Below are positions 1 through 64,000 of a stretch of DNA of 64,000 bases, piece after piece (the first letter of the stretch is position 1; the number at the start of each line of letters is the position of its first letter). The translations under genes and the position numbers were made by a program. The stretch comes from Rhodanobacter soli (GTDB lineage Bacteria; Pseudomonadota; Gammaproteobacteria; Xanthomonadales; Rhodanobacteraceae): NCBI RefSeq assembly GCF_040548735.1, contig NZ_JBEPSD010000003.1:186001-250000 (forward strand), read 5' to 3'. The notes beneath the pieces were generated by a model, which had not been told where the DNA came from, did not search any database, and saw only the letters and a program-made list of their open reading frames with translations.

Positions 1-478
1 CTTCGATGTGGTCGATCGCCGCCATGGGGATGGTGTTGAGGTCCACCGCCTGCGAGCCGCGTCCGAGCACGCCGTTGGTGACGATGATGGCGCCCGGATG
101 CCAGCGCTTGCCGTCCACCAGCACCAGTACCTGGTCCGGCGACAAGCCGCGCAGTTGCGCCGGACGTTGTGAATCGGCGGTGTCCGCGGCGGACGGCCGC
201 GGAAAAGTCAGCGACGGGATGATGCGCGCCAGCGCGGTGGACAGCTCGCTGGTGCCGGTCTGCTGCAGCACCTTGGCCGAGACCACGTCGATCGGGGTCA
301 GCGAACTGCTCTCGGTACGGTTGTCGGCACGCGTGCCGGTGACGATCACCGTGCTGAGGTTCTTGGCCTTGGCCGGGGTGGGCTGGGTGGCTTCCTGCGC
401 GGCGACATTCCCGGCCAAGGCCAGCAACACCGCAGCGGGAAGCCATGCCGAAGCGATCGGATGGGAACGTTTGCTCAT
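1..478 (-). CDS. TonB-dependent receptor, N-terminal part (gene runs off the left edge)
   Basis: The reverse strand encodes a signal peptide (about residues 1-27, ending AGNVAAQ) followed by the start of a plug domain. A TonB-box-like STVIVTGTR is followed by plug-type sequence containing PAQLRGLSPDQVLVLVDGKR and VDLNTIPMAAIDHIE, typical of outer-membrane TonB-dependent receptors that import large substrates using TonB energy. The start ATG at 478 is preceded by GGAGAG. Only about 159 residues are inside the window, so the substrate cannot be judged. A met-box-like repeat lies upstream (553-568). No neighbour inside the window tells its job. Confidence 0.9.
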   Translation of the reverse strand, partial: MSKRSHPIASAWLPAAVLLALAGNVAAQEATQPTPAKAKNLSTVIVTGTRADNRTESSSLTPIDVVSAKVLQQTGTSELSTALARIIPSLTFPRPSAADTADSQRPAQLRGLSPDQVLVLVDGKRWHPGAIIVTNGVLGRGSQAVDLNTIPMAAIDHIE

Positions 479-773
479 GGGGAACTCTCCAGGTTCATGG
501 ATTGCTGCGGCGCAGCAACTGCAGACTAGCGATGCGCCCATGCTTCGTCAATAGACGTATAGACGTCTATCAGTCCAAATGACTTTCCATCATTTCTTGC
601 GATGCGGGATGGGTGTGCGTGAAGCCGGCGGTCTGGCGCGTGTTTGTCCGGTTCACAGGCTACCGCCGTGGCATGATCGTCGCCATGCGCCGCCTGGCAC
701 GTTGAAATCCGGCCGCGCGGGCCGATAATGGTCTGTTGCCGGCCTCATGATGACCGGCGTGTACGGAGTTTCC
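479..773. other. Intergenic region between divergent TonB receptor and FmdB-type genes
   Basis: About 295 bases without a gene. It holds the met-box-like repeat at 553-568, the inferred receptor promoter on the reverse strand, and a GGAG ribosome-binding site just before the FmdB-type gene. Nothing else recognisable was seen. Confidence 0.5.
553..568. promoter_or_regulatory. Tandem met-box-like operator upstream of the TonB receptor
   Basis: Two adjacent 8-bp units, AGACGTAT and AGACGTCT, form a tandem repeat whose second unit equals the MetJ consensus box; the next 8 bp match it weakly. On the reverse strand they fall between a possible -35 TTGGAC and -10 TCTATT (17-bp spacing) of the TonB receptor gene, where a bound repressor would block transcription. 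MetJ boxes are known as tandem AGACGTCT repeats. That this bacterium has MetJ is not shown here. Confidence 0.5.
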
Positions 774-1067
774 ATGCCCATCTACGAATTCGAATGCGGC
801 AGTTGCGGCCATCGCTTCGACCGCCTGCAGAAGTTGTCCGATAGCGATCCCACCGTTTGCCCCGCCTGCGACGCGCCGCATCTGCGGCGGATGGTCAGCG
901 CGCCGTCGTTCCGGCTCGCCGGCAGCGGCTGGTACGAAACGGATTTCAAGAAGGACGGCGACAAGAAGCGCAATCTCGCCGATGGCAGCGGTGCCGACGC
1001 CAAGCCCGCCGCAAGCGTGCCGGCGGCACCACCAGCGCCCGCGGCCAAGCCCGCCAGCGGCGACTGA
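774..1067 (+). CDS. FmdB/CxxC zinc ribbon protein
   Basis: Small 97-residue protein starting MPIYEFECGSCGHRF, the signature start of the FmdB-type zinc ribbon family. Two CxxC pairs (CGSC near residue 8 and CPAC near residue 37) should bind one zinc; the C-terminal half is a low-complexity Ala/Pro/Lys tail. The ATG at 774 is chosen over an upstream in-frame ATG at 747 because the conserved MPIYEF start lies there and GGAG precedes it. The family is called a putative regulator, but its molecular role is not established. It lies upstream of aspS with one gene between. Confidence 0.85.
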   Translation: MPIYEFECGSCGHRFDRLQKLSDSDPTVCPACDAPHLRRMVSAPSFRLAGSGWYETDFKKDGDKKRNLADGSGADAKPAASVPAAPPAPAAKPASGD

Positions 1068-1158
1068 GCCTCGGCGCAAGCCGCTGCGTGGGCTATGTTC
1101 AAGCAGGGTTTGGTTTGCCTGCGATAGCGTTGGCGGCAACTTCCCGGGGGACAGGCAC

Positions 1159-1719
1159 ATGCATCTTTCATCCAGGTTTCTGCTCGGCGCCGCGGCGGTG
1201 TTGCTCGGCGTGCTGTCGTTGCCGACGGCATCCCGCGCCCAGTCCCGGCAGGGCGATGCGGCAATCCGCTGCGAGAGCATCAACGGCAAGTTCAACCGTT
1301 GCGCCATGCCGTGGCGCGACGCCCGGCTGGTCCGGCAGGAGTCGAAAGGCGCCTGCATCCGCGGGGAAAGCTGGGGCGTGGACCGCCAGGGTCTGTGGGT
1401 GGACCGCGGTTGTCGCGGCCTGTTCGCCGAGGCCGATGGCGGCCGTCCCGGTTATGGCCGTCCCGGGCATGGCGGCCCCGGCTACGGCGGCTGGCAGCCG
1501 GGCCCGGGTTGGGATCGGCAGATCCGCCTGCAGTGCGACAGCAACAAGAAGCGCTACCAGATGTGCCAGGTCGACGTCGGTCGCCGTGGGCGCGTGCGGT
1601 TGGTGCGGCAGATGTCCGATGCCCGCTGCAGCGAGGGCTACAGCTGGGGCTGGAACCGCGCCGGCGTGTGGGTGAACCACGGCTGCCGCGGCCAGTTCGT
1701 GGTCGACCGCCGCTGGTGA
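1159..1719 (+). CDS. Secreted DUF3011-like protein
   Basis: The 186-residue product has a signal peptide (cleavage near ASRAQ, about residue 29) and two similar modules: one around IRCESINGKFNRCAMP and one around IRLQCDSNKKRYQMC, each ending in a GVWV/GLWVxxGCRGxF element. Repeated cysteine pairs suggest disulfides in the periplasm. A Gly/Pro-rich linker (GRPGYGRPGHGG) separates the modules. This layout resembles DUF3011, a family of unknown function. The start at 1159 begins the signal peptide and follows a GGGGGA stretch; the longer upstream reading has no signal-like sequence. Confidence 0.75.
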   Translation: MHLSSRFLLGAAAVLLGVLSLPTASRAQSRQGDAAIRCESINGKFNRCAMPWRDARLVRQESKGACIRGESWGVDRQGLWVDRGCRGLFAEADGGRPGYGRPGHGGPGYGGWQPGPGWDRQIRLQCDSNKKRYQMCQVDVGRRGRVRLVRQMSDARCSEGYSWGWNRAGVWVNHGCRGQFVVDRRW

Positions 1720-1829
1720 GCGGTTCCGGGCCGGCCGGCCCGGAGCCCCGCCTCTCACGGCGGTGGTAACATTCCGGGTCTTTTCCATCTGTTTCGGCCG
1801 CCCTGCGGCCCGCCCGGAGTTTCAAGCGC

Positions 1830-3602
<1,773 letters not shown>

Positions 3603-3642
3603 TCCGCCGACAGTTCCCCGTGCGACCTTTCGGCGACACGCC

Positions 3643-4278
3643 ATGAGCGAGCACGTGATCCTGCTGCACGGCCTGTGGATGCGCGGTTTCGCGCTGTCCA
3701 TGCTGCACCGCCGGCTGATCGAGGCGGGTTTCCGCGTGCACCGCTTCGATTACCTGAGCGTGGCGGCGACCCAGCAGCGCATTCTGGACCGCTTGCAGGC
3801 GCGCATGGCCGCGCTGGCGGGTGAGGCCGAGGCGGTGCACCTGGTCGGCCACAGTCTCGGCGGCTTGCTGGCCTTGCGCGCCTGCCTCGACGGCAACCTG
3901 CCGTCCGGCCGCATCGTCTGCCTGGGTTCGCCGCTGAAAGGCAGCGCCGCCGCGCGCGGCTTCGCCGCCTGGGGGCGTGGCGGCGAAGTGCTGCTGGGGC
4001 ACAACCGCGAATTGCTGCAGCAGGGTTTCGAACGCTGGGACGGGGCGCGCGAGGTCGGCGTGATCGCCGGTCGCATGCCGCTCGGCCTGGGCGCCATGCT
4101 CGGCCATTTCGTCGGCGAGCACGACGGCACGGTGGCGGTGGAGGAAACCCGCCTGGCCGGACTGGCCGCGCATTGCGTGGTCGAGGCGAACCATACCGGC
4201 CTGCTGTTCTCGCAGGAGGTGGCGCGGCTGGTGGCGGAATTCCTGCGGAATGGGCAGTTCACGGGGCCTCTCGGCTGA
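3643..4278 (+). CDS. Alpha/beta-hydrolase, lipase/esterase-like
   Basis: A 211-residue protein beginning MSEHVILLHGLWMRGF. It has the HG oxyanion-hole region at the N-terminus and the nucleophile elbow GHSLGG with Ser71. A likely catalytic histidine is in VVEANHTGLLFS near the C-terminus, and an acidic residue in FVGEHDGTVA. It resembles short triacylglycerol-lipase-like hydrolases common in Xanthomonadales. No signal peptide is visible. The substrate is unknown. Confidence 0.85.
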   Translation: MSEHVILLHGLWMRGFALSMLHRRLIEAGFRVHRFDYLSVAATQQRILDRLQARMAALAGEAEAVHLVGHSLGGLLALRACLDGNLPSGRIVCLGSPLKGSAAARGFAAWGRGGEVLLGHNRELLQQGFERWDGAREVGVIAGRMPLGLGAMLGHFVGEHDGTVAVEETRLAGLAAHCVVEANHTGLLFSQEVARLVAEFLRNGQFTGPLG

Positions 4279-4377
4279 GTCGCCATGCCGCGGTACGGCG
4301 ATGGCGGTGCAGCCGGCACGGCGGCCGAATTCAGGTAAAATTGGCCGCTTGTCCAATCGCTTCGTGCAGGAATCGTC

Positions 4378-5112
4378 ATGGGTAGAGGCCCGTCCATCGA
4401 AGGTCGCAAGAACGCCGAAGACGCCAAGCGCGCCAAGGTGTTCACCAAGCTGATCCGCGAGATCACCGTCGCCACGCGCGCCGGGGTGGCCGACCCTGGC
4501 GGCAACCCGCGGCTGCGTGCGGCGATCGACAAGGCGTTGTCGGCGAACATGACTCGCGACACCATTGATCGCGCGGTCAAGCGCGGCTCCGGTGTCGACG
4601 GCGGCGCCGACATGCAGGAGCTGCGCTACGAAGGCTACGGCCCGGCCGGCATCGCGCTGATCATCGAGAGCTTCACCGACAATCCCACCCGCACCGTGGC
4701 CGACGTGCGCTACGCGCTGACCAAGCACGGCGGCAACCTCGGCACCTCGGGTTCGGTGGCGTTCCAGTTCACCCGTTGCGGCGAGCTGGTGTTCGCCACC
4801 GGCGGCGACGCGGCGGCCGAGGAAAAGGTGCTGGAAGCGGCGCTGGAAGCCGGTGCCGACGACGTGCTCAACGAGCACGGCGAGAGCATCGTGCTGTGCA
4901 CGCCGGAGAACTTCGAGGCGGTGCAGCAGGGGTTGATCGCGGCCGGGCTGAACGCCCAGCACGCCGGTGTGGTGATGCGCCCGAACAACCGCGTCGAGGT
5001 GCCGGAGGAGGCGCTGGAGCAACTGCTCGACCTGCTCGAGAAGCTCGATTCGCTGGACGACGTGAGCGAGGTGTCGCACAACGCCTTGCTGCCCTCCGGG
5101 ACCGCCGAATAA
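4378..5112 (+). CDS. yebC: YebC/PmpR-family protein
   Basis: The 244-residue protein starts MGRGPSIEGRKNAEDAKRAK and continues KVFTKLIREIT, the invariant beginning of the YebC family. These proteins are described as DNA-binding regulators and, more recently, as helpers of ribosomes stalled at proline runs. Family length is usual (about 240-250). It sits just upstream of ruvC with a 33-base gap, the standard gammaproteobacterial order, so an operon with the ruv genes is likely. Confidence 0.95.
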   Translation: MGRGPSIEGRKNAEDAKRAKVFTKLIREITVATRAGVADPGGNPRLRAAIDKALSANMTRDTIDRAVKRGSGVDGGADMQELRYEGYGPAGIALIIESFTDNPTRTVADVRYALTKHGGNLGTSGSVAFQFTRCGELVFATGGDAAAEEKVLEAALEAGADDVLNEHGESIVLCTPENFEAVQQGLIAAGLNAQHAGVVMRPNNRVEVPEEALEQLLDLLEKLDSLDDVSEVSHNALLPSGTAE

Positions 5113-5145
5113 GTCGGAGGCCGCGCGCCTTCGCATCGCATCGTG

Positions 5146-5667
5146 ATGACCCGCATTATCGGCATCGATCCCGGCAGCCAGCGCACCGGCGTGGGCATCA
5201 TCGACGTGGACGAGGCAGGCAAGCTCACCCACGTCTTTCACGGTGCGCTGGCGGTGGCCGGCGAGGCCACGTTCCCGCTGCGCCTGAAACGCATCTTTGA
5301 CGAACTGTGTGACATCATCGCCACGCATCAGCCCGCCGAGTGCGGGATCGAGCGCGTGTTCATGGCGCGCAATCCGGATTCGGCGTTGAAGCTTGGACAG
5401 GCGCGCGGCGCCGCCATTTGCGCGGTGGTCAGCCAGGGGATCGTGGTGCACGAATACGCAGCAACCGAAGTGAAGCAGTCCGTGGTCGGCAGCGGTCGCG
5501 GCGACAAGACCCAGGTACAGCACATGATCGGCGTGCTGCTCAGCCTCAAGGGGCCGCTGCAGGCCGATGCCGCCGATGCGCTGGCGGTGGCGGTGACGCA
5601 TGCGCACACCCGCGCCAGCCTGGCCCGCGTCGGCATCCCGCGCACGGCCTGGAGGCGACGCCGGTGA
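5146..5667 (+). CDS. ruvC: Holliday junction resolvase RuvC
   Basis: RuvC cuts Holliday junctions moved by RuvAB. The first catalytic aspartate is in IIGIDPGS (Asp8), a glutamate in CGIERVF, and further acidic residues in [14 protein letters not shown]. Length (173 residues) matches the family. The ATG at 5146 directly follows an in-frame GTG at 5143; either could start. The stop overlaps the GTG start of ruvA by four bases, which implies translational coupling. Confidence 0.97.
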
Positions 5668-6260
5668 TCGGGCGTCTGCGCGGCATCCTGATCAGCAAGC
5701 AGCCGCCATCGCTGCTGATCGAGGTTGGCGGCGTCGGCTACGAGGTCGAGGCGCCGATGTCGACGATCTACGACCTGCCGGGCCTCGGCAAGGAAGTGGT
5801 CCTGCTCATCCATCACGCGGTGAAGGAAGACAGCATCACGCTGTACGGTTTCCTGCACGAAGCCGAGCGCACGCTGTTCCGCAACCTGCTGAAAGTCAGC
5901 GGGATCGGCGCGAAGATCGCGCTGGCGGTGCTGTCCGGCGTGTCCACCGACCATTTCGCGCGGCTGGTGCAGGCCGGCGACGTGGTCGCGCTGACCAAGA
6001 TCCCCGGCATCGGCAAGAAGACCGCCGAGCGCATCGTGGTGGAACTGCGCGATCGCCTCGATGGCATGTCCGGCATTCCCGGTGCCACGCTGCATGCGGC
6101 GGGCGCGCCGCTGGACGCCGCCGGCGAAGCGACCGTGGCGCTACAGCAGCTGGGCTACAAGCCGGTCGAGGTGAGCCGGCTGGTGCAGAAGGTCGCCGCC
6201 GAGGGCGACGACGCCGAAGCGATCATCCGCAAGGCCCTGCGCGCGGCGCTCGGGAGCTGA
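5664..6260 (+). CDS. ruvA: Holliday junction branch migration protein RuvA
   Basis: RuvA binds four-way junctions and loads RuvB. The protein (198 residues) starts [10 protein letters not shown] and has two helix-hairpin-helix elements ([16 protein letters not shown] and [14 protein letters not shown]), then a C-terminal domain that contacts RuvB. It begins with GTG inside the end of ruvC. Unlike the usual ruvA-ruvB order, a potassium transporter gene lies between it and ruvB. Confidence 0.97.
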
Positions 6261-6277
6261 TCGTGGGACAGCAGACC

Positions 6278-8164
6278 ATGCAGGGCGAATCGCCGTCAGA
6301 AACCCGGCGCCGGTTGCGGACGCTGGCGCTGGGTGCCATCGGCGTGGTGTTCGGCGACATCGGCACCAGCCCGCTGTACACCATGAAGGAAACCCTCGGC
6401 ACGCACGGCATGACGCCGACCGAGCCGGCGGTGCTGGGCGTGCTGTCGCTGGTGTTCTGGGCGCTGATCATGGTGGTGTCGCTGAAGTACGTCACCTTCG
6501 TGATGCGCGCGGACAACAAGGGCGAAGGCGGCATCATGGCGCTGATGGCGCTGGCGCAGCGCTCGATGAGCGGCTCGGCGCGCTCGCGCTGGGTGCTGGC
6601 CGGGTTCGGCATCTTCGGCGCGGCGCTGTTCTACGGCGACGGCGTGATCACCCCGGCGATCTCGGTGCTCGGCGCGGTCGAGGGCCTGCAGGTGGCGGCG
6701 CCCGGCCTGGGCAAGTACGTGGTGTGGATCGCGCTGGCGATCCTGCTGTGCATGTTCGCGGTGCAGCGGCACGGCACGCACAAGGTCGGCAAGGCGTTCG
6801 CGCCGGTGATGACGCTGTGGTTCGTGGTGCTGGCGGTGCTCGGCGTGCGCCAGATCATCGCCAACCCGCAAGTGCTGTATGCGGTCAACCCGATACATGC
6901 AGTGCGCTTCTTCGTCAGCCACGGCAATACCTCGTTCATCGCCCTCGGCGGCGTGGTGCTGGCGCTGACCGGTGCCGAGGCGCTGTACGCCGACATGGGC
7001 CACTTCGGCAAGAAGCCCATCCGGCTGGCCTGGTTCGGCTTCGTGCTGCCGGCCCTGCTGCTCAATTACTTCGGCCAGGGCGCGCTGCTGCTGGGCGACC
7101 CGCTGGCGATCTCCAGCCCGTTCTACCTGATGGTGCCTGCGCCGCTGCTGTACCCGATGATCGTGCTGTCGGCGGCGGCGGCGGTGATCGCGTCGCAGGC
7201 GGTGATCTCCGGCGCGTTCTCGATGACCCGCGAGGCGATGTCGTTGGGCTATTCGCCGCGGCTGGCGGTGGTGCACACCTCGCGCGAGATGTCCGGACAG
7301 ATCTTCGTGCCGTGGGTCAACCGCATGCTGATGGTGCTGGTGATCCTGGCGGTGCTCGGCTTCCGCAGCTCCGACAACCTGGGTGCCGCCTACGGCATCG
7401 CGGTGACCGGCACCATGACCATGACCACCTTGCTGGCGCTGGTGGTGGCGCGCAAGCGCTGGCACTGGAGCTGGCCGACGGTGGTGCTGGTCGGCGTGCT
7501 GTTCCTGATCATCGACCTGTCGTTCTTCGGTGCGAACCTGCTGAAGGTGGCGCACGGCGGCTGGTTCCCGCTGGTGCTCGGCGTGGTGCTGTTCAGCGTG
7601 ATGACGACCTGGCGCCGCGGCCGCGAACTGGTGGTGCGCGAGATCAAGCAGGGCGGGCTGGCGCTGGCGCCGTTCATCGAGAACATCGCCGAGCACCCGC
7701 CGCTGCGCGTGCCGGGCACGGCGATCTTCCTCACCGCGAACCAGCACGCCGTGCCGCATGCGCTGCTGCACAACCTCAAGCACAACAAGGTGCTGCACGA
7801 ACGCAACGTGCTGCTGACGGTGGAAACGCTGGAAACGCCGGTGGCCGAGGCCGACGAGCGCATCGCGATCACCCCGATGGCCGGCAATTTCTTCGGGCTG
7901 GAGCTGCGCTTCGGTTTCGCCGAGGACCCGAACATCCCGCTGGCGCTCACCCAGTGCACGCGCGAGGGCCTCGGCTTCGACATGATGGACACCACCTTCT
8001 TCCTGTCACGCGAAACCATCGTGGCCGACGCGCGCCGCCCCGGCATGGCGCTATGGCGCGACAAGCTGTTCGCGTTCCTGTCGCGCAACGCGATGCCGGC
8101 CACCGCGTTCTTCCAGATCCCCGGCAACCGGCTGATCGAGCTGGGAGCGCAGGTGGAGATCTGA
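6278..8164 (+). CDS. kup: Kup-type potassium uptake protein
   Basis: Low-affinity K+ uptake permease of the inner membrane. The N-terminus has GAIGVVFGDIGTSPLYT, the family signature, followed by about 12 hydrophobic segments and a C-terminal cytoplasmic domain. About 628 residues, a normal length. The ATG at 6278 is preceded by GGGA; an in-frame GTG at 6263 has an equally good GGGAG and would add five residues. It is inserted between ruvA and ruvB and begins within 20 bases of ruvA, so it is probably read with it. Confidence 0.96.
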   Translation: MQGESPSETRRRLRTLALGAIGVVFGDIGTSPLYTMKETLGTHGMTPTEPAVLGVLSLVFWALIMVVSLKYVTFVMRADNKGEGGIMALMALAQRSMSGSARSRWVLAGFGIFGAALFYGDGVITPAISVLGAVEGLQVAAPGLGKYVVWIALAILLCMFAVQRHGTHKVGKAFAPVMTLWFVVLAVLGVRQIIANPQVLYAVNPIHAVRFFVSHGNTSFIALGGVVLALTGAEALYADMGHFGKKPIRLAWFGFVLPALLLNYFGQGALLLGDPLAISSPFYLMVPAPLLYPMIVLSAAAAVIASQAVISGAFSMTREAMSLGYSPRLAVVHTSREMSGQIFVPWVNRMLMVLVILAVLGFRSSDNLGAAYGIAVTGTMTMTTLLALVVARKRWHWSWPTVVLVGVLFLIIDLSFFGANLLKVAHGGWFPLVLGVVLFSVMTTWRRGRELVVREIKQGGLALAPFIENIAEHPPLRVPGTAIFLTANQHAVPHALLHNLKHNKVLHERNVLLTVETLETPVAEADERIAITPMAGNFFGLELRFGFAEDPNIPLALTQCTREGLGFDMMDTTFFLSRETIVADARRPGMALWRDKLFAFLSRNAMPATAFFQIPGNRLIELGAQVEI

Positions 8165-8171
8165 TCCGGCC

Positions 8172-8251
8172 TGTAGGAGCCCGCTTGCGGGCGATATCCT
8201 GGCTTCGGCATGCATCGGAGCAGAAGCATCGCCCGCAAGCTGGCTCCTACA
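8172..8251. repeat. REP-type inverted repeat pair
   Basis: A TGTAGGAGCCCGCTTGCGGG arm followed by GCGAT is matched in inverted orientation by ATCGCCCGCAAGC then TGGCTCCTACA about 30 bases later. Each arm itself contains the small palindrome CCCGCTTGCGGG or a near copy. This is the build of REP/BIME elements in Pseudomonas and Xanthomonadales genomes. It lies between kup and ruvB and could fold into a long hairpin that protects or ends the kup message. Confidence 0.85.
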
Positions 8252-8281
8252 AGTGCGGGGCGAGCCTGCCATAATCCCCGC

Positions 8282-9323
<1,042 letters not shown>

Positions 9324-9331
<8 letters not shown>

Positions 9332-9743
9332 ATCCGCTCCGACGCTGCCCTTCAGCTGGAAGGTACGGGTCTACTGGGAAGACACCGACGCCGGCGGCGT
9401 GGTCTACCATGCCGGCTACCTGCGCTTCATGGAGCGCGCCCGCAGCGAGTGGATGCGCGCGCTCGGCGTCGACCAGATGGCGTTCAAGCAGGCCACCGGG
9501 CTGGCCTTCATGGTGCGCGACATGCACATCGACTTCCTCAGGCCCGCCCTGCTGGATGATGAACTGTCGGTAACGGTCGAGGTCAAAGAACGGCGCGCAG
9601 CCAGTATCCTGTTCACCCAGACGATCACGAAGACGGACGGCAGTTGCCTGATCCGCGCAAGCGTCCGGGTGGCCTGCGTGGACCTCGGGCGCATGCGGCC
9701 GGCCCCGATTCCGGCCGACCTGATCCCGCAACCCGCACCCTAG
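9324..9743 (+). CDS. ybgC: Tol-Pal-associated acyl-CoA thioesterase YbgC
   Basis: Hot-dog-fold thioesterase of 139 residues with the 4HBT signature [17 protein letters not shown], where Asp20/Asp22 and the histidine form the active site. It is the usual first gene of the tol-pal cluster. The ATG at 9324 overlaps the ruvB stop by eight bases; an earlier in-frame ATG at 9309 is possible but lies deeper inside ruvB. The Tol-Pal link is by position; the family acts on acyl-CoA or acyl-ACP. Confidence 0.93.
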
Positions 9744-9777
9744 ACAACCAAGCCGACTGGCGGAGAACCTGCAAGCA

Positions 9778-10464
9778 ATGAACGGTGGACTGAATGTATT
9801 CTCGCTAGTCGCGGATTCGAGCGTGCCGGTAAAACTGGTGCTGCTGATCCTGCTGGTGTTCTCGTTCCTGTCGTGGGTGATCATCATCCGCAAGTACTCG
9901 CAGACCAAGGCGGCGATGGAGAATGCCGAGGAGTTCGAGGAGCGCTTCTGGTCCGGTGGCGACCTGGCCCAGCTGTTCCGCGAGGTCAGCAACCGCAACG
10001 GCGGCACCGGCGGCATCGAGAACATCTTCGAGTCGGGCTTCCGCGAGTTCGCGCGCCAACGCCAGCGCAAGACCCACGATCCGCGCAGCGCGATCGAGGG
10101 TTCCGAGCGCGCCATGCAGGTGGCCGGCACGCGCGAGATCGGCCTGCTCGAGCGCAACCTGGAGTTCCTCGCCAACGTCGGCTCGATCAGCCCGTACGTG
10201 GGCCTGTTCGGCACCGTGTGGGGCATCATGGGCGCGTTCCAGGGCCTGGGCGACATGAAGGACGTGACCATCGCGGTGGTCGCGCCGCACATCTCCGAGG
10301 CGCTGATCGCCACCGCGATGGGCCTGTTCGCGGCGATCCCGGCGCAGTGGGCGTACAACCGCTACGCCACCAAGGTCGAGCGCATCGCTTCGCGCTACGA
10401 CGTGTTCCAGGAGGAGTTCTCCTCCGTGCTGCAGCGGCAGATCCAGACCGACGACGTCGCCTGA
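9778..10464 (+). CDS. tolQ: TolQ, proton-channel subunit of the Tol-Pal system
   Basis: Inner-membrane protein of the MotA/TolQ/ExbB family, 228 residues. One hydrophobic segment lies near residues 17-38 and two more around SISPYVGLFGTVWGIMGAF and ATAMGLFAAIPAQWAY, both strongly conserved in TolQ. With TolR it uses the proton gradient to drive TolA. It is followed 13 bases later by tolR in one operon. Confidence 0.97.
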   Translation: MNGGLNVFSLVADSSVPVKLVLLILLVFSFLSWVIIIRKYSQTKAAMENAEEFEERFWSGGDLAQLFREVSNRNGGTGGIENIFESGFREFARQRQRKTHDPRSAIEGSERAMQVAGTREIGLLERNLEFLANVGSISPYVGLFGTVWGIMGAFQGLGDMKDVTIAVVAPHISEALIATAMGLFAAIPAQWAYNRYATKVERIASRYDVFQEEFSSVLQRQIQTDDVA

Positions 10465-10477
10465 GCGGAGAGCAGCC

Positions 10478-10916
<439 letters not shown>

Positions 10917-10930
<14 letters not shown>

Positions 10931-11861
10931 GGCGACGCCGAAGGCGGTCGTACTTTCCGCCATCCTGCACATCGGCATCGTGGGGTTCCTGTTCCTCGCG
11001 GTCCTGCCGTGTTCGACCTACGAGAACGTATTCAACGCGCTGCACCTGCCGGCGTGGATGAACCCGATCACCTGCTCGAAGCCGCTGGAATTGCAGGGCC
11101 AGATCATCGAGGCGACCCTGATCGGCCCCACCGGCAGCCCGCCACCGAAGGCAGTGAAGGTCAAGCCGGTGCCCGATTCCACGCCGCCGCCACCGACCGT
11201 GCCGCCGCCGACGCCGCCCAAGATCGAGGCGCCGGAGGTGAAGACCCTGCCGCCGCCGCCCAAGCAGCCCGACCTCAAGGACCAGGAACGGGTGGTGGAG
11301 GAGGCTGCGCTGAAGGCCGAGGAAGCGAAACAGCTGCAGGAGGAAAAGCAGCGCCAGCGGCAGGCCGAGCTGGATGCGCAGGCGGTCAAGCAGAAGCAGG
11401 AAAAGCAGAAGCAGATCGACGACCTGTTCGCCAAGATGGACGCGGCGGCGCAGCAGACCCGCAAGCTCGACAGCAAGGCCAAGCAGGCCAGGCAGCAGCT
11501 GGAGGACCTGAAGAACGCCCAGGACAACGGCGCGCCCGACCTGCCCAACGCGGCGCAGCGCCAGACCGGCAACAACAGCCAGAACAGCAACCTCGCCGAC
11601 GAATATGCGGCGGCCATTCAGAATGCGGTCACGCCGAACTGGTTAAGGCCGGATAACATACCGGCAGTTCCGTGTCAGGTTCATATCGTGCAATCGCCCG
11701 GCGGTGACGTGATGAGTGCCACCGTCGATTCCAGCTGCCCGTATGACGATGCTGGCCGGCGTTCGGTCGAGAATGCGGTACTGCGCACCAAGACCTTGCC
11801 CTACAAGGGCTTTGAAAGCGTGTTCCAGCGCAACCTCACCTTCACATTCAGGCCGCAATGA
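10917..11861 (+). CDS. tolA: TolA, membrane-spanning link of Tol-Pal
   Basis: 314-residue protein with one N-terminal membrane segment (about residues 12-32), a proline-rich stretch (PPPPTVPPPTPP), a long Ala/Lys/Glu/Gln coiled coil (about residues 120-210) and a C-terminal globular domain (EYAAAIQNAVTPNWLRPD, cysteines in VPCQVHI and SSCPYDD). It reaches across the periplasm to TolB and Pal. The start is inside tolR and the stop overlaps tolB, so the genes are tightly coupled. Confidence 0.95.
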
Positions 11862-13189
11862 TCAAGCCCATGCGCAAATTCAGCTCAAGCTTCGCCGTCA
11901 TCCTGCTGGCCGCGGTGGCGTTGTTCGCCGGCCCGGCGGCCGCCCAATCGTTGAATGTCGACATCGTCGGTGGCGTCAAGACCGCCACCCCGATCGTGGT
12001 GGTGCCGTTCGCGCAAGCCGGCGGGGCACCGTTGTCGACCGACATCGCCGACGTGATGCGCAACGATTTCAACCGTTCCGGCAAGTTCCGTTCGCTGGCC
12101 AAGAGCGACATCGTGGAGTTCCCGTCCAAGGGGTCGGACATCAAGTTCGCCACCTGGCGCCTGCTGAAGCAGGACTACATCGTGGTCGGCAACGTCCAGG
12201 ATGCCGGCAACGGCATGGTGCAGGTCGAATACGAGCTGTGGGACGTCAACAAGCAGCAGAGCCTGCTGCACCAGCAGATGCCGCCGGCGCCGGTGGGCGA
12301 CCTGCGCAGCGTGGCGCACCAGATCGCGGACATCGTCTACGAGAAGATCACCGGTGTGCGCGGTGCGTTCTGGACCCGCATCGCCTATATCACCGCGGTC
12401 GGCCTCGGCAACAACACCACCTATTCGCTGATCGTGGCCGATTCGGATGGCTACAACCCGCAGGTGGTGGCGCGCTCGAAGGAGTCGCTGCTGTCGCCGT
12501 CGTGGTCGCCGGACGGCCGCAAGATCGCCTACGTCTCGTTCGAGAGCGGCAACTCGTCGATCTACGTGCAGGACATCACCACCGGCTCGCGCCAGCTGGT
12601 CGAGTCGCATCCCCGTGGCATCAACGGTGCGCCGGCCTGGTCGCCGGACGGCAGCAAGCTGGCGGTGGCGCTGTCCTACGTCGGCAACCTCGAGCTGTTC
12701 GTGCTGGACCTGGCCAGCCGCCACGAAACCCGGCTGACCAACAGCCTGGCAATCGACACCGAGCCGGTCTGGGCGCCCGATGGCCAGAGCATCTATTTCA
12801 CCTCCGACCGTTCCGGCCGGCCGCAGATCTACCAGGTTTCGGCCAGCGGCGGCACGCCGCAGCGGATCAGTTTCCAGGGTCAGAGCAACCTTAATGCCTC
12901 GGTGAGCTACGACGGCAAACAGATCGCCATGGTGCAGGGCAACGGGAACGTGTATCGTATTACCGTCATGGATCGCAGCCTGGGTGACCAGGTGCGTTTC
13001 CTCTCGCCGGGCCCGATCGACGAGTCCCCGAGTTTTGCTCCGAATGCCAGCATGCTGCTGTATGCCGCTACCGAAGGACGTCGCGGCGTGTTGTACGCCG
13101 TATCGGCTGACGGTCTGGTTCGCCAGCGCCTCGTACTTTCCGATGGCGACGTGCGCGAACCCGCCTGGGGGCCATATCGGCAACGTTGA
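11858..13189 (+). CDS. tolB: TolB, periplasmic beta-propeller of Tol-Pal
   Basis: 443-residue protein with a signal peptide ending PAAAQS, an N-terminal domain (IVVVPFAQ, DVMRNDFNRSGKF) and a C-terminal propeller with repeated WSPDG blades (SWSPDGRKIAY, AWSPDGSKLAV, VWAPDGQSIYF). It binds Pal and is moved by TolA. The ATG at 11858 overlaps the tolA stop by four bases; an in-frame ATG at 11870 is an alternative. Confidence 0.97.
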   Translation: MIKPMRKFSSSFAVILLAAVALFAGPAAAQSLNVDIVGGVKTATPIVVVPFAQAGGAPLSTDIADVMRNDFNRSGKFRSLAKSDIVEFPSKGSDIKFATWRLLKQDYIVVGNVQDAGNGMVQVEYELWDVNKQQSLLHQQMPPAPVGDLRSVAHQIADIVYEKITGVRGAFWTRIAYITAVGLGNNTTYSLIVADSDGYNPQVVARSKESLLSPSWSPDGRKIAYVSFESGNSSIYVQDITTGSRQLVESHPRGINGAPAWSPDGSKLAVALSYVGNLELFVLDLASRHETRLTNSLAIDTEPVWAPDGQSIYFTSDRSGRPQIYQVSASGGTPQRISFQGQSNLNASVSYDGKQIAMVQGNGNVYRITVMDRSLGDQVRFLSPGPIDESPSFAPNASMLLYAATEGRRGVLYAVSADGLVRQRLVLSDGDVREPAWGPYRQR

Positions 13190-13439
13190 ATTTTTCATGC
13201 TGCTGCACGCAAGTGCGGCAACATGATGCCCAGGGATTGGGCCCGGACAGCGCCTTCGCGGCGCGTTTCGGTTTCCGGTTGTGGCGCTTTGCCGCGTCAT
13301 GGCCAGTCAGGGCGACCGTGCAGAATCACGCACTGTCGAACTTTCACGTGTCAAAATAACAGCCGGTCAACCGGCGTCAGCTGTCCCGTAACCTCAGTCG
13401 TCATCGTTTGTCGGAACTCAACCCGTAAGGAACGTCACC

Positions 13440-13946
13440 ATGAATAAGACCGTTCGCGTCGCCCTGGTTGCCCTGCTCTGCGTAGGCGCGGCCGCTTGCT
13501 CCAAGAAGCAGGAAGTCAAACCGCAGCCCGCTCCGGAGCAGGCTGCTCCGACCCAGGCTCCCGTGTCTGATGGCAAGTACACCCCTGCCGACCTCGATAC
13601 CGATGCCTGCCTGCGTCAGCGCGTCGTGTACTTCGATTTCGACAAGACCGAAATCAAGCCGGAGTTCCAGCAGATCATGGCGTGCCACGCCAAGTACCTG
13701 CAGGACCGCCCGACCTCGCACATCCGTCTCGAAGGCAACACCGACGAGCGCGGCACCCGCGAGTACAACCTGGGCCTCGGCGAGCGTCGTGGCAATGCCG
13801 TCTCCGACGCGCTGCAGGCCAACGGTGGTTCGGCCAGCCAGCTCGAAGTGATCAGCTACGGCAAAGAGAAGCCGGTGTGCCGTGAGCACAACGAGGATTG
13901 CTGGAGCAAGAACCGCCGCGTCGAGATCGTCTACACGGCGCAGTAA
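13440..13946 (+). CDS. pal: Pal, peptidoglycan-associated lipoprotein
   Basis: 168-residue outer-membrane lipoprotein. The lipobox is GAAAC (acylated Cys near residue 20), then a short proline-rich linker and an OmpA-like peptidoglycan-binding domain with EGNTDERGTREYNLGLGERR. It anchors the outer membrane to peptidoglycan and partners TolB. A 250-base gap after tolB probably holds its own promoter; a clear one was not identified. The stop overlaps cpoB by one base. Confidence 0.97.
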   Translation: MNKTVRVALVALLCVGAAACSKKQEVKPQPAPEQAAPTQAPVSDGKYTPADLDTDACLRQRVVYFDFDKTEIKPEFQQIMACHAKYLQDRPTSHIRLEGNTDERGTREYNLGLGERRGNAVSDALQANGGSASQLEVISYGKEKPVCREHNEDCWSKNRRVEIVYTAQ

Positions 13947-14806
13947 TGATGAAGCGACTGGCTAACAGCTTTGCAGCCAGGTTCAGCATGGCGGGCGCTA
14001 TCGCGTCCGCCATGCTGTTCGCGTTCCCGGCATTCGCGCAGGACTCGCGGTTGAGCCTCGCCGATCGCGTCACGCGGCTGGAACAGCAGGCACAGAACAA
14101 GGACCAGTCCGGTACCGGCATGGTCAACCAGATGCAGCAGCTGCAGTCACAGGTGCAGCAGTTGCAGGGACAGATCGAGGAACTGCAGCACCAGCTGCAG
14201 ACGCTCGAGGACAAGAACAAGGCCCAGTACACCGATCTCGACGCCCGTATGGGCCGTCTCGAGGGTGGCGGTACAGGTGCCGCCGCCGCCACGGGCGGCA
14301 ATCCGCAGGCACAGGCTGCCGGCAACCCGGCCGCCGCGGGCAGTGCTGCCGCGGCTGCGAGCAACACGGCGAGCCAGCCGGTCACTGCCGGCAGCAGCGC
14401 CGCCGCCGGCGATCCGGCAGCGGCCCAGGCTGCCTACGACGTGGCGTTCAAGGCGATTCGCGCGGGTAATTACGTGGAAGCCTCGCGCGAGTTCCGCAGC
14501 TTCATCCAGCAGTACCCGAACCATGCGCTGGCGCCGAATGCCTGGTACTGGCTTGGCGAGTCGTACTACGCCACCACCAATTACCCGGTCGCGCTGGAGT
14601 CGTTCCAGCAGCTGCTCAGCCAGTTCCCGCAGAGCGACAAGGCACCCGACGCGCTGCTCAAGGTCGGCTACAGCCAGCTCGAGCTCAAGCAGACTGCGGC
14701 GGCCAAGGCCACGCTGACCAAGGTCACCACCAAGTACCCGGGTTCCAAGGTGGCCAGCCTGGCCCAGGAACGCCTGCAGCGCCTGCAACTGCAGTCGGGC
14801 AACTGA
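13946..14806 (+). CDS. cpoB: CpoB/YbgF, Tol-Pal-associated TPR protein
   Basis: Periplasmic protein of 286 residues. A signal peptide ends PAFAQD. A coiled-coil trimerisation region rich in Gln/Leu follows (MQQLQSQVQQLQGQ), then a low-complexity Ala/Gly linker and C-terminal TPR repeats (YDVAFKAIRAGNYVEASREF, GESYYATTNYPVALESF). CpoB coordinates cell-wall synthesis with outer-membrane constriction. Two consecutive ATGs (13946, 13949) can start it; the first overlaps the pal stop. Confidence 0.93.
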   Translation: MMKRLANSFAARFSMAGAIASAMLFAFPAFAQDSRLSLADRVTRLEQQAQNKDQSGTGMVNQMQQLQSQVQQLQGQIEELQHQLQTLEDKNKAQYTDLDARMGRLEGGGTGAAAATGGNPQAQAAGNPAAAGSAAAAASNTASQPVTAGSSAAAGDPAAAQAAYDVAFKAIRAGNYVEASREFRSFIQQYPNHALAPNAWYWLGESYYATTNYPVALESFQQLLSQFPQSDKAPDALLKVGYSQLELKQTAAAKATLTKVTTKYPGSKVASLAQERLQRLQLQSGN

Positions 14807-14817
14807 GCGGTAGCGAT

Positions 14818-15510
14818 ATGAGCGGCAATGACGTGCGCGAGGCGTCCGGTACGCCTGCAGCGGCCGTCGCGGAGCGCCTGCGCATCACCGAGATCTTCCA
14901 CTCGATCCAGGGCGAGGCCGACGCGATCGGTTGGCGCACCGTGTTCGTGCGCCTCACCGGTTGCCCGCTGCGCTGTGTCTGGTGCGATACCGAGTATTCG
15001 TTCTACGGCGGCAACTGGCATGCGATCGACGACATCCTTGCCGAGGTCGCCTCGCATGGTGCCAGGCATGTCTGCGTGACCGGCGGCGAGCCGCTGGCGC
15101 AGAAGCGCTGCTTGATCCTGCTGCGCAAGCTGTGCGACGCGGGCTACGAAGTGTCGCTGGAAACCTCTGGTGCGCTGGACGTCTCCATGGTCGACCCGCG
15201 CGTGCGCAAGGTGATGGACCTGAAGGCGCCGGATTCGGGCGAGAGCCAGCGCAATCTGTGGGCGAACCTCGACCACCTGCTGCCGCACGACCAGATCAAG
15301 ATCGTCATCGCCAGCCGCGCCGACTACGAATGGGCGCGCGCGATGCTGGCCGAGCATGCGCTGACGGAGCGCTGCATGGTGCTGTTTTCGCCGGTGCACG
15401 GTGCGGTCGAGCCACGCGACTTGGCCGAATGGATCATCGCCGACAAGTTGGATGTGCGCTTCCAGTTGCAACTGCACAAGCTGCTGTGGAACGACGCGGC
15501 CGGAAGGTAA
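14818..15510 (+). CDS. queE: 7-carboxy-7-deazaguanine synthase QueE
   Basis: Radical SAM enzyme of the queuosine/preQ0 pathway, 230 residues. It carries the CxxxCxxC cluster motif in GCPLRCVWCDTEYSF (Cys49, Cys53, Cys56), then the CVTGGEPL glycine motif for SAM. It follows cpoB by 11 bases and precedes queC, the usual order in Xanthomonadales. Confidence 0.95.
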   Translation: MSGNDVREASGTPAAAVAERLRITEIFHSIQGEADAIGWRTVFVRLTGCPLRCVWCDTEYSFYGGNWHAIDDILAEVASHGARHVCVTGGEPLAQKRCLILLRKLCDAGYEVSLETSGALDVSMVDPRVRKVMDLKAPDSGESQRNLWANLDHLLPHDQIKIVIASRADYEWARAMLAEHALTERCMVLFSPVHGAVEPRDLAEWIIADKLDVRFQLQLHKLLWNDAAGR

Positions 15511-15613
15511 AAGGTGGCCATATCGCCGCAAGCGACAATAACTCCGCGCGTCGGCCTGTGTTGCCGGTGGCGCTTCCGGCCGGTGACCGGCCGCACCTGT
15601 GTGGATGCAAGAC

Positions 15614-16300
15614 ATGTCTGATAACTCCCCCCGAAAAGCCGTCGTGCTCGTTTCCGGCGGCATGGATTCGGCCGTTACCATCGCGCTGGCGCGCGAGCAG
15701 GGTTACCAGGTGCACGCACTGAGCGTGGCCTACGGCCAGCGCCACAACTCGGAGCTGGCCGCGTCCGATCGCGTCGCTGAGATGCTCGGCGCGGTCGAGC
15801 ACAAGACCGTCGGCATCGACCTGCGCAGCATTGGCGGCTCCGCGCTCACCGCCGATATCGACGTGCCGCTGGATACTGTCGACAGCGGCGACATCCCGGT
15901 GACCTATGTGCCGGCGCGCAACACCATCATGCTGTCGATCGCGCTGGGTTGGGCCGAGGTACTCGGTTCCAGCGACATCTGGTGCGGGGTCAACGCGGTC
16001 GACTACTCGGGCTACCCGGATTGCCGCCCCGCCTTCATCGAGGCGTTCGAGGCCCTGGCGAACGTCGCCACCAAGGCCGGCGTCGAAGGTGCCGGCATCC
16101 GCATCCATGCACCGTTGATGCGCATGAGCAAGGCCGACATCGCGCGCGAGGGCCAGCGTCTTGGCGTGGATTTCTCGGCCACGGTCAGCTGCTATCAGGC
16201 CGACAGTGACGGCCGCGCCTGTGGCCATTGCGACGCCTGCCGGCTGCGCGCGCAGGGTTTCCGCGAGGCAGGGCTGGCCGATCCCACGCGCTACGCCTGA
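15614..16300 (+). CDS. queC: 7-cyano-7-deazaguanine synthase QueC
   Basis: ATP-dependent enzyme making preQ0 from the QueE product. The PP-loop SGGMDS is at about residues 15-20, and a C-terminal zinc site is formed by cysteines in [19 protein letters not shown]. Length 228 residues is normal. The ATG at 15614 is chosen over 15599 because the conserved [12 protein letters not shown] follows closely. It is the last protein gene before tRNA-Lys. Confidence 0.96.
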
Positions 16301-16318
16301 GCGTCCCGGTGCGCTTGC

Positions 16319-16347
16319 TTGTGCCGCTGCCGCCCAGCCCGTAAAAT
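16319..16347 (+). promoter_or_regulatory. Probable tRNA-Lys promoter
   Basis: A -35-like TTGTGC (16319-16324) and a -10 TAAAAT (16342-16347) are separated by exactly 17 bases, and the tRNA begins 25 bases after the -10. It matches the sigma-70 pattern reasonably and nothing else in the 70-base gap does. Confidence 0.6.
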
Positions 16348-16371
16348 TGTCTGCTTGAGTTTTGCAATGAT

Positions 16372-16447
16372 GGGTCGTTAGCTCAGTTGGTAGAGCAGTA
16401 GACTTTTAATCTATTGGTCCCGGGTTCGAGTCCCGGACGACCCACCA
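16372..16447 (+). tRNA. tRNA-Lys (anticodon TTT), CCA encoded
   Basis: Seven-base acceptor stem GGGTCGT/ACGACCC, D arm GCTCAGTTGGTAGAGC, anticodon loop CTTTTAA with anticodon TTT, T arm CCGGGTTCGAGTCCCGG, and an encoded CCA at 16445-16447. Its 3' end is the integration site of the following element; the CGGACGA...ACCA end is partly repeated at 24032-24042. Confidence 0.97.
16434..16447 (+). other. Left attachment site (attL) at the tRNA 3' end
   Basis: The last 14 bases of the tRNA, CGGACGACCCACCA, are taken as the left crossover region because a P4-type integrase gene starts 178 bases further on and a degenerate copy, CGGACGAACCA, occurs at 24032-24042. Such integrases commonly use tRNA 3' ends. 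The exact crossover bases cannot be fixed from this sequence. Confidence 0.55.
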
Positions 16448-16471
16448 ATTCGCCATCCAATGGCATCCAAT

Positions 16472-16514
16472 AAAGGCCGGTAAGCCCCGCAGTATCAAGG
16501 CTTCCGGCCTTTTC
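16472..16514 (+). terminator. Terminator-like hairpin after tRNA-Lys
   Basis: AAAGGCCGG (16472-16480) pairs with CCGGCCTTT (16504-16512), extended by AAGCC/GGCTT inside, and a short T run follows. It would end the tRNA transcript inside the integrated element, replacing the original terminator now found beyond the right end. Confidence 0.7.
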
Positions 16515-16531
16515 CTTGTCCGGTACTGTCC

Positions 16532-16588
16532 GGGGGCATCCATTGCAATCTGCCCCCAGCTGGGGGCATTCTCGGGGGCATGGGGCAT
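16532..16588. repeat. GGGGGCAT repeats at the left end (putative integrase arm sites)
   Basis: GGGGGCAT occurs at 16532-16539, 16562-16569 and 16574-16581, with a GGGGCAT directly after at 16582 and an inverted GCCCCC at 16552-16557. The same octamer occurs twice near the right end (23950-23957, 23962-23969). Paired clusters next to both ends suggest arm-type binding sites of the integrase. Confidence 0.55.
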
Positions 16589-16624
16589 TCCTTCCTGGTG
16601 CGATGTCCCCAACGAGGATGCCGC

Positions 16625-17836
16625 ATGCTCACCGATACCGCGATCCGCAAGGCCAAGCCGGCCAACAAGCCCGCACGCATGTTCGACGGAGGCGGCTTGT
16701 ATCTGGAAGTTTCGCCAGCTGGCGGCAAGCTGTGGCGGCTCAAGTACCGATTCAACGGCAAAGAACGGCGGCTGGCGCTGGGCATCTATCCCGACACCGG
16801 CCTGGCTGATGCCCGCGACAAGCGCGACGCGGCACGCAAGCTGCTGGCGGCCGGCGTCGATCCGGGCGAGCAACGCAAGGCCGAGAAAGCGGCAGGCGAG
16901 GAACGCGCAGCCAATAGCTTCGAGGTCATCGCGCGCGAATGGGCCGCACGGCAAACATGGGTCGAGAGCTACCGGGTGAAGGTCGAGGCGCGGCTAGGCA
17001 GTGACGTCTATCCGTACATCGGCAGGCGGCCGGTGGCGGAGTTGAGCGCCCCGGAGCTGTTGCAGGTGGCGCGCAGGATCGAGGAACGCGGCGCGGTGGA
17101 ATCGGCGCATCGCGCGTTGCAGGTCTGCGGGCAGATCATGCGCTATGCCATCGCCACCGGGCGTGCCGAGCGCAACCCCGTGGCTGATCTGCGCGGTGCG
17201 TTGGCGTCGCCGGCTGGGAGCCACCACGCGGCGATTACCGATCCCGTCGCACTGGGCGGCCTGCTGCGATCCATCGAGGGCTACTCGGGCGACGTGGTGA
17301 CGCGCGCAGCCTTGAAGCTGTCCGCGCTGCTGTTCGTGCGCCCCGGCGAGCTTCGGCATGCGGAGTGGGCGGAAATCGACATGGACGCGGGCGAGTGGAA
17401 CATCCCCGCCGGCAAGATGAAGATGCGCCAGCCGCATCTAGTGCCGCTGTGCAATCAGGCCGTGGCGATCCTGCGCGAGTTGCATCCGCTGACCGGACGC
17501 GGGCAGTACGTCTTTCCGGGTGGCCGTTCGCCGCGTCGCCCGCTGAGCAACAACGCGGTGAATGCCGCCTTGCGTCGCATGGGCTTCGACAAGGAAACCA
17601 TGACCGCCCACGGCTTCCGCGCCACGGCACGCACGATGCTGGACGAAGTGCTGGGCTACCGTGCGGATTTCATCGAACACCAGTTGGCGCATGCCGTGAA
17701 AGACCCGAACGGCCGCGCGTACAACCGCACCGCACACCTTGCCGAACGCCGCAAGATGATGGCGGGATGGGCGGACTATCTGGACACGCTGCGCGCTGGC
17801 GGCGAGGTATTGCCGTTCAAGCGCAAGGCAAGCTGA
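16625..17836 (+). CDS. P4-type tyrosine integrase
   Basis: 403-residue site-specific recombinase. The N-terminal DUF4102 arm-binding domain (LTDTAIRKAKP, GGLYLEV, LGIYPDTGLADAR) is followed by a core-binding domain and a catalytic domain with Arg239 (VRPGELR), His329-x-x-Arg332 (HGFR), His356 and the nucleophile Tyr366 (AYNRT), so it looks intact. It reads away from tRNA-Lys, into which it presumably integrates this element. The start at 16625 begins the conserved domain; an upstream ATG at 16580 lies inside the arm-site repeats. Confidence 0.95.
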   Translation: MLTDTAIRKAKPANKPARMFDGGGLYLEVSPAGGKLWRLKYRFNGKERRLALGIYPDTGLADARDKRDAARKLLAAGVDPGEQRKAEKAAGEERAANSFEVIAREWAARQTWVESYRVKVEARLGSDVYPYIGRRPVAELSAPELLQVARRIEERGAVESAHRALQVCGQIMRYAIATGRAERNPVADLRGALASPAGSHHAAITDPVALGGLLRSIEGYSGDVVTRAALKLSALLFVRPGELRHAEWAEIDMDAGEWNIPAGKMKMRQPHLVPLCNQAVAILRELHPLTGRGQYVFPGGRSPRRPLSNNAVNAALRRMGFDKETMTAHGFRATARTMLDEVLGYRADFIEHQLAHAVKDPNGRAYNRTAHLAERRKMMAGWADYLDTLRAGGEVLPFKRKAS

Positions 17837-17927
17837 TCGTTTCACGCCGCGCCTAGGCTGATCCCCGAACACCGGGCACCTTCCCCGGCTGGCGCGGCAC
17901 CTTTTGAAGGGCGCAGAGGTGCGCGCT

Positions 17928-18551
17928 GTGGCAAAGGAATGGAAGAACAAGCTCGCCGGCATCCAAGCGCCGCGCGATCCCCGCGCGGATGGGTTAGGGC
18001 TTGGTGACTACTTCGCGCGCCACGCGGGCTTTGTCGTCCCCGACGGATTTCCAGCGGGTACGATCGCGCCTGCAAGCGTTCCTGACAGTGCAAGCCGTGA
18101 ACAGTTACGCAAGAAGCTTGCGAGTGAATTGAGGAACTGGGATCACGAAGAGCTTGCGCAAGTGGCAGCCGCGTTACTTGAGGGCTCCTTCCTGTGGCGT
18201 GGCGTGTTTGCCAAGTATGCCAAGGACAAAGAGATTGAATTGTGCGAGGTCAAGGCCGAGATGTACCAACGGCTACATGAAGCTCACACGGAAGCGCTAG
18301 ACATCCTTGCTGATCCCGTTACGCGTGCGTATTTGAACGCTGGTGCGAAGCTCGCCAGAGACCCGAAACAAGCAGCAAAGGCGGAAGCGTTCAAGCTGTG
18401 GAGCGACTGGCAAGCCGGCAAGACTTTGCACAAATCCGGCGCGGCCTTTGCCCGCTTTGTCTGCGACAAATATCCGGTGTTGGAAAGCCCGACGACCGTC
18501 GAGAGATGGGCGAGGAAGTGGGCCGTCGAGAAGTCCAAAAATAGGCACTGA
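17928..18551 (+). CDS. Hypothetical protein of the integrated element
   Basis: 207-residue hydrophilic protein that I do not recognise. It has a charged, mostly helical look with an aromatic segment (GSFLWRGVFAKYAKDKEIELC) and no signal peptide or membrane segment. Base composition is lower in GC than its neighbours, as expected for transferred DNA. The start is uncertain: GTG at 17928 follows AGAGG; GTG at 17919 and TTG at 17904 are also possible. It lies between the integrase and the AlpA-led operon. Confidence 0.6.
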   Translation: MAKEWKNKLAGIQAPRDPRADGLGLGDYFARHAGFVVPDGFPAGTIAPASVPDSASREQLRKKLASELRNWDHEELAQVAAALLEGSFLWRGVFAKYAKDKEIELCEVKAEMYQRLHEAHTEALDILADPVTRAYLNAGAKLARDPKQAAKAEAFKLWSDWQAGKTLHKSGAAFARFVCDKYPVLESPTTVERWARKWAVEKSKNRH

Positions 18552-18566
18552 GCTAGCGCAGTGCGC

Positions 18567-18598
18567 ATCGTGCTAGCTGCGCAAGGATCGTGCTAGCT
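18567..18598. promoter_or_regulatory. Direct repeats upstream of the AlpA-like gene
   Basis: ATCGTGCTAGCT occurs at 18567-18578 and again at 18587-18598, exactly 20 bases apart (about two helix turns), and an inverted AGCTAGC lies just before at 18551-18557. Spacing on one face of the helix suggests a binding site for a regulator of the operon that follows, possibly the AlpA-like protein itself. Confidence 0.45.
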
Positions 18599-18636
18599 CG
18601 TGGGAGGACATGCCCATTTCAGGCACATACCGTAAA

Positions 18637-18664
18637 GACCGTCCTAAATGAGCAAAGGTCGGTC
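18637..18664. promoter_or_regulatory. Inverted repeat over the ribosome-binding site of the AlpA-like gene
   Basis: GACCGTCC (18637-18644) is nearly the inverse of GGTCGGTC (18657-18664), seven of eight pairs, and ends two bases before the ATG at 18667. The AAAGG ribosome-binding site lies within the second arm's edge. It could be an operator for self-regulation or an RNA hairpin hiding the start. Confidence 0.4.
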
Positions 18665-18666
18665 AT

Positions 18667-18894
18667 ATGTCATCCGAAGTCGTCGCATCCCGCGCTTACC
18701 TGCGCGTTTCTGAAATCGCCAACAATCGGCGTACCCGCACGCCGGGAATCATCCCCGTCTCTGCCGCGACGTGGTGGAGCTGGGTCAAGGCCAACAAGGC
18801 ACCACAACCCATCCGCCTGAGTGCTGGCGTTACCGTCTGGCGTGCCGCCGACGTGCTGGCCTTCGCCGAGTCACTGGCCGGGGAGGCAGCATGA
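18667..18894 (+). CDS. AlpA-like regulator/excisionase
   Basis: 75-residue protein with a MerR-like helix-turn-helix: AYLRVSEIANN..., then PVSAATWWSWVKANKAPQPIRL and GVTVWRAADVLAFAES. This is the AlpA pattern of P4-like phages and genomic islands, where the protein activates or assists excision. It heads a run of overlapping genes, and its stop overlaps the next start (ATGA). Confidence 0.85.
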   Translation: MSSEVVASRAYLRVSEIANNRRTRTPGIIPVSAATWWSWVKANKAPQPIRLSAGVTVWRAADVLAFAESLAGEAA

Positions 18895-19070
18895 CCCGCC
18901 CCAAAAGCAGCACCGCCCCGAAGCGGGAACTTCGAGGCGGCAAGGTGTTGCGCACTGTCTGGCGTCGAGTGTATCGCTTCGCCGAGCGCCTAGACGCCTG
19001 CCACGAGTGCGCCATCGTCGTGTTCATCGTCGCCTTGTGCCTGCTGTTCGTGCTGGGGGTGCACGCATGA
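18891..19070 (+). CDS. Small single-pass membrane protein
   Basis: 59-residue protein with a basic N-terminus and one hydrophobic segment near the C-terminus (CAIVVFIVALCLLFVLGVHA). It overlaps the AlpA-like gene by four bases at its start and the next gene by four bases at its end, so it is translated as part of the operon. I do not recognise a family. Confidence 0.65.
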   Translation: MTRPKSSTAPKRELRGGKVLRTVWRRVYRFAERLDACHECAIVVFIVALCLLFVLGVHA

Positions 19071-19504
19071 ACGCCGCCCTATTGCTTTCGCGGCTGGATA
19101 ACGTGCGGCGCGCTGGCCCCGGCTGGCGGGCGAACTGTCCGAACCCGGCACACTCGAAGGCGCGCGGCTCGCTGTCTATCACCGAAGCGGACGACGGCCG
19201 CATCCTGCTGGCGTGTTTCGCCTGCCACGACACGCCGACCATTCTCGGAGCGCTGGGTTTGGAGCTGGCCGACCTGTTCCCCGAACGGATCAAGGACGCC
19301 AGTCCCGAAGGCCGGCGCACGACGCGTGAGGCGTTCAAGCGGTCGAGCTGGGCGGCGGCATTGCCGGTGCTGGCGCGAGAGGCATCCGTGGTGCTGCTGG
19401 CGATGCGTGACGTGCTGGCCGGCAAGGTGCTGCCAGCGGGTGACGTGGAGCGGCTGGCGCTGGCTGAGGAACGCATTGCACGGGCGCGCGAGGTGTTGGC
19501 ATGA
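19067..19504 (+). CDS. CHC2-type zinc-finger (primase-like) protein
   Basis: 145-residue protein with a primase-type zinc finger: CPNPAHSKARGSLSI followed by LLACFACHD, a C-x4-H...C-x2-C arrangement as in DnaG/P4 primases. No primase catalytic part follows; the C-terminal half is helical. The next gene is a DUF927 ATPase, and together they look like the split replication module of a satellite or island. Overlaps of four bases at both ends. Confidence 0.8.
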   Translation: MNAALLLSRLDNVRRAGPGWRANCPNPAHSKARGSLSITEADDGRILLACFACHDTPTILGALGLELADLFPERIKDASPEGRRTTREAFKRSSWAAALPVLAREASVVLLAMRDVLAGKVLPAGDVERLALAEERIARAREVLA

Positions 19505-21456
19505 CGGCCGAGACCTACATTCGCGACCTTGAGGCGAAGGAAGCCCGGGAGCTGGCGCTGTTGCAACGGATGCCGCGCCAGCCGCTGGCCACGGCGATCC
19601 GGCAGACGGTGCGTGCTGCTACCCCTGTGCAATCGACTGGGGACAGTGGGGACAGTGGGGACGCCGCATCACACAAGGGCTTGAGCCGTCCCCACGTTGA
19701 ATCGGGAAGTGGGGACGCTGGGGACAGGCCCGTACCGCGTCCGCGCTTCGAGTTGCTGGAAGCGCCAGCCGATGGCCGGCAAGTGGGCGTCTACTGGCTG
19801 GACGTGGCACGCAACAAGGCCGGCGAAGTAACCGGGCAGGCCGCGCCGACGTGGATATGCTCACCGCTGCAAGTGGCCGCCATGACGCGCGACGCGCAAG
19901 GCAGCGCGTGGGGCCGCATGCTGGTGTTCTCCGACCGCGACGGCTTGCTGCACCGCTGGACGATGCCCATGCGCATGCTGGCGGGCAACGGCGAAGAGCT
20001 GCGCGGCGAACTGCTGGCCGAAGGACTGACCATCACATCATCCGGGCGTGACCGCGCGCGCCTGGTGAACTACATCGGGCAGGCTCGCCCCGACGTCACG
20101 GCGCGATGCGTGACGCGCACCGGCTGGCATGGCGATACGTTCGTGTTGCCCCGCGAAACCTTCGGCGACACCGACGCCGAACCCGTCCACTATCAGGCGG
20201 CGACACTGGACGGCGTGACGCTGGGGAAGGGCGGGACGCTGGCCGGATGGATCGGCGAGGTATCGACCCGATGCGCGGGCAATGCGCGGCTGGTGCTGGC
20301 CGTGTCGCTGGGCTTCGCTGGCCCGTGCCTGGATTTGTTGCGCATGGACGGCGGCGGCTTCCACCTGCGCGGCGGCAGTTCCACCGGCAAGACCACGGCC
20401 CTACGGGTGGCCGCTTCCCTGTTTGGTGCACCGGACTACGTGCGGACGTGGAGGCACACGGATAACGGGCTGGAAGGCGTGGCCGGCATGCACTCGGGCT
20501 TGTTGCTGGTGCTGGACGAAATCGGCGAGCTGGCCCCGAAGATCGCGGGGCAAACCGCGTACATGCTGGCGAACGGACAAGGCAAAGGCCGCGCAGCGCG
20601 TGACGGCTCGCCGCGTGCGCTGACTACATGGCGTCTGCTGTTCCTGTCGTCCGGTGAGGTGGCGCTGTCCGATCTGGTGACGCAAGCGGGCGGCAAGGTT
20701 TGCGCGGGGCAGGAAGTGCGCGTTATCGACCTGCCCGCCGATGCCGGCGCGGGGCATGGCCTGTTCGACGTGCTGCCCTATGACATGACGGCTGGCGCCT
20801 TTGCCGACTCGCTGGCGGCTGCCAGTGCCAAGCATCACGGCCACGCACTGCCGGCCTTCCTGAATGCCCTGGTTGCTGATCCTGCGAAGGCCCGCGATGC
20901 ACTGGCGAAGCTGCGCGACACCATTGCCGCCGAGCTGGCCAGCGACCACGCGGACGGGCAAGTGCGGCGCGTCGCCCAGCGGTTCGCGCTGGTAGCGGCG
21001 GCGGGCGAACTGGCGACGGCTTACCGATTGACTGGCTGGCAGGTGGACGAAGCGAAGCGCGCAGCGGCCGCATGCTTCCGCGCATGGATGGAAGGGCGCG
21101 GCACGGCGGGCGCGAGTGAGCCGGCGGCGATGCTGGATCAAGTGCGCGCGTTTCTGTCGGCGCATGGAGAGTCGCGGTTTACGGCATGGCATGGCGAACC
21201 CGGCGACCGGGTGACGATCAATCGCGCGGGCTTTCGCAAGGATGGCCCCGACGGCCCTGCCTACTACGTGGAGAGCGAGGCGTTCAAGCGCGAGGTGTGC
21301 GCGGGTTTCGATGCGGGCGCAGTGGCAAAGGTGCTGGCTGGCGCGGGTGCGCTACAGGTGGGCGGCGATGGGCGGCTGACCTGCAAACCCCGGTTGCCGG
21401 ATGGGCGATCCCCGCGCGTCTACGTCATCACGCCGGCTTTGTGGGGTGAAGCATGA
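19501..21456 (+). CDS. DUF927 helicase-like ATPase
   Basis: 651-residue protein typical of the DUF927 replication ATPases of integrative elements. After a low-complexity N-terminus (GDSGDSGD) comes the DUF927 region with Walker A GGSSTGKTT (Lys297) and Walker B LLLVLDEIGEL (Asp339/Glu340). It probably unwinds DNA at the element's origin. The N-terminal repeat region is encoded by a GGGGAC-repeat element (19638-19728) whose relative lies just past the gene. Start and stop both overlap neighbouring genes by four bases. Confidence 0.9.
   Translation: MTAETYIRDLEAKEARELALLQRMPRQPLATAIRQTVRAATPVQSTGDSGDSGDAASHKGLSRPHVESGSGDAGDRPVPRPRFELLEAPADGRQVGVYWLDVARNKAGEVTGQAAPTWICSPLQVAAMTRDAQGSAWGRMLVFSDRDGLLHRWTMPMRMLAGNGEELRGELLAEGLTITSSGRDRARLVNYIGQARPDVTARCVTRTGWHGDTFVLPRETFGDTDAEPVHYQAATLDGVTLGKGGTLAGWIGEVSTRCAGNARLVLAVSLGFAGPCLDLLRMDGGGFHLRGGSSTGKTTALRVAASLFGAPDYVRTWRHTDNGLEGVAGMHSGLLLVLDEIGELAPKIAGQTAYMLANGQGKGRAARDGSPRALTTWRLLFLSSGEVALSDLVTQAGGKVCAGQEVRVIDLPADAGAGHGLFDVLPYDMTAGAFADSLAAASAKHHGHALPAFLNALVADPAKARDALAKLRDTIAAELASDHADGQVRRVAQRFALVAAAGELATAYRLTGWQVDEAKRAAAACFRAWMEGRGTAGASEPAAMLDQVRAFLSAHGESRFTAWHGEPGDRVTINRAGFRKDGPDGPAYYVESEAFKREVCAGFDAGAVAKVLAGAGALQVGGDGRLTCKPRLPDGRSPRVYVITPALWGEA
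19638..19728 (+). repeat. GGGGAC-repeat element, copy 1
   Basis: About 91 bases with GGGGACAGT twice in tandem, a third GGGGAC, then CACAAGGGCTTGAG, CGTCCCCAC in inverse, and two further GGGGAC units. The reverse complement of 21487-21575 has the same order of parts: three GGGGAC units, CACAAGGGTTTG, CGTCCCCAC, then further GGGGAC units. It lies inside the coding region of the DUF927 protein and encodes its GDSGDSGD tail. Confidence 0.75.
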
Positions 21457-21992
21457 GCGTCGCCGACATTCTGCGCGAGTGGGGCATTGTCCCCACTGTC
21501 CCCACGTTGTCCCCAAAGGTGGGGACGTCGCAAACCCTTGTGGCAAGCCATGTCCCCACTGTCCCCATTGTCCCCGCCGAAAAGCACAAGGCTAGAGCGC
21601 AACCGCTGATATCGCGCTCGGCAGCGCGCGGCGACCGTGACCGGATGCGCGCCGCCCTGCTGGCGTTGGCGGACGATTTGGAACTGGATCGCGCCATCAT
21701 CCACCGACTTACCACGGCAGACCTGGCCGACTGCGCGGGCTTCCCTGCCGATGCCCTGCGCGCTTACCTGGTGGCGCTGGATGACACTGCGACACGGCAG
21801 GCGGGGAAGGTGGCTGTGGGCGACACGGCGGCGATCTATTGCGCGCGCTGTGGCCCGGTATTCATTCATCCTGACATTGCTGCCGTGCTGCCGGTAGTGA
21901 ACGGGTGGCCGCGTGCGCTGGGGTGCCCCTGGTGTTTCGTGCGCAAGGCCGGCGGCACCATTCCGCGACCCGAAGAAGCCGACCATGATTGA
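21453..21992 (+). CDS. Zinc-finger protein of the integrated element
   Basis: 179-residue protein. Its first 45 residues are a low-complexity Val/Pro/Thr stretch encoded by the second GGGGAC-repeat element. The middle is helical and the C-terminal part has two CxxC pairs (YCARCG and CPWCF) that should bind zinc. No precise family assigned. The ATG overlaps the DUF927 stop, and the end overlaps the SSB-like gene by eight bases, so it belongs to the same operon. Confidence 0.7.
   Translation: MSVADILREWGIVPTVPTLSPKVGTSQTLVASHVPTVPIVPAEKHKARAQPLISRSAARGDRDRMRAALLALADDLELDRAIIHRLTTADLADCAGFPADALRAYLVALDDTATRQAGKVAVGDTAAIYCARCGPVFIHPDIAAVLPVVNGWPRALGCPWCFVRKAGGTIPRPEEADHD
21487..21575 (-). repeat. 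GGGGAC-repeat element, copy 2 (inverted)
   Basis: Contains six GTCCCC units, one inverse GGGGACG, and AACCCTTGTGGCAAG. Read on the reverse strand it aligns part by part with 19638-19728. The two copies are in opposite orientation and lie inside the start of the DUF927 gene and just past its end. Such repeated short units are seen in iteron-type origins, but a role is not shown. Confidence 0.75.
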
Positions 21993-22045
21993 TGCCCTGC
22001 TGAGCGGCAGACTTGCCGCCGACCCGAAGGAAGGCGCCGCCAGCA
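21985..22045 (+). pseudogene. SSB-like protein gene, 5' fragment
   Basis: The reading that overlaps the end of the previous gene begins MIDALLSGRLAADPKEG, which looks like the first strand of the SSB-like OB-fold proteins carried by integrative elements. After about residue 20 the sequence changes to phage tail-protein text. The matching C-terminal part appears 1.6 kb downstream (about 23661-23838). The gene therefore looks split by an insertion. The junction position is approximate. Confidence 0.6.
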
Positions 22046-22502
22046 ACGCCACCGACGCCGCCGTGCCGGGCGTGGTGCTCACCCGCGCCGCCGGCGACCA
22101 ACATCGCTACCACGCGGCGGATCGGCAAGCCTACAGTGGCGTGCGCGCGCAGTACGACGACCAGGCCAAGGCCACCACCGAAACCGTGCTCGTGGGCACC
22201 GACGACGGCCACGGCCTCAAGACCCTGCGCACCACGTACAGCAACCGCGCCAACGCCCTGCGCGCAGCGAATACCAGCGCCTGCAGCGCGGCACCGTGAG
22301 CTTCGACCTCACCCTCGCCCGCGGCCGCGCGGATCTGTACCCCGGCCGCCCGGTCACGCTACGCGGCTGGAAACCGGAGATCGACGCCACCCCGTGGACC
22401 ACCGTGCGCGCCGAGCACAGCCTGAGCGACAGCGGCTTCACGACGCGGATCAGCCTTGAGTGGCGCAGCCCGAACAGCGCGCCGGAGAGCGACGCAAGCT
22501 GA
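22046..22502 (+). pseudogene. Phage late control protein D (P2 gpD-type), 3' fragment with frameshift
   Basis: The translated text GDQHRYHAADRQAYSGVRAQ and KTLRTTYSNRANALRA, continued in another frame by EYQRLQRGTVSFDLTLARGR and RPVTLRGWKPEIDATPW, reads like the C-terminal third of P2-type gpD (tail/baseplate hub). One base is missing near 22268, where codon GCN is left with two bases. The 5' two thirds of the gene are absent. It has no function now; it marks the inserted DNA as coming from a P2-like prophage. Confidence 0.8.
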
Positions 22503-22516
22503 CAGGCCGTCTGGCC

Positions 22517-23089
22517 TCAGCCCATGATGCGGGTAATGAACACCTTGTAGTTTGGATCGAAGAGCGACGGAACATGCAGCTCAGGCATGCGAAGGTTCTG
22601 AGCAATCTGCAAGTCGGTGATCTTCTTGGCATCACGAAGTCTATGAAACTCTTGGCGCTGAGCTTCTGGGCACATGATGCCCATAGCACGCCAGAACGCG
22701 ATGACTTCCGACTCACCAGCGAGTGAGCGGTTAAGTAGGGGGCCGATCATTTCGGTAATGAGCGATTCGAACTCTTCGGCTGTGCCCAGCTTCTGCAACT
22801 CGTCATCGAAGAGATGCATCATCTCCTTGATGCAGACGAATCGTTCCCAACAGTAGTTCAGGGAACGCGAGACCACGATCGTTGGCGCAGCGGCGGTCAA
22901 ATTCGGGAGGCCGGCGATACCCTCACCGGGGCGCACGAAGAAACCCAAGAGCTTTTCGGTGCTTATGCCGGTCTTGTAGACCTTGAGATTATCGACACCG
23001 CAAAGCTCTTTGAGCTTGGGATACAGCCGCTTGCGACTGACAGGAATTGGCAACTGTTGACAGTAGGCGTGAAGCGCGGCGTAACTCAT
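22517..23089 (-). CDS. ImmA/IrrE-like protein with KExxH motif (cargo gene 2)
   Basis: 190-residue protein, second gene of a two-gene operon. Around residue 85 it has RFVCIKEMMHLFDDE, which has the shape of the ImmA/IrrE metallopeptidase helix but with KExxH where the family usually has HExxH. A further acidic helix follows (EEFESLITEM). If zinc is bound it would need other ligands, so it may be a regulator or degenerate protease. The start is 20 bases after the end of the 58-aa gene. Base composition is markedly lower in GC than the host, indicating transfer. The family assignment is by motif only. Confidence 0.6.
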   Translation of the reverse strand: MSYAALHAYCQQLPIPVSRKRLYPKLKELCGVDNLKVYKTGISTEKLLGFFVRPGEGIAGLPNLTAAAPTIVVSRSLNYCWERFVCIKEMMHLFDDELQKLGTAEEFESLITEMIGPLLNRSLAGESEVIAFWRAMGIMCPEAQRQEFHRLRDAKKITDLQIAQNLRMPELHVPSLFDPNYKVFITRIMG

Positions 23090-23109
23090 CCTTGAGGAAA
23101 CTCCAACAA

Positions 23110-23286
23110 TTAAACGAGCGCGACTTCGTCGAAATCGCCACCGGAGATCTGCTCGATAGCATTGCTGATCTCGCCCGCAATCTCTTCCGGCGTCGAATCG
23201 CGACTGAAACCGGGGTACATCTTGAAATTGGTCGCACCAAGGCTGTCGAAGAGCAGCTCTTGGGCTTTCTTCATATTGGTGGCCAT
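23110..23286 (-). CDS. 58-residue protein (cargo gene 1)
   Basis: Small acidic protein starting MATNMKKAQELLFDSLG and containing GFSRDSTPEEIAGEIS; no known family recognised. The ATG at 23286 is preceded by AGGAGAG at good distance. It is the first gene of a two-gene operon with the KExxH protein and has its own promoter (23339-23367). Its small size and partner position fit an antitoxin, adaptor or regulator, but nothing in the sequence decides between these. Confidence 0.6.
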   Translation of the reverse strand: MATNMKKAQELLFDSLGATNFKMYPGFSRDSTPEEIAGEISNAIEQISGGDFDEVALV

Positions 23287-23315
23287 GACATCTCTCCTAA
23301 GGTACCTACACAAAC

Positions 23316-23333
23316 GCCGCCCATGTGGGCGGC
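23316..23333. promoter_or_regulatory. Palindrome at the transcription start of the two-gene cargo operon
   Basis: GCCGCCCA-TG-TGGGCGGC is a perfect 8-bp inverted repeat with a two-base centre. It lies from about +1 of the predicted promoter to 30 bases before the first gene. The position suits an operator for self-regulation, or a hairpin in the 5' leader. No T run follows, so it is unlikely to be a terminator. Confidence 0.55.
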
Positions 23334-23338
23334 TAATC

Positions 23339-23367
23339 AGGGTAGCAGAGATATGGCAGCTTTACAA
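23339..23367 (-). promoter_or_regulatory. Predicted sigma-70 promoter of the cargo operon
   Basis: On the reverse strand TTGTAA (23362-23367) and TACCCT (23339-23344) are separated by exactly 17 bases, and the first gene starts about 45 bases further on. Confidence 0.55.
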
Positions 23368-23553
23368 CTTCACAATACCCAACTGACCAAACCACCCCCT
23401 GACGCACATACAGATTGACACGCAGTTATTTTGGTGGCAATAGGAAAAACGTCGCAGTTTGCTTGCCATACATTAAAACAGTTGGCAAGGCGCATAGTCT
23501 CCACTCGCCGTGAGACGGAGCTGCACAATTTTGTGACGTCGTCGTTAAAACGG

Positions 23554-23638
23554 CTGCCCGGAACGTCGGTTCCCCCTGACTCCATGCCGGCTGCTGCCAG
23601 GCAAATCGGTCGGTTCGTGGCCAGGACGTTCCGGGCAG
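23554..23638. repeat. 85-bp region bounded by a perfect 14-bp inverted repeat
   Basis: CTGCCCGGAACGTC (23554-23567) is the exact inverse of GACGTTCCGGGCAG (23625-23638), with 57 bases between. It lies just before the point where SSB-like coding text resumes, so it may mark the end of the inserted DNA. No flanking target duplication was seen. Confidence 0.7.
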
Positions 23639-23660
23639 GCTCACGATCACATATTCCGCG

Positions 23661-23838
23661 TGGTGCCGCTGTAGGTGCGCGCCGCGTGGCGGTGACGCTG
23701 GCCGGCGAGCTGACCCCGAAGGTCTGGACGGACAAGGACGGCAACGCCCGGCCATCGGCGGACATGAAGGCGCACGCCGTGCTGACCCCGTACCACGTCC
23801 AGCGCAGACGACAGATGATGGCCGGCGAAGGGAGCTAG
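23661..23838 (+). pseudogene. SSB-like protein gene, 3' fragment
   Basis: Reading ARRVAVTLAGELTPKVW followed by TDKDGNARPSADMKAHAVL and TPYHVQRRRQMM looks like the C-terminal OB-fold strands of island-borne SSB-like proteins. Its own frame upstream has no sensible start. It completes the 5' fragment at 21985 once the 1.6 kb between is removed. The family link is from memory of similar proteins and should be searched. Confidence 0.6.
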
Positions 23839-23949
23839 GCGGGTGCCCATTTCCGCCAGCATCGCGCACGCGCGCGAGGCATGCCGGTTTCTGCGGCCCC
23901 AAAGGCGAGCCTGAGAACAGGCCGAATCAGGCAGTCACCGCGATGTGCT

Positions 23950-23969
23950 GGGGGCATCTTTGGGGGCAT
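23950..23969. repeat. GGGGGCAT repeats at the right end (putative integrase arm sites)
   Basis: GGGGGCAT at 23950-23957 and 23962-23969, 12 bases apart, in the same spacing as the pair at 16562 and 16574; a GGGGCAT follows at 24001. Together with the left cluster they bracket the integrated element. Confidence 0.55.
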
Positions 23970-24031
23970 CTTGCCGTCCGCCATTTCTGAAAACGTTGCG
24001 GGGCATGGCTTGCGGGCGATCATTCAATAGA

Positions 24032-24042
24032 CGGACGAACCA
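24032..24042 (+). other. Right attachment site (attR), degenerate
   Basis: CGGACGAACCA equals the tRNA-Lys 3' end CGGACGACCCACCA with CCC missing. It is followed at once by GTTTTCAG and a strong terminator, which looks like the original trailer of the tRNA gene. The loss of three bases may impair excision. Basis is a short match plus context. Confidence 0.45.
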
Positions 24043-24048
24043 GTTTTC

Positions 24049-24076
24049 AGAGCGTCCTGACGGGCGCTCTTTTTTT
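24049..24076 (+). terminator. Rho-independent terminator just outside the element
   Basis: AGAGCGTCC pairs with GGGCGCTCT (one G-T pair) around the loop TGAC, followed by seven T. It points rightward, opposite to the histidine kinase gene, and no gene in the element reads into it. It is best explained as the original terminator of tRNA-Lys, displaced 7.6 kb by the insertion. Confidence 0.8.
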
Positions 24077-24087
24077 GTTCCTGGCCT

Positions 24088-25992
24088 TCAATCGTCGTCG
24101 CGGGTGATGGCCCACACCGACAACATTGCACTGCGCAGCTGTTGCGGTGAAACCGGCTTGTACAGCAGCGGAATCTTCGCGGCGATGATCTCGCGCAGGC
24201 GCTCGACGCGGGTTTCGCCAGTGACCAGCAGGCGCGCGAACGGCGTGTTGCCATCGCGCAGGTAGTGCTGGTCGAGTGCGGCGAAGACGTCGAGGCCGCG
24301 TTCGCCGCCGCGCAGGTGCAGGTCGGAGATCACGATGTCGGGTGGCCCGGGCCAGTTCTCGATGGCCTCCAGCGCCTGCAGCCGATCCTCGGCCACTTCC
24401 ACGTCGCAGCCCCAACTGCGCAGGAGGAAACGGATGCCGGAAAGGATGGCCGGGTCGTCATCCACGACCAGCACGCGTTTGCCGGCCAGGTCGGCGAATA
24501 CTTCGTCGTCGGGTACGGGCGGTTCCGGGCGTGCGGTGGCGATCGGCAGCTGGAAGTGGAACACGCTGCCGCGGCCGAGCCGGGATTTCACCCGGACCTC
24601 GGTATCGAGCAGCTCCGCCAGCCGCTGCACGGTGGCCAGACCCAGGCCCAGACCCGAGTGCGAATCATCATGAAGCCCTGCGTCGGGACGGTCGTCGATG
24701 CGATAGAACTCGTCGAACACGCTGGGCAGGTGCTGCGGCGCGATGCCGCTGCCGGTATCCCATACTTCGATGCGTATCCGTCCGTTGCCGGCGCGCCGGG
24801 TGCCGATCAGCGCACCGCCGTGGCGGGTGAAGCGCAGGGCATTGCTGACCAGGTTGTTGAGGATGCGGGTCAGCATGGTGCGGTCGCTGCGCACCCACAG
24901 TCGGGTAGGGTGGATCGTCAGCTGCAGCCCGCGCTGCTCCGCGACCATGTCGAAGTTGCGGCTGACCTCGGCGAGGACAGCATCGAGCGGGAACTCGCTG
25001 ATCTCGACCTGCACCGCGCCGGTTTCCAGCCGCGACAGGTCGAGCAGTTCACTGAACAGGTGGTCGAGCGACTGCACGCATTCCTGGATGTGGGCGATCC
25101 GGTCCAGCCGCTGCGGGTCGTGTTCGTCCACGGCCAGTGCGGAGGAGAACAGGGTCAGCGCATACAGCGGCTGGCGCAGGTCGTGCGAGGCAGCCGCCAG
25201 GAAACGCGACCTGGCCAGGCTGGCCGCTTCCAGCGCTGCATTCTTGCGGGCCAGTTCCTGCGTGGCTTGTTCGATCTGCTGCTCCATGCCGCGCTGCACG
25301 TCGTGCAGCGCCGCCGCCGCATGGTTGAAACCCTGCTGCAGCTCACCGATCTCGGTGCGGTCGGTCACCGCCACCGCCACCTGGCGATAGCCCTGGCCAA
25401 GCTGGCGCACGGCACCGGCCAGGTGGCGCAACGGCGCACTGATCCAGCTCGCCGCCTGCCAGCCGATCACGCTGGCGACGAGCACGCTCAACAGCAGGAC
25501 GGCCAGGGCGTAGCGCAGGCTCGCGTGCTGGGCGGCGATCGCGTCGCGCAGGCTTACGTCCAGCAGCACCGAACCCAGCACAGTATTTCCGGACTGGTCG
25601 CGATCGAACACGTCGCGCACCACGGTCAGGGTCTCCTGTGGGTCACGGCTGTCGTCGGGCTCGTGATGATCGGCCAGGATCTGGCCGGCGGTGGTGCGGA
25701 TCTGCACTCGCGTCACGTGCGGCAGGTCGCCGATCGAGTCGGCGATCCGCACCAGCTCGCGCAGCTGCATAGCGCGCAGTGGCTGCAGGCTGATCGAGGC
25801 CGCCTGCGTGGCGATCGTCTCGGCATTGCTGCGCGCCATCTGGCGTAGATTGAACAGTTGGCGCTGCGTCAGGAAGGTCACCAGCAGTGCGGCGGTGATC
25901 AGGGCAGGTACCAGCGCCACAAAGGCCAGCCGCTGCATCAGCGACGTGCGCTGCCACAGGCGTGCGAGCCAGGAGTTGGTCGCCATGTCCAT
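24088..25992 (-). CDS. Hybrid sensor histidine kinase with receiver domain
   Basis: 634-residue membrane protein. Membrane segments near residues 21-42 and 161-183 enclose a periplasmic sensor; HAMP follows, then a coiled coil, the HisKA site AASHDLRQPL (His270), an ATPase domain (NNLVSNALRF, DTGSGI, GLGLGLATV) and a C-terminal receiver domain (VLVVDDDPA, phospho-acceptor in VISDLHL). The DLRQP form of the H-box is found in Xanthomonadales kinases of this build. The signal is unknown, and no partner regulator gene is adjacent. ATG at 25992 or 25986. Confidence 0.92.
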   Translation of the reverse strand: MDMATNSWLARLWQRTSLMQRLAFVALVPALITAALLVTFLTQRQLFNLRQMARSNAETIATQAASISLQPLRAMQLRELVRIADSIGDLPHVTRVQIRTTAGQILADHHEPDDSRDPQETLTVVRDVFDRDQSGNTVLGSVLLDVSLRDAIAAQHASLRYALAVLLLSVLVASVIGWQAASWISAPLRHLAGAVRQLGQGYRQVAVAVTDRTEIGELQQGFNHAAAALHDVQRGMEQQIEQATQELARKNAALEAASLARSRFLAAASHDLRQPLYALTLFSSALAVDEHDPQRLDRIAHIQECVQSLDHLFSELLDLSRLETGAVQVEISEFPLDAVLAEVSRNFDMVAEQRGLQLTIHPTRLWVRSDRTMLTRILNNLVSNALRFTRHGGALIGTRRAGNGRIRIEVWDTGSGIAPQHLPSVFDEFYRIDDRPDAGLHDDSHSGLGLGLATVQRLAELLDTEVRVKSRLGRGSVFHFQLPIATARPEPPVPDDEVFADLAGKRVLVVDDDPAILSGIRFLLRSWGCDVEVAEDRLQALEAIENWPGPPDIVISDLHLRGGERGLDVFAALDQHYLRDGNTPFARLLVTGETRVERLREIIAAKIPLLYKPVSPQQLRSAMLSVWAITRDDD

Positions 25993-26331
25993 CCGCCCCT
26001 ACCTCCCCCTGAATTACCCCACGTCAGCGCGCCGGGCCAGTCCGACCCTGGCCCGCGCATCCGGATGATCTGGACCTGACGCAACACTAGCGCGAAATGG
26101 GCAGATTGACAGCTGCACCGGGACGATCCGTCCGCCGACCCTTGGGAAGCAGACACTGGCGACGACACCTCGCGGCGCATGGTCGGCGGGGCCTGTATTC
26201 GTCGCGATTTCGAATAGGGTGGCGCCGTTGCGCCGGAGGCGGGGAGCAACGGCCATCACGAGCGATCCGCCTCGCCCGAGGCCGTGGCGCAGGCGCGACT
26301 GGATGGTCGCGCCTGCTGCCGAGCCCCGCGG
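25993..26331. other. Intergenic region between the kinase gene and pilY1
   Basis: About 340 bases. The only structure seen is the strong hairpin at 26289-26316, just after the end of pilY1. The rest must contain the kinase promoter on the reverse strand, but no convincing one was found. Confidence 0.5.
26289..26316 (-). terminator. Hairpin after pilY1
   Basis: GCAGGCGCGAC pairs perfectly with GTCGCGCCTGC around a six-base loop, about 16 bases after the pilY1 stop. No T run follows, so it may act as an intrinsic stop only weakly, or protect the 3' end of the pilus operon message. Confidence 0.6.
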
Positions 26332-29300
26332 CTATTTCAGGCCTTCGGTGAACCAGTAGGTGCGCTTGCGCTTGCCGGTGTTGGGCGGAGTGACTTTGTT
26401 CGCGCCCAGCGCCGAGGTGTTGTTGCCGCCTACCGCGGATCCGGTCTGGTTGCCGCCACCGATCAGGACTGGGGTGTACACGCCGCTGCCGGGAGTGATT
26501 TCGACCAGGCCGAATACCGGCGAGGGTGGCAGGCCGCCACCGTCGAAGGTGATGTAACCGTTGCTGTTCAGGCCCGCACCGGTCAGGAAGTTGATCGCGT
26601 ATCCGCGTGCGATACCCAGGTTCGGATAGCACATGTCGGGGTTCTTTTTGGGATCAAACGGTGTGTTGGTGCCGAAGTAGGTATAGCCCGCGACCGTCAA
26701 GGGCGCATTCACGGCCTTTTCGCCATCACCGGGTTGGCCCAGGGTGACATAGAAGCCCGACGTGGTGCTGGTGGAGGAATACGGCGCTGTCGTTCCTGCG
26801 GCGGCACCGGTTTCGTCTGTCAGCACAGACTCGGTAATCGGGGTCCAGCCGGTGGCCACGCTGGTGCCGGTGTTGGTGTCCTTCAGCATGTAGAAACGGT
26901 TGATCACAGTGGACGACGCATTCGCCAGCAGCGGATGTTCACGATCGCCGCTGGCGGCCACGACCGCGTCGAAACTGGCGGTCGGGGTAACGTCAGGCGG
27001 ATAGAAGAACTTGCGGGCAGTGGTGCTGGTGCCGCCGCTGAGGCTGGCGATCTTGGTCACCGCCCACTTGGTTGGATCGGTGTCATTGATGTCGGCACGC
27101 CAGATATTGCCACCCAGATCGCCGGTATAAATGCGATCGGTATAACCATCGCCGTCGCGATCCAGCAAGGTGATGTCGGCAGGGATCGCATAGGTCATGC
27201 CGGCGACCGTGCTGCAGGCGCCGGTTACGCCAGCGCAGGATGGCGCGGCCATCCACACCTTGGCACCGGTGAAAGCGTCCAGCACCACGATCGCGCGTCC
27301 CATGGTATCGGCAACGGCTACCGGGTCGGTGTCCTCGGCAGTGTCATAGCCACCGCCCATGATGACCACGGGAATGGGATTGCCGCTGACATCCTTGTAC
27401 CCCTTGACCAAGGCCAGCTTGGGCTGTGACCAGGTCTGGCCGAGTTCAGCAATGTCGGCGTTCGTCTTGCTCCACATGAATACCGGTGGCTTGGTCGGGT
27501 CGCTGACGTCGAACGCATAGATCAGGCGGCCGCCACGACGCGCCGTGAGGTAGAGGTAGGTCTTCGGGCTGGCGGCGACACGCAGGTCCTGGTACACCGT
27601 GGTGGTACCGTCGAAGAAGTAGTCCTTGCCGCTGCTGGTGGCGGGGTAATCCAGCGTGAGCCCCGGAGTGTTGTTGCGCAGACGCTGGAATTTGCCGAAA
27701 AAGTCCGGGGCGATGAACGACCATAGCTCGCCGCCGGGGCGCACCAGGCGTCCGGTGGTTGCCGGGGCTATTGGGGACATGGTGATGACGCCAGGGGCCG
27801 TCGCATCCTTGTTGCCGTTGACGGCACGGAAGACGCCGTCGTTGGAGCCGTAGAACACCACGATGCCGATGGAGCCGCCGTAGTTGACGACTGCCGGTCG
27901 CGAGTGCAGCACGTCGCCGTGGATGGACGGACGCACGGTGACCGGGGTACCGGGCCCTTTCTGGGTCTCGGCGCCGGTGCCGGTGTTGTTGTCCGTACCG
28001 CGGACCCAGTTGATCAGGGTCGTCGTATCGGCGGTCGTCGTAGTACCGAAAGCGGTGCTGCTGCCCAGTGTGGTGGCATCGAATGTGGGCAGCGTACCTG
28101 TGGTGGGACAGCCGCCCACCGTGGTGCAGGTATAGATCACGCGGCTCGTCTGATCAGTGAGATAGTCCGCGCGGGTCATCTCGGCGACGCCGCCCTTGTC
28201 GACGATCTGGCCGTCGGGGGCGTCGAATGCCCCACCGGCACCGGTCGCATTGTTGATCCAGAAGCCGTTGGGTGGCCAGTTGGTGACGAGGGTGCTGGTA
28301 TAGCCACTAGAGTTGATGGTGAACGGGCCGTTGCGCGTACCGGTGCCGGTACCGGTGCCGGTGGTAGTGGGGGTGCCAGTGGTGGTGCCGGTCTGCCGGT
28401 CCGCCGTCCAGAAGCTGAGCGCGTAGGGGGTAATGAAGCCGGTGCCGCTGTTGGTAATCGCCGGCTGGTTCAGCGAGTCTTCAAGCTGAACGTTGTTGTT
28501 CGAGTCGAAGCCAAGCTGGTACTGCTTGAGGTTGCCTGCCCAGCGCGGGGCGGCGGTGGCATCCGGGCGGAACATGCCGACATACACCTGGTTCAGCGAG
28601 GTGCCTTGGGCGTTCACGCTGACCGGCAGGCTCACCGAAGCGAACACGCTGTTGGTCGCTTGTACTTCAGTCAAGATCGTGGTTAGCGCTTTGATCAGGC
28701 CAGCCACATCACCCCCACTTACATAGAAATATTTACCGCCACCGTTCCCGGCCATGCTTTTGATCAGATTGATGTGATCGATGCATTTCTGATCCGCCTT
28801 TTTATTGCCCGATGGTTGATCGCAGCCATCTGAAACGGCGATGGTGTAGGTAATGATGTTCTGGTTGTTATGCGCGACCGAGGAAGAGATGCCGGAAAGA
28901 TCGGCGTTGTACATGAAGCGCGTCCACTCATCGCCCCAATTTTGCTGGTCGCCCGGGGGATTCAACGGGATGATCGGTGGGGTGGTTCCACCATTGGCTA
29001 TCGTCAGAGATGATTGTGCGAGCGAGGCACTGCTTGGTGTTTTGGGTGCATTGCTGCCGGTCACATTGGCCAGATAGATGATGAAGAGCTTTTGGCACTT
29101 GTCCGAGATTGACTTGCTGTACCTGGTTAGGGACAAGCCCGTGCTGGCGGTGTAGTAGGCCCAGGCTTCCTCCATGGATTCATCCAGGTTGTTGGAGTTG
29201 GTGTAAACAGCAGCCGTGCCGGGGCCGATTCCCGTCGCCCCTCCGGGGGTTCCCATGATCCAGTTCTGAAAAGTGGCTGCGCCAGCGGTGTCCAGCAGGG

Positions 29301-29703
29301 GAAGGGGGCCGGGTGCGGTTGGCGTGGGGCTCGGATAGTAGAACAGTCCGCCATTGGCCGGATTGAACATCATCAAGCCCATGTTGACCTGGCCGTTCAA
29401 CGGGCTGGTCGACGAGCCAATCGAGCCGATCAGGTTGTACAGCGCGCATTGTTCGAAGTCGTGCGCTTTGGGATTGGTGGCTATCCAGGAAGGACAGTTG
29501 CTGCCGGGGGCTATCGTGGTGGCCGAGTTGCCATTCGCGGCGTTGTCCATGACAAGCAGGACATTCGGTTTGCCGCCGCCGGTCGGCGTACCGGTATATA
29601 GGGAGATATCCTCGCCGCTGGCCATGCCCGGCAGCATCAGGGCTGCGGCGATCAGAACGAAGCTACGCAGCCTGTGGTTCGAGACGATGCGCGCGTGTGG
29701 CAT
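26332..29703 (-). CDS. pilY1: PilY1-like type IV pilus tip adhesin
   Basis: 1123-residue secreted protein, last gene of the minor-pilin operon. Signal peptide ends GMASGED. The N-terminal part resembles a von Willebrand A-like fold starting PNVLLVMDNAA, where the usual metal site is altered (DNAANG). The C-terminal part is the PilC-type beta-propeller with PVVIMGGGYDTAED, a calcium loop DRDGDGYTD and YTGDLGGNIWRADI. It sits at the pilus tip and promotes adhesion and pilus extension. A Thr/Gly repeat tract lies in the middle. Confidence 0.93.
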   Translation of the reverse strand: MPHARIVSNHRLRSFVLIAAALMLPGMASGEDISLYTGTPTGGGKPNVLLVMDNAANGNSATTIAPGSNCPSWIATNPKAHDFEQCALYNLIGSIGSSTSPLNGQVNMGLMMFNPANGGLFYYPSPTPTAPGPLPLLDTAGAATFQNWIMGTPGGATGIGPGTAAVYTNSNNLDESMEEAWAYYTASTGLSLTRYSKSISDKCQKLFIIYLANVTGSNAPKTPSSASLAQSSLTIANGGTTPPIIPLNPPGDQQNWGDEWTRFMYNADLSGISSSVAHNNQNIITYTIAVSDGCDQPSGNKKADQKCIDHINLIKSMAGNGGGKYFYVSGGDVAGLIKALTTILTEVQATNSVFASVSLPVSVNAQGTSLNQVYVGMFRPDATAAPRWAGNLKQYQLGFDSNNNVQLEDSLNQPAITNSGTGFITPYALSFWTADRQTGTTTGTPTTTGTGTGTGTRNGPFTINSSGYTSTLVTNWPPNGFWINNATGAGGAFDAPDGQIVDKGGVAEMTRADYLTDQTSRVIYTCTTVGGCPTTGTLPTFDATTLGSSTAFGTTTTADTTTLINWVRGTDNNTGTGAETQKGPGTPVTVRPSIHGDVLHSRPAVVNYGGSIGIVVFYGSNDGVFRAVNGNKDATAPGVITMSPIAPATTGRLVRPGGELWSFIAPDFFGKFQRLRNNTPGLTLDYPATSSGKDYFFDGTTTVYQDLRVAASPKTYLYLTARRGGRLIYAFDVSDPTKPPVFMWSKTNADIAELGQTWSQPKLALVKGYKDVSGNPIPVVIMGGGYDTAEDTDPVAVADTMGRAIVVLDAFTGAKVWMAAPSCAGVTGACSTVAGMTYAIPADITLLDRDGDGYTDRIYTGDLGGNIWRADINDTDPTKWAVTKIASLSGGTSTTARKFFYPPDVTPTASFDAVVAASGDREHPLLANASSTVINRFYMLKDTNTGTSVATGWTPITESVLTDETGAAAGTTAPYSSTSTTSGFYVTLGQPGDGEKAVNAPLTVAGYTYFGTNTPFDPKKNPDMCYPNLGIARGYAINFLTGAGLNSNGYITFDGGGLPPSPVFGLVEITPGSGVYTPVLIGGGNQTGSAVGGNNTSALGANKVTPPNTGKRKRTYWFTEGLK
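28339..28398 (-). repeat. Short in-frame repeat tract within pilY1
   Basis: Repeats of the 12-base unit ACCGGTGCCGGT and variants encode an alternating Thr/Gly run (TGTGTGTGT) between the adhesin and propeller parts. The unit is a multiple of three, so slippage would change linker length without breaking the frame. Confidence 0.6.
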
Positions 29704-29736
29704 GACGGTTCCTCCGCGGGAAGCGGATACAAGAGG

Positions 29737-30294
29737 TTAGTAAGGGCAATTCGTACCGATCGGCACCTGCACGGAGGCGCCTTGATGCACGGTGACCGCG
29801 ACGGCGGTGTTGTTCGGATCGGTGACGCTGGACTGGATGTCCCACTGCGTCGCGGAGCACATCGAGGGTGCCGCTGGCGGTGGGGATACCGAGGAGGCCG
29901 GACCGGGCAGGATGAGGTTGCCGTTGGGGTTGTTTGGCACCTTGCACACGTCGCCCACTGGCAGGGACGCGTTCGGGATCACCTTGCTGTCGAGGCAGGC
30001 GGGAGGCGCGACCTGGGCGGTGAAATCCGTGGTGCCGTCGCCGTTGACGTCGACCGCCACGGGGGTAATAGTGGTGATTGGCAGCCGGATGAACGGCTGA
30101 CTTATCACCTGCTCGATACCCTGCTGCGCCACGGTACCGGCTTCCAGCCGGTACTGCTGGTTGGCCGCCACCTTGGTGTTGATCATGCTCGAACTGACCA
30201 TGGAAATGGCGAACAGCATGAAGATGATCAGGAAGATCAGCGTCATCACCAAGGTGAAGCCGCGCTGCGAGGCGTGGGCTGAAGGAGTCTTCAT
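29737..30294 (-). CDS. pilX: PilX-like minor pilin
   Basis: 185-residue protein with a type IV N-terminus QRGFTLVMTLIFLIIFMLFAI, the PilX_N pattern without the usual glutamate at mature position 5. A globular domain with three cysteines follows (CLDSK, DVCKV, SMCSA) and a C-terminal CPY. It primes pilus assembly with PilV, PilW and FimT. ATG at 30294 directly follows a GTG at 30297 that overlaps the pilW stop. Confidence 0.88.
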   Translation of the reverse strand: MKTPSAHASQRGFTLVMTLIFLIIFMLFAISMVSSSMINTKVAANQQYRLEAGTVAQQGIEQVISQPFIRLPITTITPVAVDVNGDGTTDFTAQVAPPACLDSKVIPNASLPVGDVCKVPNNPNGNLILPGPASSVSPPPAAPSMCSATQWDIQSSVTDPNNTAVAVTVHQGASVQVPIGTNCPY

Positions 30295-30296
30295 CA

Positions 30297-31403
30297 CTAC
30301 TGGTTCTCCCTCAGGCCGCCCGTGTTCCAGATGCGCGCGACGGTACCGTAGACGTGCCGCTTGTAGTGGTCGCCATACGGGCCGTTCACCGCGGCGCGAC
30401 CCAGGTCGTAGGTGCGGGTGTCAGTCCAACTGGCGGTGTTGTCGAGATTGCGCGAAAGCAGGTTGATGCGCACGGCGGTGACGTTGGCCCAGTTGGCGGT
30501 GGCCGACGCAGTCCATGCATAAGTGGCGGCCGCCGCCGCCGCCGTGCAGGCCGCGGGGACGGCGCTGATGTCGGATGGGTTGTCGACGTAGCAGTCCGGC
30601 GAACCGTTGTTGTCGAGGTCCATGCCGTAGGTGTAGTGGACGTCCTCTATACCGGCGACCAGCGAGGAGACCCGGATCGCGCCATTCGCGAACTCGGCCA
30701 TCTTCAGCGTCGGTGTGGTATCGGCGCCGCTGCACACATCGCAGGTGGCCACATAGTAGGTGCGCTCGACGTACTGGCGCAGCTCGGCTGTCGTGCCGGT
30801 GGTACTGCAGGCGTTGCCGGCAATGGGTGCCTTGGTGTGTAGCGTGAAGGCGCTGGCGCTCTTGCTATAGACCATCGACACGCTGTCGGTTTCGCAACTG
30901 GATCGCTGCAGGTAGTAATTGGTACCGTCAGGCGTGGCGGTGGTGCTGCCGGCGACGTAGCTGACCGTGAGGACTTCCGCGCCGGTCTTCATGTTCGGAA
31001 GGGTTGTCGCCAGGCACGAGGGAACGGTGGCGGCCAGTGCAGGCCCGTAGACCGGGAGCGGTACCGTGAGTGGACTGGTGCTGAAACCCATTGACGCCGG
31101 CGCCGTGGCGCAGGGATCCGGCAGCGCGTAGCTGGCCGTGGTGACCGGCAGGCTGGAGCGGCCGTAGAAGCCGGCCATCTCGATATCGCGCATGATGGAC
31201 TGCAGGGCATAGCGGCCGTTCTCGACCTGCTCGGAAGTCTTGTTGAACTCCGCGCGTGCCTTGCTGGTGGAAACGTACAGCGAACTGAGTCCGGCCAGCA
31301 GCGCCAGGCCGATGGCGACGGCGATCATCAGCTCGATCAAGGACATGCCCGCCTGATGGCGGGCATGTGACATGGGCTGGACGTGGGCGCGAGGGGTCAT
31401 CAT
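30297..31403 (-). CDS. pilW: PilW-like minor pilin
   Basis: 368-residue protein with the prepilin site QAGMSLIELMIAVAIGLALL and PilW-type sequence ENGRYALQSIMRDIEMAGFYG. Several cysteines are spread through the C-terminal domain. The two ATGs at 31403 and 31400 overlap the pilV stop, so translation is coupled; the open frame continues far upstream but that part is pilV in another frame. Confidence 0.9.
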   Translation of the reverse strand: MMTPRAHVQPMSHARHQAGMSLIELMIAVAIGLALLAGLSSLYVSTSKARAEFNKTSEQVENGRYALQSIMRDIEMAGFYGRSSLPVTTASYALPDPCATAPASMGFSTSPLTVPLPVYGPALAATVPSCLATTLPNMKTGAEVLTVSYVAGSTTATPDGTNYYLQRSSCETDSVSMVYSKSASAFTLHTKAPIAGNACSTTGTTAELRQYVERTYYVATCDVCSGADTTPTLKMAEFANGAIRVSSLVAGIEDVHYTYGMDLDNNGSPDCYVDNPSDISAVPAACTAAAAAATYAWTASATANWANVTAVRINLLSRNLDNTASWTDTRTYDLGRAAVNGPYGDHYKRHVYGTVARIWNTGGLRENQ

Positions 31404-31963
31404 GTCGTCGTGAGGTTGGCGATCTGGATTTCGACGCTGATCACGCGCCGCAGGTTGGTGCCGGGGATCGAGGCTTGCCCGCACGTCAGGACGGGCGTGG
31501 AGGTGGGCATCAGGCCCTGCCATGCGACACTGACGCGATAGATCTGGTTGGCGGCGTCGACTTGGGTGATACAGCCCACGGCCCCGATCATGGCGCCGAC
31601 CTTGGAGCTGCCGGAAACCTCGCTGGAACCGAGCAGGGCACTTTTCCATGCGGCGAGATCGGCGTTGGCGGTGGCAGCCTGGTTGACCGTGGGCGTCGGT
31701 GCGCCCGTGGCGCAGACAGGCAGGGGGGCGCTGGTCGTACTGACGCCGGTGGCGCCATTGGAGTAGCACGCGGCGACCTGCCGGTTGGCGTTGATGCGCG
31801 AGACCATATCCTGCACCAGGGTCAACGCCTGCACTCGCTGGTACGACTCCATCTCGCTGCGCGTGGATTTCGCCATCAGGGTGACGGTGCCGAGCAGGGC
31901 GATGGCTGCGATGACCAGCGACACCAGCGCCTCGATCAGCATCATGCCGGTCTGGTTTTTCAT
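31400..31963 (-). CDS. pilV: PilV-like minor pilin
   Basis: 187-residue minor pilin with the prepilin motif QTGMMLIEALVSLVIAAIALLG typical of PilV, followed by a domain with ALTLVQDMVSRINANR and paired cysteines. It overlaps fimT by four bases upstream and pilW downstream. Part of the priming complex for type IV pili. Confidence 0.9.
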   Translation of the reverse strand: MKNQTGMMLIEALVSLVIAAIALLGTVTLMAKSTRSEMESYQRVQALTLVQDMVSRINANRQVAACYSNGATGVSTTSAPLPVCATGAPTPTVNQAATANADLAAWKSALLGSSEVSGSSKVGAMIGAVGCITQVDAANQIYRVSVAWQGLMPTSTPVLTCGQASIPGTNLRRVISVEIQIANLTTT

Positions 31964-32433
31964 GTGCAGGTGACCTTGGTGGACTCGACGCGGCCGGTAG
32001 AGCCTACCGTGACGGTGAGGCAGAGCGGCTGCGAGCCGGTCTTGTTGAGGGGCTTGATCGTGAACGTGGAACCCGTGCTGGTCATCCGGCCATTGCCGTC
32101 GAAGCTGAAACTCCCGCTGGATGGCGTGATGACGATGTTGTTGAGGGCAGGCTGCTTGCGGATGGTCGCGGCGGGGGTGGTCTGGCTGACTACCCAGCCC
32201 CGGCTCCAGTCGGTCGCACTGTTGGCCGTCACGTCGACCGTGGTGTTGCGCTTGATCGCTTCGCTGCGCGCCAGCGCCACCGTGGAGTTGATGTCCATCG
32301 AGGCGTTCTTGACGCTTTGCGACTGCAGGAACGGCCGCATCGAGGGGATGGCGATCATCAGCAGCACGGCGAAGATGGCCAGGGTGACCAGCATCTCGAT
32401 CAGTGTGAAGCCGCGGCTACGTGATGTGCGCAT
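31960..32433 (-). CDS. fimT: FimT/GspH-type minor pilin
   Basis: 157-residue pseudopilin. Prepilin site SRGFTLIEMLVTLAIFAVLL, then the GspH/FimT pattern ARSEAIKRNTTVDV and a C-terminal GSTGRVES. In some species FimT binds DNA for uptake. Starts three bases after the end of pilE on the operon strand. Confidence 0.9.
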   Translation of the reverse strand: MRTSRSRGFTLIEMLVTLAIFAVLLMIAIPSMRPFLQSQSVKNASMDINSTVALARSEAIKRNTTVDVTANSATDWSRGWVVSQTTPAATIRKQPALNNIVITPSSGSFSFDGNGRMTSTGSTFTIKPLNKTGSQPLCLTVTVGSTGRVESTKVTCT

Positions 32434-32436
32434 GGC

Positions 32437-32925
32437 TCATTTCCAGCAGTTCGTGGCGCCGGTACTGGTCGTTTTGTTGCCGTCGTCGTTGAGGATTAGC
32501 GTGGCGCAGCCCGTGTCGCGGACCTGGCTGTTTATCGGCGTCGCCGTGATGGTGTAACCCGGTGGCGTGCCGCCCGAAACGGAGCCCGTCTTGGCCAAAT
32601 CGACTTGGTAGTTGGGGGCCACCGTGTTCGGCACGCTGTAGCCGAGCGTGCTCAGGTTGCCGGCGAACTGCCGGCTGTCGACCATGTAGCGCTCCTGCGC
32701 GCCGGCGACTTCCTGCATGAAGCTCTCGGCTGCGGAGCGGTTGGAGCGCAAGGTGTACTGGTAATAGCTGGGCACGGCGATGGCGGCGAGGATGGCGATG
32801 ACCGCCACCGTGATCATCAGTTCGATCAGGGTGAAACCGCGCGCGCGCGTTTCGACCTGCGTCTGCCGCAAGCGCGTGTGCGCCGGTGACATGGACCGCC
32901 GATCGGAGTGGATCGAAACTGGCAT
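32437..32925 (-). CDS. pilE: PilE-type pilin, first gene of the operon
   Basis: 162-residue type IV pilin-like protein with RGFTLIELMITVAVIAILAAIAVPSYYQY, then the PilE pattern RSNRSAAESFMQEVAGAQERY and C-terminal cysteine pair (TGCATLIL, TNCWK). It has an unusually long leader of about 30 residues before the cleavage site if the ATG at 32925 is used; that start has a strong GGGGGG just before it. In many relatives pilE ends the cluster, whereas here it leads. Confidence 0.88.
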   Translation of the reverse strand: MPVSIHSDRRSMSPAHTRLRQTQVETRARGFTLIELMITVAVIAILAAIAVPSYYQYTLRSNRSAAESFMQEVAGAQERYMVDSRQFAGNLSTLGYSVPNTVAPNYQVDLAKTGSVSGGTPPGYTITATPINSQVRDTGCATLILNDDGNKTTSTGATNCWK

Positions 32926-33224
32926 ATTCCCCCCCTAGGGTTGCCGGTATTATTTCAGTTGACCGACAAGCTTATCCGTGTGCTGCGTCACGGGCTAACG
33001 CCATGCCTAGCGGGGAATATGAGATGTTCCCGAATCAAAGTCAATTTACGGATTTGGGGCGTTTGGCGGTGCCGTTGAACCTTGGGCAGGATCTTTCGAC
33101 CTGGCCTGGGAAGCGGTTCATCCGGGCCCCCGGCGCACCCCGTTCGAAACGGACAGAAGCCTGATCCGGTTGATGGCGTCCCTGGGGGCGCTGATCGCTC
33201 CAAGCCGAGGCCAGATCCCGGCGT
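32926..33224. other. Gap between the pilus operon and the TVP38-family gene
   Basis: About 300 bases without a gene. It carries the predicted pilus promoter at 33016-33044 and a leader of about 85 bases for pilE; 33045-33224 shows nothing recognisable. Confidence 0.5.
33016..33044 (-). promoter_or_regulatory. Promoter of the pilus operon
   Basis: Reverse strand -35 TTGACT (33039-33044) and -10 CATATT (33016-33021) with 17 bases between, about 90 bases before the pilE start. This is the best sigma-70 match in the 300-base gap. No sigma-54 pattern was seen. Confidence 0.65.
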
Positions 33225-33947
33225 TCAGTCGACATGCCTGCTCCCCTGGCGGTGGCGCCGGGTGATGCGTTCGAGCAGCAGCGGCAGCAGGGCGAGCAGG
33301 GCGATCGCGCCCAGTGGCAGCAACACTTCGCGGTGCATGAACAGGGCGATGCCGAAGCTGTCGCTTTGGCTCATGGCCATGGCGTCGCCGAGTCCTGCGC
33401 CGATCGAGGTTTCGAAGATCAGCGAAACGGTGCCGCCGAGCCAGCTGGCGCCGAGGAACAACCACAGCGGGCAGCGCAGCCACGCCAGCGCCACGGTCAC
33501 CGCGCCGAACGGCACGACCGGCACGAAACGCAGGAACAGGGTGTAGCTCACCGGGTGCCGCTCGAAGCCGTGGTGCAGTCGCGCCACGAAGGCTGGCGGC
33601 TGGCGGCTGCCGGGGCCGAACGCGTAGCGGCTGGCCAGGTACAGGATCAGCGAGCCGAGGGTGAGCCCGACCGACGAGCACAGCGTGGCGTCGACCACGC
33701 CGAACGCGAAGCCGCCGGCCAGGATCACCACGATAGTGCCGGGGATCCCGGTGGCCACGGTCAGCGTCAGCAGCCCGATGAAGGCCAGCCGGGTCAGCCA
33801 CGGGTGCCCGGCGATCTGCGCGTGCAACTCGGCCTGGTGCGCGACCAGCTGGTGCGGGCCCAACTGGTCCAGCGAGCCGGAGGCGAACAGCACGATGCCT
33901 GCCAGCACCAGCAGGACCAGCGGCAGCGCGGCACGCCAGCGGCTCAA
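33225..33947 (-). CDS. TVP38/TMEM64-family membrane protein
   Basis: 240-residue inner-membrane protein of the VTT/DedA superfamily. Several hydrophobic segments and the conserved pieces GIPGTIVVILAGGFAFG, FLRFVPVVPFGAV and FLGASWLGGTVSLIF are visible. Members are thought to be lipid scramblases or transporters. No ATG fits: the frame opens with TTG at 33947, whose bases overlap the stop of the deaminase gene (TTGA). The long upstream extension is the deaminase gene read in another frame. Confidence 0.85.
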   Translation of the reverse strand: MSRWRAALPLVLLVLAGIVLFASGSLDQLGPHQLVAHQAELHAQIAGHPWLTRLAFIGLLTLTVATGIPGTIVVILAGGFAFGVVDATLCSSVGLTLGSLILYLASRYAFGPGSRQPPAFVARLHHGFERHPVSYTLFLRFVPVVPFGAVTVALAWLRCPLWLFLGASWLGGTVSLIFETSIGAGLGDAMAMSQSDSFGIALFMHREVLLPLGAIALLALLPLLLERITRRHRQGSRHVD

Positions 33948-34504
33948 TACGGTGTGCCGGTGGCGCCGTAGGCGGCCAGTACCTCGCGGGCCTGGTCGCG
34001 CAGGATGTCGCGACGCACGACGATGTTGCGGCGGGTCAGCTCGCCGACCCAGTCGGCCGGCAATGGGCCTTCGTCGAACTCGGTGAGTTCCTCGACGTCT
34101 TCGGAGCGCGCACCGATCAGCAGTTCGTCGATGCCTGCCCACACGGTAGCGCCATAGCACTGGCAGCACGGCTGCGAACTGGTGGCCAGCACGTAGTGGC
34201 CGCCATCCTCGTTCAGCCGGTGTCGGCTGAGCCGCTGCTGCGCGATCATGATCACCATCATCTCGGCGTGCGCGACCGAGCAGCTTTGCGGCACCACGCG
34301 GTTGACGCCGACGGCAACCAGCCGGCCGCTGTGGCTGTTGAACACGGCCGCGCCGAAAGGGCCGCCACCGCCGCGATCCACATTCTGCCGCGACAGCTCG
34401 ATCGCGAGGCCCACGCGCTCCTCGTCGCTCTGGTAACGCCGGTTGGTATCGGCAACGTCACCGATCCACGGCGGCAAGGTGAGATGGATTTGCAGCGGCA
34501 GCAT
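33944..34504 (-). CDS. Nucleoside/nucleobase deaminase (CMP/dCMP deaminase fold)
   Basis: 186-residue zinc deaminase. The catalytic HAE is in SVAHAEMMV and the zinc pair in SSQPCCQCYG; PFGAAVF is the typical first strand. It is closer to guanine deaminase/TadA-like enzymes than to cytidine deaminase, but the substrate cannot be assigned. Translation of the membrane protein that follows is coupled to its end. It begins 13 bases after the glnS stop on the same strand. Confidence 0.85.
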   Translation of the reverse strand: MLPLQIHLTLPPWIGDVADTNRRYQSDEERVGLAIELSRQNVDRGGGGPFGAAVFNSHSGRLVAVGVNRVVPQSCSVAHAEMMVIMIAQQRLSRHRLNEDGGHYVLATSSQPCCQCYGATVWAGIDELLIGARSEDVEELTEFDEGPLPADWVGELTRRNIVVRRDILRDQAREVLAAYGATGTPY

Positions 34505-34517
34505 GCCTTCGCTCCGT

Positions 34518-36293
<1,776 letters not shown>

Positions 36294-36417
36294 CGGGTTG
36301 GACTCGCAGGTGGTAGCGGAAACGTCCAAGTTTACCCTGTCGCCGCCACCGGGCGCAGGACGGCCGTGCCCGGGCGGGCAGCTTGCCCCGCGTCGCCGTG
36401 CGGGTTAGCGTGCAGGC

Positions 36418-36693
36418 ATGCACACCGTCTACCGCGCCGAAAACCTGTTCGATGCCCATCTGGTCAAGGATGCGCTGGAGGCCGACGGCATCCCGGCGTT
36501 CATTGCCGGCGAGTACCTCACCGGCGCGGTGGGCCAGCTGCCGGCGATGGATTACATCGCGGTGATGGTGCCCGAATCGAGCCTGGCCGCCGCCAACAGC
36601 ATCGTGGGCGAGGTCGAGGCCCGGCTCAACGAGGCGCGGCAGGCGATCGTGGACGATGACCTGCCGGACGACCCGCTGACCATGCCCTGCTGA
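36418..36693 (+). CDS. DUF2007 protein
   Basis: 91-residue protein with the DUF2007 pattern: YRAENLFDAHLVKDALEADGI, then an AFIAGEYLTGAVGQLP loop and IAVMVPESSLAAA. The family is annotated as putative signal-transducing, related to PII-like folds, without a shown function. It precedes apt by 35 bases and may share its transcript. Confidence 0.85.
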   Translation: MHTVYRAENLFDAHLVKDALEADGIPAFIAGEYLTGAVGQLPAMDYIAVMVPESSLAAANSIVGEVEARLNEARQAIVDDDLPDDPLTMPC

Positions 36694-36728
36694 GTCGCAT
36701 GGCCGGCGCGCATTCCCGAGGAAACCCC

Positions 36729-37247
36729 ATGCAAGACCTCGCCGCACTGATCCGCGCCGTGCCCGATTTTCCCCGACCCGGCGTGATGTTCCGCGACGTC
36801 ACCCCGCTGCTCGTCAACGCCGGCAGCTTCGCCCGCTGCATCGACGCGCTGGCCGAACCGTGGCAGGGCAGCGGCGTGCAGGCGGTGTGCGGCATCGAGG
36901 CGCGCGGTTTCATCTTCGGCGCCGCGCTGGCGCAGAAGCTGCACGCCGGCTTCGTGCCGCTGCGCAAGCCGGGCAAGCTGCCGCCGCCGGTGGCGACGGT
37001 GGACTACCAGCTGGAATACGGCAGCGACCAGCTGCAGGTGCAGCGCGATGCGTTCAGGCCCGGCGAGCGCGTGCTGCTGGCCGACGACGTACTGGCCACC
37101 GGCGGCACCCTGGCGGCGGCCGCGGCGTTGGTCAGCGAGCTGGGAGCCGAACTGCTCGGCGCCAGCGTGGTGATCGAGCTGCCCGTGCTGCGGGGGCGTA
37201 GCCGCTGGCATGCCGGCCGGCCGCTGCACAGCCTGCTGCGTTACTGA
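36729..37247 (+). CDS. apt: Adenine phosphoribosyltransferase
   Basis: Salvage enzyme making AMP from adenine and PRPP, 172 residues. The N-terminus has IRAVPDFPRPGVMFRDVTPLL, the active-site loop region GIEARGFIFG, and the PRPP site VLLADDVLATGGTL. The ATG at 36729 begins the conserved MQDLAALIRAVPDFP; the earlier ATG at 36699 has no family support. Confidence 0.95.
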   Translation: MQDLAALIRAVPDFPRPGVMFRDVTPLLVNAGSFARCIDALAEPWQGSGVQAVCGIEARGFIFGAALAQKLHAGFVPLRKPGKLPPPVATVDYQLEYGSDQLQVQRDAFRPGERVLLADDVLATGGTLAAAAALVSELGAELLGASVVIELPVLRGRSRWHAGRPLHSLLRY

Positions 37248-37284
37248 GGGTTCTGCCCATCGGGCGCGTCGCGCGATGGGCCGT

Positions 37285-37884
37285 TCAGGGCGCGGCCATG
37301 CCAACACTCTCCACATAGATCAGCTCGCATGCGCCCGCGCCGGTGTCGTCGCGGGTCAGCGAGGTGTTCCAGTGCCAGCCATCGGCGCGGCTGGCGTCGA
37401 CCAGGAAGCCTTCGATGTGCACGACCTGGCCGGGGCGGATCTGTTCGAGCTGGCGCTTCACGTCCGCGTCGGCGGGGATCATGTGCATGTTCGCGCTGGA
37501 GGTTTCGATCTCGCGGCGCGGGATCGGGAAGGCGTCGACGTGCCAGTAGTAGAAGCGACCGGATTGGGTGATGTCGATTTTTGCCAGTACGCCGCTGTCG
37601 GACATGCGGCCCCAGCCGAGGGCGAGGTCCAGCGGCACCAGGTCGGCGTCGGCACCCCATGAATAGTCCTTGCGCGACAGCACGCGGGCGGTGATGTCGA
37701 AGTGCGCGCGGGTGATCAGGGTGGTGTCGCCGCGCTGCAGCTGCGCGCCGCGGTCGAGGTCGACCTGCACCGGCACCTCGGCGGCGAGCACGCCCGGCCC
37801 GGGTTGCAGCGGGCGACGATGCCAGTGCGACAGCGCGCCCAGCAGCACCAGCAGCAGAACGGCCGCCAGCAGGAGTTTGCGCAT
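37285..37884 (-). CDS. Conserved hypothetical membrane-anchored protein
   Basis: 199-residue protein with an N-terminal membrane anchor (KLLLAAVLLLVLLGALS) and a soluble domain presumably in the periplasm, with WGADADLVPLDLALGWGRMSD and FYYWHVDAFPIPR. I do not recognise a named family, though similar text is familiar from Xanthomonadales. It follows the DUF3501 gene by two bases on the same strand and may be the last gene of the rubrerythrin operon. Confidence 0.7.
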   Translation of the reverse strand: MRKLLLAAVLLLVLLGALSHWHRRPLQPGPGVLAAEVPVQVDLDRGAQLQRGDTTLITRAHFDITARVLSRKDYSWGADADLVPLDLALGWGRMSDSGVLAKIDITQSGRFYYWHVDAFPIPRREIETSSANMHMIPADADVKRQLEQIRPGQVVHIEGFLVDASRADGWHWNTSLTRDDTGAGACELIYVESVGMAAP

Positions 37885-37886
37885 GC

Positions 37887-38468
37887 TCAGGCGAAGTCCG
37901 CCGCCAGGGCATGCCGTTGTTCGGGCGTGAGGGTGGCCTCGACCGGCATCGCCGCCAGGGTCGAGGTCAGGGTGACTGCAGCGCCGGCGCGCCAGTCCGC
38001 GATCATCGCGGGGCCGAGTTCGAAACGCAGGAAGTGCACCGCGGCGGTCTTCTCGTCGTTGCTGCGCTCCATGTCCTCGTCGGCGATGGCCGTGACCGCG
38101 GCGTGGCCGTGCACGCTCAGCGCGATCGCATGCTCGATATGGCGCAGGCGCACCAGCTCGCGCTTGCGCTGTTCGACATCGGCATATTCGATGAGCATCG
38201 TGGCCTTGAGGTTGCTGCCGTCGGGAACCAGCGGATTGTAGGCATCCAGCTCGTCCTGGATGCCATCGGCCTCGAAGATGCGCTCGATGCGCAGCATTTC
38301 CTGCACCTGGTACTGGATGCTCAGGCGGTCCTCGAAGATCAGCGTGAGGTGCTCGCCGAGGTGCACCATGCGCTGCTTCTTGTGCGCCATCACGCGGGCG
38401 CGGAAGTCGCCGCGCTGCTGCGCGTAGGTTTCCAGGCTGAGCAAGTCGGTGCGGGTGAGTTTGTCCAT
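37887..38468 (-). CDS. DUF3501 protein
   Basis: 193-residue soluble protein starting MDKLTRTDLLSLETYAQQR, with MVHLGEHLTLIFEDRLSIQ and EMLRIERIF typical of DUF3501. The family is found next to rubrerythrin and Fe-S oxidoreductase genes, as here, but has no shown activity. It begins two bases after the stop of the Fe-S protein gene. Confidence 0.88.
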   Translation of the reverse strand: MDKLTRTDLLSLETYAQQRGDFRARVMAHKKQRMVHLGEHLTLIFEDRLSIQYQVQEMLRIERIFEADGIQDELDAYNPLVPDGSNLKATMLIEYADVEQRKRELVRLRHIEHAIALSVHGHAAVTAIADEDMERSNDEKTAAVHFLRFELGPAMIADWRAGAAVTLTSTLAAMPVEATLTPEQRHALAADFA

Positions 38469-38470
38469 GC

Positions 38471-39814
38471 TCAGATGCCGTAGGCCTTGCGCAACAGGCT
38501 CAGCGGATGTTCCGCCGCCGGCTTGTCGTCGAGGCCGTGGGCGATGTGGCCGCCGGCCATCGGGCAGTCGCTGGTGAAGTGGTCGGGCTCGGCCTGGCTC
38601 ACCCGGTTCTCCACCGGCTTGGCCAGCTTGCGCGAGAGCGCATAGGTCTTGTGCTTGACGCCGTAGGTGCCGTCGTGGCCGGAGCAGCGCTCGATGGTGG
38701 TGATCTCCGTATCCGGCACCAGTTGCAGGATGTCGCGGGTCTTCGGGCCGATCTTCTGCACGCGCTGGTGGCACGGCACCTGCCAGGCAACCTTGCCCAG
38801 CGACTGCCTGAAGTCGGTCTGCAGCAGGCCGGCCTTGTGCCGTTCGGCCAGGTATTCGAACGGATCGAAGAAGCGGTCGCGCACCAGCGCGACGTCGGCA
38901 TCGTCGGGGAACATCAGCGGCAGTTCCTGCTTGAACATCAGCACGCAGGACGGGATGGCCGCGGTGAAGTCCCAGCCTTCACGCGCCATCTTCGCCAGCA
39001 CCGGGATGTTGCGCTCCTTGTACTTCTTCACCGTCTGCAGGTCGCCCAGTTCCAGCTTGGGCATGCCGCAGCAGCTTTCCTGTTCGACCAGCTTGGTCGG
39101 GATCGCGTTGTGCTTCAGCACCGCGGCGAGATCCTCGACCACCACCGGGTCGGAGTGGTCGCAATAGCAGGTGGCGAACAACGCGAGCTTGCCGCGGGTG
39201 CGGCCGGCGGGGACTGCTTCGCCGCTGCCGTCGAGGTCGCGCAGGCGTTTGCGCGCGGTGGGCGAGTGGTATTCGGGCACGCGCGCCTTCGCGTCGACGC
39301 CCATGGTCTTTTCCAGCAGCTGGCGCGCGCCCGCGTTGCGGTTGGCGGCATTGATCACCTGCACCACCACCGGAATCGAGGCGAGCTTGCCGACCGCGCG
39401 TGTGCTGGACAGGATCTTCGACGACAGCGGCACGCCGTCACGCTCGAACGCCACCGCCTTGGCACGCAACATCAGGTGCGGGAAATCCACGTTCCACGGG
39501 TGCGGCGGTGTGTACGGGCACTTGGTCTGGTAGCACAGGTCGCACAGGTAGCACTGCTCGGTGACCTTGGGATAGTCGGCCTTGTCGACCCCGTCGATCT
39601 CCATCGTCTTCGATGCGTCGACCAGGTCGAACAGGGTGGGGAAGGCGTGGCACAGGCTGACGCAGCGGCGGCAGCCGTGGCAGATGTTGAACACGCGTTC
39701 CAGTTCGGCATCCAGCGACTGCTGGTCCATGAAGTCGGGGCTGGTCCAGTCCAGCGGATGCCGGGTGGGCGCGTCCAGGTTGCCTTCGCGCGTGTCTTGG
39801 GTGGGATCGGCCAT
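38471..39814 (-). CDS. Fe-S oxidoreductase with two CCG domains (heterodisulfide reductase-like)
   Basis: 447-residue protein. Two ferredoxin-type [4Fe-4S] sites (CHGCRRCVSLC near residue 46, CYLCDLCYQTKCP near residue 88) are followed by CCG-type cysteine domains (QESCCGMPKLE and ERCSGHDGTYG with C in DCPMAGG). This is the HdrD/GlpC arrangement for electron transfer, without a membrane anchor. It lies between rubrerythrin and DUF3501, and may pass electrons to rubrerythrin for peroxide reduction; that partner role is inference. Confidence 0.87.
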   Translation of the reverse strand: MADPTQDTREGNLDAPTRHPLDWTSPDFMDQQSLDAELERVFNICHGCRRCVSLCHAFPTLFDLVDASKTMEIDGVDKADYPKVTEQCYLCDLCYQTKCPYTPPHPWNVDFPHLMLRAKAVAFERDGVPLSSKILSSTRAVGKLASIPVVVQVINAANRNAGARQLLEKTMGVDAKARVPEYHSPTARKRLRDLDGSGEAVPAGRTRGKLALFATCYCDHSDPVVVEDLAAVLKHNAIPTKLVEQESCCGMPKLELGDLQTVKKYKERNIPVLAKMAREGWDFTAAIPSCVLMFKQELPLMFPDDADVALVRDRFFDPFEYLAERHKAGLLQTDFRQSLGKVAWQVPCHQRVQKIGPKTRDILQLVPDTEITTIERCSGHDGTYGVKHKTYALSRKLAKPVENRVSQAEPDHFTSDCPMAGGHIAHGLDDKPAAEHPLSLLRKAYGI

Positions 39815-39852
39815 CGTCTGTCTTCCCGCGGATCAGGAGCGGAGTCCCATCC

Positions 39853-39878
39853 GTCATCCCGGCTGTTGCCGGGATGAC
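39853..39878. repeat. Perfect hairpin between the rubrerythrin and Fe-S protein genes
   Basis: GTCATCCCGGC and GCCGGGATGAC form an 11-bp stem with loop TGTT. No T run follows on either strand. It may reduce read-through from rubrerythrin to the downstream genes or be a short dispersed repeat. Confidence 0.7.
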
Positions 39879-39897
39879 AGCCGTGTTCGGCGGTTCC

Positions 39898-40317
39898 TCA
39901 GGCCATGTCGCCCAGTGCCTTGGTGAAGCGGTTCGCGTGCGAGCGTTCGGCCTTGGCCAGGGTCTCGAACCAGTCGGCAATCTCGTCGAAGCCTTCCTCG
40001 CGTGCGGCCTTGCTCATGCCCGGGTACATGTCGGTGTACTCGTGGGTCTCGCCGGCGATGGCGCTCTTCAGGTTCAGCTGGGTGCCGCCGAACGGCAGGC
40101 CGGTGGCGGGGTCGCCCACCGCTTCGAGGTATTCCAGGTGGCCGTGGGCGTGGCCGGTCTCGCCTTCGGCGGTGGAGCGGAACACCGCGGAGACGTCGTT
40201 GTAGCCCTCCACGTCGGCCTTGGCGGCGAAGTACAGGTAGCGGCGGTTCGCCATCGACTCGCCGGCAAAGGCGTCTTTCAGGTTCTGCTCGGTCTTGGAG
40301 CCTTTCAGGTTGCTCAT
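39898..40317 (-). CDS. Rubrerythrin (diiron domain only)
   Basis: 139-residue ferritin-like protein starting [20 protein letters not shown]. Diiron ligands are in the ExxR-type helices ([54 protein letters not shown]). The C-terminal rubredoxin domain of classical rubrerythrins is absent, so an outside electron donor is needed. It reduces peroxide in the cytoplasm. An OxyR-type site lies upstream (40413-40449), with oxyR next to it. Confidence 0.92.
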
Positions 40318-40412
40318 GACATCACCTCGTGGCGTTGGGCTGGGAGGGGTTGCAAGCGCGGCCTTCACGGTCGTGACCCGCCGAGCCTAGCGCCCGGCGG
40401 ACGAATGATGAA

Positions 40413-40449
40413 ATTGATTGTCTAGATCGGGCAAATAGCCTGCAGCTAT
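40413..40449. promoter_or_regulatory. OxyR-type site upstream of rubrerythrin
   Basis: The pattern ATTG-N7-AGAT-N7-ATAG-N7-CTAT matches the four-part OxyR consensus (ATAG-N7-CTAT twice, seven bases apart); the second half is perfect. It ends at the oxyR stop codon and lies about 100 bases before the rubrerythrin start, so it could activate that operon. Confidence 0.7.
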
Positions 40450-41417
40450 CAGTGCACCGCCTTGCGCGCGGGACGGACGGGCTTCGCCGCTACGGCAGGC
40501 GAGGCTGCCGTATGCGGGTTCAGCAGGTCCGTCGGCAACTGCCGGAACACGGCCGCCAGCCGCTTCAGGAAGCCGTCCATCGCCGAGCTCTTGCGCCAGA
40601 CCATGGCGATCCGCCGACTCGGCGGATGGCCCTTGAACTCGATCAGGTGCAGGTTGTCCAGCGGCGCTACGGGCGGCTTCACCGCGGTGACCGGCAGCAG
40701 GGTGATGCCGACGTTCGCCGCCACCATCTGCCGCAGCGTTTCCAGGCTGGTGGCGCGGAAGCCGCTGCGTTCGGCGGCGCCGGCAAGGTGGCACACCTCC
40801 AGCGCCTGGTCGCGCAGGCAGTGGCCGTCTTCCAGCAGCAGCAGGTTCTGGTTGGACAGGTCGGCCAGTTTCAGCTGGCCTTGCTTGTGCGCCAGCGGAT
40901 GGGCTTCCGACACGGCCAGCAGGAAGGGTTCCTCGAACAGGAATTCGGTATGCAGGCTGTCCTCGTGCAGCGGCAGGGCGAGGATGCCGGCGTCCAGCTT
41001 GCCCTCGCGCAACAGGCGCAGCACCGCCTCGGTCTTTTCCTCGACCAGCAGCAATTCCAGCTTGGGGAACGCCTTGCGCACCAGCGGCAACGCATGCGGC
41101 AGCAGGTACGGTCCCAGGGTGGGGAAGATGCCCAGTCGCACCGTGCCGGATTCCGGGTCCAGCGTGCGCCGGGCCACGCTGCGGATCTGCTCGATCCCGT
41201 TGAGCACGTCGCGCGCGCGGATGGCGATGTCCCGGCCGACCTCGGTCAGCAGCACCTTGCGCGGGGTGCGCTCGACCAGCGGCACGCCCAGTTCCTCCTC
41301 CAGCTTCTTGATCTGGGTGGACAGGGTGGGCTGGCTGACGAAGCAGGCCTCGGCCGCGCGGCCGAAGTGTCGGTGCTCGGCCAGGGCCACCAGGTACTGG
41401 AGATCGCGAAGGTTCAT
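40449..41417 (-). CDS. oxyR: OxyR, peroxide-sensing LysR regulator
   Basis: 322-residue LysR-type activator. The N-terminal helix-turn-helix is MNLRDLQYLVALAEHRHFGRAA, and the redox pair is Cys200 and Cys209 in DGHCLRDQALEVC, the OxyR signature. Oxidation by peroxide forms a disulfide and switches on target genes. It lies just upstream of rubrerythrin on the same strand, and a matching site covers its own promoter (41437-41473). Confidence 0.95.
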   Translation of the reverse strand: MNLRDLQYLVALAEHRHFGRAAEACFVSQPTLSTQIKKLEEELGVPLVERTPRKVLLTEVGRDIAIRARDVLNGIEQIRSVARRTLDPESGTVRLGIFPTLGPYLLPHALPLVRKAFPKLELLLVEEKTEAVLRLLREGKLDAGILALPLHEDSLHTEFLFEEPFLLAVSEAHPLAHKQGQLKLADLSNQNLLLLEDGHCLRDQALEVCHLAGAAERSGFRATSLETLRQMVAANVGITLLPVTAVKPPVAPLDNLHLIEFKGHPPSRRIAMVWRKSSAMDGFLKRLAAVFRQLPTDLLNPHTAASPAVAAKPVRPARKAVH

Positions 41418-41743
41418 GGATCGTCCCGGCTTGGCAATAGCCATACGCTATGGCTGGGATGGTAACAATCAATTGGAGCAATGCAAGCGAGGGTCCTATC
41501 CTGTGCCCACGTTGTGCTCGTGACACCCCGCGCGCCGGAGCTCCCCCTCCCTCTCCCCCGCAGGCGCGCGGGCTTCCCCGGCCGGTGATGAAGCTTGCTT
41601 CGTCGCCGGTTTTTTTTGCTCGGAATTCCCTCGCGGGCGGCCCTGGACGACGCGTCGCGGCATCCGGGCATGCCTTCTGGCACTGGGTCGAAGGTCATGC
41701 CGGCTCTAGCGTGGGGATTCTCCACGTACCCAGGGAAATCACC
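41418..41743. other. Divergent intergenic region oxyR / aminopeptidase
   Basis: About 325 bases without a gene. It holds the OxyR-type site at 41437-41473. The rest must carry the aminopeptidase promoter; no clear one was seen. Confidence 0.5.
41437..41473. promoter_or_regulatory. OxyR-type site in the oxyR promoter region
   Basis: ATAG-N7-CTAT-N7-ATGG-N7-CAAT fits the full four-part OxyR consensus with a perfect first half. It begins 20 bases before the oxyR start codon and covers a likely promoter (TTGATT about 16 bases from TAGCGT on the reverse strand), the position expected for self-repression. Confidence 0.75.
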
Positions 41744-44425
41744 ATGCGCCGACTCGCCCGTCCCCTTCTGCTCACCGCACTGGCCGCCTGCTGTGGTGCG
41801 GCGTTTGCCGCCACTGCCGACCAGGCGCCGCAGGGCCGCTTGCCCGGCTGGGCCGTGCCGCAGTCGTACCAGCTGGCGTTCAAGGTCGATCCGGCGCAGC
41901 AGGATTTCTCCGGCACCACCACGATCAAGGTCAAGCTGACCAAGGCGTCCGATCACCTGTGGCTGGATGGCGCGGAATTGAAGGTGTCGAAGGTGACGAT
42001 CACCGACGCCGCCGGCAAGACGCACACGGGCAAGTACGTCGCGGTGGATCCGAAGGCCGGCGTGGCGCGGGTGGATTTCGGCAGCACGCTGCAGCCGCAG
42101 CAGCTGACCGTGAAGGTCGAGTACACCGCGCCGCTCAACGCGCAGCTGCAGGGCCTGTACAAGGTCACCGCGAAGGGCCAGCCGTACGCGATGACGCAGA
42201 TGGAGCCGATCAGCGCGCGCTTCGCCTTCCCCGGTTTCGACGAGCCCGGCTTCAAGACCCCGTTCGACATCAGCATCACCGTGCCCGACCACGAAAACGT
42301 GGTGGCGAATACCCAGCAGGTGAAACAGGCGCCGGCCGGCAAGGGCTGGAAGACCGTGACCTTCGCGCAGACGCTGCCGCTGCCGACCTATCTGGTCGCG
42401 TTCGCGGTGGGCCCGTGGGACATCGTCGCCGGCCCGGACATCTCGCCGACCGCCTATCGCGCCAAGCCGCTGCAGCTGCGCGGCATCGCCGCCAAGGGCG
42501 AGGGGCAGCGCATGAAACACGTGCTGGGCGAAACGCCGAGCATCATCCACGCGCTGGAGAACTACTACGGCTTCGGCTATCCGTTCGACAAGCTCGACCT
42601 GCTGGCCGCGCCGGATTTCGAGGCCGGCGCGATGGAGAACCCGGGCCTGGTCACCTTCCGCGACTGGCTGCTGCTGATCGACAAGGATTCGCCGGCGCGC
42701 AACGTGCAGGGCTCGTTCAACGTCAACGCGCATGAGCTGGCGCACCAGTGGACCGGCGACACGGTAACCACCGAATGGTGGAACGACATCTGGCTCAACG
42801 AGGCCTTCGCCACCTGGATGCAGCAGAAGGTCACCATGCAGGTGCACCCGGAATACCGCGCCGACCTCGACCGCGTGCGCGGCGGCCAGGGCGCGATGAA
42901 CAACGACAGCCTGGTCAGCGCGCGCAGCATCCGCCAGCCGATCACCGGCAACGGCGACATCATGACCGCGTTCGACGGCATCACCTACCAGAAGGGCGCC
43001 AGCGTCATCGGCATGTTCGAGAACTACGTGGGCGAGAAGACCTACCAGAAGGGCATGCGCGCGTACATCCAGAGCCAGAAGTACGGCAACGCCACCGCCG
43101 ACGACCTGGTCTCGGCGATCGCCACCGCGGCCGACAAGGGCGATGCGTTCAAGCACGCATTCAAGAGCTTCCTCGACCAGTCCGGCGTGCCGTACGTGGC
43201 GACGAAGCTGGAGCAGAAAAACGGCCAGACCGTGCTGCAGCTGAGCCAGAGCCGCTACCTGCCGCTCGGCAGCAGCGGCGATCCGCAGCGCATCTGGGGC
43301 GTACCGGTGTGCGTGCGCTACGGCACCGCCGACGGCAGCAAGGTCGCCTGCGAAATGCTCGACAAGGCGACCGGCTCGATGGTGCTGGCCGGTGCCAGCA
43401 ATCCGACCTGGATCATGCCGAACGCGAACGCCAGCGGCTATTACCGCTTCAGCCTCGACAAGTCGGAACTGGGCGGGCTGGTCAAGCAGATCGGCAAGCT
43501 CAGCGATGCCGAGCAACTTGCCTACGCCGACGCGATCAGCGCGGGCTTCCGCCATGGTGACCTCGATGCCGGCGACATGCTGGCCGCACTGCAGCCGTTG
43601 ACCGGTTCGAAAATCCGCGAAGTGGCCACCGTGCCGCTGGACCAGGCCGCGCAGCTCTACCACCGCATCGCCGCCACCGATGCGCAGCGTGCCCGCCTGG
43701 CCGCATGGGCGAAGGCGGCCTACCTGCCGCGCCTGGAACAGTTCGGCTACCAGCGCAAGGCCGGCGAATCCGAGGACGACTCGCTGATGCGCAGCAGCCT
43801 GGCCAGTTCGCTGGCGTTCGACTTCAAGCTGCCGGAAGTGCGTGCGGCCCTGCTCAAGCAGGGCGAGGCGGCGCTCAAGCCGAAGGCGGATGGCCATCTG
43901 AACCTGGCCGCCGCCGATCCCGACCTGCTCGGCGACGCGCTGGGCGTGGCGGTGCAGGAACACGGCAAGAGCGCGGTCGATGCGCTGATCGCCGAGCTGC
44001 CCAAGACCAGCGACCCGGCCCTGCGCAACGGCATCCTCGGCGGCCTGGCCAGCGTGGAAGATCCGGCGCTGACCGAGCAGGTGCGCAATTTTGCGCTGAC
44101 CAAGCCGGTCAAGGTCGGCGAAATGCGCATGCTGCTGAGCGGCGGCCGCGACACGCTGGCCGAGCGTGATGCGATGTGGTCGTGGTTCACCGCGCACTAT
44201 GCGCAGATCCTTGATCGCACCGGCAGCTTCTCCGGCGGCCGCCTGCCGTCGATGGCCGCGGGCGGCGGCTGCTCCAGCGCCGAGTACGACCGTCTGCAGG
44301 CGTTCTTCAAGACCCGCGAGAAGGATGCCGCCGGCATCGGCCGCGGCCTGGCGCAGACCGGCGAATCGATCCAGCTGTGCAGCGCGCTCAAGGCGAAGCA
44401 GGATCCGGCCGCGATCCTGCGCTGA
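41744..44425 (+). CDS. Secreted M1-family zinc aminopeptidase
   Basis: 893-residue protein. Signal peptide ends GAAFAAT. The substrate motif GAMEN is at 295-299 and the zinc site HELAH at 330-334 with the third ligand Glu353 in NEAFA. A long helical C-terminal ERAP1-like domain follows. It removes N-terminal residues from peptides outside the inner membrane. The ATG at 41744 begins the signal peptide; the longer upstream frame has none. Confidence 0.95.
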   Translation: MRRLARPLLLTALAACCGAAFAATADQAPQGRLPGWAVPQSYQLAFKVDPAQQDFSGTTTIKVKLTKASDHLWLDGAELKVSKVTITDAAGKTHTGKYVAVDPKAGVARVDFGSTLQPQQLTVKVEYTAPLNAQLQGLYKVTAKGQPYAMTQMEPISARFAFPGFDEPGFKTPFDISITVPDHENVVANTQQVKQAPAGKGWKTVTFAQTLPLPTYLVAFAVGPWDIVAGPDISPTAYRAKPLQLRGIAAKGEGQRMKHVLGETPSIIHALENYYGFGYPFDKLDLLAAPDFEAGAMENPGLVTFRDWLLLIDKDSPARNVQGSFNVNAHELAHQWTGDTVTTEWWNDIWLNEAFATWMQQKVTMQVHPEYRADLDRVRGGQGAMNNDSLVSARSIRQPITGNGDIMTAFDGITYQKGASVIGMFENYVGEKTYQKGMRAYIQSQKYGNATADDLVSAIATAADKGDAFKHAFKSFLDQSGVPYVATKLEQKNGQTVLQLSQSRYLPLGSSGDPQRIWGVPVCVRYGTADGSKVACEMLDKATGSMVLAGASNPTWIMPNANASGYYRFSLDKSELGGLVKQIGKLSDAEQLAYADAISAGFRHGDLDAGDMLAALQPLTGSKIREVATVPLDQAAQLYHRIAATDAQRARLAAWAKAAYLPRLEQFGYQRKAGESEDDSLMRSSLASSLAFDFKLPEVRAALLKQGEAALKPKADGHLNLAAADPDLLGDALGVAVQEHGKSAVDALIAELPKTSDPALRNGILGGLASVEDPALTEQVRNFALTKPVKVGEMRMLLSGGRDTLAERDAMWSWFTAHYAQILDRTGSFSGGRLPSMAAGGGCSSAEYDRLQAFFKTREKDAAGIGRGLAQTGESIQLCSALKAKQDPAAILR

Positions 44426-44442
44426 GCGGCAACGTGGGACTG

Positions 44443-44480
44443 AAACAGCCGGCATGCACAGCGTGCCGGCTGTTTCGTTT
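44443..44480 (+). terminator. Terminator of the aminopeptidase gene
   Basis: AAACAGCCGGCA (44443-44454) pairs perfectly with TGCCGGCTGTTT (44464-44475), then CGTTT. It begins 18 bases after the stop codon. Confidence 0.85.
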
Positions 44481-44513
44481 GCATGGATCGAAGAACCCTT
44501 CGGTCAGTCGCTG

Positions 44514-44984
44514 TCAGGTCGCGGCGATGACGTCCTTCGGCACGTGGGCCTCGATCCAGCCGATGGTGAATGCCTCGAGCGCCACCCGCGGCGGCACTTC
44601 GATTCCGGTCTCCCGCACGAACGCCGCCGCGGCCTTGATCAAGGATTGCTTCGACTGATGCGACGCCTGTCGCGCGGCGGCCTGCTGCTGCCGCAGCTGG
44701 ACGATATGCGGCGATGGCTGACCCGGTCGCGCGAACTTCTGGTAGCGCCGCAATTCATCGGCAACCACTTCGGTATCGAACGATGCCTGCAGCATCGCTT
44801 TGCGCGCCTTCAGTAGCTGGATCAGATGAACGGTGGCTGGCGTCGGTCGGCCGGAGTCCTCCGCGATCAGAAGGACGCGGGCGAGTGATGGCGGCAGCAT
44901 GGCCGCGGGTACGGACGCGGATGCGTTGATGTGCTCCAGCTGGCTCAGGAAGCCGGCGTGGGGGAAAGGCTTCGGGGTTGCCAT
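44514..44984 (-). CDS. Hypothetical protein
   Basis: 156-residue hydrophilic, helical protein starting MATPKPFPHAGFLSQLEHI, with a Gln/Ala-rich middle (RQQQAAARQASHQSKQ). No family recognised, no signal or membrane segment. The start is set at the ATG at 44984 because the frame upstream reads unlike protein; the ribosome-binding site is weak. It faces away from the ACT/V4R-like gene. Confidence 0.55.
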   Translation of the reverse strand: MATPKPFPHAGFLSQLEHINASASVPAAMLPPSLARVLLIAEDSGRPTPATVHLIQLLKARKAMLQASFDTEVVADELRRYQKFARPGQPSPHIVQLRQQQAAARQASHQSKQSLIKAAAAFVRETGIEVPPRVALEAFTIGWIEAHVPKDVIAAT

Positions 44985-45209
44985 GGGGAGCCTGATTCTG
45001 GAGAGCCTGGACGATACGTCCTTCGCTGGCGGGATGCCACGGCGGTTGTTGAAAACCGCAGGGGTAACGGCAAATTCCGATATCGCCGTTCCTTCTCGTT
45101 GGCCTAGAATCTTCACGTATCGCGGACGCCATCCACTGCAGCGCATGGCCTGCATACGGCGGCGTCGTTCCACACAACGTGTCCACCGGCATCGCCTACA
45201 GGGGGCTTG

Positions 45210-46172
45210 ATGATCGAGCTGGAAATCCAGGGCCTCTCGGAAAACCGGGAGGGCCTGCTGATCGAAGTCGGCCGGCTCGTCATGGCCAGCGGATTCAACT
45301 TGCAGCGGCAGCGTCTGCTGCCGGATCACTACGGCATCCTGCTGACGATGGTCGTGCGTGGGCCGTCGCGCAAGAAGCGGATGCTCGAGGCGGCGCTGGA
45401 CGCCTGTGACCGCTTCATCAGCGTCAAGGTTTTCCCCTTCGTCGAAGGCGAGCCGAAACCGCATTTCGCAGCGTCGCGCAAGCGGGTGGGGCCGGCGGCC
45501 GTGGTCCCGCCAGCAGCGGCCGTTGCTTCGCCAGCATCCGGGTCCGTCGCGGCGCCTGTGTTGGAGGACCGAACCCGGGGTGTCGAGTCGGCAGCGGCAG
45601 CCGCGCCGGAGCCACCCCGAGAGCCATCGGCGGAGCCGGAGTTCGAGTTCATCCTGCCCACGCCGCGGGCGCCCGCACCGGCACCTGCGCCCGTGGTCAC
45701 GACATCGTTCGTCGAGCGGGTTCCGCTGGCGCCGGACGAGGCTGCCGTCGAGAAGGCGCTGCGAGAACTGGAGTACGACTACCCGCAGATCGTGCCGCAG
45801 CTGCTGGCGTTGGCGCATTCGGTCGCCGAGGCCGCGCGCGAATCCTCGCTCGCGCTGGCGGGGCGGCGTACGGGTGCGTGGGTGTTCGAGAGCGAGTACG
45901 CGCTGGATGACGGGCTGGATCTGCGCGAAGCGATCGAGCACATCGGCGCCCCCGCGCTGCGCGCGCTGGTCGAGGTCGACCAGCAGGGTGGCCAGTTGCA
46001 CATCCACGACAGCCCGCTGTGCGCGGAAGACGGCCGTTCCGGCTGCAGCTTCTTCAGCGGCTTCCTGGAAGGGCTGCTGGGGCCGGCCATCGCGCCGGGT
46101 AGGTTGTCGATTTTCCCCGTCTGTTGCCGGAGCTACGGGGCGGACGAGTGCGTGTTGGCGATTTCGGATTGA
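45210..46172 (+). CDS. ACT domain / V4R-like fusion protein
   Basis: 320-residue protein. Residues 1-80 look like an ACT-type domain of the GcvR kind (IQGLSENREGLLIEVGRLVMASGFNL). A long Ala/Pro-rich linker follows (about 95-170), then a C-terminal part resembling the 4-vinyl-reductase small-molecule domain (SFFSGFLEGLLG and CCRSYGADECVLAI). This pairing of two ligand-sensing domains without a DNA-binding or enzyme domain is unusual. The ATG at 45210 follows TTG and GGGGG. Confidence 0.6.
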   Translation: MIELEIQGLSENREGLLIEVGRLVMASGFNLQRQRLLPDHYGILLTMVVRGPSRKKRMLEAALDACDRFISVKVFPFVEGEPKPHFAASRKRVGPAAVVPPAAAVASPASGSVAAPVLEDRTRGVESAAAAAPEPPREPSAEPEFEFILPTPRAPAPAPAPVVTTSFVERVPLAPDEAAVEKALRELEYDYPQIVPQLLALAHSVAEAARESSLALAGRRTGAWVFESEYALDDGLDLREAIEHIGAPALRALVEVDQQGGQLHIHDSPLCAEDGRSGCSFFSGFLEGLLGPAIAPGRLSIFPVCCRSYGADECVLAISD

Positions 46173-46430
46173 ATCCGCGATCGAACGGAGCCGTTGTAGC
46201 GGGAGACCAGACCGCGCAGGGCGACGCGGCCGCCGACGACCGTGCGTGAAAGCACCGCGCACATTGACCGCGCCGCCCACGTTCTCGAAGTTGACGTGCA
46301 CGCCGTCAGGACCGGCGGCTTTGAACTGCTGCTTGAACTCAAGCCCATGCCTGCGACAGGACGGCCAGCCATTTCAAAATTCAGCCGCCCGCGCGTCTTA
46401 CAGGTCAACTCAGCATGACGAGGTGGACCG

Positions 46431-47462
46431 ATGCGCGTCGCACGAACGAATATGGCAGGCATGTTGTGGGTGGATGCCTTGCGCCGCCGCTGGTCGCTGC
46501 GGCGGGCTGCTGGCGAGAGTCGATGGCAGTTGGCCATGCACATGGCAAGTTGGGTGCGGTTGTTCATTCGGCAGACGCGATGGCTGCGTTCACTCAACGC
46601 GCGGGAGACCCTGCGACGAGCGGCGCACGCCGATCCCCGGCTCTATGAGCGCTGGCACCGACCTTATATTTCGACGCATTTCGGCCTCGATACCCGGCGC
46701 CGTATCGTCCGCTCGCACTACGCGTTCGTGATGCGGCGTTTTCCCGCGTGGCTGTGCGAGCGCATCGTGTCGGGCGGTAGCGCGCGCCTGGCCACGCTTC
46801 GGCTGGATGGCGTGCCCGGGGCGTACCTGAGTCTGCGCAAACCTTCGCGCGGCGACGCGGGTGAACTGAGCCTGTTGTTGCTCACCCTGGACAAGGAAGT
46901 GCTGGCTTCGTGCATCCTGACATTCGATCGCTGCGACAGCGTCATCATCGGCGCCGTGCGAGGCGCCGGCCCGCACACCCCGTTCGAGGCAACCCGCGAG
47001 TTCATCCAGGGCAGCCACGGCCTGCATCCGGCCGACCTGCTGCTATCGCTGGTGCGCGAACTGGCTGCACTGCATGGCTTGAAACGCATCCGCGCGGTCG
47101 CCTCATCGGCGCGTGTCGTTGGCTCGTTGCAGGGGCTTGCCGCGGACGGCGACGACGCTTTCTGGCGAGAGCAGGGTGGCATGCCGGCGGGGTTGGGTTG
47201 TCACGAATTGCCGCTGTCGCTGGTGCGGGTGCCGTGCGCCGAGGGTCCCCGCAGCCGCCATGAAAAGCAGCAGCTGAGAGAGGCGTTCCGCGAGAAGGCC
47301 TGCGAGGCTTTTGCTGCCGCATTTCGCACGACGGACGGCGGTCATCCCGGCGGTGCGACGGTATCGGTTTCACCGGATGCCGCTGCCACGATCCGCGCCC
47401 GATCGCACGGAGGGCAAAAGCCCGCGTCGGAACATGGCGGCTTGCTGGCGGCCGGCCTGTGA
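46431..47462 (+). CDS. DUF535 (VirK/YbjX-family) protein
   Basis: 343-residue protein. After a basic N-terminus come RLYERWHRPYISTHFGLDTRRRIVRSHYAF-type sequence and ILTFDRCDSVIIGAVRGAG, the pattern of DUF535 proteins such as VirK and YbjX, which are linked to envelope stress and virulence without a known activity. The ATG at 46431 follows GAGGTGG. No operon partner. Confidence 0.75.
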   Translation: MRVARTNMAGMLWVDALRRRWSLRRAAGESRWQLAMHMASWVRLFIRQTRWLRSLNARETLRRAAHADPRLYERWHRPYISTHFGLDTRRRIVRSHYAFVMRRFPAWLCERIVSGGSARLATLRLDGVPGAYLSLRKPSRGDAGELSLLLLTLDKEVLASCILTFDRCDSVIIGAVRGAGPHTPFEATREFIQGSHGLHPADLLLSLVRELAALHGLKRIRAVASSARVVGSLQGLAADGDDAFWREQGGMPAGLGCHELPLSLVRVPCAEGPRSRHEKQQLREAFREKACEAFAAAFRTTDGGHPGGATVSVSPDAAATIRARSHGGQKPASEHGGLLAAGL

Positions 47463-47479
47463 AGCGTGTGCGGTCCGGA

Positions 47480-49912
47480 TCAGAAATTATAGGTGCCGCT
47501 GAGCAGGATCATGCGGCCCTCGCGTACCGGCACGAACGACGACTCTGCATTGACGGCGTACAGGGTGCGCGCGAACAGGTTTTTCACGCCAAGCGTCGCC
47601 GACCAGGCGTCGGCGTAATAGGTGAGGTTAGCCTCTGCGCTGAGCTGGCCGGGGATGACGAAATGCCCGCCGCTCTCGACACGGCCCATGGTGCGGCTGC
47701 GCGCGAACACGCCACCGGCTACGCCCCAGGATTGCAGCGTACTGCGCTGGAAGTGGTAGCTGGCCCAGGCGTTCCACTGATGCCGGGGCGCTCCATACGG
47801 AGGACTGCCGTCGTGGTTGCGGATGCGCGCGCCGGTATAGCTGGCCGACACATCCAGGCCGGGCAGAACCTGGCCCTCGAATTCGATTTCCACGCCGCTG
47901 TTGGTCTGGCCCGGGCCGGGCACGGCGAAGTGTGGCGGCTCGGGCGATATCCGGTTGATGCTGTGATCCAGGCGGATGCGGTACCACGCCGCGCTCAGCC
48001 TGGCGCGCTGGTCGAACATGTCCAGCTTGGTTCCCACTTCGATCTGGCGCGACACCGAGGGCGGCAGTGGACGGCCATCCTCCCCCAGCAGCGCATCGAC
48101 CTGGAAACCGGTGTTGCTGGAGGCGTACAGCGACACGCCAGGAGCGGGCTTGTAGACCACGCCGAGTCGGGGCACCCATTTCGACCGGCGCAGTGTGGGC
48201 TCCGCGCCGCCGGCCAATTCGTATGTGGCATGGCGCACGGTCGCCAGCACGTCCCATGACTCGCCGATCGAGATCTGGTCCTGCACGAATACTCCGGTGT
48301 TGGTCGACCAGGATCCGCCCAGTGGCTGCGTCCGTGCGAGGCTCGCGTCCTGCGAAGTGGCCGACGGCAGCAGGTTGTTCGGCTGCAACTCGACGTTGAC
48401 CGCTTGTCCCGTGGTGATGACGTTGGACTCGGTGCTGTTGCCGGCGTGGGTGCGGGCGTAGTCGATCCCCAGCAGCACGTCGTGCGCCAGCATGCCCTGG
48501 TCGAAGCTTGCCGCCAGCTCGTTCTGCAGCGTGTAGAACGCGTCGGCATAGCGGTACGTGCTGGCCGCCGCCTCGGTCAGGCCGAAACGCTGCGTGTCGG
48601 AAAATGCCCAGGCCTGCCCGCTGCTGTGCTGGCTCACGTACTGCCCGCGGCTGCGCAGGCTCCAGTCACCGCCGAGCGCTTGCTCGGCCATGTAGAAAGC
48701 GCGATGGGTGCGGTACCTCGCATGGTCGTCCGGGTTGCCGAGCAACACATCGAATGACGACGACTCGGCCAGCGACGGGCCAAGCAGCACGGTGTGATCC
48801 GGCACCGGCACACGGTTGTCGACGTACTCGAGGCCGAACAGCAGTTGCGTGGTGTCGCCCTGCCAGGCGATGGACGGCGCCAGGTAGCCGCTGCGTTGGC
48901 CGTGGTAACCCTGCGCCGTGCGGTCGGCGCGATTGCCGGCGGCAACCCATCGATAGGTCAGCCGCCCCTGCTGGTCGAGCGGTCCGGCGAGGTCGACGCC
49001 CAGCCGCGTGCCGTCGTGACGCCCGGCGGAGAACACCAGCTGCCGCACCGGTTCGGCCTGCGGCCGTTTCATCACGATGTTGACCGAGCCACCGAAATTG
49101 TTGTCCACCGACGACTCGCCGAGGATCGTCTCCGGCCCCTTCAACACCTCGACTCGTTCGATGCCGATCAGCGGCGGCAGGTCCTCGATGCGCGCCACGC
49201 CGTTGGGCATGCCGTCGGTCAGGCCGTTGCCGGTGCTGAATCCGCGGATGCGAAACAGCGGCGGGCCGCCGAAGCCGTCCACGTAATCCACGCCTGCCAC
49301 GTGGCGCACCACGTCGGCCACTTCGAAGGCCTGTTTGGAGTCCATCAGGTCGCGCGTGACGATACTCACCGACTGGGGAAGGTCGGCCAGGTTCGAATCC
49401 GTGCGCGTGGCGCCGCGCGTGGTCCCGGCCATGAACCCCATGTCAGCCAGCACGAGACCGGAAACCCGCACGGTATCCAGTACCGAGACGATCGGCACGC
49501 TCGGCTTGGTGCCGCTGAGCCGGCTTTCATAGGAAACCGCCGGCGTGAAGTCGCGCTGGCGCACCACCACCGTGCGCCTGCCGATCACTTCGTAGTCCAG
49601 GCCGGTGCCTTCGAGCAGGCGGGCAAGCGCCACTTCCACCTTCAATTTGCCGGAGGTGCCGGTACTACGTCGTCCCGCAATCGTGTTGCTGGAGGTGAGT
49701 ATCTGCACGTCGGCCTGGCGACCCAGGGCCATCAGCGCGCTGGACAGCGGTTGCGGCGGAATCGAGAAGCGGGTCGGTCCGTCCGTCAACACGAAGGCAC
49801 CCGACGCGGCATCGACAGTACCCGGGCAACCCGCCGAGAGGCTCCATGCCACGCACACGACGAGCGCGCGCCGCAGCCATCCTGCAGGCCGGCGCGACGT
49901 CATCCGCAGCAT
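47480..49912 (-). CDS. FecA-type TonB-dependent siderophore receptor with signalling domain
   Basis: About 810 residues. After a signal peptide, a secretin/TonB N-terminal (STN) domain (FSIPPQPLSSALMALGRQADVQI ... GLDYEVIGRRTVVV) precedes the plug (LPQSVSIVTRDLMD, VRHVAGVDYVDGFGGPPLFRIRG) and a beta-barrel ending GRMILLSGTYNF. The STN domain signals substrate binding to the FecR-like protein encoded just upstream. Probably a ferric-siderophore receptor; the exact ligand is unknown. Several starts are possible (49969, 49912, 49903). Confidence 0.92.
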   Translation of the reverse strand: MLRMTSRRPAGWLRRALVVCVAWSLSAGCPGTVDAASGAFVLTDGPTRFSIPPQPLSSALMALGRQADVQILTSSNTIAGRRSTGTSGKLKVEVALARLLEGTGLDYEVIGRRTVVVRQRDFTPAVSYESRLSGTKPSVPIVSVLDTVRVSGLVLADMGFMAGTTRGATRTDSNLADLPQSVSIVTRDLMDSKQAFEVADVVRHVAGVDYVDGFGGPPLFRIRGFSTGNGLTDGMPNGVARIEDLPPLIGIERVEVLKGPETILGESSVDNNFGGSVNIVMKRPQAEPVRQLVFSAGRHDGTRLGVDLAGPLDQQGRLTYRWVAAGNRADRTAQGYHGQRSGYLAPSIAWQGDTTQLLFGLEYVDNRVPVPDHTVLLGPSLAESSSFDVLLGNPDDHARYRTHRAFYMAEQALGGDWSLRSRGQYVSQHSSGQAWAFSDTQRFGLTEAAASTYRYADAFYTLQNELAASFDQGMLAHDVLLGIDYARTHAGNSTESNVITTGQAVNVELQPNNLLPSATSQDASLARTQPLGGSWSTNTGVFVQDQISIGESWDVLATVRHATYELAGGAEPTLRRSKWVPRLGVVYKPAPGVSLYASSNTGFQVDALLGEDGRPLPPSVSRQIEVGTKLDMFDQRARLSAAWYRIRLDHSINRISPEPPHFAVPGPGQTNSGVEIEFEGQVLPGLDVSASYTGARIRNHDGSPPYGAPRHQWNAWASYHFQRSTLQSWGVAGGVFARSRTMGRVESGGHFVIPGQLSAEANLTYYADAWSATLGVKNLFARTLYAVNAESSFVPVREGRMILLSGTYNF

Positions 49913-50033
49913 CCCGGCGGCGCATCCCGCACGGGAACGGCCCCTCGGTGGCGCATGGCCCGCGTGCACCCATGGCAGCGGTACCGTTTACGTCCCGCCA
50001 TCGTGCCTGCTCTGCATGCGAATCGTGGTCCGG

Positions 50034-51044
50034 TTAGGGTTGTCCGGCACTCGAAAGCACCACGTGGTCGGCAAACGTACTTACCTGCACGGGGAAAACA
50101 TGCGGCAAGGCGCCAACCCAGCTGTCAATGGTAGTGGTGTTGACCGTGCCGGTGAACATCAGCTCGCCCAGGCGCGGATCGGCAAGCTGCACCGGCTGGT
50201 GGCTGTAACGGTTGACGTTGGCCAGGACGGCCGACAGCGGCTCGTTGACGAACTCCAGCCGATGGTGGCGCCAGGCCGCCGCGTGCTCGATCGACACTTC
50301 GGAAACGCTGACCGCTCCAGTAGCCGGGTCGTACTCGGCGCGCTGCCCGGCCACCAGGTCCAGCCGACCTGACGTCAGGTTCGCACCAGACGATGCGCCG
50401 TCGGCGGGGGACAGGCGTACGCGCCCCTCGGTCACCGTTACGCTGACTCGCTGCCCGGTGCGCCGCACGTTGAACGCGGTGCCCAGATCCTCGATGTGCA
50501 ACGGGCCGGCGGTGACCACGAAGGGGCGGCTGTTGTCGTGGGTGACGGTGAAAAACGCTTCGCCCGTGCGCAGGTCGATGTCGCGCCGATCGCGCGCATA
50601 GCGTGTCGTCAGCGTCGATGCCGCACCGAGCTGGACGGCCGTGCCATCGGGCAGTTGGATGTCGCGATTCTCGGCCACCGCGCTGGCGTATTCCTGCGGC
50701 GGACCAGCAGGATCAAGCCCGCCACGCAGCGTCCACCAGCCGCCCAGCAGCGCCACGCCGATCACGACCGCGGCGGCGGCCGCCAGCAGCGGCCGGCGCT
50801 GCCGCGACACGCGGCGAGGGGCGAATTCGTCGATCAACTGCTGGCGTTGGTTCGTCGATGCGTTGGCGGCCATGTCGCCCAGCGCATTGAGCTGCGCGAA
50901 TGCCTGCGCGTTGCTGGGATCGGCCGCGATCCATGCGCTCCAGCGTTCAAGCAGGTCCACGGACGGCTCGGGATCACGCAGTTGGGTCCACCAGATCGCA
51001 GCCATGCGCATGGTTTCTTCCTCGAATCCCGTGTTGATGGCCAT
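50034..51044 (-). CDS. FecR-type anti-sigma/transducer protein
   Basis: 336-residue inner-membrane protein. N-terminal cytoplasmic part with ATMRMAAIWWTQLRD-like DUF4880 sequence (WSAWIAADPSNAQAFAQL), one membrane segment (PLLAAAAAVVIGVALLGGWW), then the periplasmic FecR domain (VQLGAASTLTTRYARDRR, GEAFFTVTHD, GTAFNVR) and a C-terminal STN-like part. It connects the receptor to the sigma factor. The ATG overlaps the sigma gene stop by one base. Confidence 0.93.
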   Translation of the reverse strand: MAINTGFEEETMRMAAIWWTQLRDPEPSVDLLERWSAWIAADPSNAQAFAQLNALGDMAANASTNQRQQLIDEFAPRRVSRQRRPLLAAAAAVVIGVALLGGWWTLRGGLDPAGPPQEYASAVAENRDIQLPDGTAVQLGAASTLTTRYARDRRDIDLRTGEAFFTVTHDNSRPFVVTAGPLHIEDLGTAFNVRRTGQRVSVTVTEGRVRLSPADGASSGANLTSGRLDLVAGQRAEYDPATGAVSVSEVSIEHAAAWRHHRLEFVNEPLSAVLANVNRYSHQPVQLADPRLGELMFTGTVNTTTIDSWVGALPHVFPVQVSTFADHVVLSSAGQP

Positions 51045-51613
51045 TACGGCGCCTCCGGTGCAAAACAGCGTTCTCGACAGTGGGCCATGGCATGGCTGAC
51101 GTGATAGCGAATCATGCGCTCGCTGAGTTTCATGTCGCCGGCAATCACGGAAAAAGCGCGGCCTTCGACGACGTGCATCACGAAGGCCTGGCTGGACTTG
51201 GCGGGAAGCTCGCGCAGGGCGGCCTGTACCTTCTTCCACTGCTGGCTGGCCCACAGGTGTTGCTCGGGTAATGGCGTGGCGTGCATATCCTCAGCGGCCG
51301 GATCGGGCGGCACGTTGGCTCGCACGACGCGCTTGCGCAGGTAATCCATCGACTGGTTGATCGCCATGCGGAACAGGAACGCGCGCGGCGATTCCAGGTG
51401 GGACAGGTCATTCATCGTCAGCAACTTCACATAGACTTCCTGGGCGATCTCCTGCGCGTCGGTGCGGGAGCTGAGACGGCATTGCAGCAATGCCACCAGG
51501 GCATCGTGATGCTCGCGATACAGCGCAGCCACCTGCTCGGCATGGCCGGGGGAGCTGCCTGGACGCGGGGCTTCGTCGCGGCGGGGTGGTTCCATGCTGT
51601 ACGGACTATCCAT
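51044..51613 (-). CDS. ECF sigma factor, FecI type
   Basis: 189-residue RNA polymerase sigma factor. Region 2 is seen in SRTDAQEIAQEVYVKLL and PRAFLFRMAINQSMDYLRKR, region 4 in LRELPAKSSQAFVMHVVEGRAFSVIAGDM. FecI-type sigma factors drive the adjacent receptor gene. The order sigma-FecR-receptor is the classical cell-surface signalling arrangement. ATG at 51613 or 51595. Confidence 0.9.
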   Translation of the reverse strand: MDSPYSMEPPRRDEAPRPGSSPGHAEQVAALYREHHDALVALLQCRLSSRTDAQEIAQEVYVKLLTMNDLSHLESPRAFLFRMAINQSMDYLRKRVVRANVPPDPAAEDMHATPLPEQHLWASQQWKKVQAALRELPAKSSQAFVMHVVEGRAFSVIAGDMKLSERMIRYHVSHAMAHCRERCFAPEAP

Positions 51614-51985
51614 CAGTAGTGATTCATGGCGCTCGTCGGCTGGGGGCGGGGATCTGCCGCAATCTCGGCTTTTCTCATCTCCCCTCCAAAGACGTGCAAG
51701 CTGGGGAAATTTGAAATGGCGGCATATTTCCCGTTTGCCAGCAGCGGGGCCTTTCTTTCCCTGGGAAGCGGGGGAAGGTGCCCGAAGAAGCGCTCTCTTC
51801 AGCCCGGGGCCGGACCCCCGCGGCCAGCGGGCGTCAAGCAAGCGCCATTCCGCATCGACCCCGAAACGTTGCCAGCTGCGTTGAAGTTGAAGTCGGGGTC
51901 ATGTTGCGCCCGATGCGGGTACGACGGTACACGCGCCGTGTTCCACTTACACTGTGCCGGCCGCACGGCACACAGGGAGAACTGC
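51614..51985. other. Divergent region between the sigma factor and the giant membrane protein
   Basis: About 370 bases with no gene. It should hold both divergent promoters. I found no convincing -35/-10 pair and no repeat; CAGGGAGA precedes the rightward gene as its ribosome-binding site. Confidence 0.5.
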
Positions 51986-54900
51986 ATGCTTGCTCGAACG
52001 CTCGGACTGCTGGGTCTGTGGTGGCTGCTGGCGGCGCCGCTGCCGGCGCAGGACGTACCGCCGCCGCTGCGCGACTGGCAGGGCTGGGTGCTGCACGACG
52101 TGCCGCAGCACGACTGCCCCTTCCTCGCCACCCAGGCACCGAACACCGGCAGCCGTCAATGCGCCTGGCCCGGTCGGCTGATCCTCGATGCCGGCAAGGA
52201 CGGCGGCCGCTTCAGCCTGGACGTCCACGTGGATGCGCCGAGCTGGGTGGCGTTGCCCGGTGACGCGAAGAGCTGGCCGCAGCAGGTCGTCGCGAACAAC
52301 CAGCCGGCGACCGTGTTGCAGCACGCCGGTCAGCCGATGCTGTGGCTGACGCCCGGCGACTATCAGTTGCGCGGCATGCTGCCGTGGACAGCGCGCCCGG
52401 CACGCTTGCGCATGCCGATGACCATCGGGCTGGTGGCATTGAGTGTCGATGGTGCGGCGGTGACGCGTCTCGAACGCAACGGCGACCAGCTCACCCTGGG
52501 CGAGGCCGCCGCCGCGCAGCGCGCCGCCGATGCGCTGTCGTTGCGCGTCTATCGCCGCCTTGCCGATGGCCTGCCGGCCACGCTGGAAACGCAGCTGCAG
52601 TTCAACGTCACCGGCAGTGCGCGCGAGCAATCGCTCGGTCCGGTGTTGCCGGAAGGTTTTGTGGCCACCGCCTTGTCCGGTGACCTGCCGGCGCGGCTGG
52701 AGAATGACGGCCAGCTGCGCGTGCAACTGCGGCCGGGTCAGTGGACGGTCACGCTTGCCGCGCGCGGCGTCGCCCCGCTGGGCAAGGTGGCGCTGAAGCT
52801 GCCGGCGGCACCGTGGCCGCGGCAGGAGATCTGGAGTTACGACGATGCTCCCGCCCTGCGCAATACCCGCGTGGAAGGCAACGCCACCGACGCGGCCCAG
52901 GCTGGCGTGCCGGGCGAGTGGCGCGAGCTGCCGGCCTTCGTGCTGGACGACGGCATGGGCCTGGCGATCGAGCAGGGCACGCGCGGCGACGAGGGCGGCA
53001 AGGGCGACCAACTGCACCTGCAACGCCAGCTGTGGCTGGACTTCGATGGCGGCGGCCTCAGCGTGGCCGACCGCCTCAGCGGCGAGCTGCGCCATCACCA
53101 GCGCCTTGACGTGGCGGCGCCGTGGCAGTTGCAGCGGGCCAGCCAGGACGGCGAGCCGCTGCTGGTCAGCAAGGGCGAGGGCGGCGGCAGCGGCGTCGAG
53201 TTGCGCGAGCAGCAGCTCGACCTCGATGCCGGCCTGCGCCTGCCCATGCATCGCGGCGCGATTCCCAGCGCCGGTTGGCAGCTGCCGTTGGAAAGCATCA
53301 ACGCCACCTTGCACCTGCCGCATGGCTACCGCCTGCTCGGCGCGATCGGCGTAGACCGCTCGCCCGATTCGTGGGTCGGCCAGTGGAGCCTGCTCGACCT
53401 GTTCGTGGTGGCCCTGATCGCGTTGTTGGCCGGGCGCCTGCTCGGCTGGCCGTGGGCGCTGCTGGCCGCCGGCTACCTGGCGCTGGCGCAGCACGAGAGC
53501 GCCGCGCCGCTGTGGACGCTGGCCGTGACGCTGGCACTGGCGCTGCTGCTGCGTGCGTTGCCGGAAGGCCGGCTGCGCGCGGCGGCACGCGCCGGCGCGG
53601 TGGCGATCTTCGCGCTGGCGGTGCTGTGGACCCTGCCGTTCGCCGCGGCGCAGTTGCAGTACGCGCTGCATCCGCAACTGGAAGGCGGAAGCCAGAGCCG
53701 GGTCGTTTCGGCGAGTTACGCCGAGCAGGCGGCGCAGGAAGAGGTCTATGCGAATGCGCAGATGAAGATGAAGCAGCAGTCGCCGCCGAAAATCGTCATG
53801 CAGGTGGTGCCACCTCCGGCGCAGCCAGCACCAGCACCACCAGTCGAAGAGATGTCATCGAACGTGACCGCCGCATCATTGCAAGCGGTCGACGTGGCCT
53901 CGGTCAGGAACCGCAGCAACACTGTGGCCGGGTCGCTTGCGGATTATCCCGTGGCGCGCGGGGCGAACTCCGTGGCCGCACAAGTGAGCAACCAGGTCGA
54001 CAGCCGCAGCGTGATCCAGGCCGGCGCCGGCATGCCGAGCTGGAACCAGGGCAACGACTACCGGCTCGGCTGGTCCGGCCCGGTGACCGCGGAGCAGAGC
54101 ACGCGGCTGGTGATCGCGCCGGCGTGGCTGGTGCGGTTGCTGCGGGTGGTCATGGTGGGACTGCTGGCGCTGCTGCTGGCGAAGCTGGTGCCGCTGTTGC
54201 TGACGCCTCTGCGTGGACGCTGGCGCGACTGGCGCGGTGGTGGTGCGGTGAGCGCCGCCTTGCTGGCCATCGCGCTGCTGCCCGCGGGCGTGCATGCGCA
54301 GAGCCTGCCCAGCCAGGATTTGCTGAACCAGCTGCGCGACCGGCTGACCGAGGCGCCGAAGTGCGCGCCGGCCTGCGCCGCCGTGGCACAGGCGCAACTG
54401 CTGGCCAGCGGCGACACGCTGGAGGTGGCATTGGAGGCGCATATCGGCGCCGCGGTCGCGCTACCGCTGCCGCAAGCCGACGACGCGCTGCAGTTGCTTG
54501 ATGTCGGCGTGGACGGTCGTGCGAATGCACCGCTCAGCCGTCGCGGCGATCAGCTGCTGCTGCGGCTGGACCGCGGCGTGCATCGGATCAGCCTGCGCTA
54601 CCGCATCGGCGCGACGGACAACGCCAGCTTGCGTTTTGTGCTGCGCCCGCAGCGCATCGCCTTCAGCGGCCAGGGCTGGTCGCTGGCCGGCGTCGACGAC
54701 GGCCGCCCGCTGGGCGACAGCATTGCCTTGCAGCGCACGCGCACGGCCACCGACGGCAAGGACCTGCCGCCCGTGCAGAACTTCCCGCCCTATGTGCGGC
54801 TGACCCGCAGCCTGCAACTGGGCGTCGACTGGACCGTCGAGAACACGGTCGAGCGCATCGCCCCGCAGGATGGCGGCTTCAGCGTCACGCTGCCGCTGCT

Positions 54901-56170
54901 GCCGGGCGAGCATCCGCTGGGCGACGACGTGCTGGTGAAGGATGGCCGCATCAGCGTCACCTTCAACGCGAACAGTGACGAGGTGAGCTGGAGCAGCCGG
55001 CTCGATCACGCGACGAAGCTGGCGCTGCAGGCGCCGGCGCTGGGCGAGCGTGCCGAGGTGTGGGCCATCCACGCCGCGCCGATGTGGCACGTGGACGCGA
55101 AGGGCGTGCCGACCAGCGCCAGCGATGACGGGCTGCTGTACCAGCCGCTGCCCGGCGAAAGCCTGCAACTGGCCTTCAGCAAGCCGGTGGCGATCGCTGG
55201 CGACAGCCTGGCGTTCGACGGCGTGCAGGTAACCAGCCGCGCCGGCGAACGCGCCACCGAAACCACGCTGAGCCTGCGCGCGCGCAGCACGCGTGGCGGC
55301 GAACACGCGATCAGCCTGCCGGCCGGTGCCGAGTTGCTGGATGCGAATCGTGACGGCGAGTCGATCAACCTGGCCGTGCGTGACGGCAAACTGAGCCTGC
55401 CGTTGCTGCCCGGCGAACACGGCTACACGCTGCGCCTGCGCGAGCCGCACGGTGTCGCTGCGCGCACGCGCACACCGGCGTTTGCGCTGCACGCGCCGGT
55501 GGCGAACGTCGACCTCGCGTTGCAGCTGCCGCAGGATCGCTGGGTACTGTGGACGTGGGGGCCGACCACTGGTCCGGCGGTGCTGTACTGGTCACAGCTG
55601 GTCGTACTGCTGTTCGCCGCGTGGCTGCTGGCGCGCTACGCGCCGACGCCGCTGCGCTTCCGGCACTGGCTGCTGCTCGGGCTGGGCTTCTCCGCGTTCG
55701 CCTGGAGCGCCTACGCGCTGGTGGTGGCGTGGCTGATCCTGCTGGGCCTGCGCGCGCGCAGCACGCCGTCGGAGCAACTGGGCAGCACGAAGTTCAACCT
55801 GATGCAGCTGGGCCTCGCGCTGCTCACCCTGCTGGCGCTGGCGGTGCTGATCGGCGCGGTACCGAAGGGCCTGCTCGGCCTGCCGGACATGCACGTGGCC
55901 GGCAACGCATCCCATGCGTGGAACCTGCGCTGGCTCGCCGACCAGAGCGCCAATGCATTGCCCGGTGCCGGCGTGCTCAGCGTTTCGCTGTGGGTGTACA
56001 AGCTGGCCATGCTGGCGTGGGCGCTGTGGCTGGCATGGTCGCTGATCGACTGGCTGCGCTGGGCATTCGACGCGTGGACGCGCGGCGGCTACTGGCGCAA
56101 GCCTGCGCCGAAGCCGGGCGTGGCGCCGCCGCAACTGCCACCATCGGCGACGGAGCCGCCGCATGCCTGA
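51986..56170 (+). CDS. Very large membrane protein of unknown function
   Basis: 1394 residues. A signal peptide (ending PLPAQ) is followed by a large beta-rich periplasmic part, two to four membrane segments (about residues 470-560), a second soluble stretch, a membrane segment near 710, another beta-rich part (about 780-1170) and at least four C-terminal membrane segments. No catalytic motif is seen. The duplicated layout of soluble part plus membrane bundle suggests an internal repeat. It ends eight bases into prmC. I do not recognise the family. Confidence 0.75.
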
Positions 56171-57002
56171 TGTCCGCGGCATGCTGGCTGCTGCGGCCGA
56201 TCGGCTGGGCGAGCGCGTCGACGCCGAGCTGTTGTTGCTGCACGTGCTGCAGCAGCCGCGCAGCTGGCTGTTCACCCACGCCGACGACGTGCCGGATATG
56301 GACGTCCAGACGGCTTATGCCGCCTTGGTCGAACGCCGCGCCGCGGGCGAGCCGGTGGCCTATATCACCGGTCGGTGCGGCTTCTGGTCGCTGGATCTGG
56401 AGGTGACCCCGGCCACGCTGATCCCGCGCCCGGAAACCGAGCTGCTGGTCGAGCTGGCGCTGCAGCGCCTGCCGCTCGTCGCTGCCTGCAACGTGGCCGA
56501 CCTCGGCACCGGCAGCGGCGCGATCGCGCTGGCGATTGCGCGCGAGCGGCCGCGTGCCCGGGTGGTCGCCAGCGACACCAGCGCCGCCGCACTCTCCGTC
56601 GCCCAGCGCAACGCGCAACGCCACGCCATCGGCAACGTCGCCTTCGTGCACGGCGACTGGTTGGCGCCACTCGCCGGCCAGCACTTCGATCTGATCGTCT
56701 CGAACCCCCCGTACATCGAAGCCGCCGACCCGCACCTGGCGCAAGGCGACCTGCGTTTCGAGCCACCCACGGCGCTCGCCTCCGGCCCCGACGGCCTCGA
56801 CGACATCCGCCGCATCGTGCGCGACGCCCCCGCCCACCTGCACCCCGGCGGCTGGCTACTGTTCGAACACGGCTGGAACCAGGGCGCCGCCGCCCGCGCG
56901 TTGCTCACCGAGGCCGGCTACACCGAGGTATTCACGGCGCAGGATCTGGAGTCGCGCGATCGGGTGAGTGGCGGCAACTATTTCGCGTGCTTGAAATCGT
57001 AG
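56163..57002 (+). CDS. prmC: Release factor glutamine methyltransferase PrmC
   Basis: 279-residue SAM enzyme that methylates the GGQ glutamine of RF1/RF2. N-terminal helical domain, then the SAM site [15 protein letters not shown] and the catalytic NPPY at 181-184 ([10 protein letters not shown]). The ATG overlaps the end of the giant membrane protein gene by eight bases. Its 3' end overlaps the convergent small gene at 56978. Confidence 0.95.
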
Positions 57003-57253
57003 TCAGCCTTCATCAGTGCATTGGCAAACTCGGAATCCATGTCGTCGAGCTCCTTGACTGCCATGAGGCCTATATCAACCCACTCGCGTTCGGGTGCGGT
57101 TGGCAGGTAGGAATAGCCAAGCTCCATCAGCATGCGGGTGAGCTGCTCGTCGGCGTGGATATAGACCCCGTGACCGGGATTTTGGATCGCGCGAATGGCG
57201 AGCAATGCCAGCGATTTCCTGATTGAAGCCAATGCTCTGTCACGATCGATCAT
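56978..57253 (-). CDS. Small protein downstream of the putative toxin
   Basis: 91-residue protein [21 protein letters not shown]..., with [19 protein letters not shown] and a charged C-terminus. No family recognised; soluble and acidic, which fits an immunity protein. It is the third gene in a leftward run after the toxin-like gene and its neighbour, and runs 25 bases into prmC from the other side. Confidence 0.6.
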
Positions 57254-57341
57254 GAGGCAGCTTTCGCTACATTGAAGTGCTCGGATATTTGGGCGCGGTA
57301 TCCGGGAATGGGGCGAGTGGAATATTTCAGCTGGCACCGCC

Positions 57342-57842
57342 TTATGTTGCGGGCTTCCATTCGAGCTTTTTTAAATTCCATGTCGCCGGATCATAGCTGG
57401 CCTCGTAGATCGGCGAAGCGTCGTACGGCTTTCCGGCAAGTTTGCGGTGCACTTGTATGTTTAAGAGAACCTCCTCTTCCCCTACTTTGATCGCATCGAA
57501 CCAGAACTGGTCACCAGTCATGAAGAACCTTGAGTTCTGATACGGATTGACAATGCGCTGACGCGGTTCATTTGTCGGGTCGAGGATGACAACATTATCG
57601 GCGCCATAGACCTGGGCACTCTGAAGAACGACAACACCAGTTCCGCCGGGAAGAGGCCGCGCGGTCAGAGTCGTGTTTCCATCGATCAACCGTGTATATG
57701 TTTGGCCATCGTTTTCCCACTCGTAGGCTTTTGGGTGGAACGCGGGGTCATTGATCTGGTCAAGTATCGGCACCGATGGAAAGTACTCGCCGACTCTGGT
57801 CTTGAGGCCATTGTTCAGAATGAAAAGAAAGTTGTGGATCAT
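57342..57842 (-). CDS. Candidate immunity protein next to the putative toxin
   Basis: 166-residue protein starting MIHNFLFILNNGLKTRVGEYF, ending LKKLEWKPAT, with a beta-rich look. It begins 12 bases after the toxin-like gene on the same strand, the usual place for an immunity gene. Base composition is lower in GC than the host. The role is inferred from position. Confidence 0.6.
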   Translation of the reverse strand: MIHNFLFILNNGLKTRVGEYFPSVPILDQINDPAFHPKAYEWENDGQTYTRLIDGNTTLTARPLPGGTGVVVLQSAQVYGADNVVILDPTNEPRQRIVNPYQNSRFFMTGDQFWFDAIKVGEEEVLLNIQVHRKLAGKPYDASPIYEASYDPATWNLKKLEWKPAT

Positions 57843-57854
57843 GTACCTGTTTCT

Positions 57855-59168
57855 CTAGGGCTTCGGTAGCGGCGTGATCTTGATGATTTTGAGTAGGCTT
57901 CGTCGCGTTGCTGCGTCCACATCAAGGAAAGTTTGTTGTCCTTCTCCGGCCAGCGTTCCCTGCGGGCCGGCCGTACCCTCGAGCACGCGGATGGGCTTCA
58001 AGGCTTGCAGCTCAATCTGATATTGCACTCCGTTAGGCTTGAAGCCGCCGGGTCCACTCGTAATGGCCATGCGCTCAAGGCCCTGCGACTGACTGGTGAA
58101 ACTTTCCAGGGATCCCCAGCGACCAAGACCGTATGCCGAGGCTGGATCCTGCAAGAGTTGCAGTTGGTCATCGTCGATGAGCATATTGACCTTCTCACCA
58201 GGCATCATGGTGCGGTCTGTTACCTGCGTTCCGACCTTGAATGGAGGATGGGCCGGATCAGCAATTCCTCTGTCAAACAACTCCGTATTGGCGTCTTTGG
58301 CCGAGCGGTACTTGATAGTGCCACGGAATGGTGGCTTCTCCTCGACTACCGGTGCCGGCTTATTCGTCGGGGAGTGGGGTGGACGTCTTGTTGGGTTGCT
58401 TCTTGTAGTGGCCGGACCTGTTGGTTCTTTCGGAGCGTCGGCTACTTTTGACTGTAGTCGCGGCTCCGCCTTGAGCTTCCCCTCATTCCGGACCATCCAC
58501 TCCGCGAATCTCGGGCCGACCTTGCTGCCGCGCACGCCCTCGGCGAGTTCACCCATGCTGCCGCGGCCTTTGGCGAGATAGGCGACGATGCCCATCAGCA
58601 GGAGGACGAAGACGGCGACGTGGGCGCGGGCGATTTTTTCGGCGGCGTGGCAGACGGCGAGTCGGTCGACGCGGACCGGTTGTTGCGGCAGCGGTGGCGG
58701 GGTCGCGGCCAGCCAGGCCTGGCGGATGCCGGCCCAGTAGTCGCGGGCGATGCCGGGCATGTCCTTGACGACATATTCGGCCAGTGCCTTCAGGCCCATG
58801 GCGATGAGGATCCATTCGCCGACCTGCGCGCCGGCGCCTGCGCCGACGACGACACCCGGAATCGCCCCGACCCCGGCACCGCCGACACCTCCGGCGATGC
58901 CGCCGATCAGTGCGCCGCCACCGGTGGTGGCGAGCATGACGATGAGGCACTGGCGCAGCACTTCGACGATGTCGTTCACGACACCCTGAAGATCCAGTTC
59001 GCGGAAGTCGCGAAGGATCCGGTAAACCGCCAGTTCCTCGGAAAGCCTGATCGCCTGTTGCAGGCTGTCGGCACGTGCCGATATCAGTTTCGCTTCGCCA
59101 CGGATGCCGGAGGTGTGTCGGCCTGCCCAGCGTTCCAGTTGTTGCCACGAGTCGAGCATCCCGCCCAT
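57855..59168 (-). CDS. Putative polymorphic toxin with glycine-zipper N-terminal domain
   Basis: 437-residue protein. The N-terminal helical part leads into a glycine-rich stretch (residues 82-117, GGGALIGGIAGGVGGAGVG) like the membrane-active or packing domains of secreted effectors; a membrane segment lies near 184-199; a Pro-rich linker (245-282) joins it to a distinct C-terminal domain (283-437). N-terminal trafficking part plus linker plus C-terminal toxin-like domain plus downstream small gene is the build of polymorphic toxins. No activity motif is recognised. The ATG at 59168 follows AAGGA at six bases. Confidence 0.6.
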   Translation of the reverse strand: MGGMLDSWQQLERWAGRHTSGIRGEAKLISARADSLQQAIRLSEELAVYRILRDFRELDLQGVVNDIVEVLRQCLIVMLATTGGGALIGGIAGGVGGAGVGAIPGVVVGAGAGAQVGEWILIAMGLKALAEYVVKDMPGIARDYWAGIRQAWLAATPPPLPQQPVRVDRLAVCHAAEKIARAHVAVFVLLLMGIVAYLAKGRGSMGELAEGVRGSKVGPRFAEWMVRNEGKLKAEPRLQSKVADAPKEPTGPATTRSNPTRRPPHSPTNKPAPVVEEKPPFRGTIKYRSAKDANTELFDRGIADPAHPPFKVGTQVTDRTMMPGEKVNMLIDDDQLQLLQDPASAYGLGRWGSLESFTSQSQGLERMAITSGPGGFKPNGVQYQIELQALKPIRVLEGTAGPQGTLAGEGQQTFLDVDAATRRSLLKIIKITPLPKP

Positions 59169-59400
59169 CGACCATCCTTGTGTGCACGATTCATGTGCCT
59201 GCGCCGCAAGGTAACCCAACGACCTCGGCAAATATCCCGTACCTGTTCACAGAAGCGCTGTAGGCCGATGGCGCTCCCTGCGCCATGCGTCCGCCCCCGG
59301 TGTGTAGGCGAGATCTTCGGCAGGTACGCGATACCTGCATCGGCACGCATGAGGACTCAGGCAGTTTCCCGCCGCCCGTAGCCTCAATGAGGTGACTGGT

Positions 59401-61290
59401 TCAGGCGTTTGCCTGGCTCAGCAGGCCCGCCTGCGGGAAGCGCGCGCGAATTGCGTGGCGGATGCCGGGCAGGTCGAGGCCGGCCATGGTCAGCACTTCC
59501 TCGCGGCTGCCGTGTTCCAGATAGACGTCCGGCAGGCCCAGGTGCAGGATCGGCAGGGTGATGCCGTGCGCGGCCAGGCATTCGGCCACGGCGGAGCCGG
59601 CGCCGCCGGCGACCGCGTTGTCTTCCAGGGTGACGAAGGCATCGTGGGTCTGCGCCAGTTCCACGATCAGCGCCTCGTCCAGCGGCTTCACGAAGCGCAT
59701 GTTGACCAGGGTGGCGTCCAGTTCGGCGGCGATCGTGGCGGCCGGCGCCAGCATCGCGCCGAAGCTGAGCAGGGCCAGGCCGTGGCCGCGCCGGCGCAGT
59801 TCGGCCTTGCCGATCGGCAGCGTGTCGAGTTCCTGATGGATCGCGGCGCCGGGGCCGGTGCCGCGCGGATAGCGGATGGCGGCGGGGCCGTGGTAGTGGA
59901 AGCCGGTGCTGAGCATCATGCGGCACTCGTTCTCGTCGGCTGGCGCCATGATGACCATGTTCGGCAGGCAGCGCAGGAAGGTGAGGTCGAAGCTGCCCGA
60001 ATGGGTGGCGCCGTCCGGCCCGACCACGCCGGCGCGGTCGATCGCGAAGGTGACGTCGAGGTTCTGCAGCGCCACGTCGTGGATCGCCTGGTCGTAGGCG
60101 CGCTGCAGGAAAGTGGAGTAGATCGCCACCACCGGCTTGGCGCCTTCGCAAGCCATGCCGGCGGCCAGCGTCACCGCATGCTGCTCGGCGATCGCCACGT
60201 CGAAGTAGCGTTCAGGGTATTCCCGGGAGAAGCGCACCAGGCCGGAACCTTCGCGCATCGCCGGGGTGATGCCGAACAAGCGGTCGTCGCCGGCGGCCTG
60301 GTCGCACAGCCAGTCGCCGAAGATGTCGGTGTAGGTGGGTTTGGCCGGCGCGGCCTTCTTCACCACGCCGGCCTGCGGGTCGAACGGGCCCACCGCGTGG
60401 TACTCGATCTGCGCCTGTTCGGCCGGGGCGTAGCCCTTGCCCTTGGTGGTGATCACGTGCAGCAGCTGCGGTCCGGGCAGGTTCTTCACCGTGCGCAGCG
60501 CCTGCAGCAGTTTCGGAATGTTGTGGCCATCGATCGGCCCGGTGTAGTGGAAGCCCAGTTCCTCGAACAGCGTCGACGGCACGAACATGCCCTTGGCGTG
60601 TTCCTCCCAGCGCTTGAAGAAGCGGCCCATGAAGGACTGTTTCGGGATCGCCCGCTTGGCCCGCTCGCGCAACTGGTTGAGGCGGCGGCTGGCCATGGCG
60701 CGGGCCATCATCTTGGTCATCGCGCCCACGTTCTCGCTGATCGACATGCCGTTGTCGTTGAACACCACCAGCATGTCCGGCTCGGCGTCGCCGCCGTGGT
60801 TGAGCGCCTCGAACGCCAGGCCGGCGGTCATCGCGCCGTCGCCGATCACCGCGACGACCTTGCGGTGGTCGCCCTTGCGCTGCGCGGCAAGCGCCATGCC
60901 CAGCGCGGCCGAGATCGAGGTGGACGAGTGGCCGACGCCGAAGGTGTCGTATTCGCTCTCCTCGCGCCGCGGAAACGGCGCCAGGCCGTCCTTCTTCTTG
61001 ATCGTGGTGATGCGGTCGCGACGGCCGGTGAGGATCTTGTGCGGGTAGCACTGGTGGCCCACGTCCCACACCAGGCGGTCGTGCGGCGTGTCGAATTCGT
61101 GGTGCAGCGCCACGGTGAGTTCCACCACGCCCAGGCCCGCGCCGAAGTGGCCGCCGGAGCTGGCCACCGCCTCGATCAGGTACTGGCGCAACTCCTCGGC
61201 GACGGCGGGCAGTTCGTCATCGGGTACGCGGCGCAGGTCGGCCGGCGTCTCGATCGACGCCAGGTGGGGGTAGTGGGAAAGGTCGTTCAT
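59401..61290 (-). CDS. dxs: 1-deoxy-D-xylulose-5-phosphate synthase
   Basis: First enzyme of the non-mevalonate isoprenoid pathway, 629 residues. Thiamine diphosphate binding is seen in [18 protein letters not shown] with NDNGMSIS, and the transketolase pyrimidine domain in [18 protein letters not shown]. Single gene, no operon partner. The ATG at 61290 is chosen; the upstream extension has no support. Confidence 0.97.
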
Positions 61291-61436
61291 CCGCGTATTG
61301 TTGGTCCAGCGGCGGGGCGGGGCAAGGGCGGACATGTGAACGGACGAGGACGAGGCCGCCGCAGGGGGTTCTCCACATGGCACACACGCTCGTGCGGAGA
61401 CGCTGGGCAGGGTTCTTCAGATACGGGAAATTCGTC

Positions 61437-61871
61437 ATGTCCGTGCGCAAATTGTTCCGCCGCTTTGCCGAGGGCACCTCGCGTCAGGCCGGCAAGCCGA
61501 TGGCGTTCATCCTTGCCGTCACCCTGGTGGTGGCATGGGCGGCCACGGGGCCGCTGTTCGGCTATGGCGACACGTGGCAACTGGTGATCAATACCTCCAC
61601 CACGATCATCACCTTCCTGATGGTGTTCCTGATCCAGAGCAGCCAGAACCGGGATACCGCGGCGCTGCAGATCAAGCTGGACGAACTGATCCGCACCAGC
61701 CATGCGCACAACGCGCTGCTGAACCTGGAGGAACTGGACGAGGACGACCTGGACCGCATCCGCAGGCATTACTGCAAGCTGGCGCACCAGGCCTACGGCA
61801 GCCTGTCCACGATCGAGCAGGACATCCGGGACATGCACAACGACGAGGGCGAGGACGACTCGGCCGACTGA
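61437..61871 (+). CDS. Low-affinity iron permease-family protein
   Basis: 144-residue protein with two hydrophobic segments (PMAFILAVTLVVAWAATGPLFG and NTSTTIITFLMVFLIQSSQNRD) and the family text DTAALQIKLDELI. The pattern matches the small bacterial homologues of yeast Fet4. Whether it transports iron in bacteria is not certain. Diverges from dxs. Confidence 0.85.
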   Translation: MSVRKLFRRFAEGTSRQAGKPMAFILAVTLVVAWAATGPLFGYGDTWQLVINTSTTIITFLMVFLIQSSQNRDTAALQIKLDELIRTSHAHNALLNLEELDEDDLDRIRRHYCKLAHQAYGSLSTIEQDIRDMHNDEGEDDSAD

Positions 61872-61873
61872 AC

Positions 61874-62491
61874 TCAGGCGGCGACGGGCGCGGTCATCGA
61901 CATGGAGCGCCGATCGCGCGGCAGCCGGCTGACCAGGAATTCCATCTGGTCGGCCAGGATGTTGCGGTTGGACAGGATCAGGTGCTCGACCCAGCTCGGC
62001 CGGTACGGCACGGCCAGCAGCGGCATGTTGGCTTCCTGCGGGGTGCGGTTGCTCTTCTTCAGGTTGCACGCAAGGCAGGCGCTGACCACGTTCTCCCACT
62101 CGTCCTTGCCGCGCTTGGAAATCGGCAGCACATGGTCGCGGGTGAGCTCGGCGCGGACGAAGTGCTCGCCGCAATACAGGCAGATGTGGCGGTCGCGGGC
62201 AAACAGCGCGGTGTTGGTCAGTGCCGGTGCCGGGTCGATCGCATGCTCGCGGCAGTGGCCGGTGCTGGCGATGATCGGGTGCAGTTGCAGCAGGCTCTGC
62301 GCGCCGAGCACGCGGTTGTGGCCCCCGTGCACGGTGAGGCAGGGGTCGCCCAGGGTCCAGGCGACCGCGTCACGGACGTACAGGCAAACCGCCTCCTGCC
62401 AGCTGATCCAGTCGAGGATGCGGCCGGCGGCGTCCAGTGACAATACGCGGGTCGCATTGAGATCGGCCCGACTTGGCACTTCCATCAGCAT
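61874..62491 (-). CDS. HNH endonuclease
   Basis: 205-residue protein with a zinc-binding HNH module: CLYCG, then LTRDHVLPISKRGKDEWENVV and ACLACNLKK. The N-terminal part (SWQEAVCLYVRDAVAW) is typical of the single chromosomal HNH proteins found in many proteobacteria, whose role is not known. The ATG at 62491 follows AAGGA. It ends two bases from the permease gene, convergent. Confidence 0.88.
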   Translation of the reverse strand: MLMEVPSRADLNATRVLSLDAAGRILDWISWQEAVCLYVRDAVAWTLGDPCLTVHGGHNRVLGAQSLLQLHPIIASTGHCREHAIDPAPALTNTALFARDRHICLYCGEHFVRAELTRDHVLPISKRGKDEWENVVSACLACNLKKSNRTPQEANMPLLAVPYRPSWVEHLILSNRNILADQMEFLVSRLPRDRRSMSMTAPVAA

Positions 62492-62643
62492 GTAAATCGT
62501 CCTTCAGCCAGGGGCTTCGAAAGAGCGTTCAGGCAATGCAGGGTGCTTGTCTGGAGCCAGCATAGAACAATTTCGTTGCAATTCGCATGCAAATGGGGCA
62601 GCAGCCCCCTGGCGGGGCAGTCGCCGTTGCGGATAAGCACTGA

Positions 62644-62649
62644 TATGAT
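62644..62649 (+). promoter_or_regulatory. Possible extended -10 for the SapC-family gene
   Basis: TATGAT preceded by TGA (extended -10) about 84 bases before the start; the -35 at the right distance (TCGCCG) is poor. Nearby, TTGCA and TGCAA (62577-62593) form a small inverted repeat. Confidence 0.35.
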
Positions 62650-62732
62650 TGCCAGTCAACACAGACCCGACGCCGGGTTTGGTAGGGGCGCTTGGTGGTG
62701 ACCCGGCACGGCGGTGGGCAGAGGTGGACAAC

Positions 62733-63515
62733 GTGGCTGAAGTTCTTTTCTACGAGCATCCGGTACCGCTCAACCGTGTCGAGCACAAAGACCTGCGCAT
62801 GAAGGCCGTGCCGAACGTCAAGTTCGCCATGAACGCGCATTCCGTGCCGCTGACCGGCGTCGAGTTCGGCATCGCCGCGCGCGACCTGCTGATCGTGTTC
62901 GCCGGTACCAGCGTCACCGACGCCGGCCCGGTGGCCCTGCTCGGCCTGCGCCAGAACGAAAATCTGTACGTCGACGCCGACGGCCAGTGGTCGCCGGACA
63001 CCTATGTCCCGGCCTTCGTGCGCCGCTACCCGTTCGTGCTGGCCGAGAAGCCGGCGGGGCAGGAAGGCGACGACTTCACCGTGTTCCTCGACGAGCGTTA
63101 CGAGGGCTTCAACGCGACCGAAGGCCAGCGCCTGTTCAAGGAAGACGGCACCGACAGCGAGCTGCTGGCCAATGCCGTGGGCTTCCTCGGCGATTTCCAG
63201 CAGAACGTGACGCGCACCAAGTGGTTCATGGAGCAGCTGAACAAGCACGGCCTGCTGGAGCCGCGCAACGTGCAGTTGCAGAAGGAAGGCAAGGACGGCC
63301 AGCAGGGCAAGTCGATCAATCTCAACGGCCTGTTCGTGGTCAACGAGGAGAAGCTGCGTACGCTGGACGAGAAGACTTGCCAGGAGTTCCTGCGCGAGGG
63401 CGTGCTCGGCTGGATCTACGCGCACCTGCTGTCGCTGACCAATATCGACCGCCTGGCCCGTCGGCTGGACGTGCGCGAGCAGGCCGAGGCGGCTGCCGGC
63501 GCGGTCACGAACTGA
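62733..63515 (+). CDS. SapC-family protein
   Basis: 260-residue protein of the SapC family, with FYEHPVPLNRVEHKDLRMK and SVPLTGVEFGIAARDLLIVF at the N-terminus and GLFVVNEEKLRTLDEKT near the end. The family is named after a surface-layer-associated protein of Campylobacter but is widespread in Xanthomonadales beside TonB receptors; its role is unknown. The start is taken as GTG at 62733, which follows GAGGTGG and gives the usual family beginning; GTG at 62724 is also possible. Confidence 0.88.
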   Translation: MAEVLFYEHPVPLNRVEHKDLRMKAVPNVKFAMNAHSVPLTGVEFGIAARDLLIVFAGTSVTDAGPVALLGLRQNENLYVDADGQWSPDTYVPAFVRRYPFVLAEKPAGQEGDDFTVFLDERYEGFNATEGQRLFKEDGTDSELLANAVGFLGDFQQNVTRTKWFMEQLNKHGLLEPRNVQLQKEGKDGQQGKSINLNGLFVVNEEKLRTLDEKTCQEFLREGVLGWIYAHLLSLTNIDRLARRLDVREQAEAAAGAVTN

Positions 63516-63539
63516 TCGTTCCATTCCGCCGATCGCAAG

Positions 63540-63564
63540 GAAGCCGCCCTCGGGCGGCTTCTTT
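63540..63564. terminator. Bidirectional terminator between SapC and the acetyltransferase
   Basis: GAAGCCGCCC and GGGCGGCTTC form a ten-base inverted repeat separated by TC, with TTT after it on the plus strand. It lies between two convergent genes and can stop both. Confidence 0.8.
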
Positions 63565-63575
63565 CGTTGGCGCGT

Positions 63576-64000
63576 TCAGCGGACCGGCTTGGCCAGCCGC
63601 AGCAGGTCGGGTGTGTAGCCGGAGGCTTCGTACAGGGCGCGGGCGCGCTCGTTGCCGGGGAACACCGCCAGCGTCACCAGCTGGCATTGATGCTCGCGTG
63701 CCCAGGTCTCGGCGTGCGCCAGCAGCGCCTTGCCGACGCCACGCCCCTCGTGCTGCGGCGCCACCGCAATGTCGGAGATATGGCAATTGCTGCGCCCGGT
63801 GAAGAAGTCCGCGGTGCGCTGCAGGTGGATGAAACCGGCCCGTTCGCCGTCTTCGTCCTCGGCCACGAACAGGTAGCTGTTCGCCGGCTGGTCCTCAAGA
63901 TGGCGCAGCAGGTCGTTGCGGATGCCCTCGATGCATTCGTGGCGGCGCCGCCATGGCGGCAGCGTGAAATCCACGAAACGCGGCACCTGATCGAGGATGA
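63576..64000 (-). CDS. GNAT-family N-acetyltransferase (start beyond the right edge)
   Basis: Acetyltransferase fold with SDIAVAPQHEGRGVGKALLAHAETWA, the acetyl-CoA site Q/R-x-x-G-x-G/A, and VFPGNERARALYEASGY near the C-terminus. The frame is open to the window end without a good start, and family members begin further upstream, so about 141 codons are seen. Substrate unknown. Confidence 0.88.
   Translation of the reverse strand, partial: ILDQVPRFVDFTLPPWRRRHECIEGIRNDLLRHLEDQPANSYLFVAEDEDGERAGFIHLQRTADFFTGRSNCHISDIAVAPQHEGRGVGKALLAHAETWAREHQCQLVTLAVFPGNERARALYEASGYTPDLLRLAKPVR

What the first reader, a model, noticed from the sequence alone, without database searches (positions are those of the whole stretch)
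22517..23286. Undescribed two-gene cargo operon: 58-aa protein plus ImmA-like KExxH protein
Seen: own promoter, palindromic operator at the transcription start, 20-base gap between genes, low GC, and position inside an element beside a phage remnant. The larger protein has KEMMH where ImmA/IrrE proteases have HExxH. Inferred: a candidate toxin-antitoxin, phage-defence or lysogeny-control module. A consistent KExxH across homologues would mark a new branch rather than decay.
Basis: partly seen in the sequence, partly recalled or inferred. Interest (0 to 1): 0.7.

Follow-up and report, generated by a model that had tools for sequence, protein, structure and literature searches.

The report
KExxH pseudo-zincin and small partner
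Two adjacent bacterial genes, found in phages, beside jumping-gene transposases and in a genomic island, encode a protease-like protein whose metal site has one histidine replaced by lysine, plus a tiny partner protein; both features recur in every relative seen, and the pair looks like an undescribed toxin-antitoxin-type module.

The parts
23110..23286 (-). small partner gene, 58 aa; [ND]-x-K-x segment with K22 invariant
   Evidence: a homologous or similarly placed small ORF at 28 of 28 loci
22517..23089 (-). KExxH protein, 190 aa; ImmA/IrrE/CapP-like predicted fold; K88, E89, H92 and E128 at the former metal site
23090..23109 (-). 20-base gap; no hairpin stronger than shuffles here
   Evidence: z 1.1
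23316..23333 (.). inverted repeat, 8-base perfect arms, 2-base loop, about 30 bases upstream of the small gene; role unknown
22027..22493 (+). stretches of a split phage tail-protein gene (PHROG 52), convergent with the module; context only

Best explanation
A mobile two-gene module of toxin-antitoxin type. The second gene encodes a protein with the ImmA/IrrE/CapP zincin fold in which the first metal-binding histidine is replaced by lysine in every member seen, while the glutamate and second histidine of the motif and an acidic residue at the third-ligand position are kept. I infer that it no longer works as a zinc protease and that the lysine takes the metal's place, leaving a binding or altered catalytic site that acts on a host target. 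The first gene encodes a small protein, made in excess, whose [ND]-V-K-F-F segment with invariant lysine docks into that cleft and keeps the effector silent. Shown: both genes, invariant motif, pairing, predicted fold, occurrence with phages and two transposase families, and in many long-gap relatives a hairpin that should hold down the second gene. Inferred: toxicity, neutralisation, docking, loss of metal.
Against: No experiment. The partner shows no DNA-binding family, and its model is weak (pLDDT 74.5). The partner profile missed the small ORF at 2 of the 6 true loci in the 385 genomes (G600/L004 and G1119/L048). No homologue was found among 72,556 plasmid records (window protein at E <= 1; L021 and L043 proteins at E <= 0.001) or 50,697 phage records (window protein at E <= 1; L010 and L020 proteins at E <= 0.001), where addiction modules would be expected. 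The window lacks the hairpin, and L019, L022 and L024 do not exceed shuffles. At L025 an inverted-repeat pair encloses the transposase alone, not the pair. In the four IS1-type loci the pair sits in one order before the transposase, which also suits a transposition accessory. No complex was modelled.
Confidence: 0.45

Rival explanations
1. A regulatory pair of the mobile element itself (lysogeny or transposition control): the KExxH protein, with its helix-turn-helix-like end, and the small protein tune expression of the carrier's genes, as ImmA-ImmR does for ICEBs1.
For: C-terminal helix-turn-helix-like part; fixed order basic ORF - small - KExxH - transposase at four IS1-type loci; many loci are mobile elements.
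Against: The partner matches no HTH family; the carrier types share no obvious common target gene; the helix-turn-helix part also belongs to the IrrE fold; at 11 of 28 loci no carrier gene was recognised.
Confidence: 0.25
2. A phage-defence or superinfection-exclusion module: the pair senses an incoming phage and the KExxH protein acts on host or phage.
For: Phage and island carriage; L024 lies beside a MmeI-type restriction enzyme; closest fold match CapP belongs to a CBASS operon (role from passages of PMC10904395).
Against: No PADLOC match for the 190-aa protein and only BrxC at E 0.036 for the small one, taken as chance; one restriction neighbour among 28 loci; absent from the sequenced phage records searched.
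Confidence: 0.17
3. Still an active peptidase using another metal geometry or lysine chemistry, cleaving the small partner or a host protein.
For: E89 and H92 invariant and an acid at the 128 position in 28 of 28, more than a dead enzyme would need.
Against: A primary metal ligand is missing in every member seen; I know of no lysine-ligated zincin (recalled; searches found none described).
Confidence: 0.1
4. Decayed passenger genes without function.
For: L047 has two internal stops; L015 ends early near a contig end.
Against: Invariant K, E, H and pairing at 18-37% identity to the window protein; open frames at 26 of 28 loci.
Confidence: 0.03

Closest known systems
CapP of CapH-CapP (CBASS-associated M78-type protease with HTH repressor)
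   Different: CapP cleaves the transcription factor CapH (passages of PMC10904395); here the motif is KExxH and the partner is a small protein with no HTH family match
IrrE/PprI-DdrO of Deinococcus
   Different: First ligand His is Lys; the arginine at the PprI R85 position, seven before the motif, is absent in 28 of 28 (R85 passages); 190 aa leaves no room for the GAF-like domain
COG2856-Xre pairs (ImmA-ImmR; predicted toxin-antitoxin class in Makarova 2009, PMC2701414, passages seen)
   Same: Mobile two-gene module with a zincin-fold protein, found in prophages
   Different: Those have HEXXH and an Xre partner; neither holds here
Insertion sequences of IS1595 and IS1 type with passenger genes
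   Same: Elements with terminal repeats and target-site duplications enclose the pair at L016, L021, L022, L023, L045
   Different: I saw no report of this passenger; only the search listings were looked at

Membership tests
Peptidase M78 / COG2856 (ImmA/IrrE) | HExxH metal-binding motif | tested here: not met
   28 of 28 homologues KExxH
Peptidase M78 / COG2856 (ImmA/IrrE) | acidic third metal ligand downstream | tested here: met
   24 E and 4 D of 28 at the aligned column; alignment of L004 and L048 there is uncertain
Peptidase M78 / COG2856 (ImmA/IrrE) | fold | tested here: met
Peptidase M78 / COG2856 (ImmA/IrrE) | score above the Pfam PF06114 cut-off | tested here: not met
   window protein not listed at E <= 10; 7 of 22 members listed at E <= 1, best 3.5e-4
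Peptidase M78 / COG2856 (ImmA/IrrE) | Xre-type HTH repressor as partner | tested here: not met
   partner has no HTH family match; two-helix, low-confidence model
Peptidase M78 / COG2856 (ImmA/IrrE) | metal-dependent proteolysis | not testable with these tools
   needs protein
Type II toxin-antitoxin module | two-gene order, small first gene, constant pairing | tested here: met
   28 of 28 loci; partner-only search 4 hits, all beside the gene
Type II toxin-antitoxin module | mobile and patchy distribution | tested here: met
   1 of 149 genomes, the own one; 6 true hits in 385 genomes of a second class; transposons and phages; none in plasmid records searched
Type II toxin-antitoxin module | toxicity of one gene, neutralised by the other | not testable with these tools
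   needs expression
Type II toxin-antitoxin module | autoregulation at an operator | tested here: inconclusive
   palindrome 23316-23333 present, not seen in relatives
CapH-CapP | HTH repressor partner (CapH) and HExxH protease | tested here: not met
   partner without HTH match; KExxH

The most novel reading that the evidence does not exclude
A distinct branch of the IrrE/CapP fold in which a lysine stands in for the catalytic metal, giving a metal-free effector site that an obligate small protein plugs with its own invariant-lysine strand: a toxin-antitoxin class that two unrelated transposon families and several phages carry as cargo, with hairpin-limited expression of the effector in many members.
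Probability: 0.3. Interest if true: 0.8.

Novelty: new variant of a known kind. Interest (0 to 1): 0.6.

Why it matters
When an enzyme dies its active site usually erodes piecemeal. Here one metal ligand is replaced by the same residue in every member seen while the rest of the site is kept, always next to a small partner ORF. That points to a new use of the IrrE/CapP fold in conflicts between mobile elements and hosts. It gives a concrete pair, with relatives in named strains such as Methylorubrum suomiense DSM 14458 (L016), to test for toxicity, complex formation, metal content and phage effects.

Tried and rejected
Decay: rejected because K, E, H and the partner are constant. Own promoter and operator: not supported. 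Transposon ends at the window: the terminal-repeat scan found none around the module, and neither known terminal repeat was found in the window with up to 5 mismatches. Right attachment site: no 14-base repeat of 16301-16620 in 20001-34000. Library matches to the window proteins taken as chance: Peptidase_M13 E 0.32, phrog_20302 E 0.27, BrxC E 0.036. Sequence matches in the PDB taken as chance: myosin kinase/calmodulin fusion 0.015 and sigma factor 0.056 for the large profile, designed repeat proteins 0.0017 for the small profile. Single-protein scans of viral contigs gave nothing. L049 and L050 are sigma-factor-like and were dropped. Terminal-repeat hits of 14-15 of 20 at L004, L010 and L020 are at the level seen in shuffles and were not counted. 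L018 showed only a possible right IS1-type end, and L028 only a left IS1595-type end. Tree of 26 rows: IS1 and IS1595 carriage are scattered (least 3 changes each forced by supported branches), which fits repeated capture or an old transposon origin with losses; several long branches, not resolved. Rows left out of the tree: L015 (cut) and L047 (internal stops). One search took the end of the small gene 3 bases late at most loci, so its printed gaps are 3 too short there. In one search the second-gene start of L043, L044 and L048 was set off a start codon. Start codons of several small ORFs were chosen by me.

Full report
Observation. The minus strand of 22517-23286 holds two intact ORFs, 58 aa (23286-23110) and 190 aa (23089-22517), 20 bases apart. 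The larger has KEMMH at residues 88-92. GC falls to 51-57% against 63-72% just outside. The module lies near tRNA-Lys, a tyrosine integrase, int-alpA RNA and a DUF927 protein, beside a phage tail gene (PHROG 52) split over two frames. The claimed promoter was not found on the minus strand, the palindrome is unremarkable against shuffles, and by eye relatives do not share it.

Relatives. Neither window protein matched Pfam, PHROGs, NCBIfam or PADLOC convincingly. The gene is in 1 of 149 genomes, the own one. Wider searches gave 3 of 369 genomes of the class, own included, 2 of 398 of the phylum, own included, viral contigs, 15 loci from named genomes (13 of them Alphaproteobacteria going by their titles, one Methylococcales, one only Proteobacteria) and 8 of 385 genomes of a second, unnamed class, of which 6 are true, one of those already known as L004, and 2 sigma-factor-like. 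With the window and repeats removed that makes 28 loci.

Motif. All 28 have K-E-x-x-H (20 KELMH, 5 KEMMH, one each KEAAH, KELIH, KEMLH), none has HExxH, and the aligned third-ligand position is E in 24 and D in 4. The pattern scans partly demanded KE, a bias; but eight loci came from whole-protein or profile searches without that demand, and all eight have lysine.

Partner. Each locus has a small ORF upstream on the same strand, 55 to about 79 aa with the starts I chose; most lie 3-78 bases before the second gene. Common to it are a nearly invariant LF pair, an [ND]-x-K-x segment with a lysine invariant in 23 of 23 aligned rows and present in the five later loci, and a predicted helix. At L002, L003, L004 and L048 similarity is weak and rests on place, size and that segment. 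A partner-only search over the same 385 genomes hit four, each beside the KExxH gene; it missed the partners of L004 and L048, and its first look was capped per genome.

Carriers. IS1595-type transposases lie near the pair at L016, L021, L023, L025, L028 and, as a 60-aa fragment at a contig end, L048; IS1-type at L018, L022 (C-terminal part only), L043, L045 (Pfam check of L021 and L018). Terminal repeats with 8-base target duplications enclose the pair at L021 (18/20), L023 (20/20), L022 (19/20) and L016 (19/19, read); L045 shows a 9-base duplication read. In 40 shuffled sequences no pair of 16 of 20 or better with a duplication appeared. Against this, at L025 a repeat pair encloses the transposase alone. 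Phage genes lie near the pair at L004 (terminase), L009 and L010 (capsid; portal at L010) and L013 (tape measure; same contig as L008); L006 is a viral contig whose neighbours I did not check by family. At 11 of 28 loci I recognised no carrier in the stretch looked at. The tree scatters IS1 and IS1595 carriage.

Expression. Of 23 loci, 15 have gaps of 25 nt or more, and in all 15 the best fold puts a stem in the gap; in 12 of the 15 it beats dinucleotide shuffles with z -4 or lower, while L019, L022 and L024 do not. Six have a T-run after the stem (by eye). Over 27 loci z is -4 or lower at 13 second-gene starts and at 0 small-gene starts. Stem sequences differ between loci, so structure rather than sequence seems kept. 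This should limit the second protein relative to the first. The window lacks it, as do most short-gap relatives (L008 has one reaching into the small gene).

Reading. Constant pairing, small gene first, mobile surroundings and a restrained second gene in many members fit a toxin-antitoxin-type module; a regulator of the carrier and a defence role remain open. Literature: no held paper contains KExxH; a review of inactive metallopeptidases does not contain M78 or IrrE (term search); COG2856 modules in Makarova 2009 are HEXXH with Xre partners (passages).

Noticed in passing
window 17846-17911: int-alpA RNA (Rfam RF02996, 58.1 bits) just downstream of the integrase gene; a primase-like ORF (18821-19501, PHROG 6088 E 3.4e-6) and a DUF927 protein follow, as in phage-satellite-like elements.
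   Followed up: partly
L021 2763-3710 (minus): The transposon that carries the KExxH pair also carries an HTH protein with a canonical HELGH M78 domain.
   Followed up: no
L018 5511-5750, L022 5375-5641, L043 923-1285, L045 891-1127: A related small basic protein ending ...ARW lies directly before the pair at all four IS1-type loci.
   Followed up: partly
L016 6453-6905, L021 6619-7044, L023 6343-6825: A related protein of unknown family lies convergent to the pair at three IS1595-type loci.
   Followed up: partly
window 23554-23638: Perfect 14-base inverted repeat CTGCCCGGAACGTC with 57 bases between the arms.
   Followed up: no
window 24032-24083: This stretch recurs in at least 10 of 45 genomes of the genus; possible chromosomal junction.
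   Followed up: no
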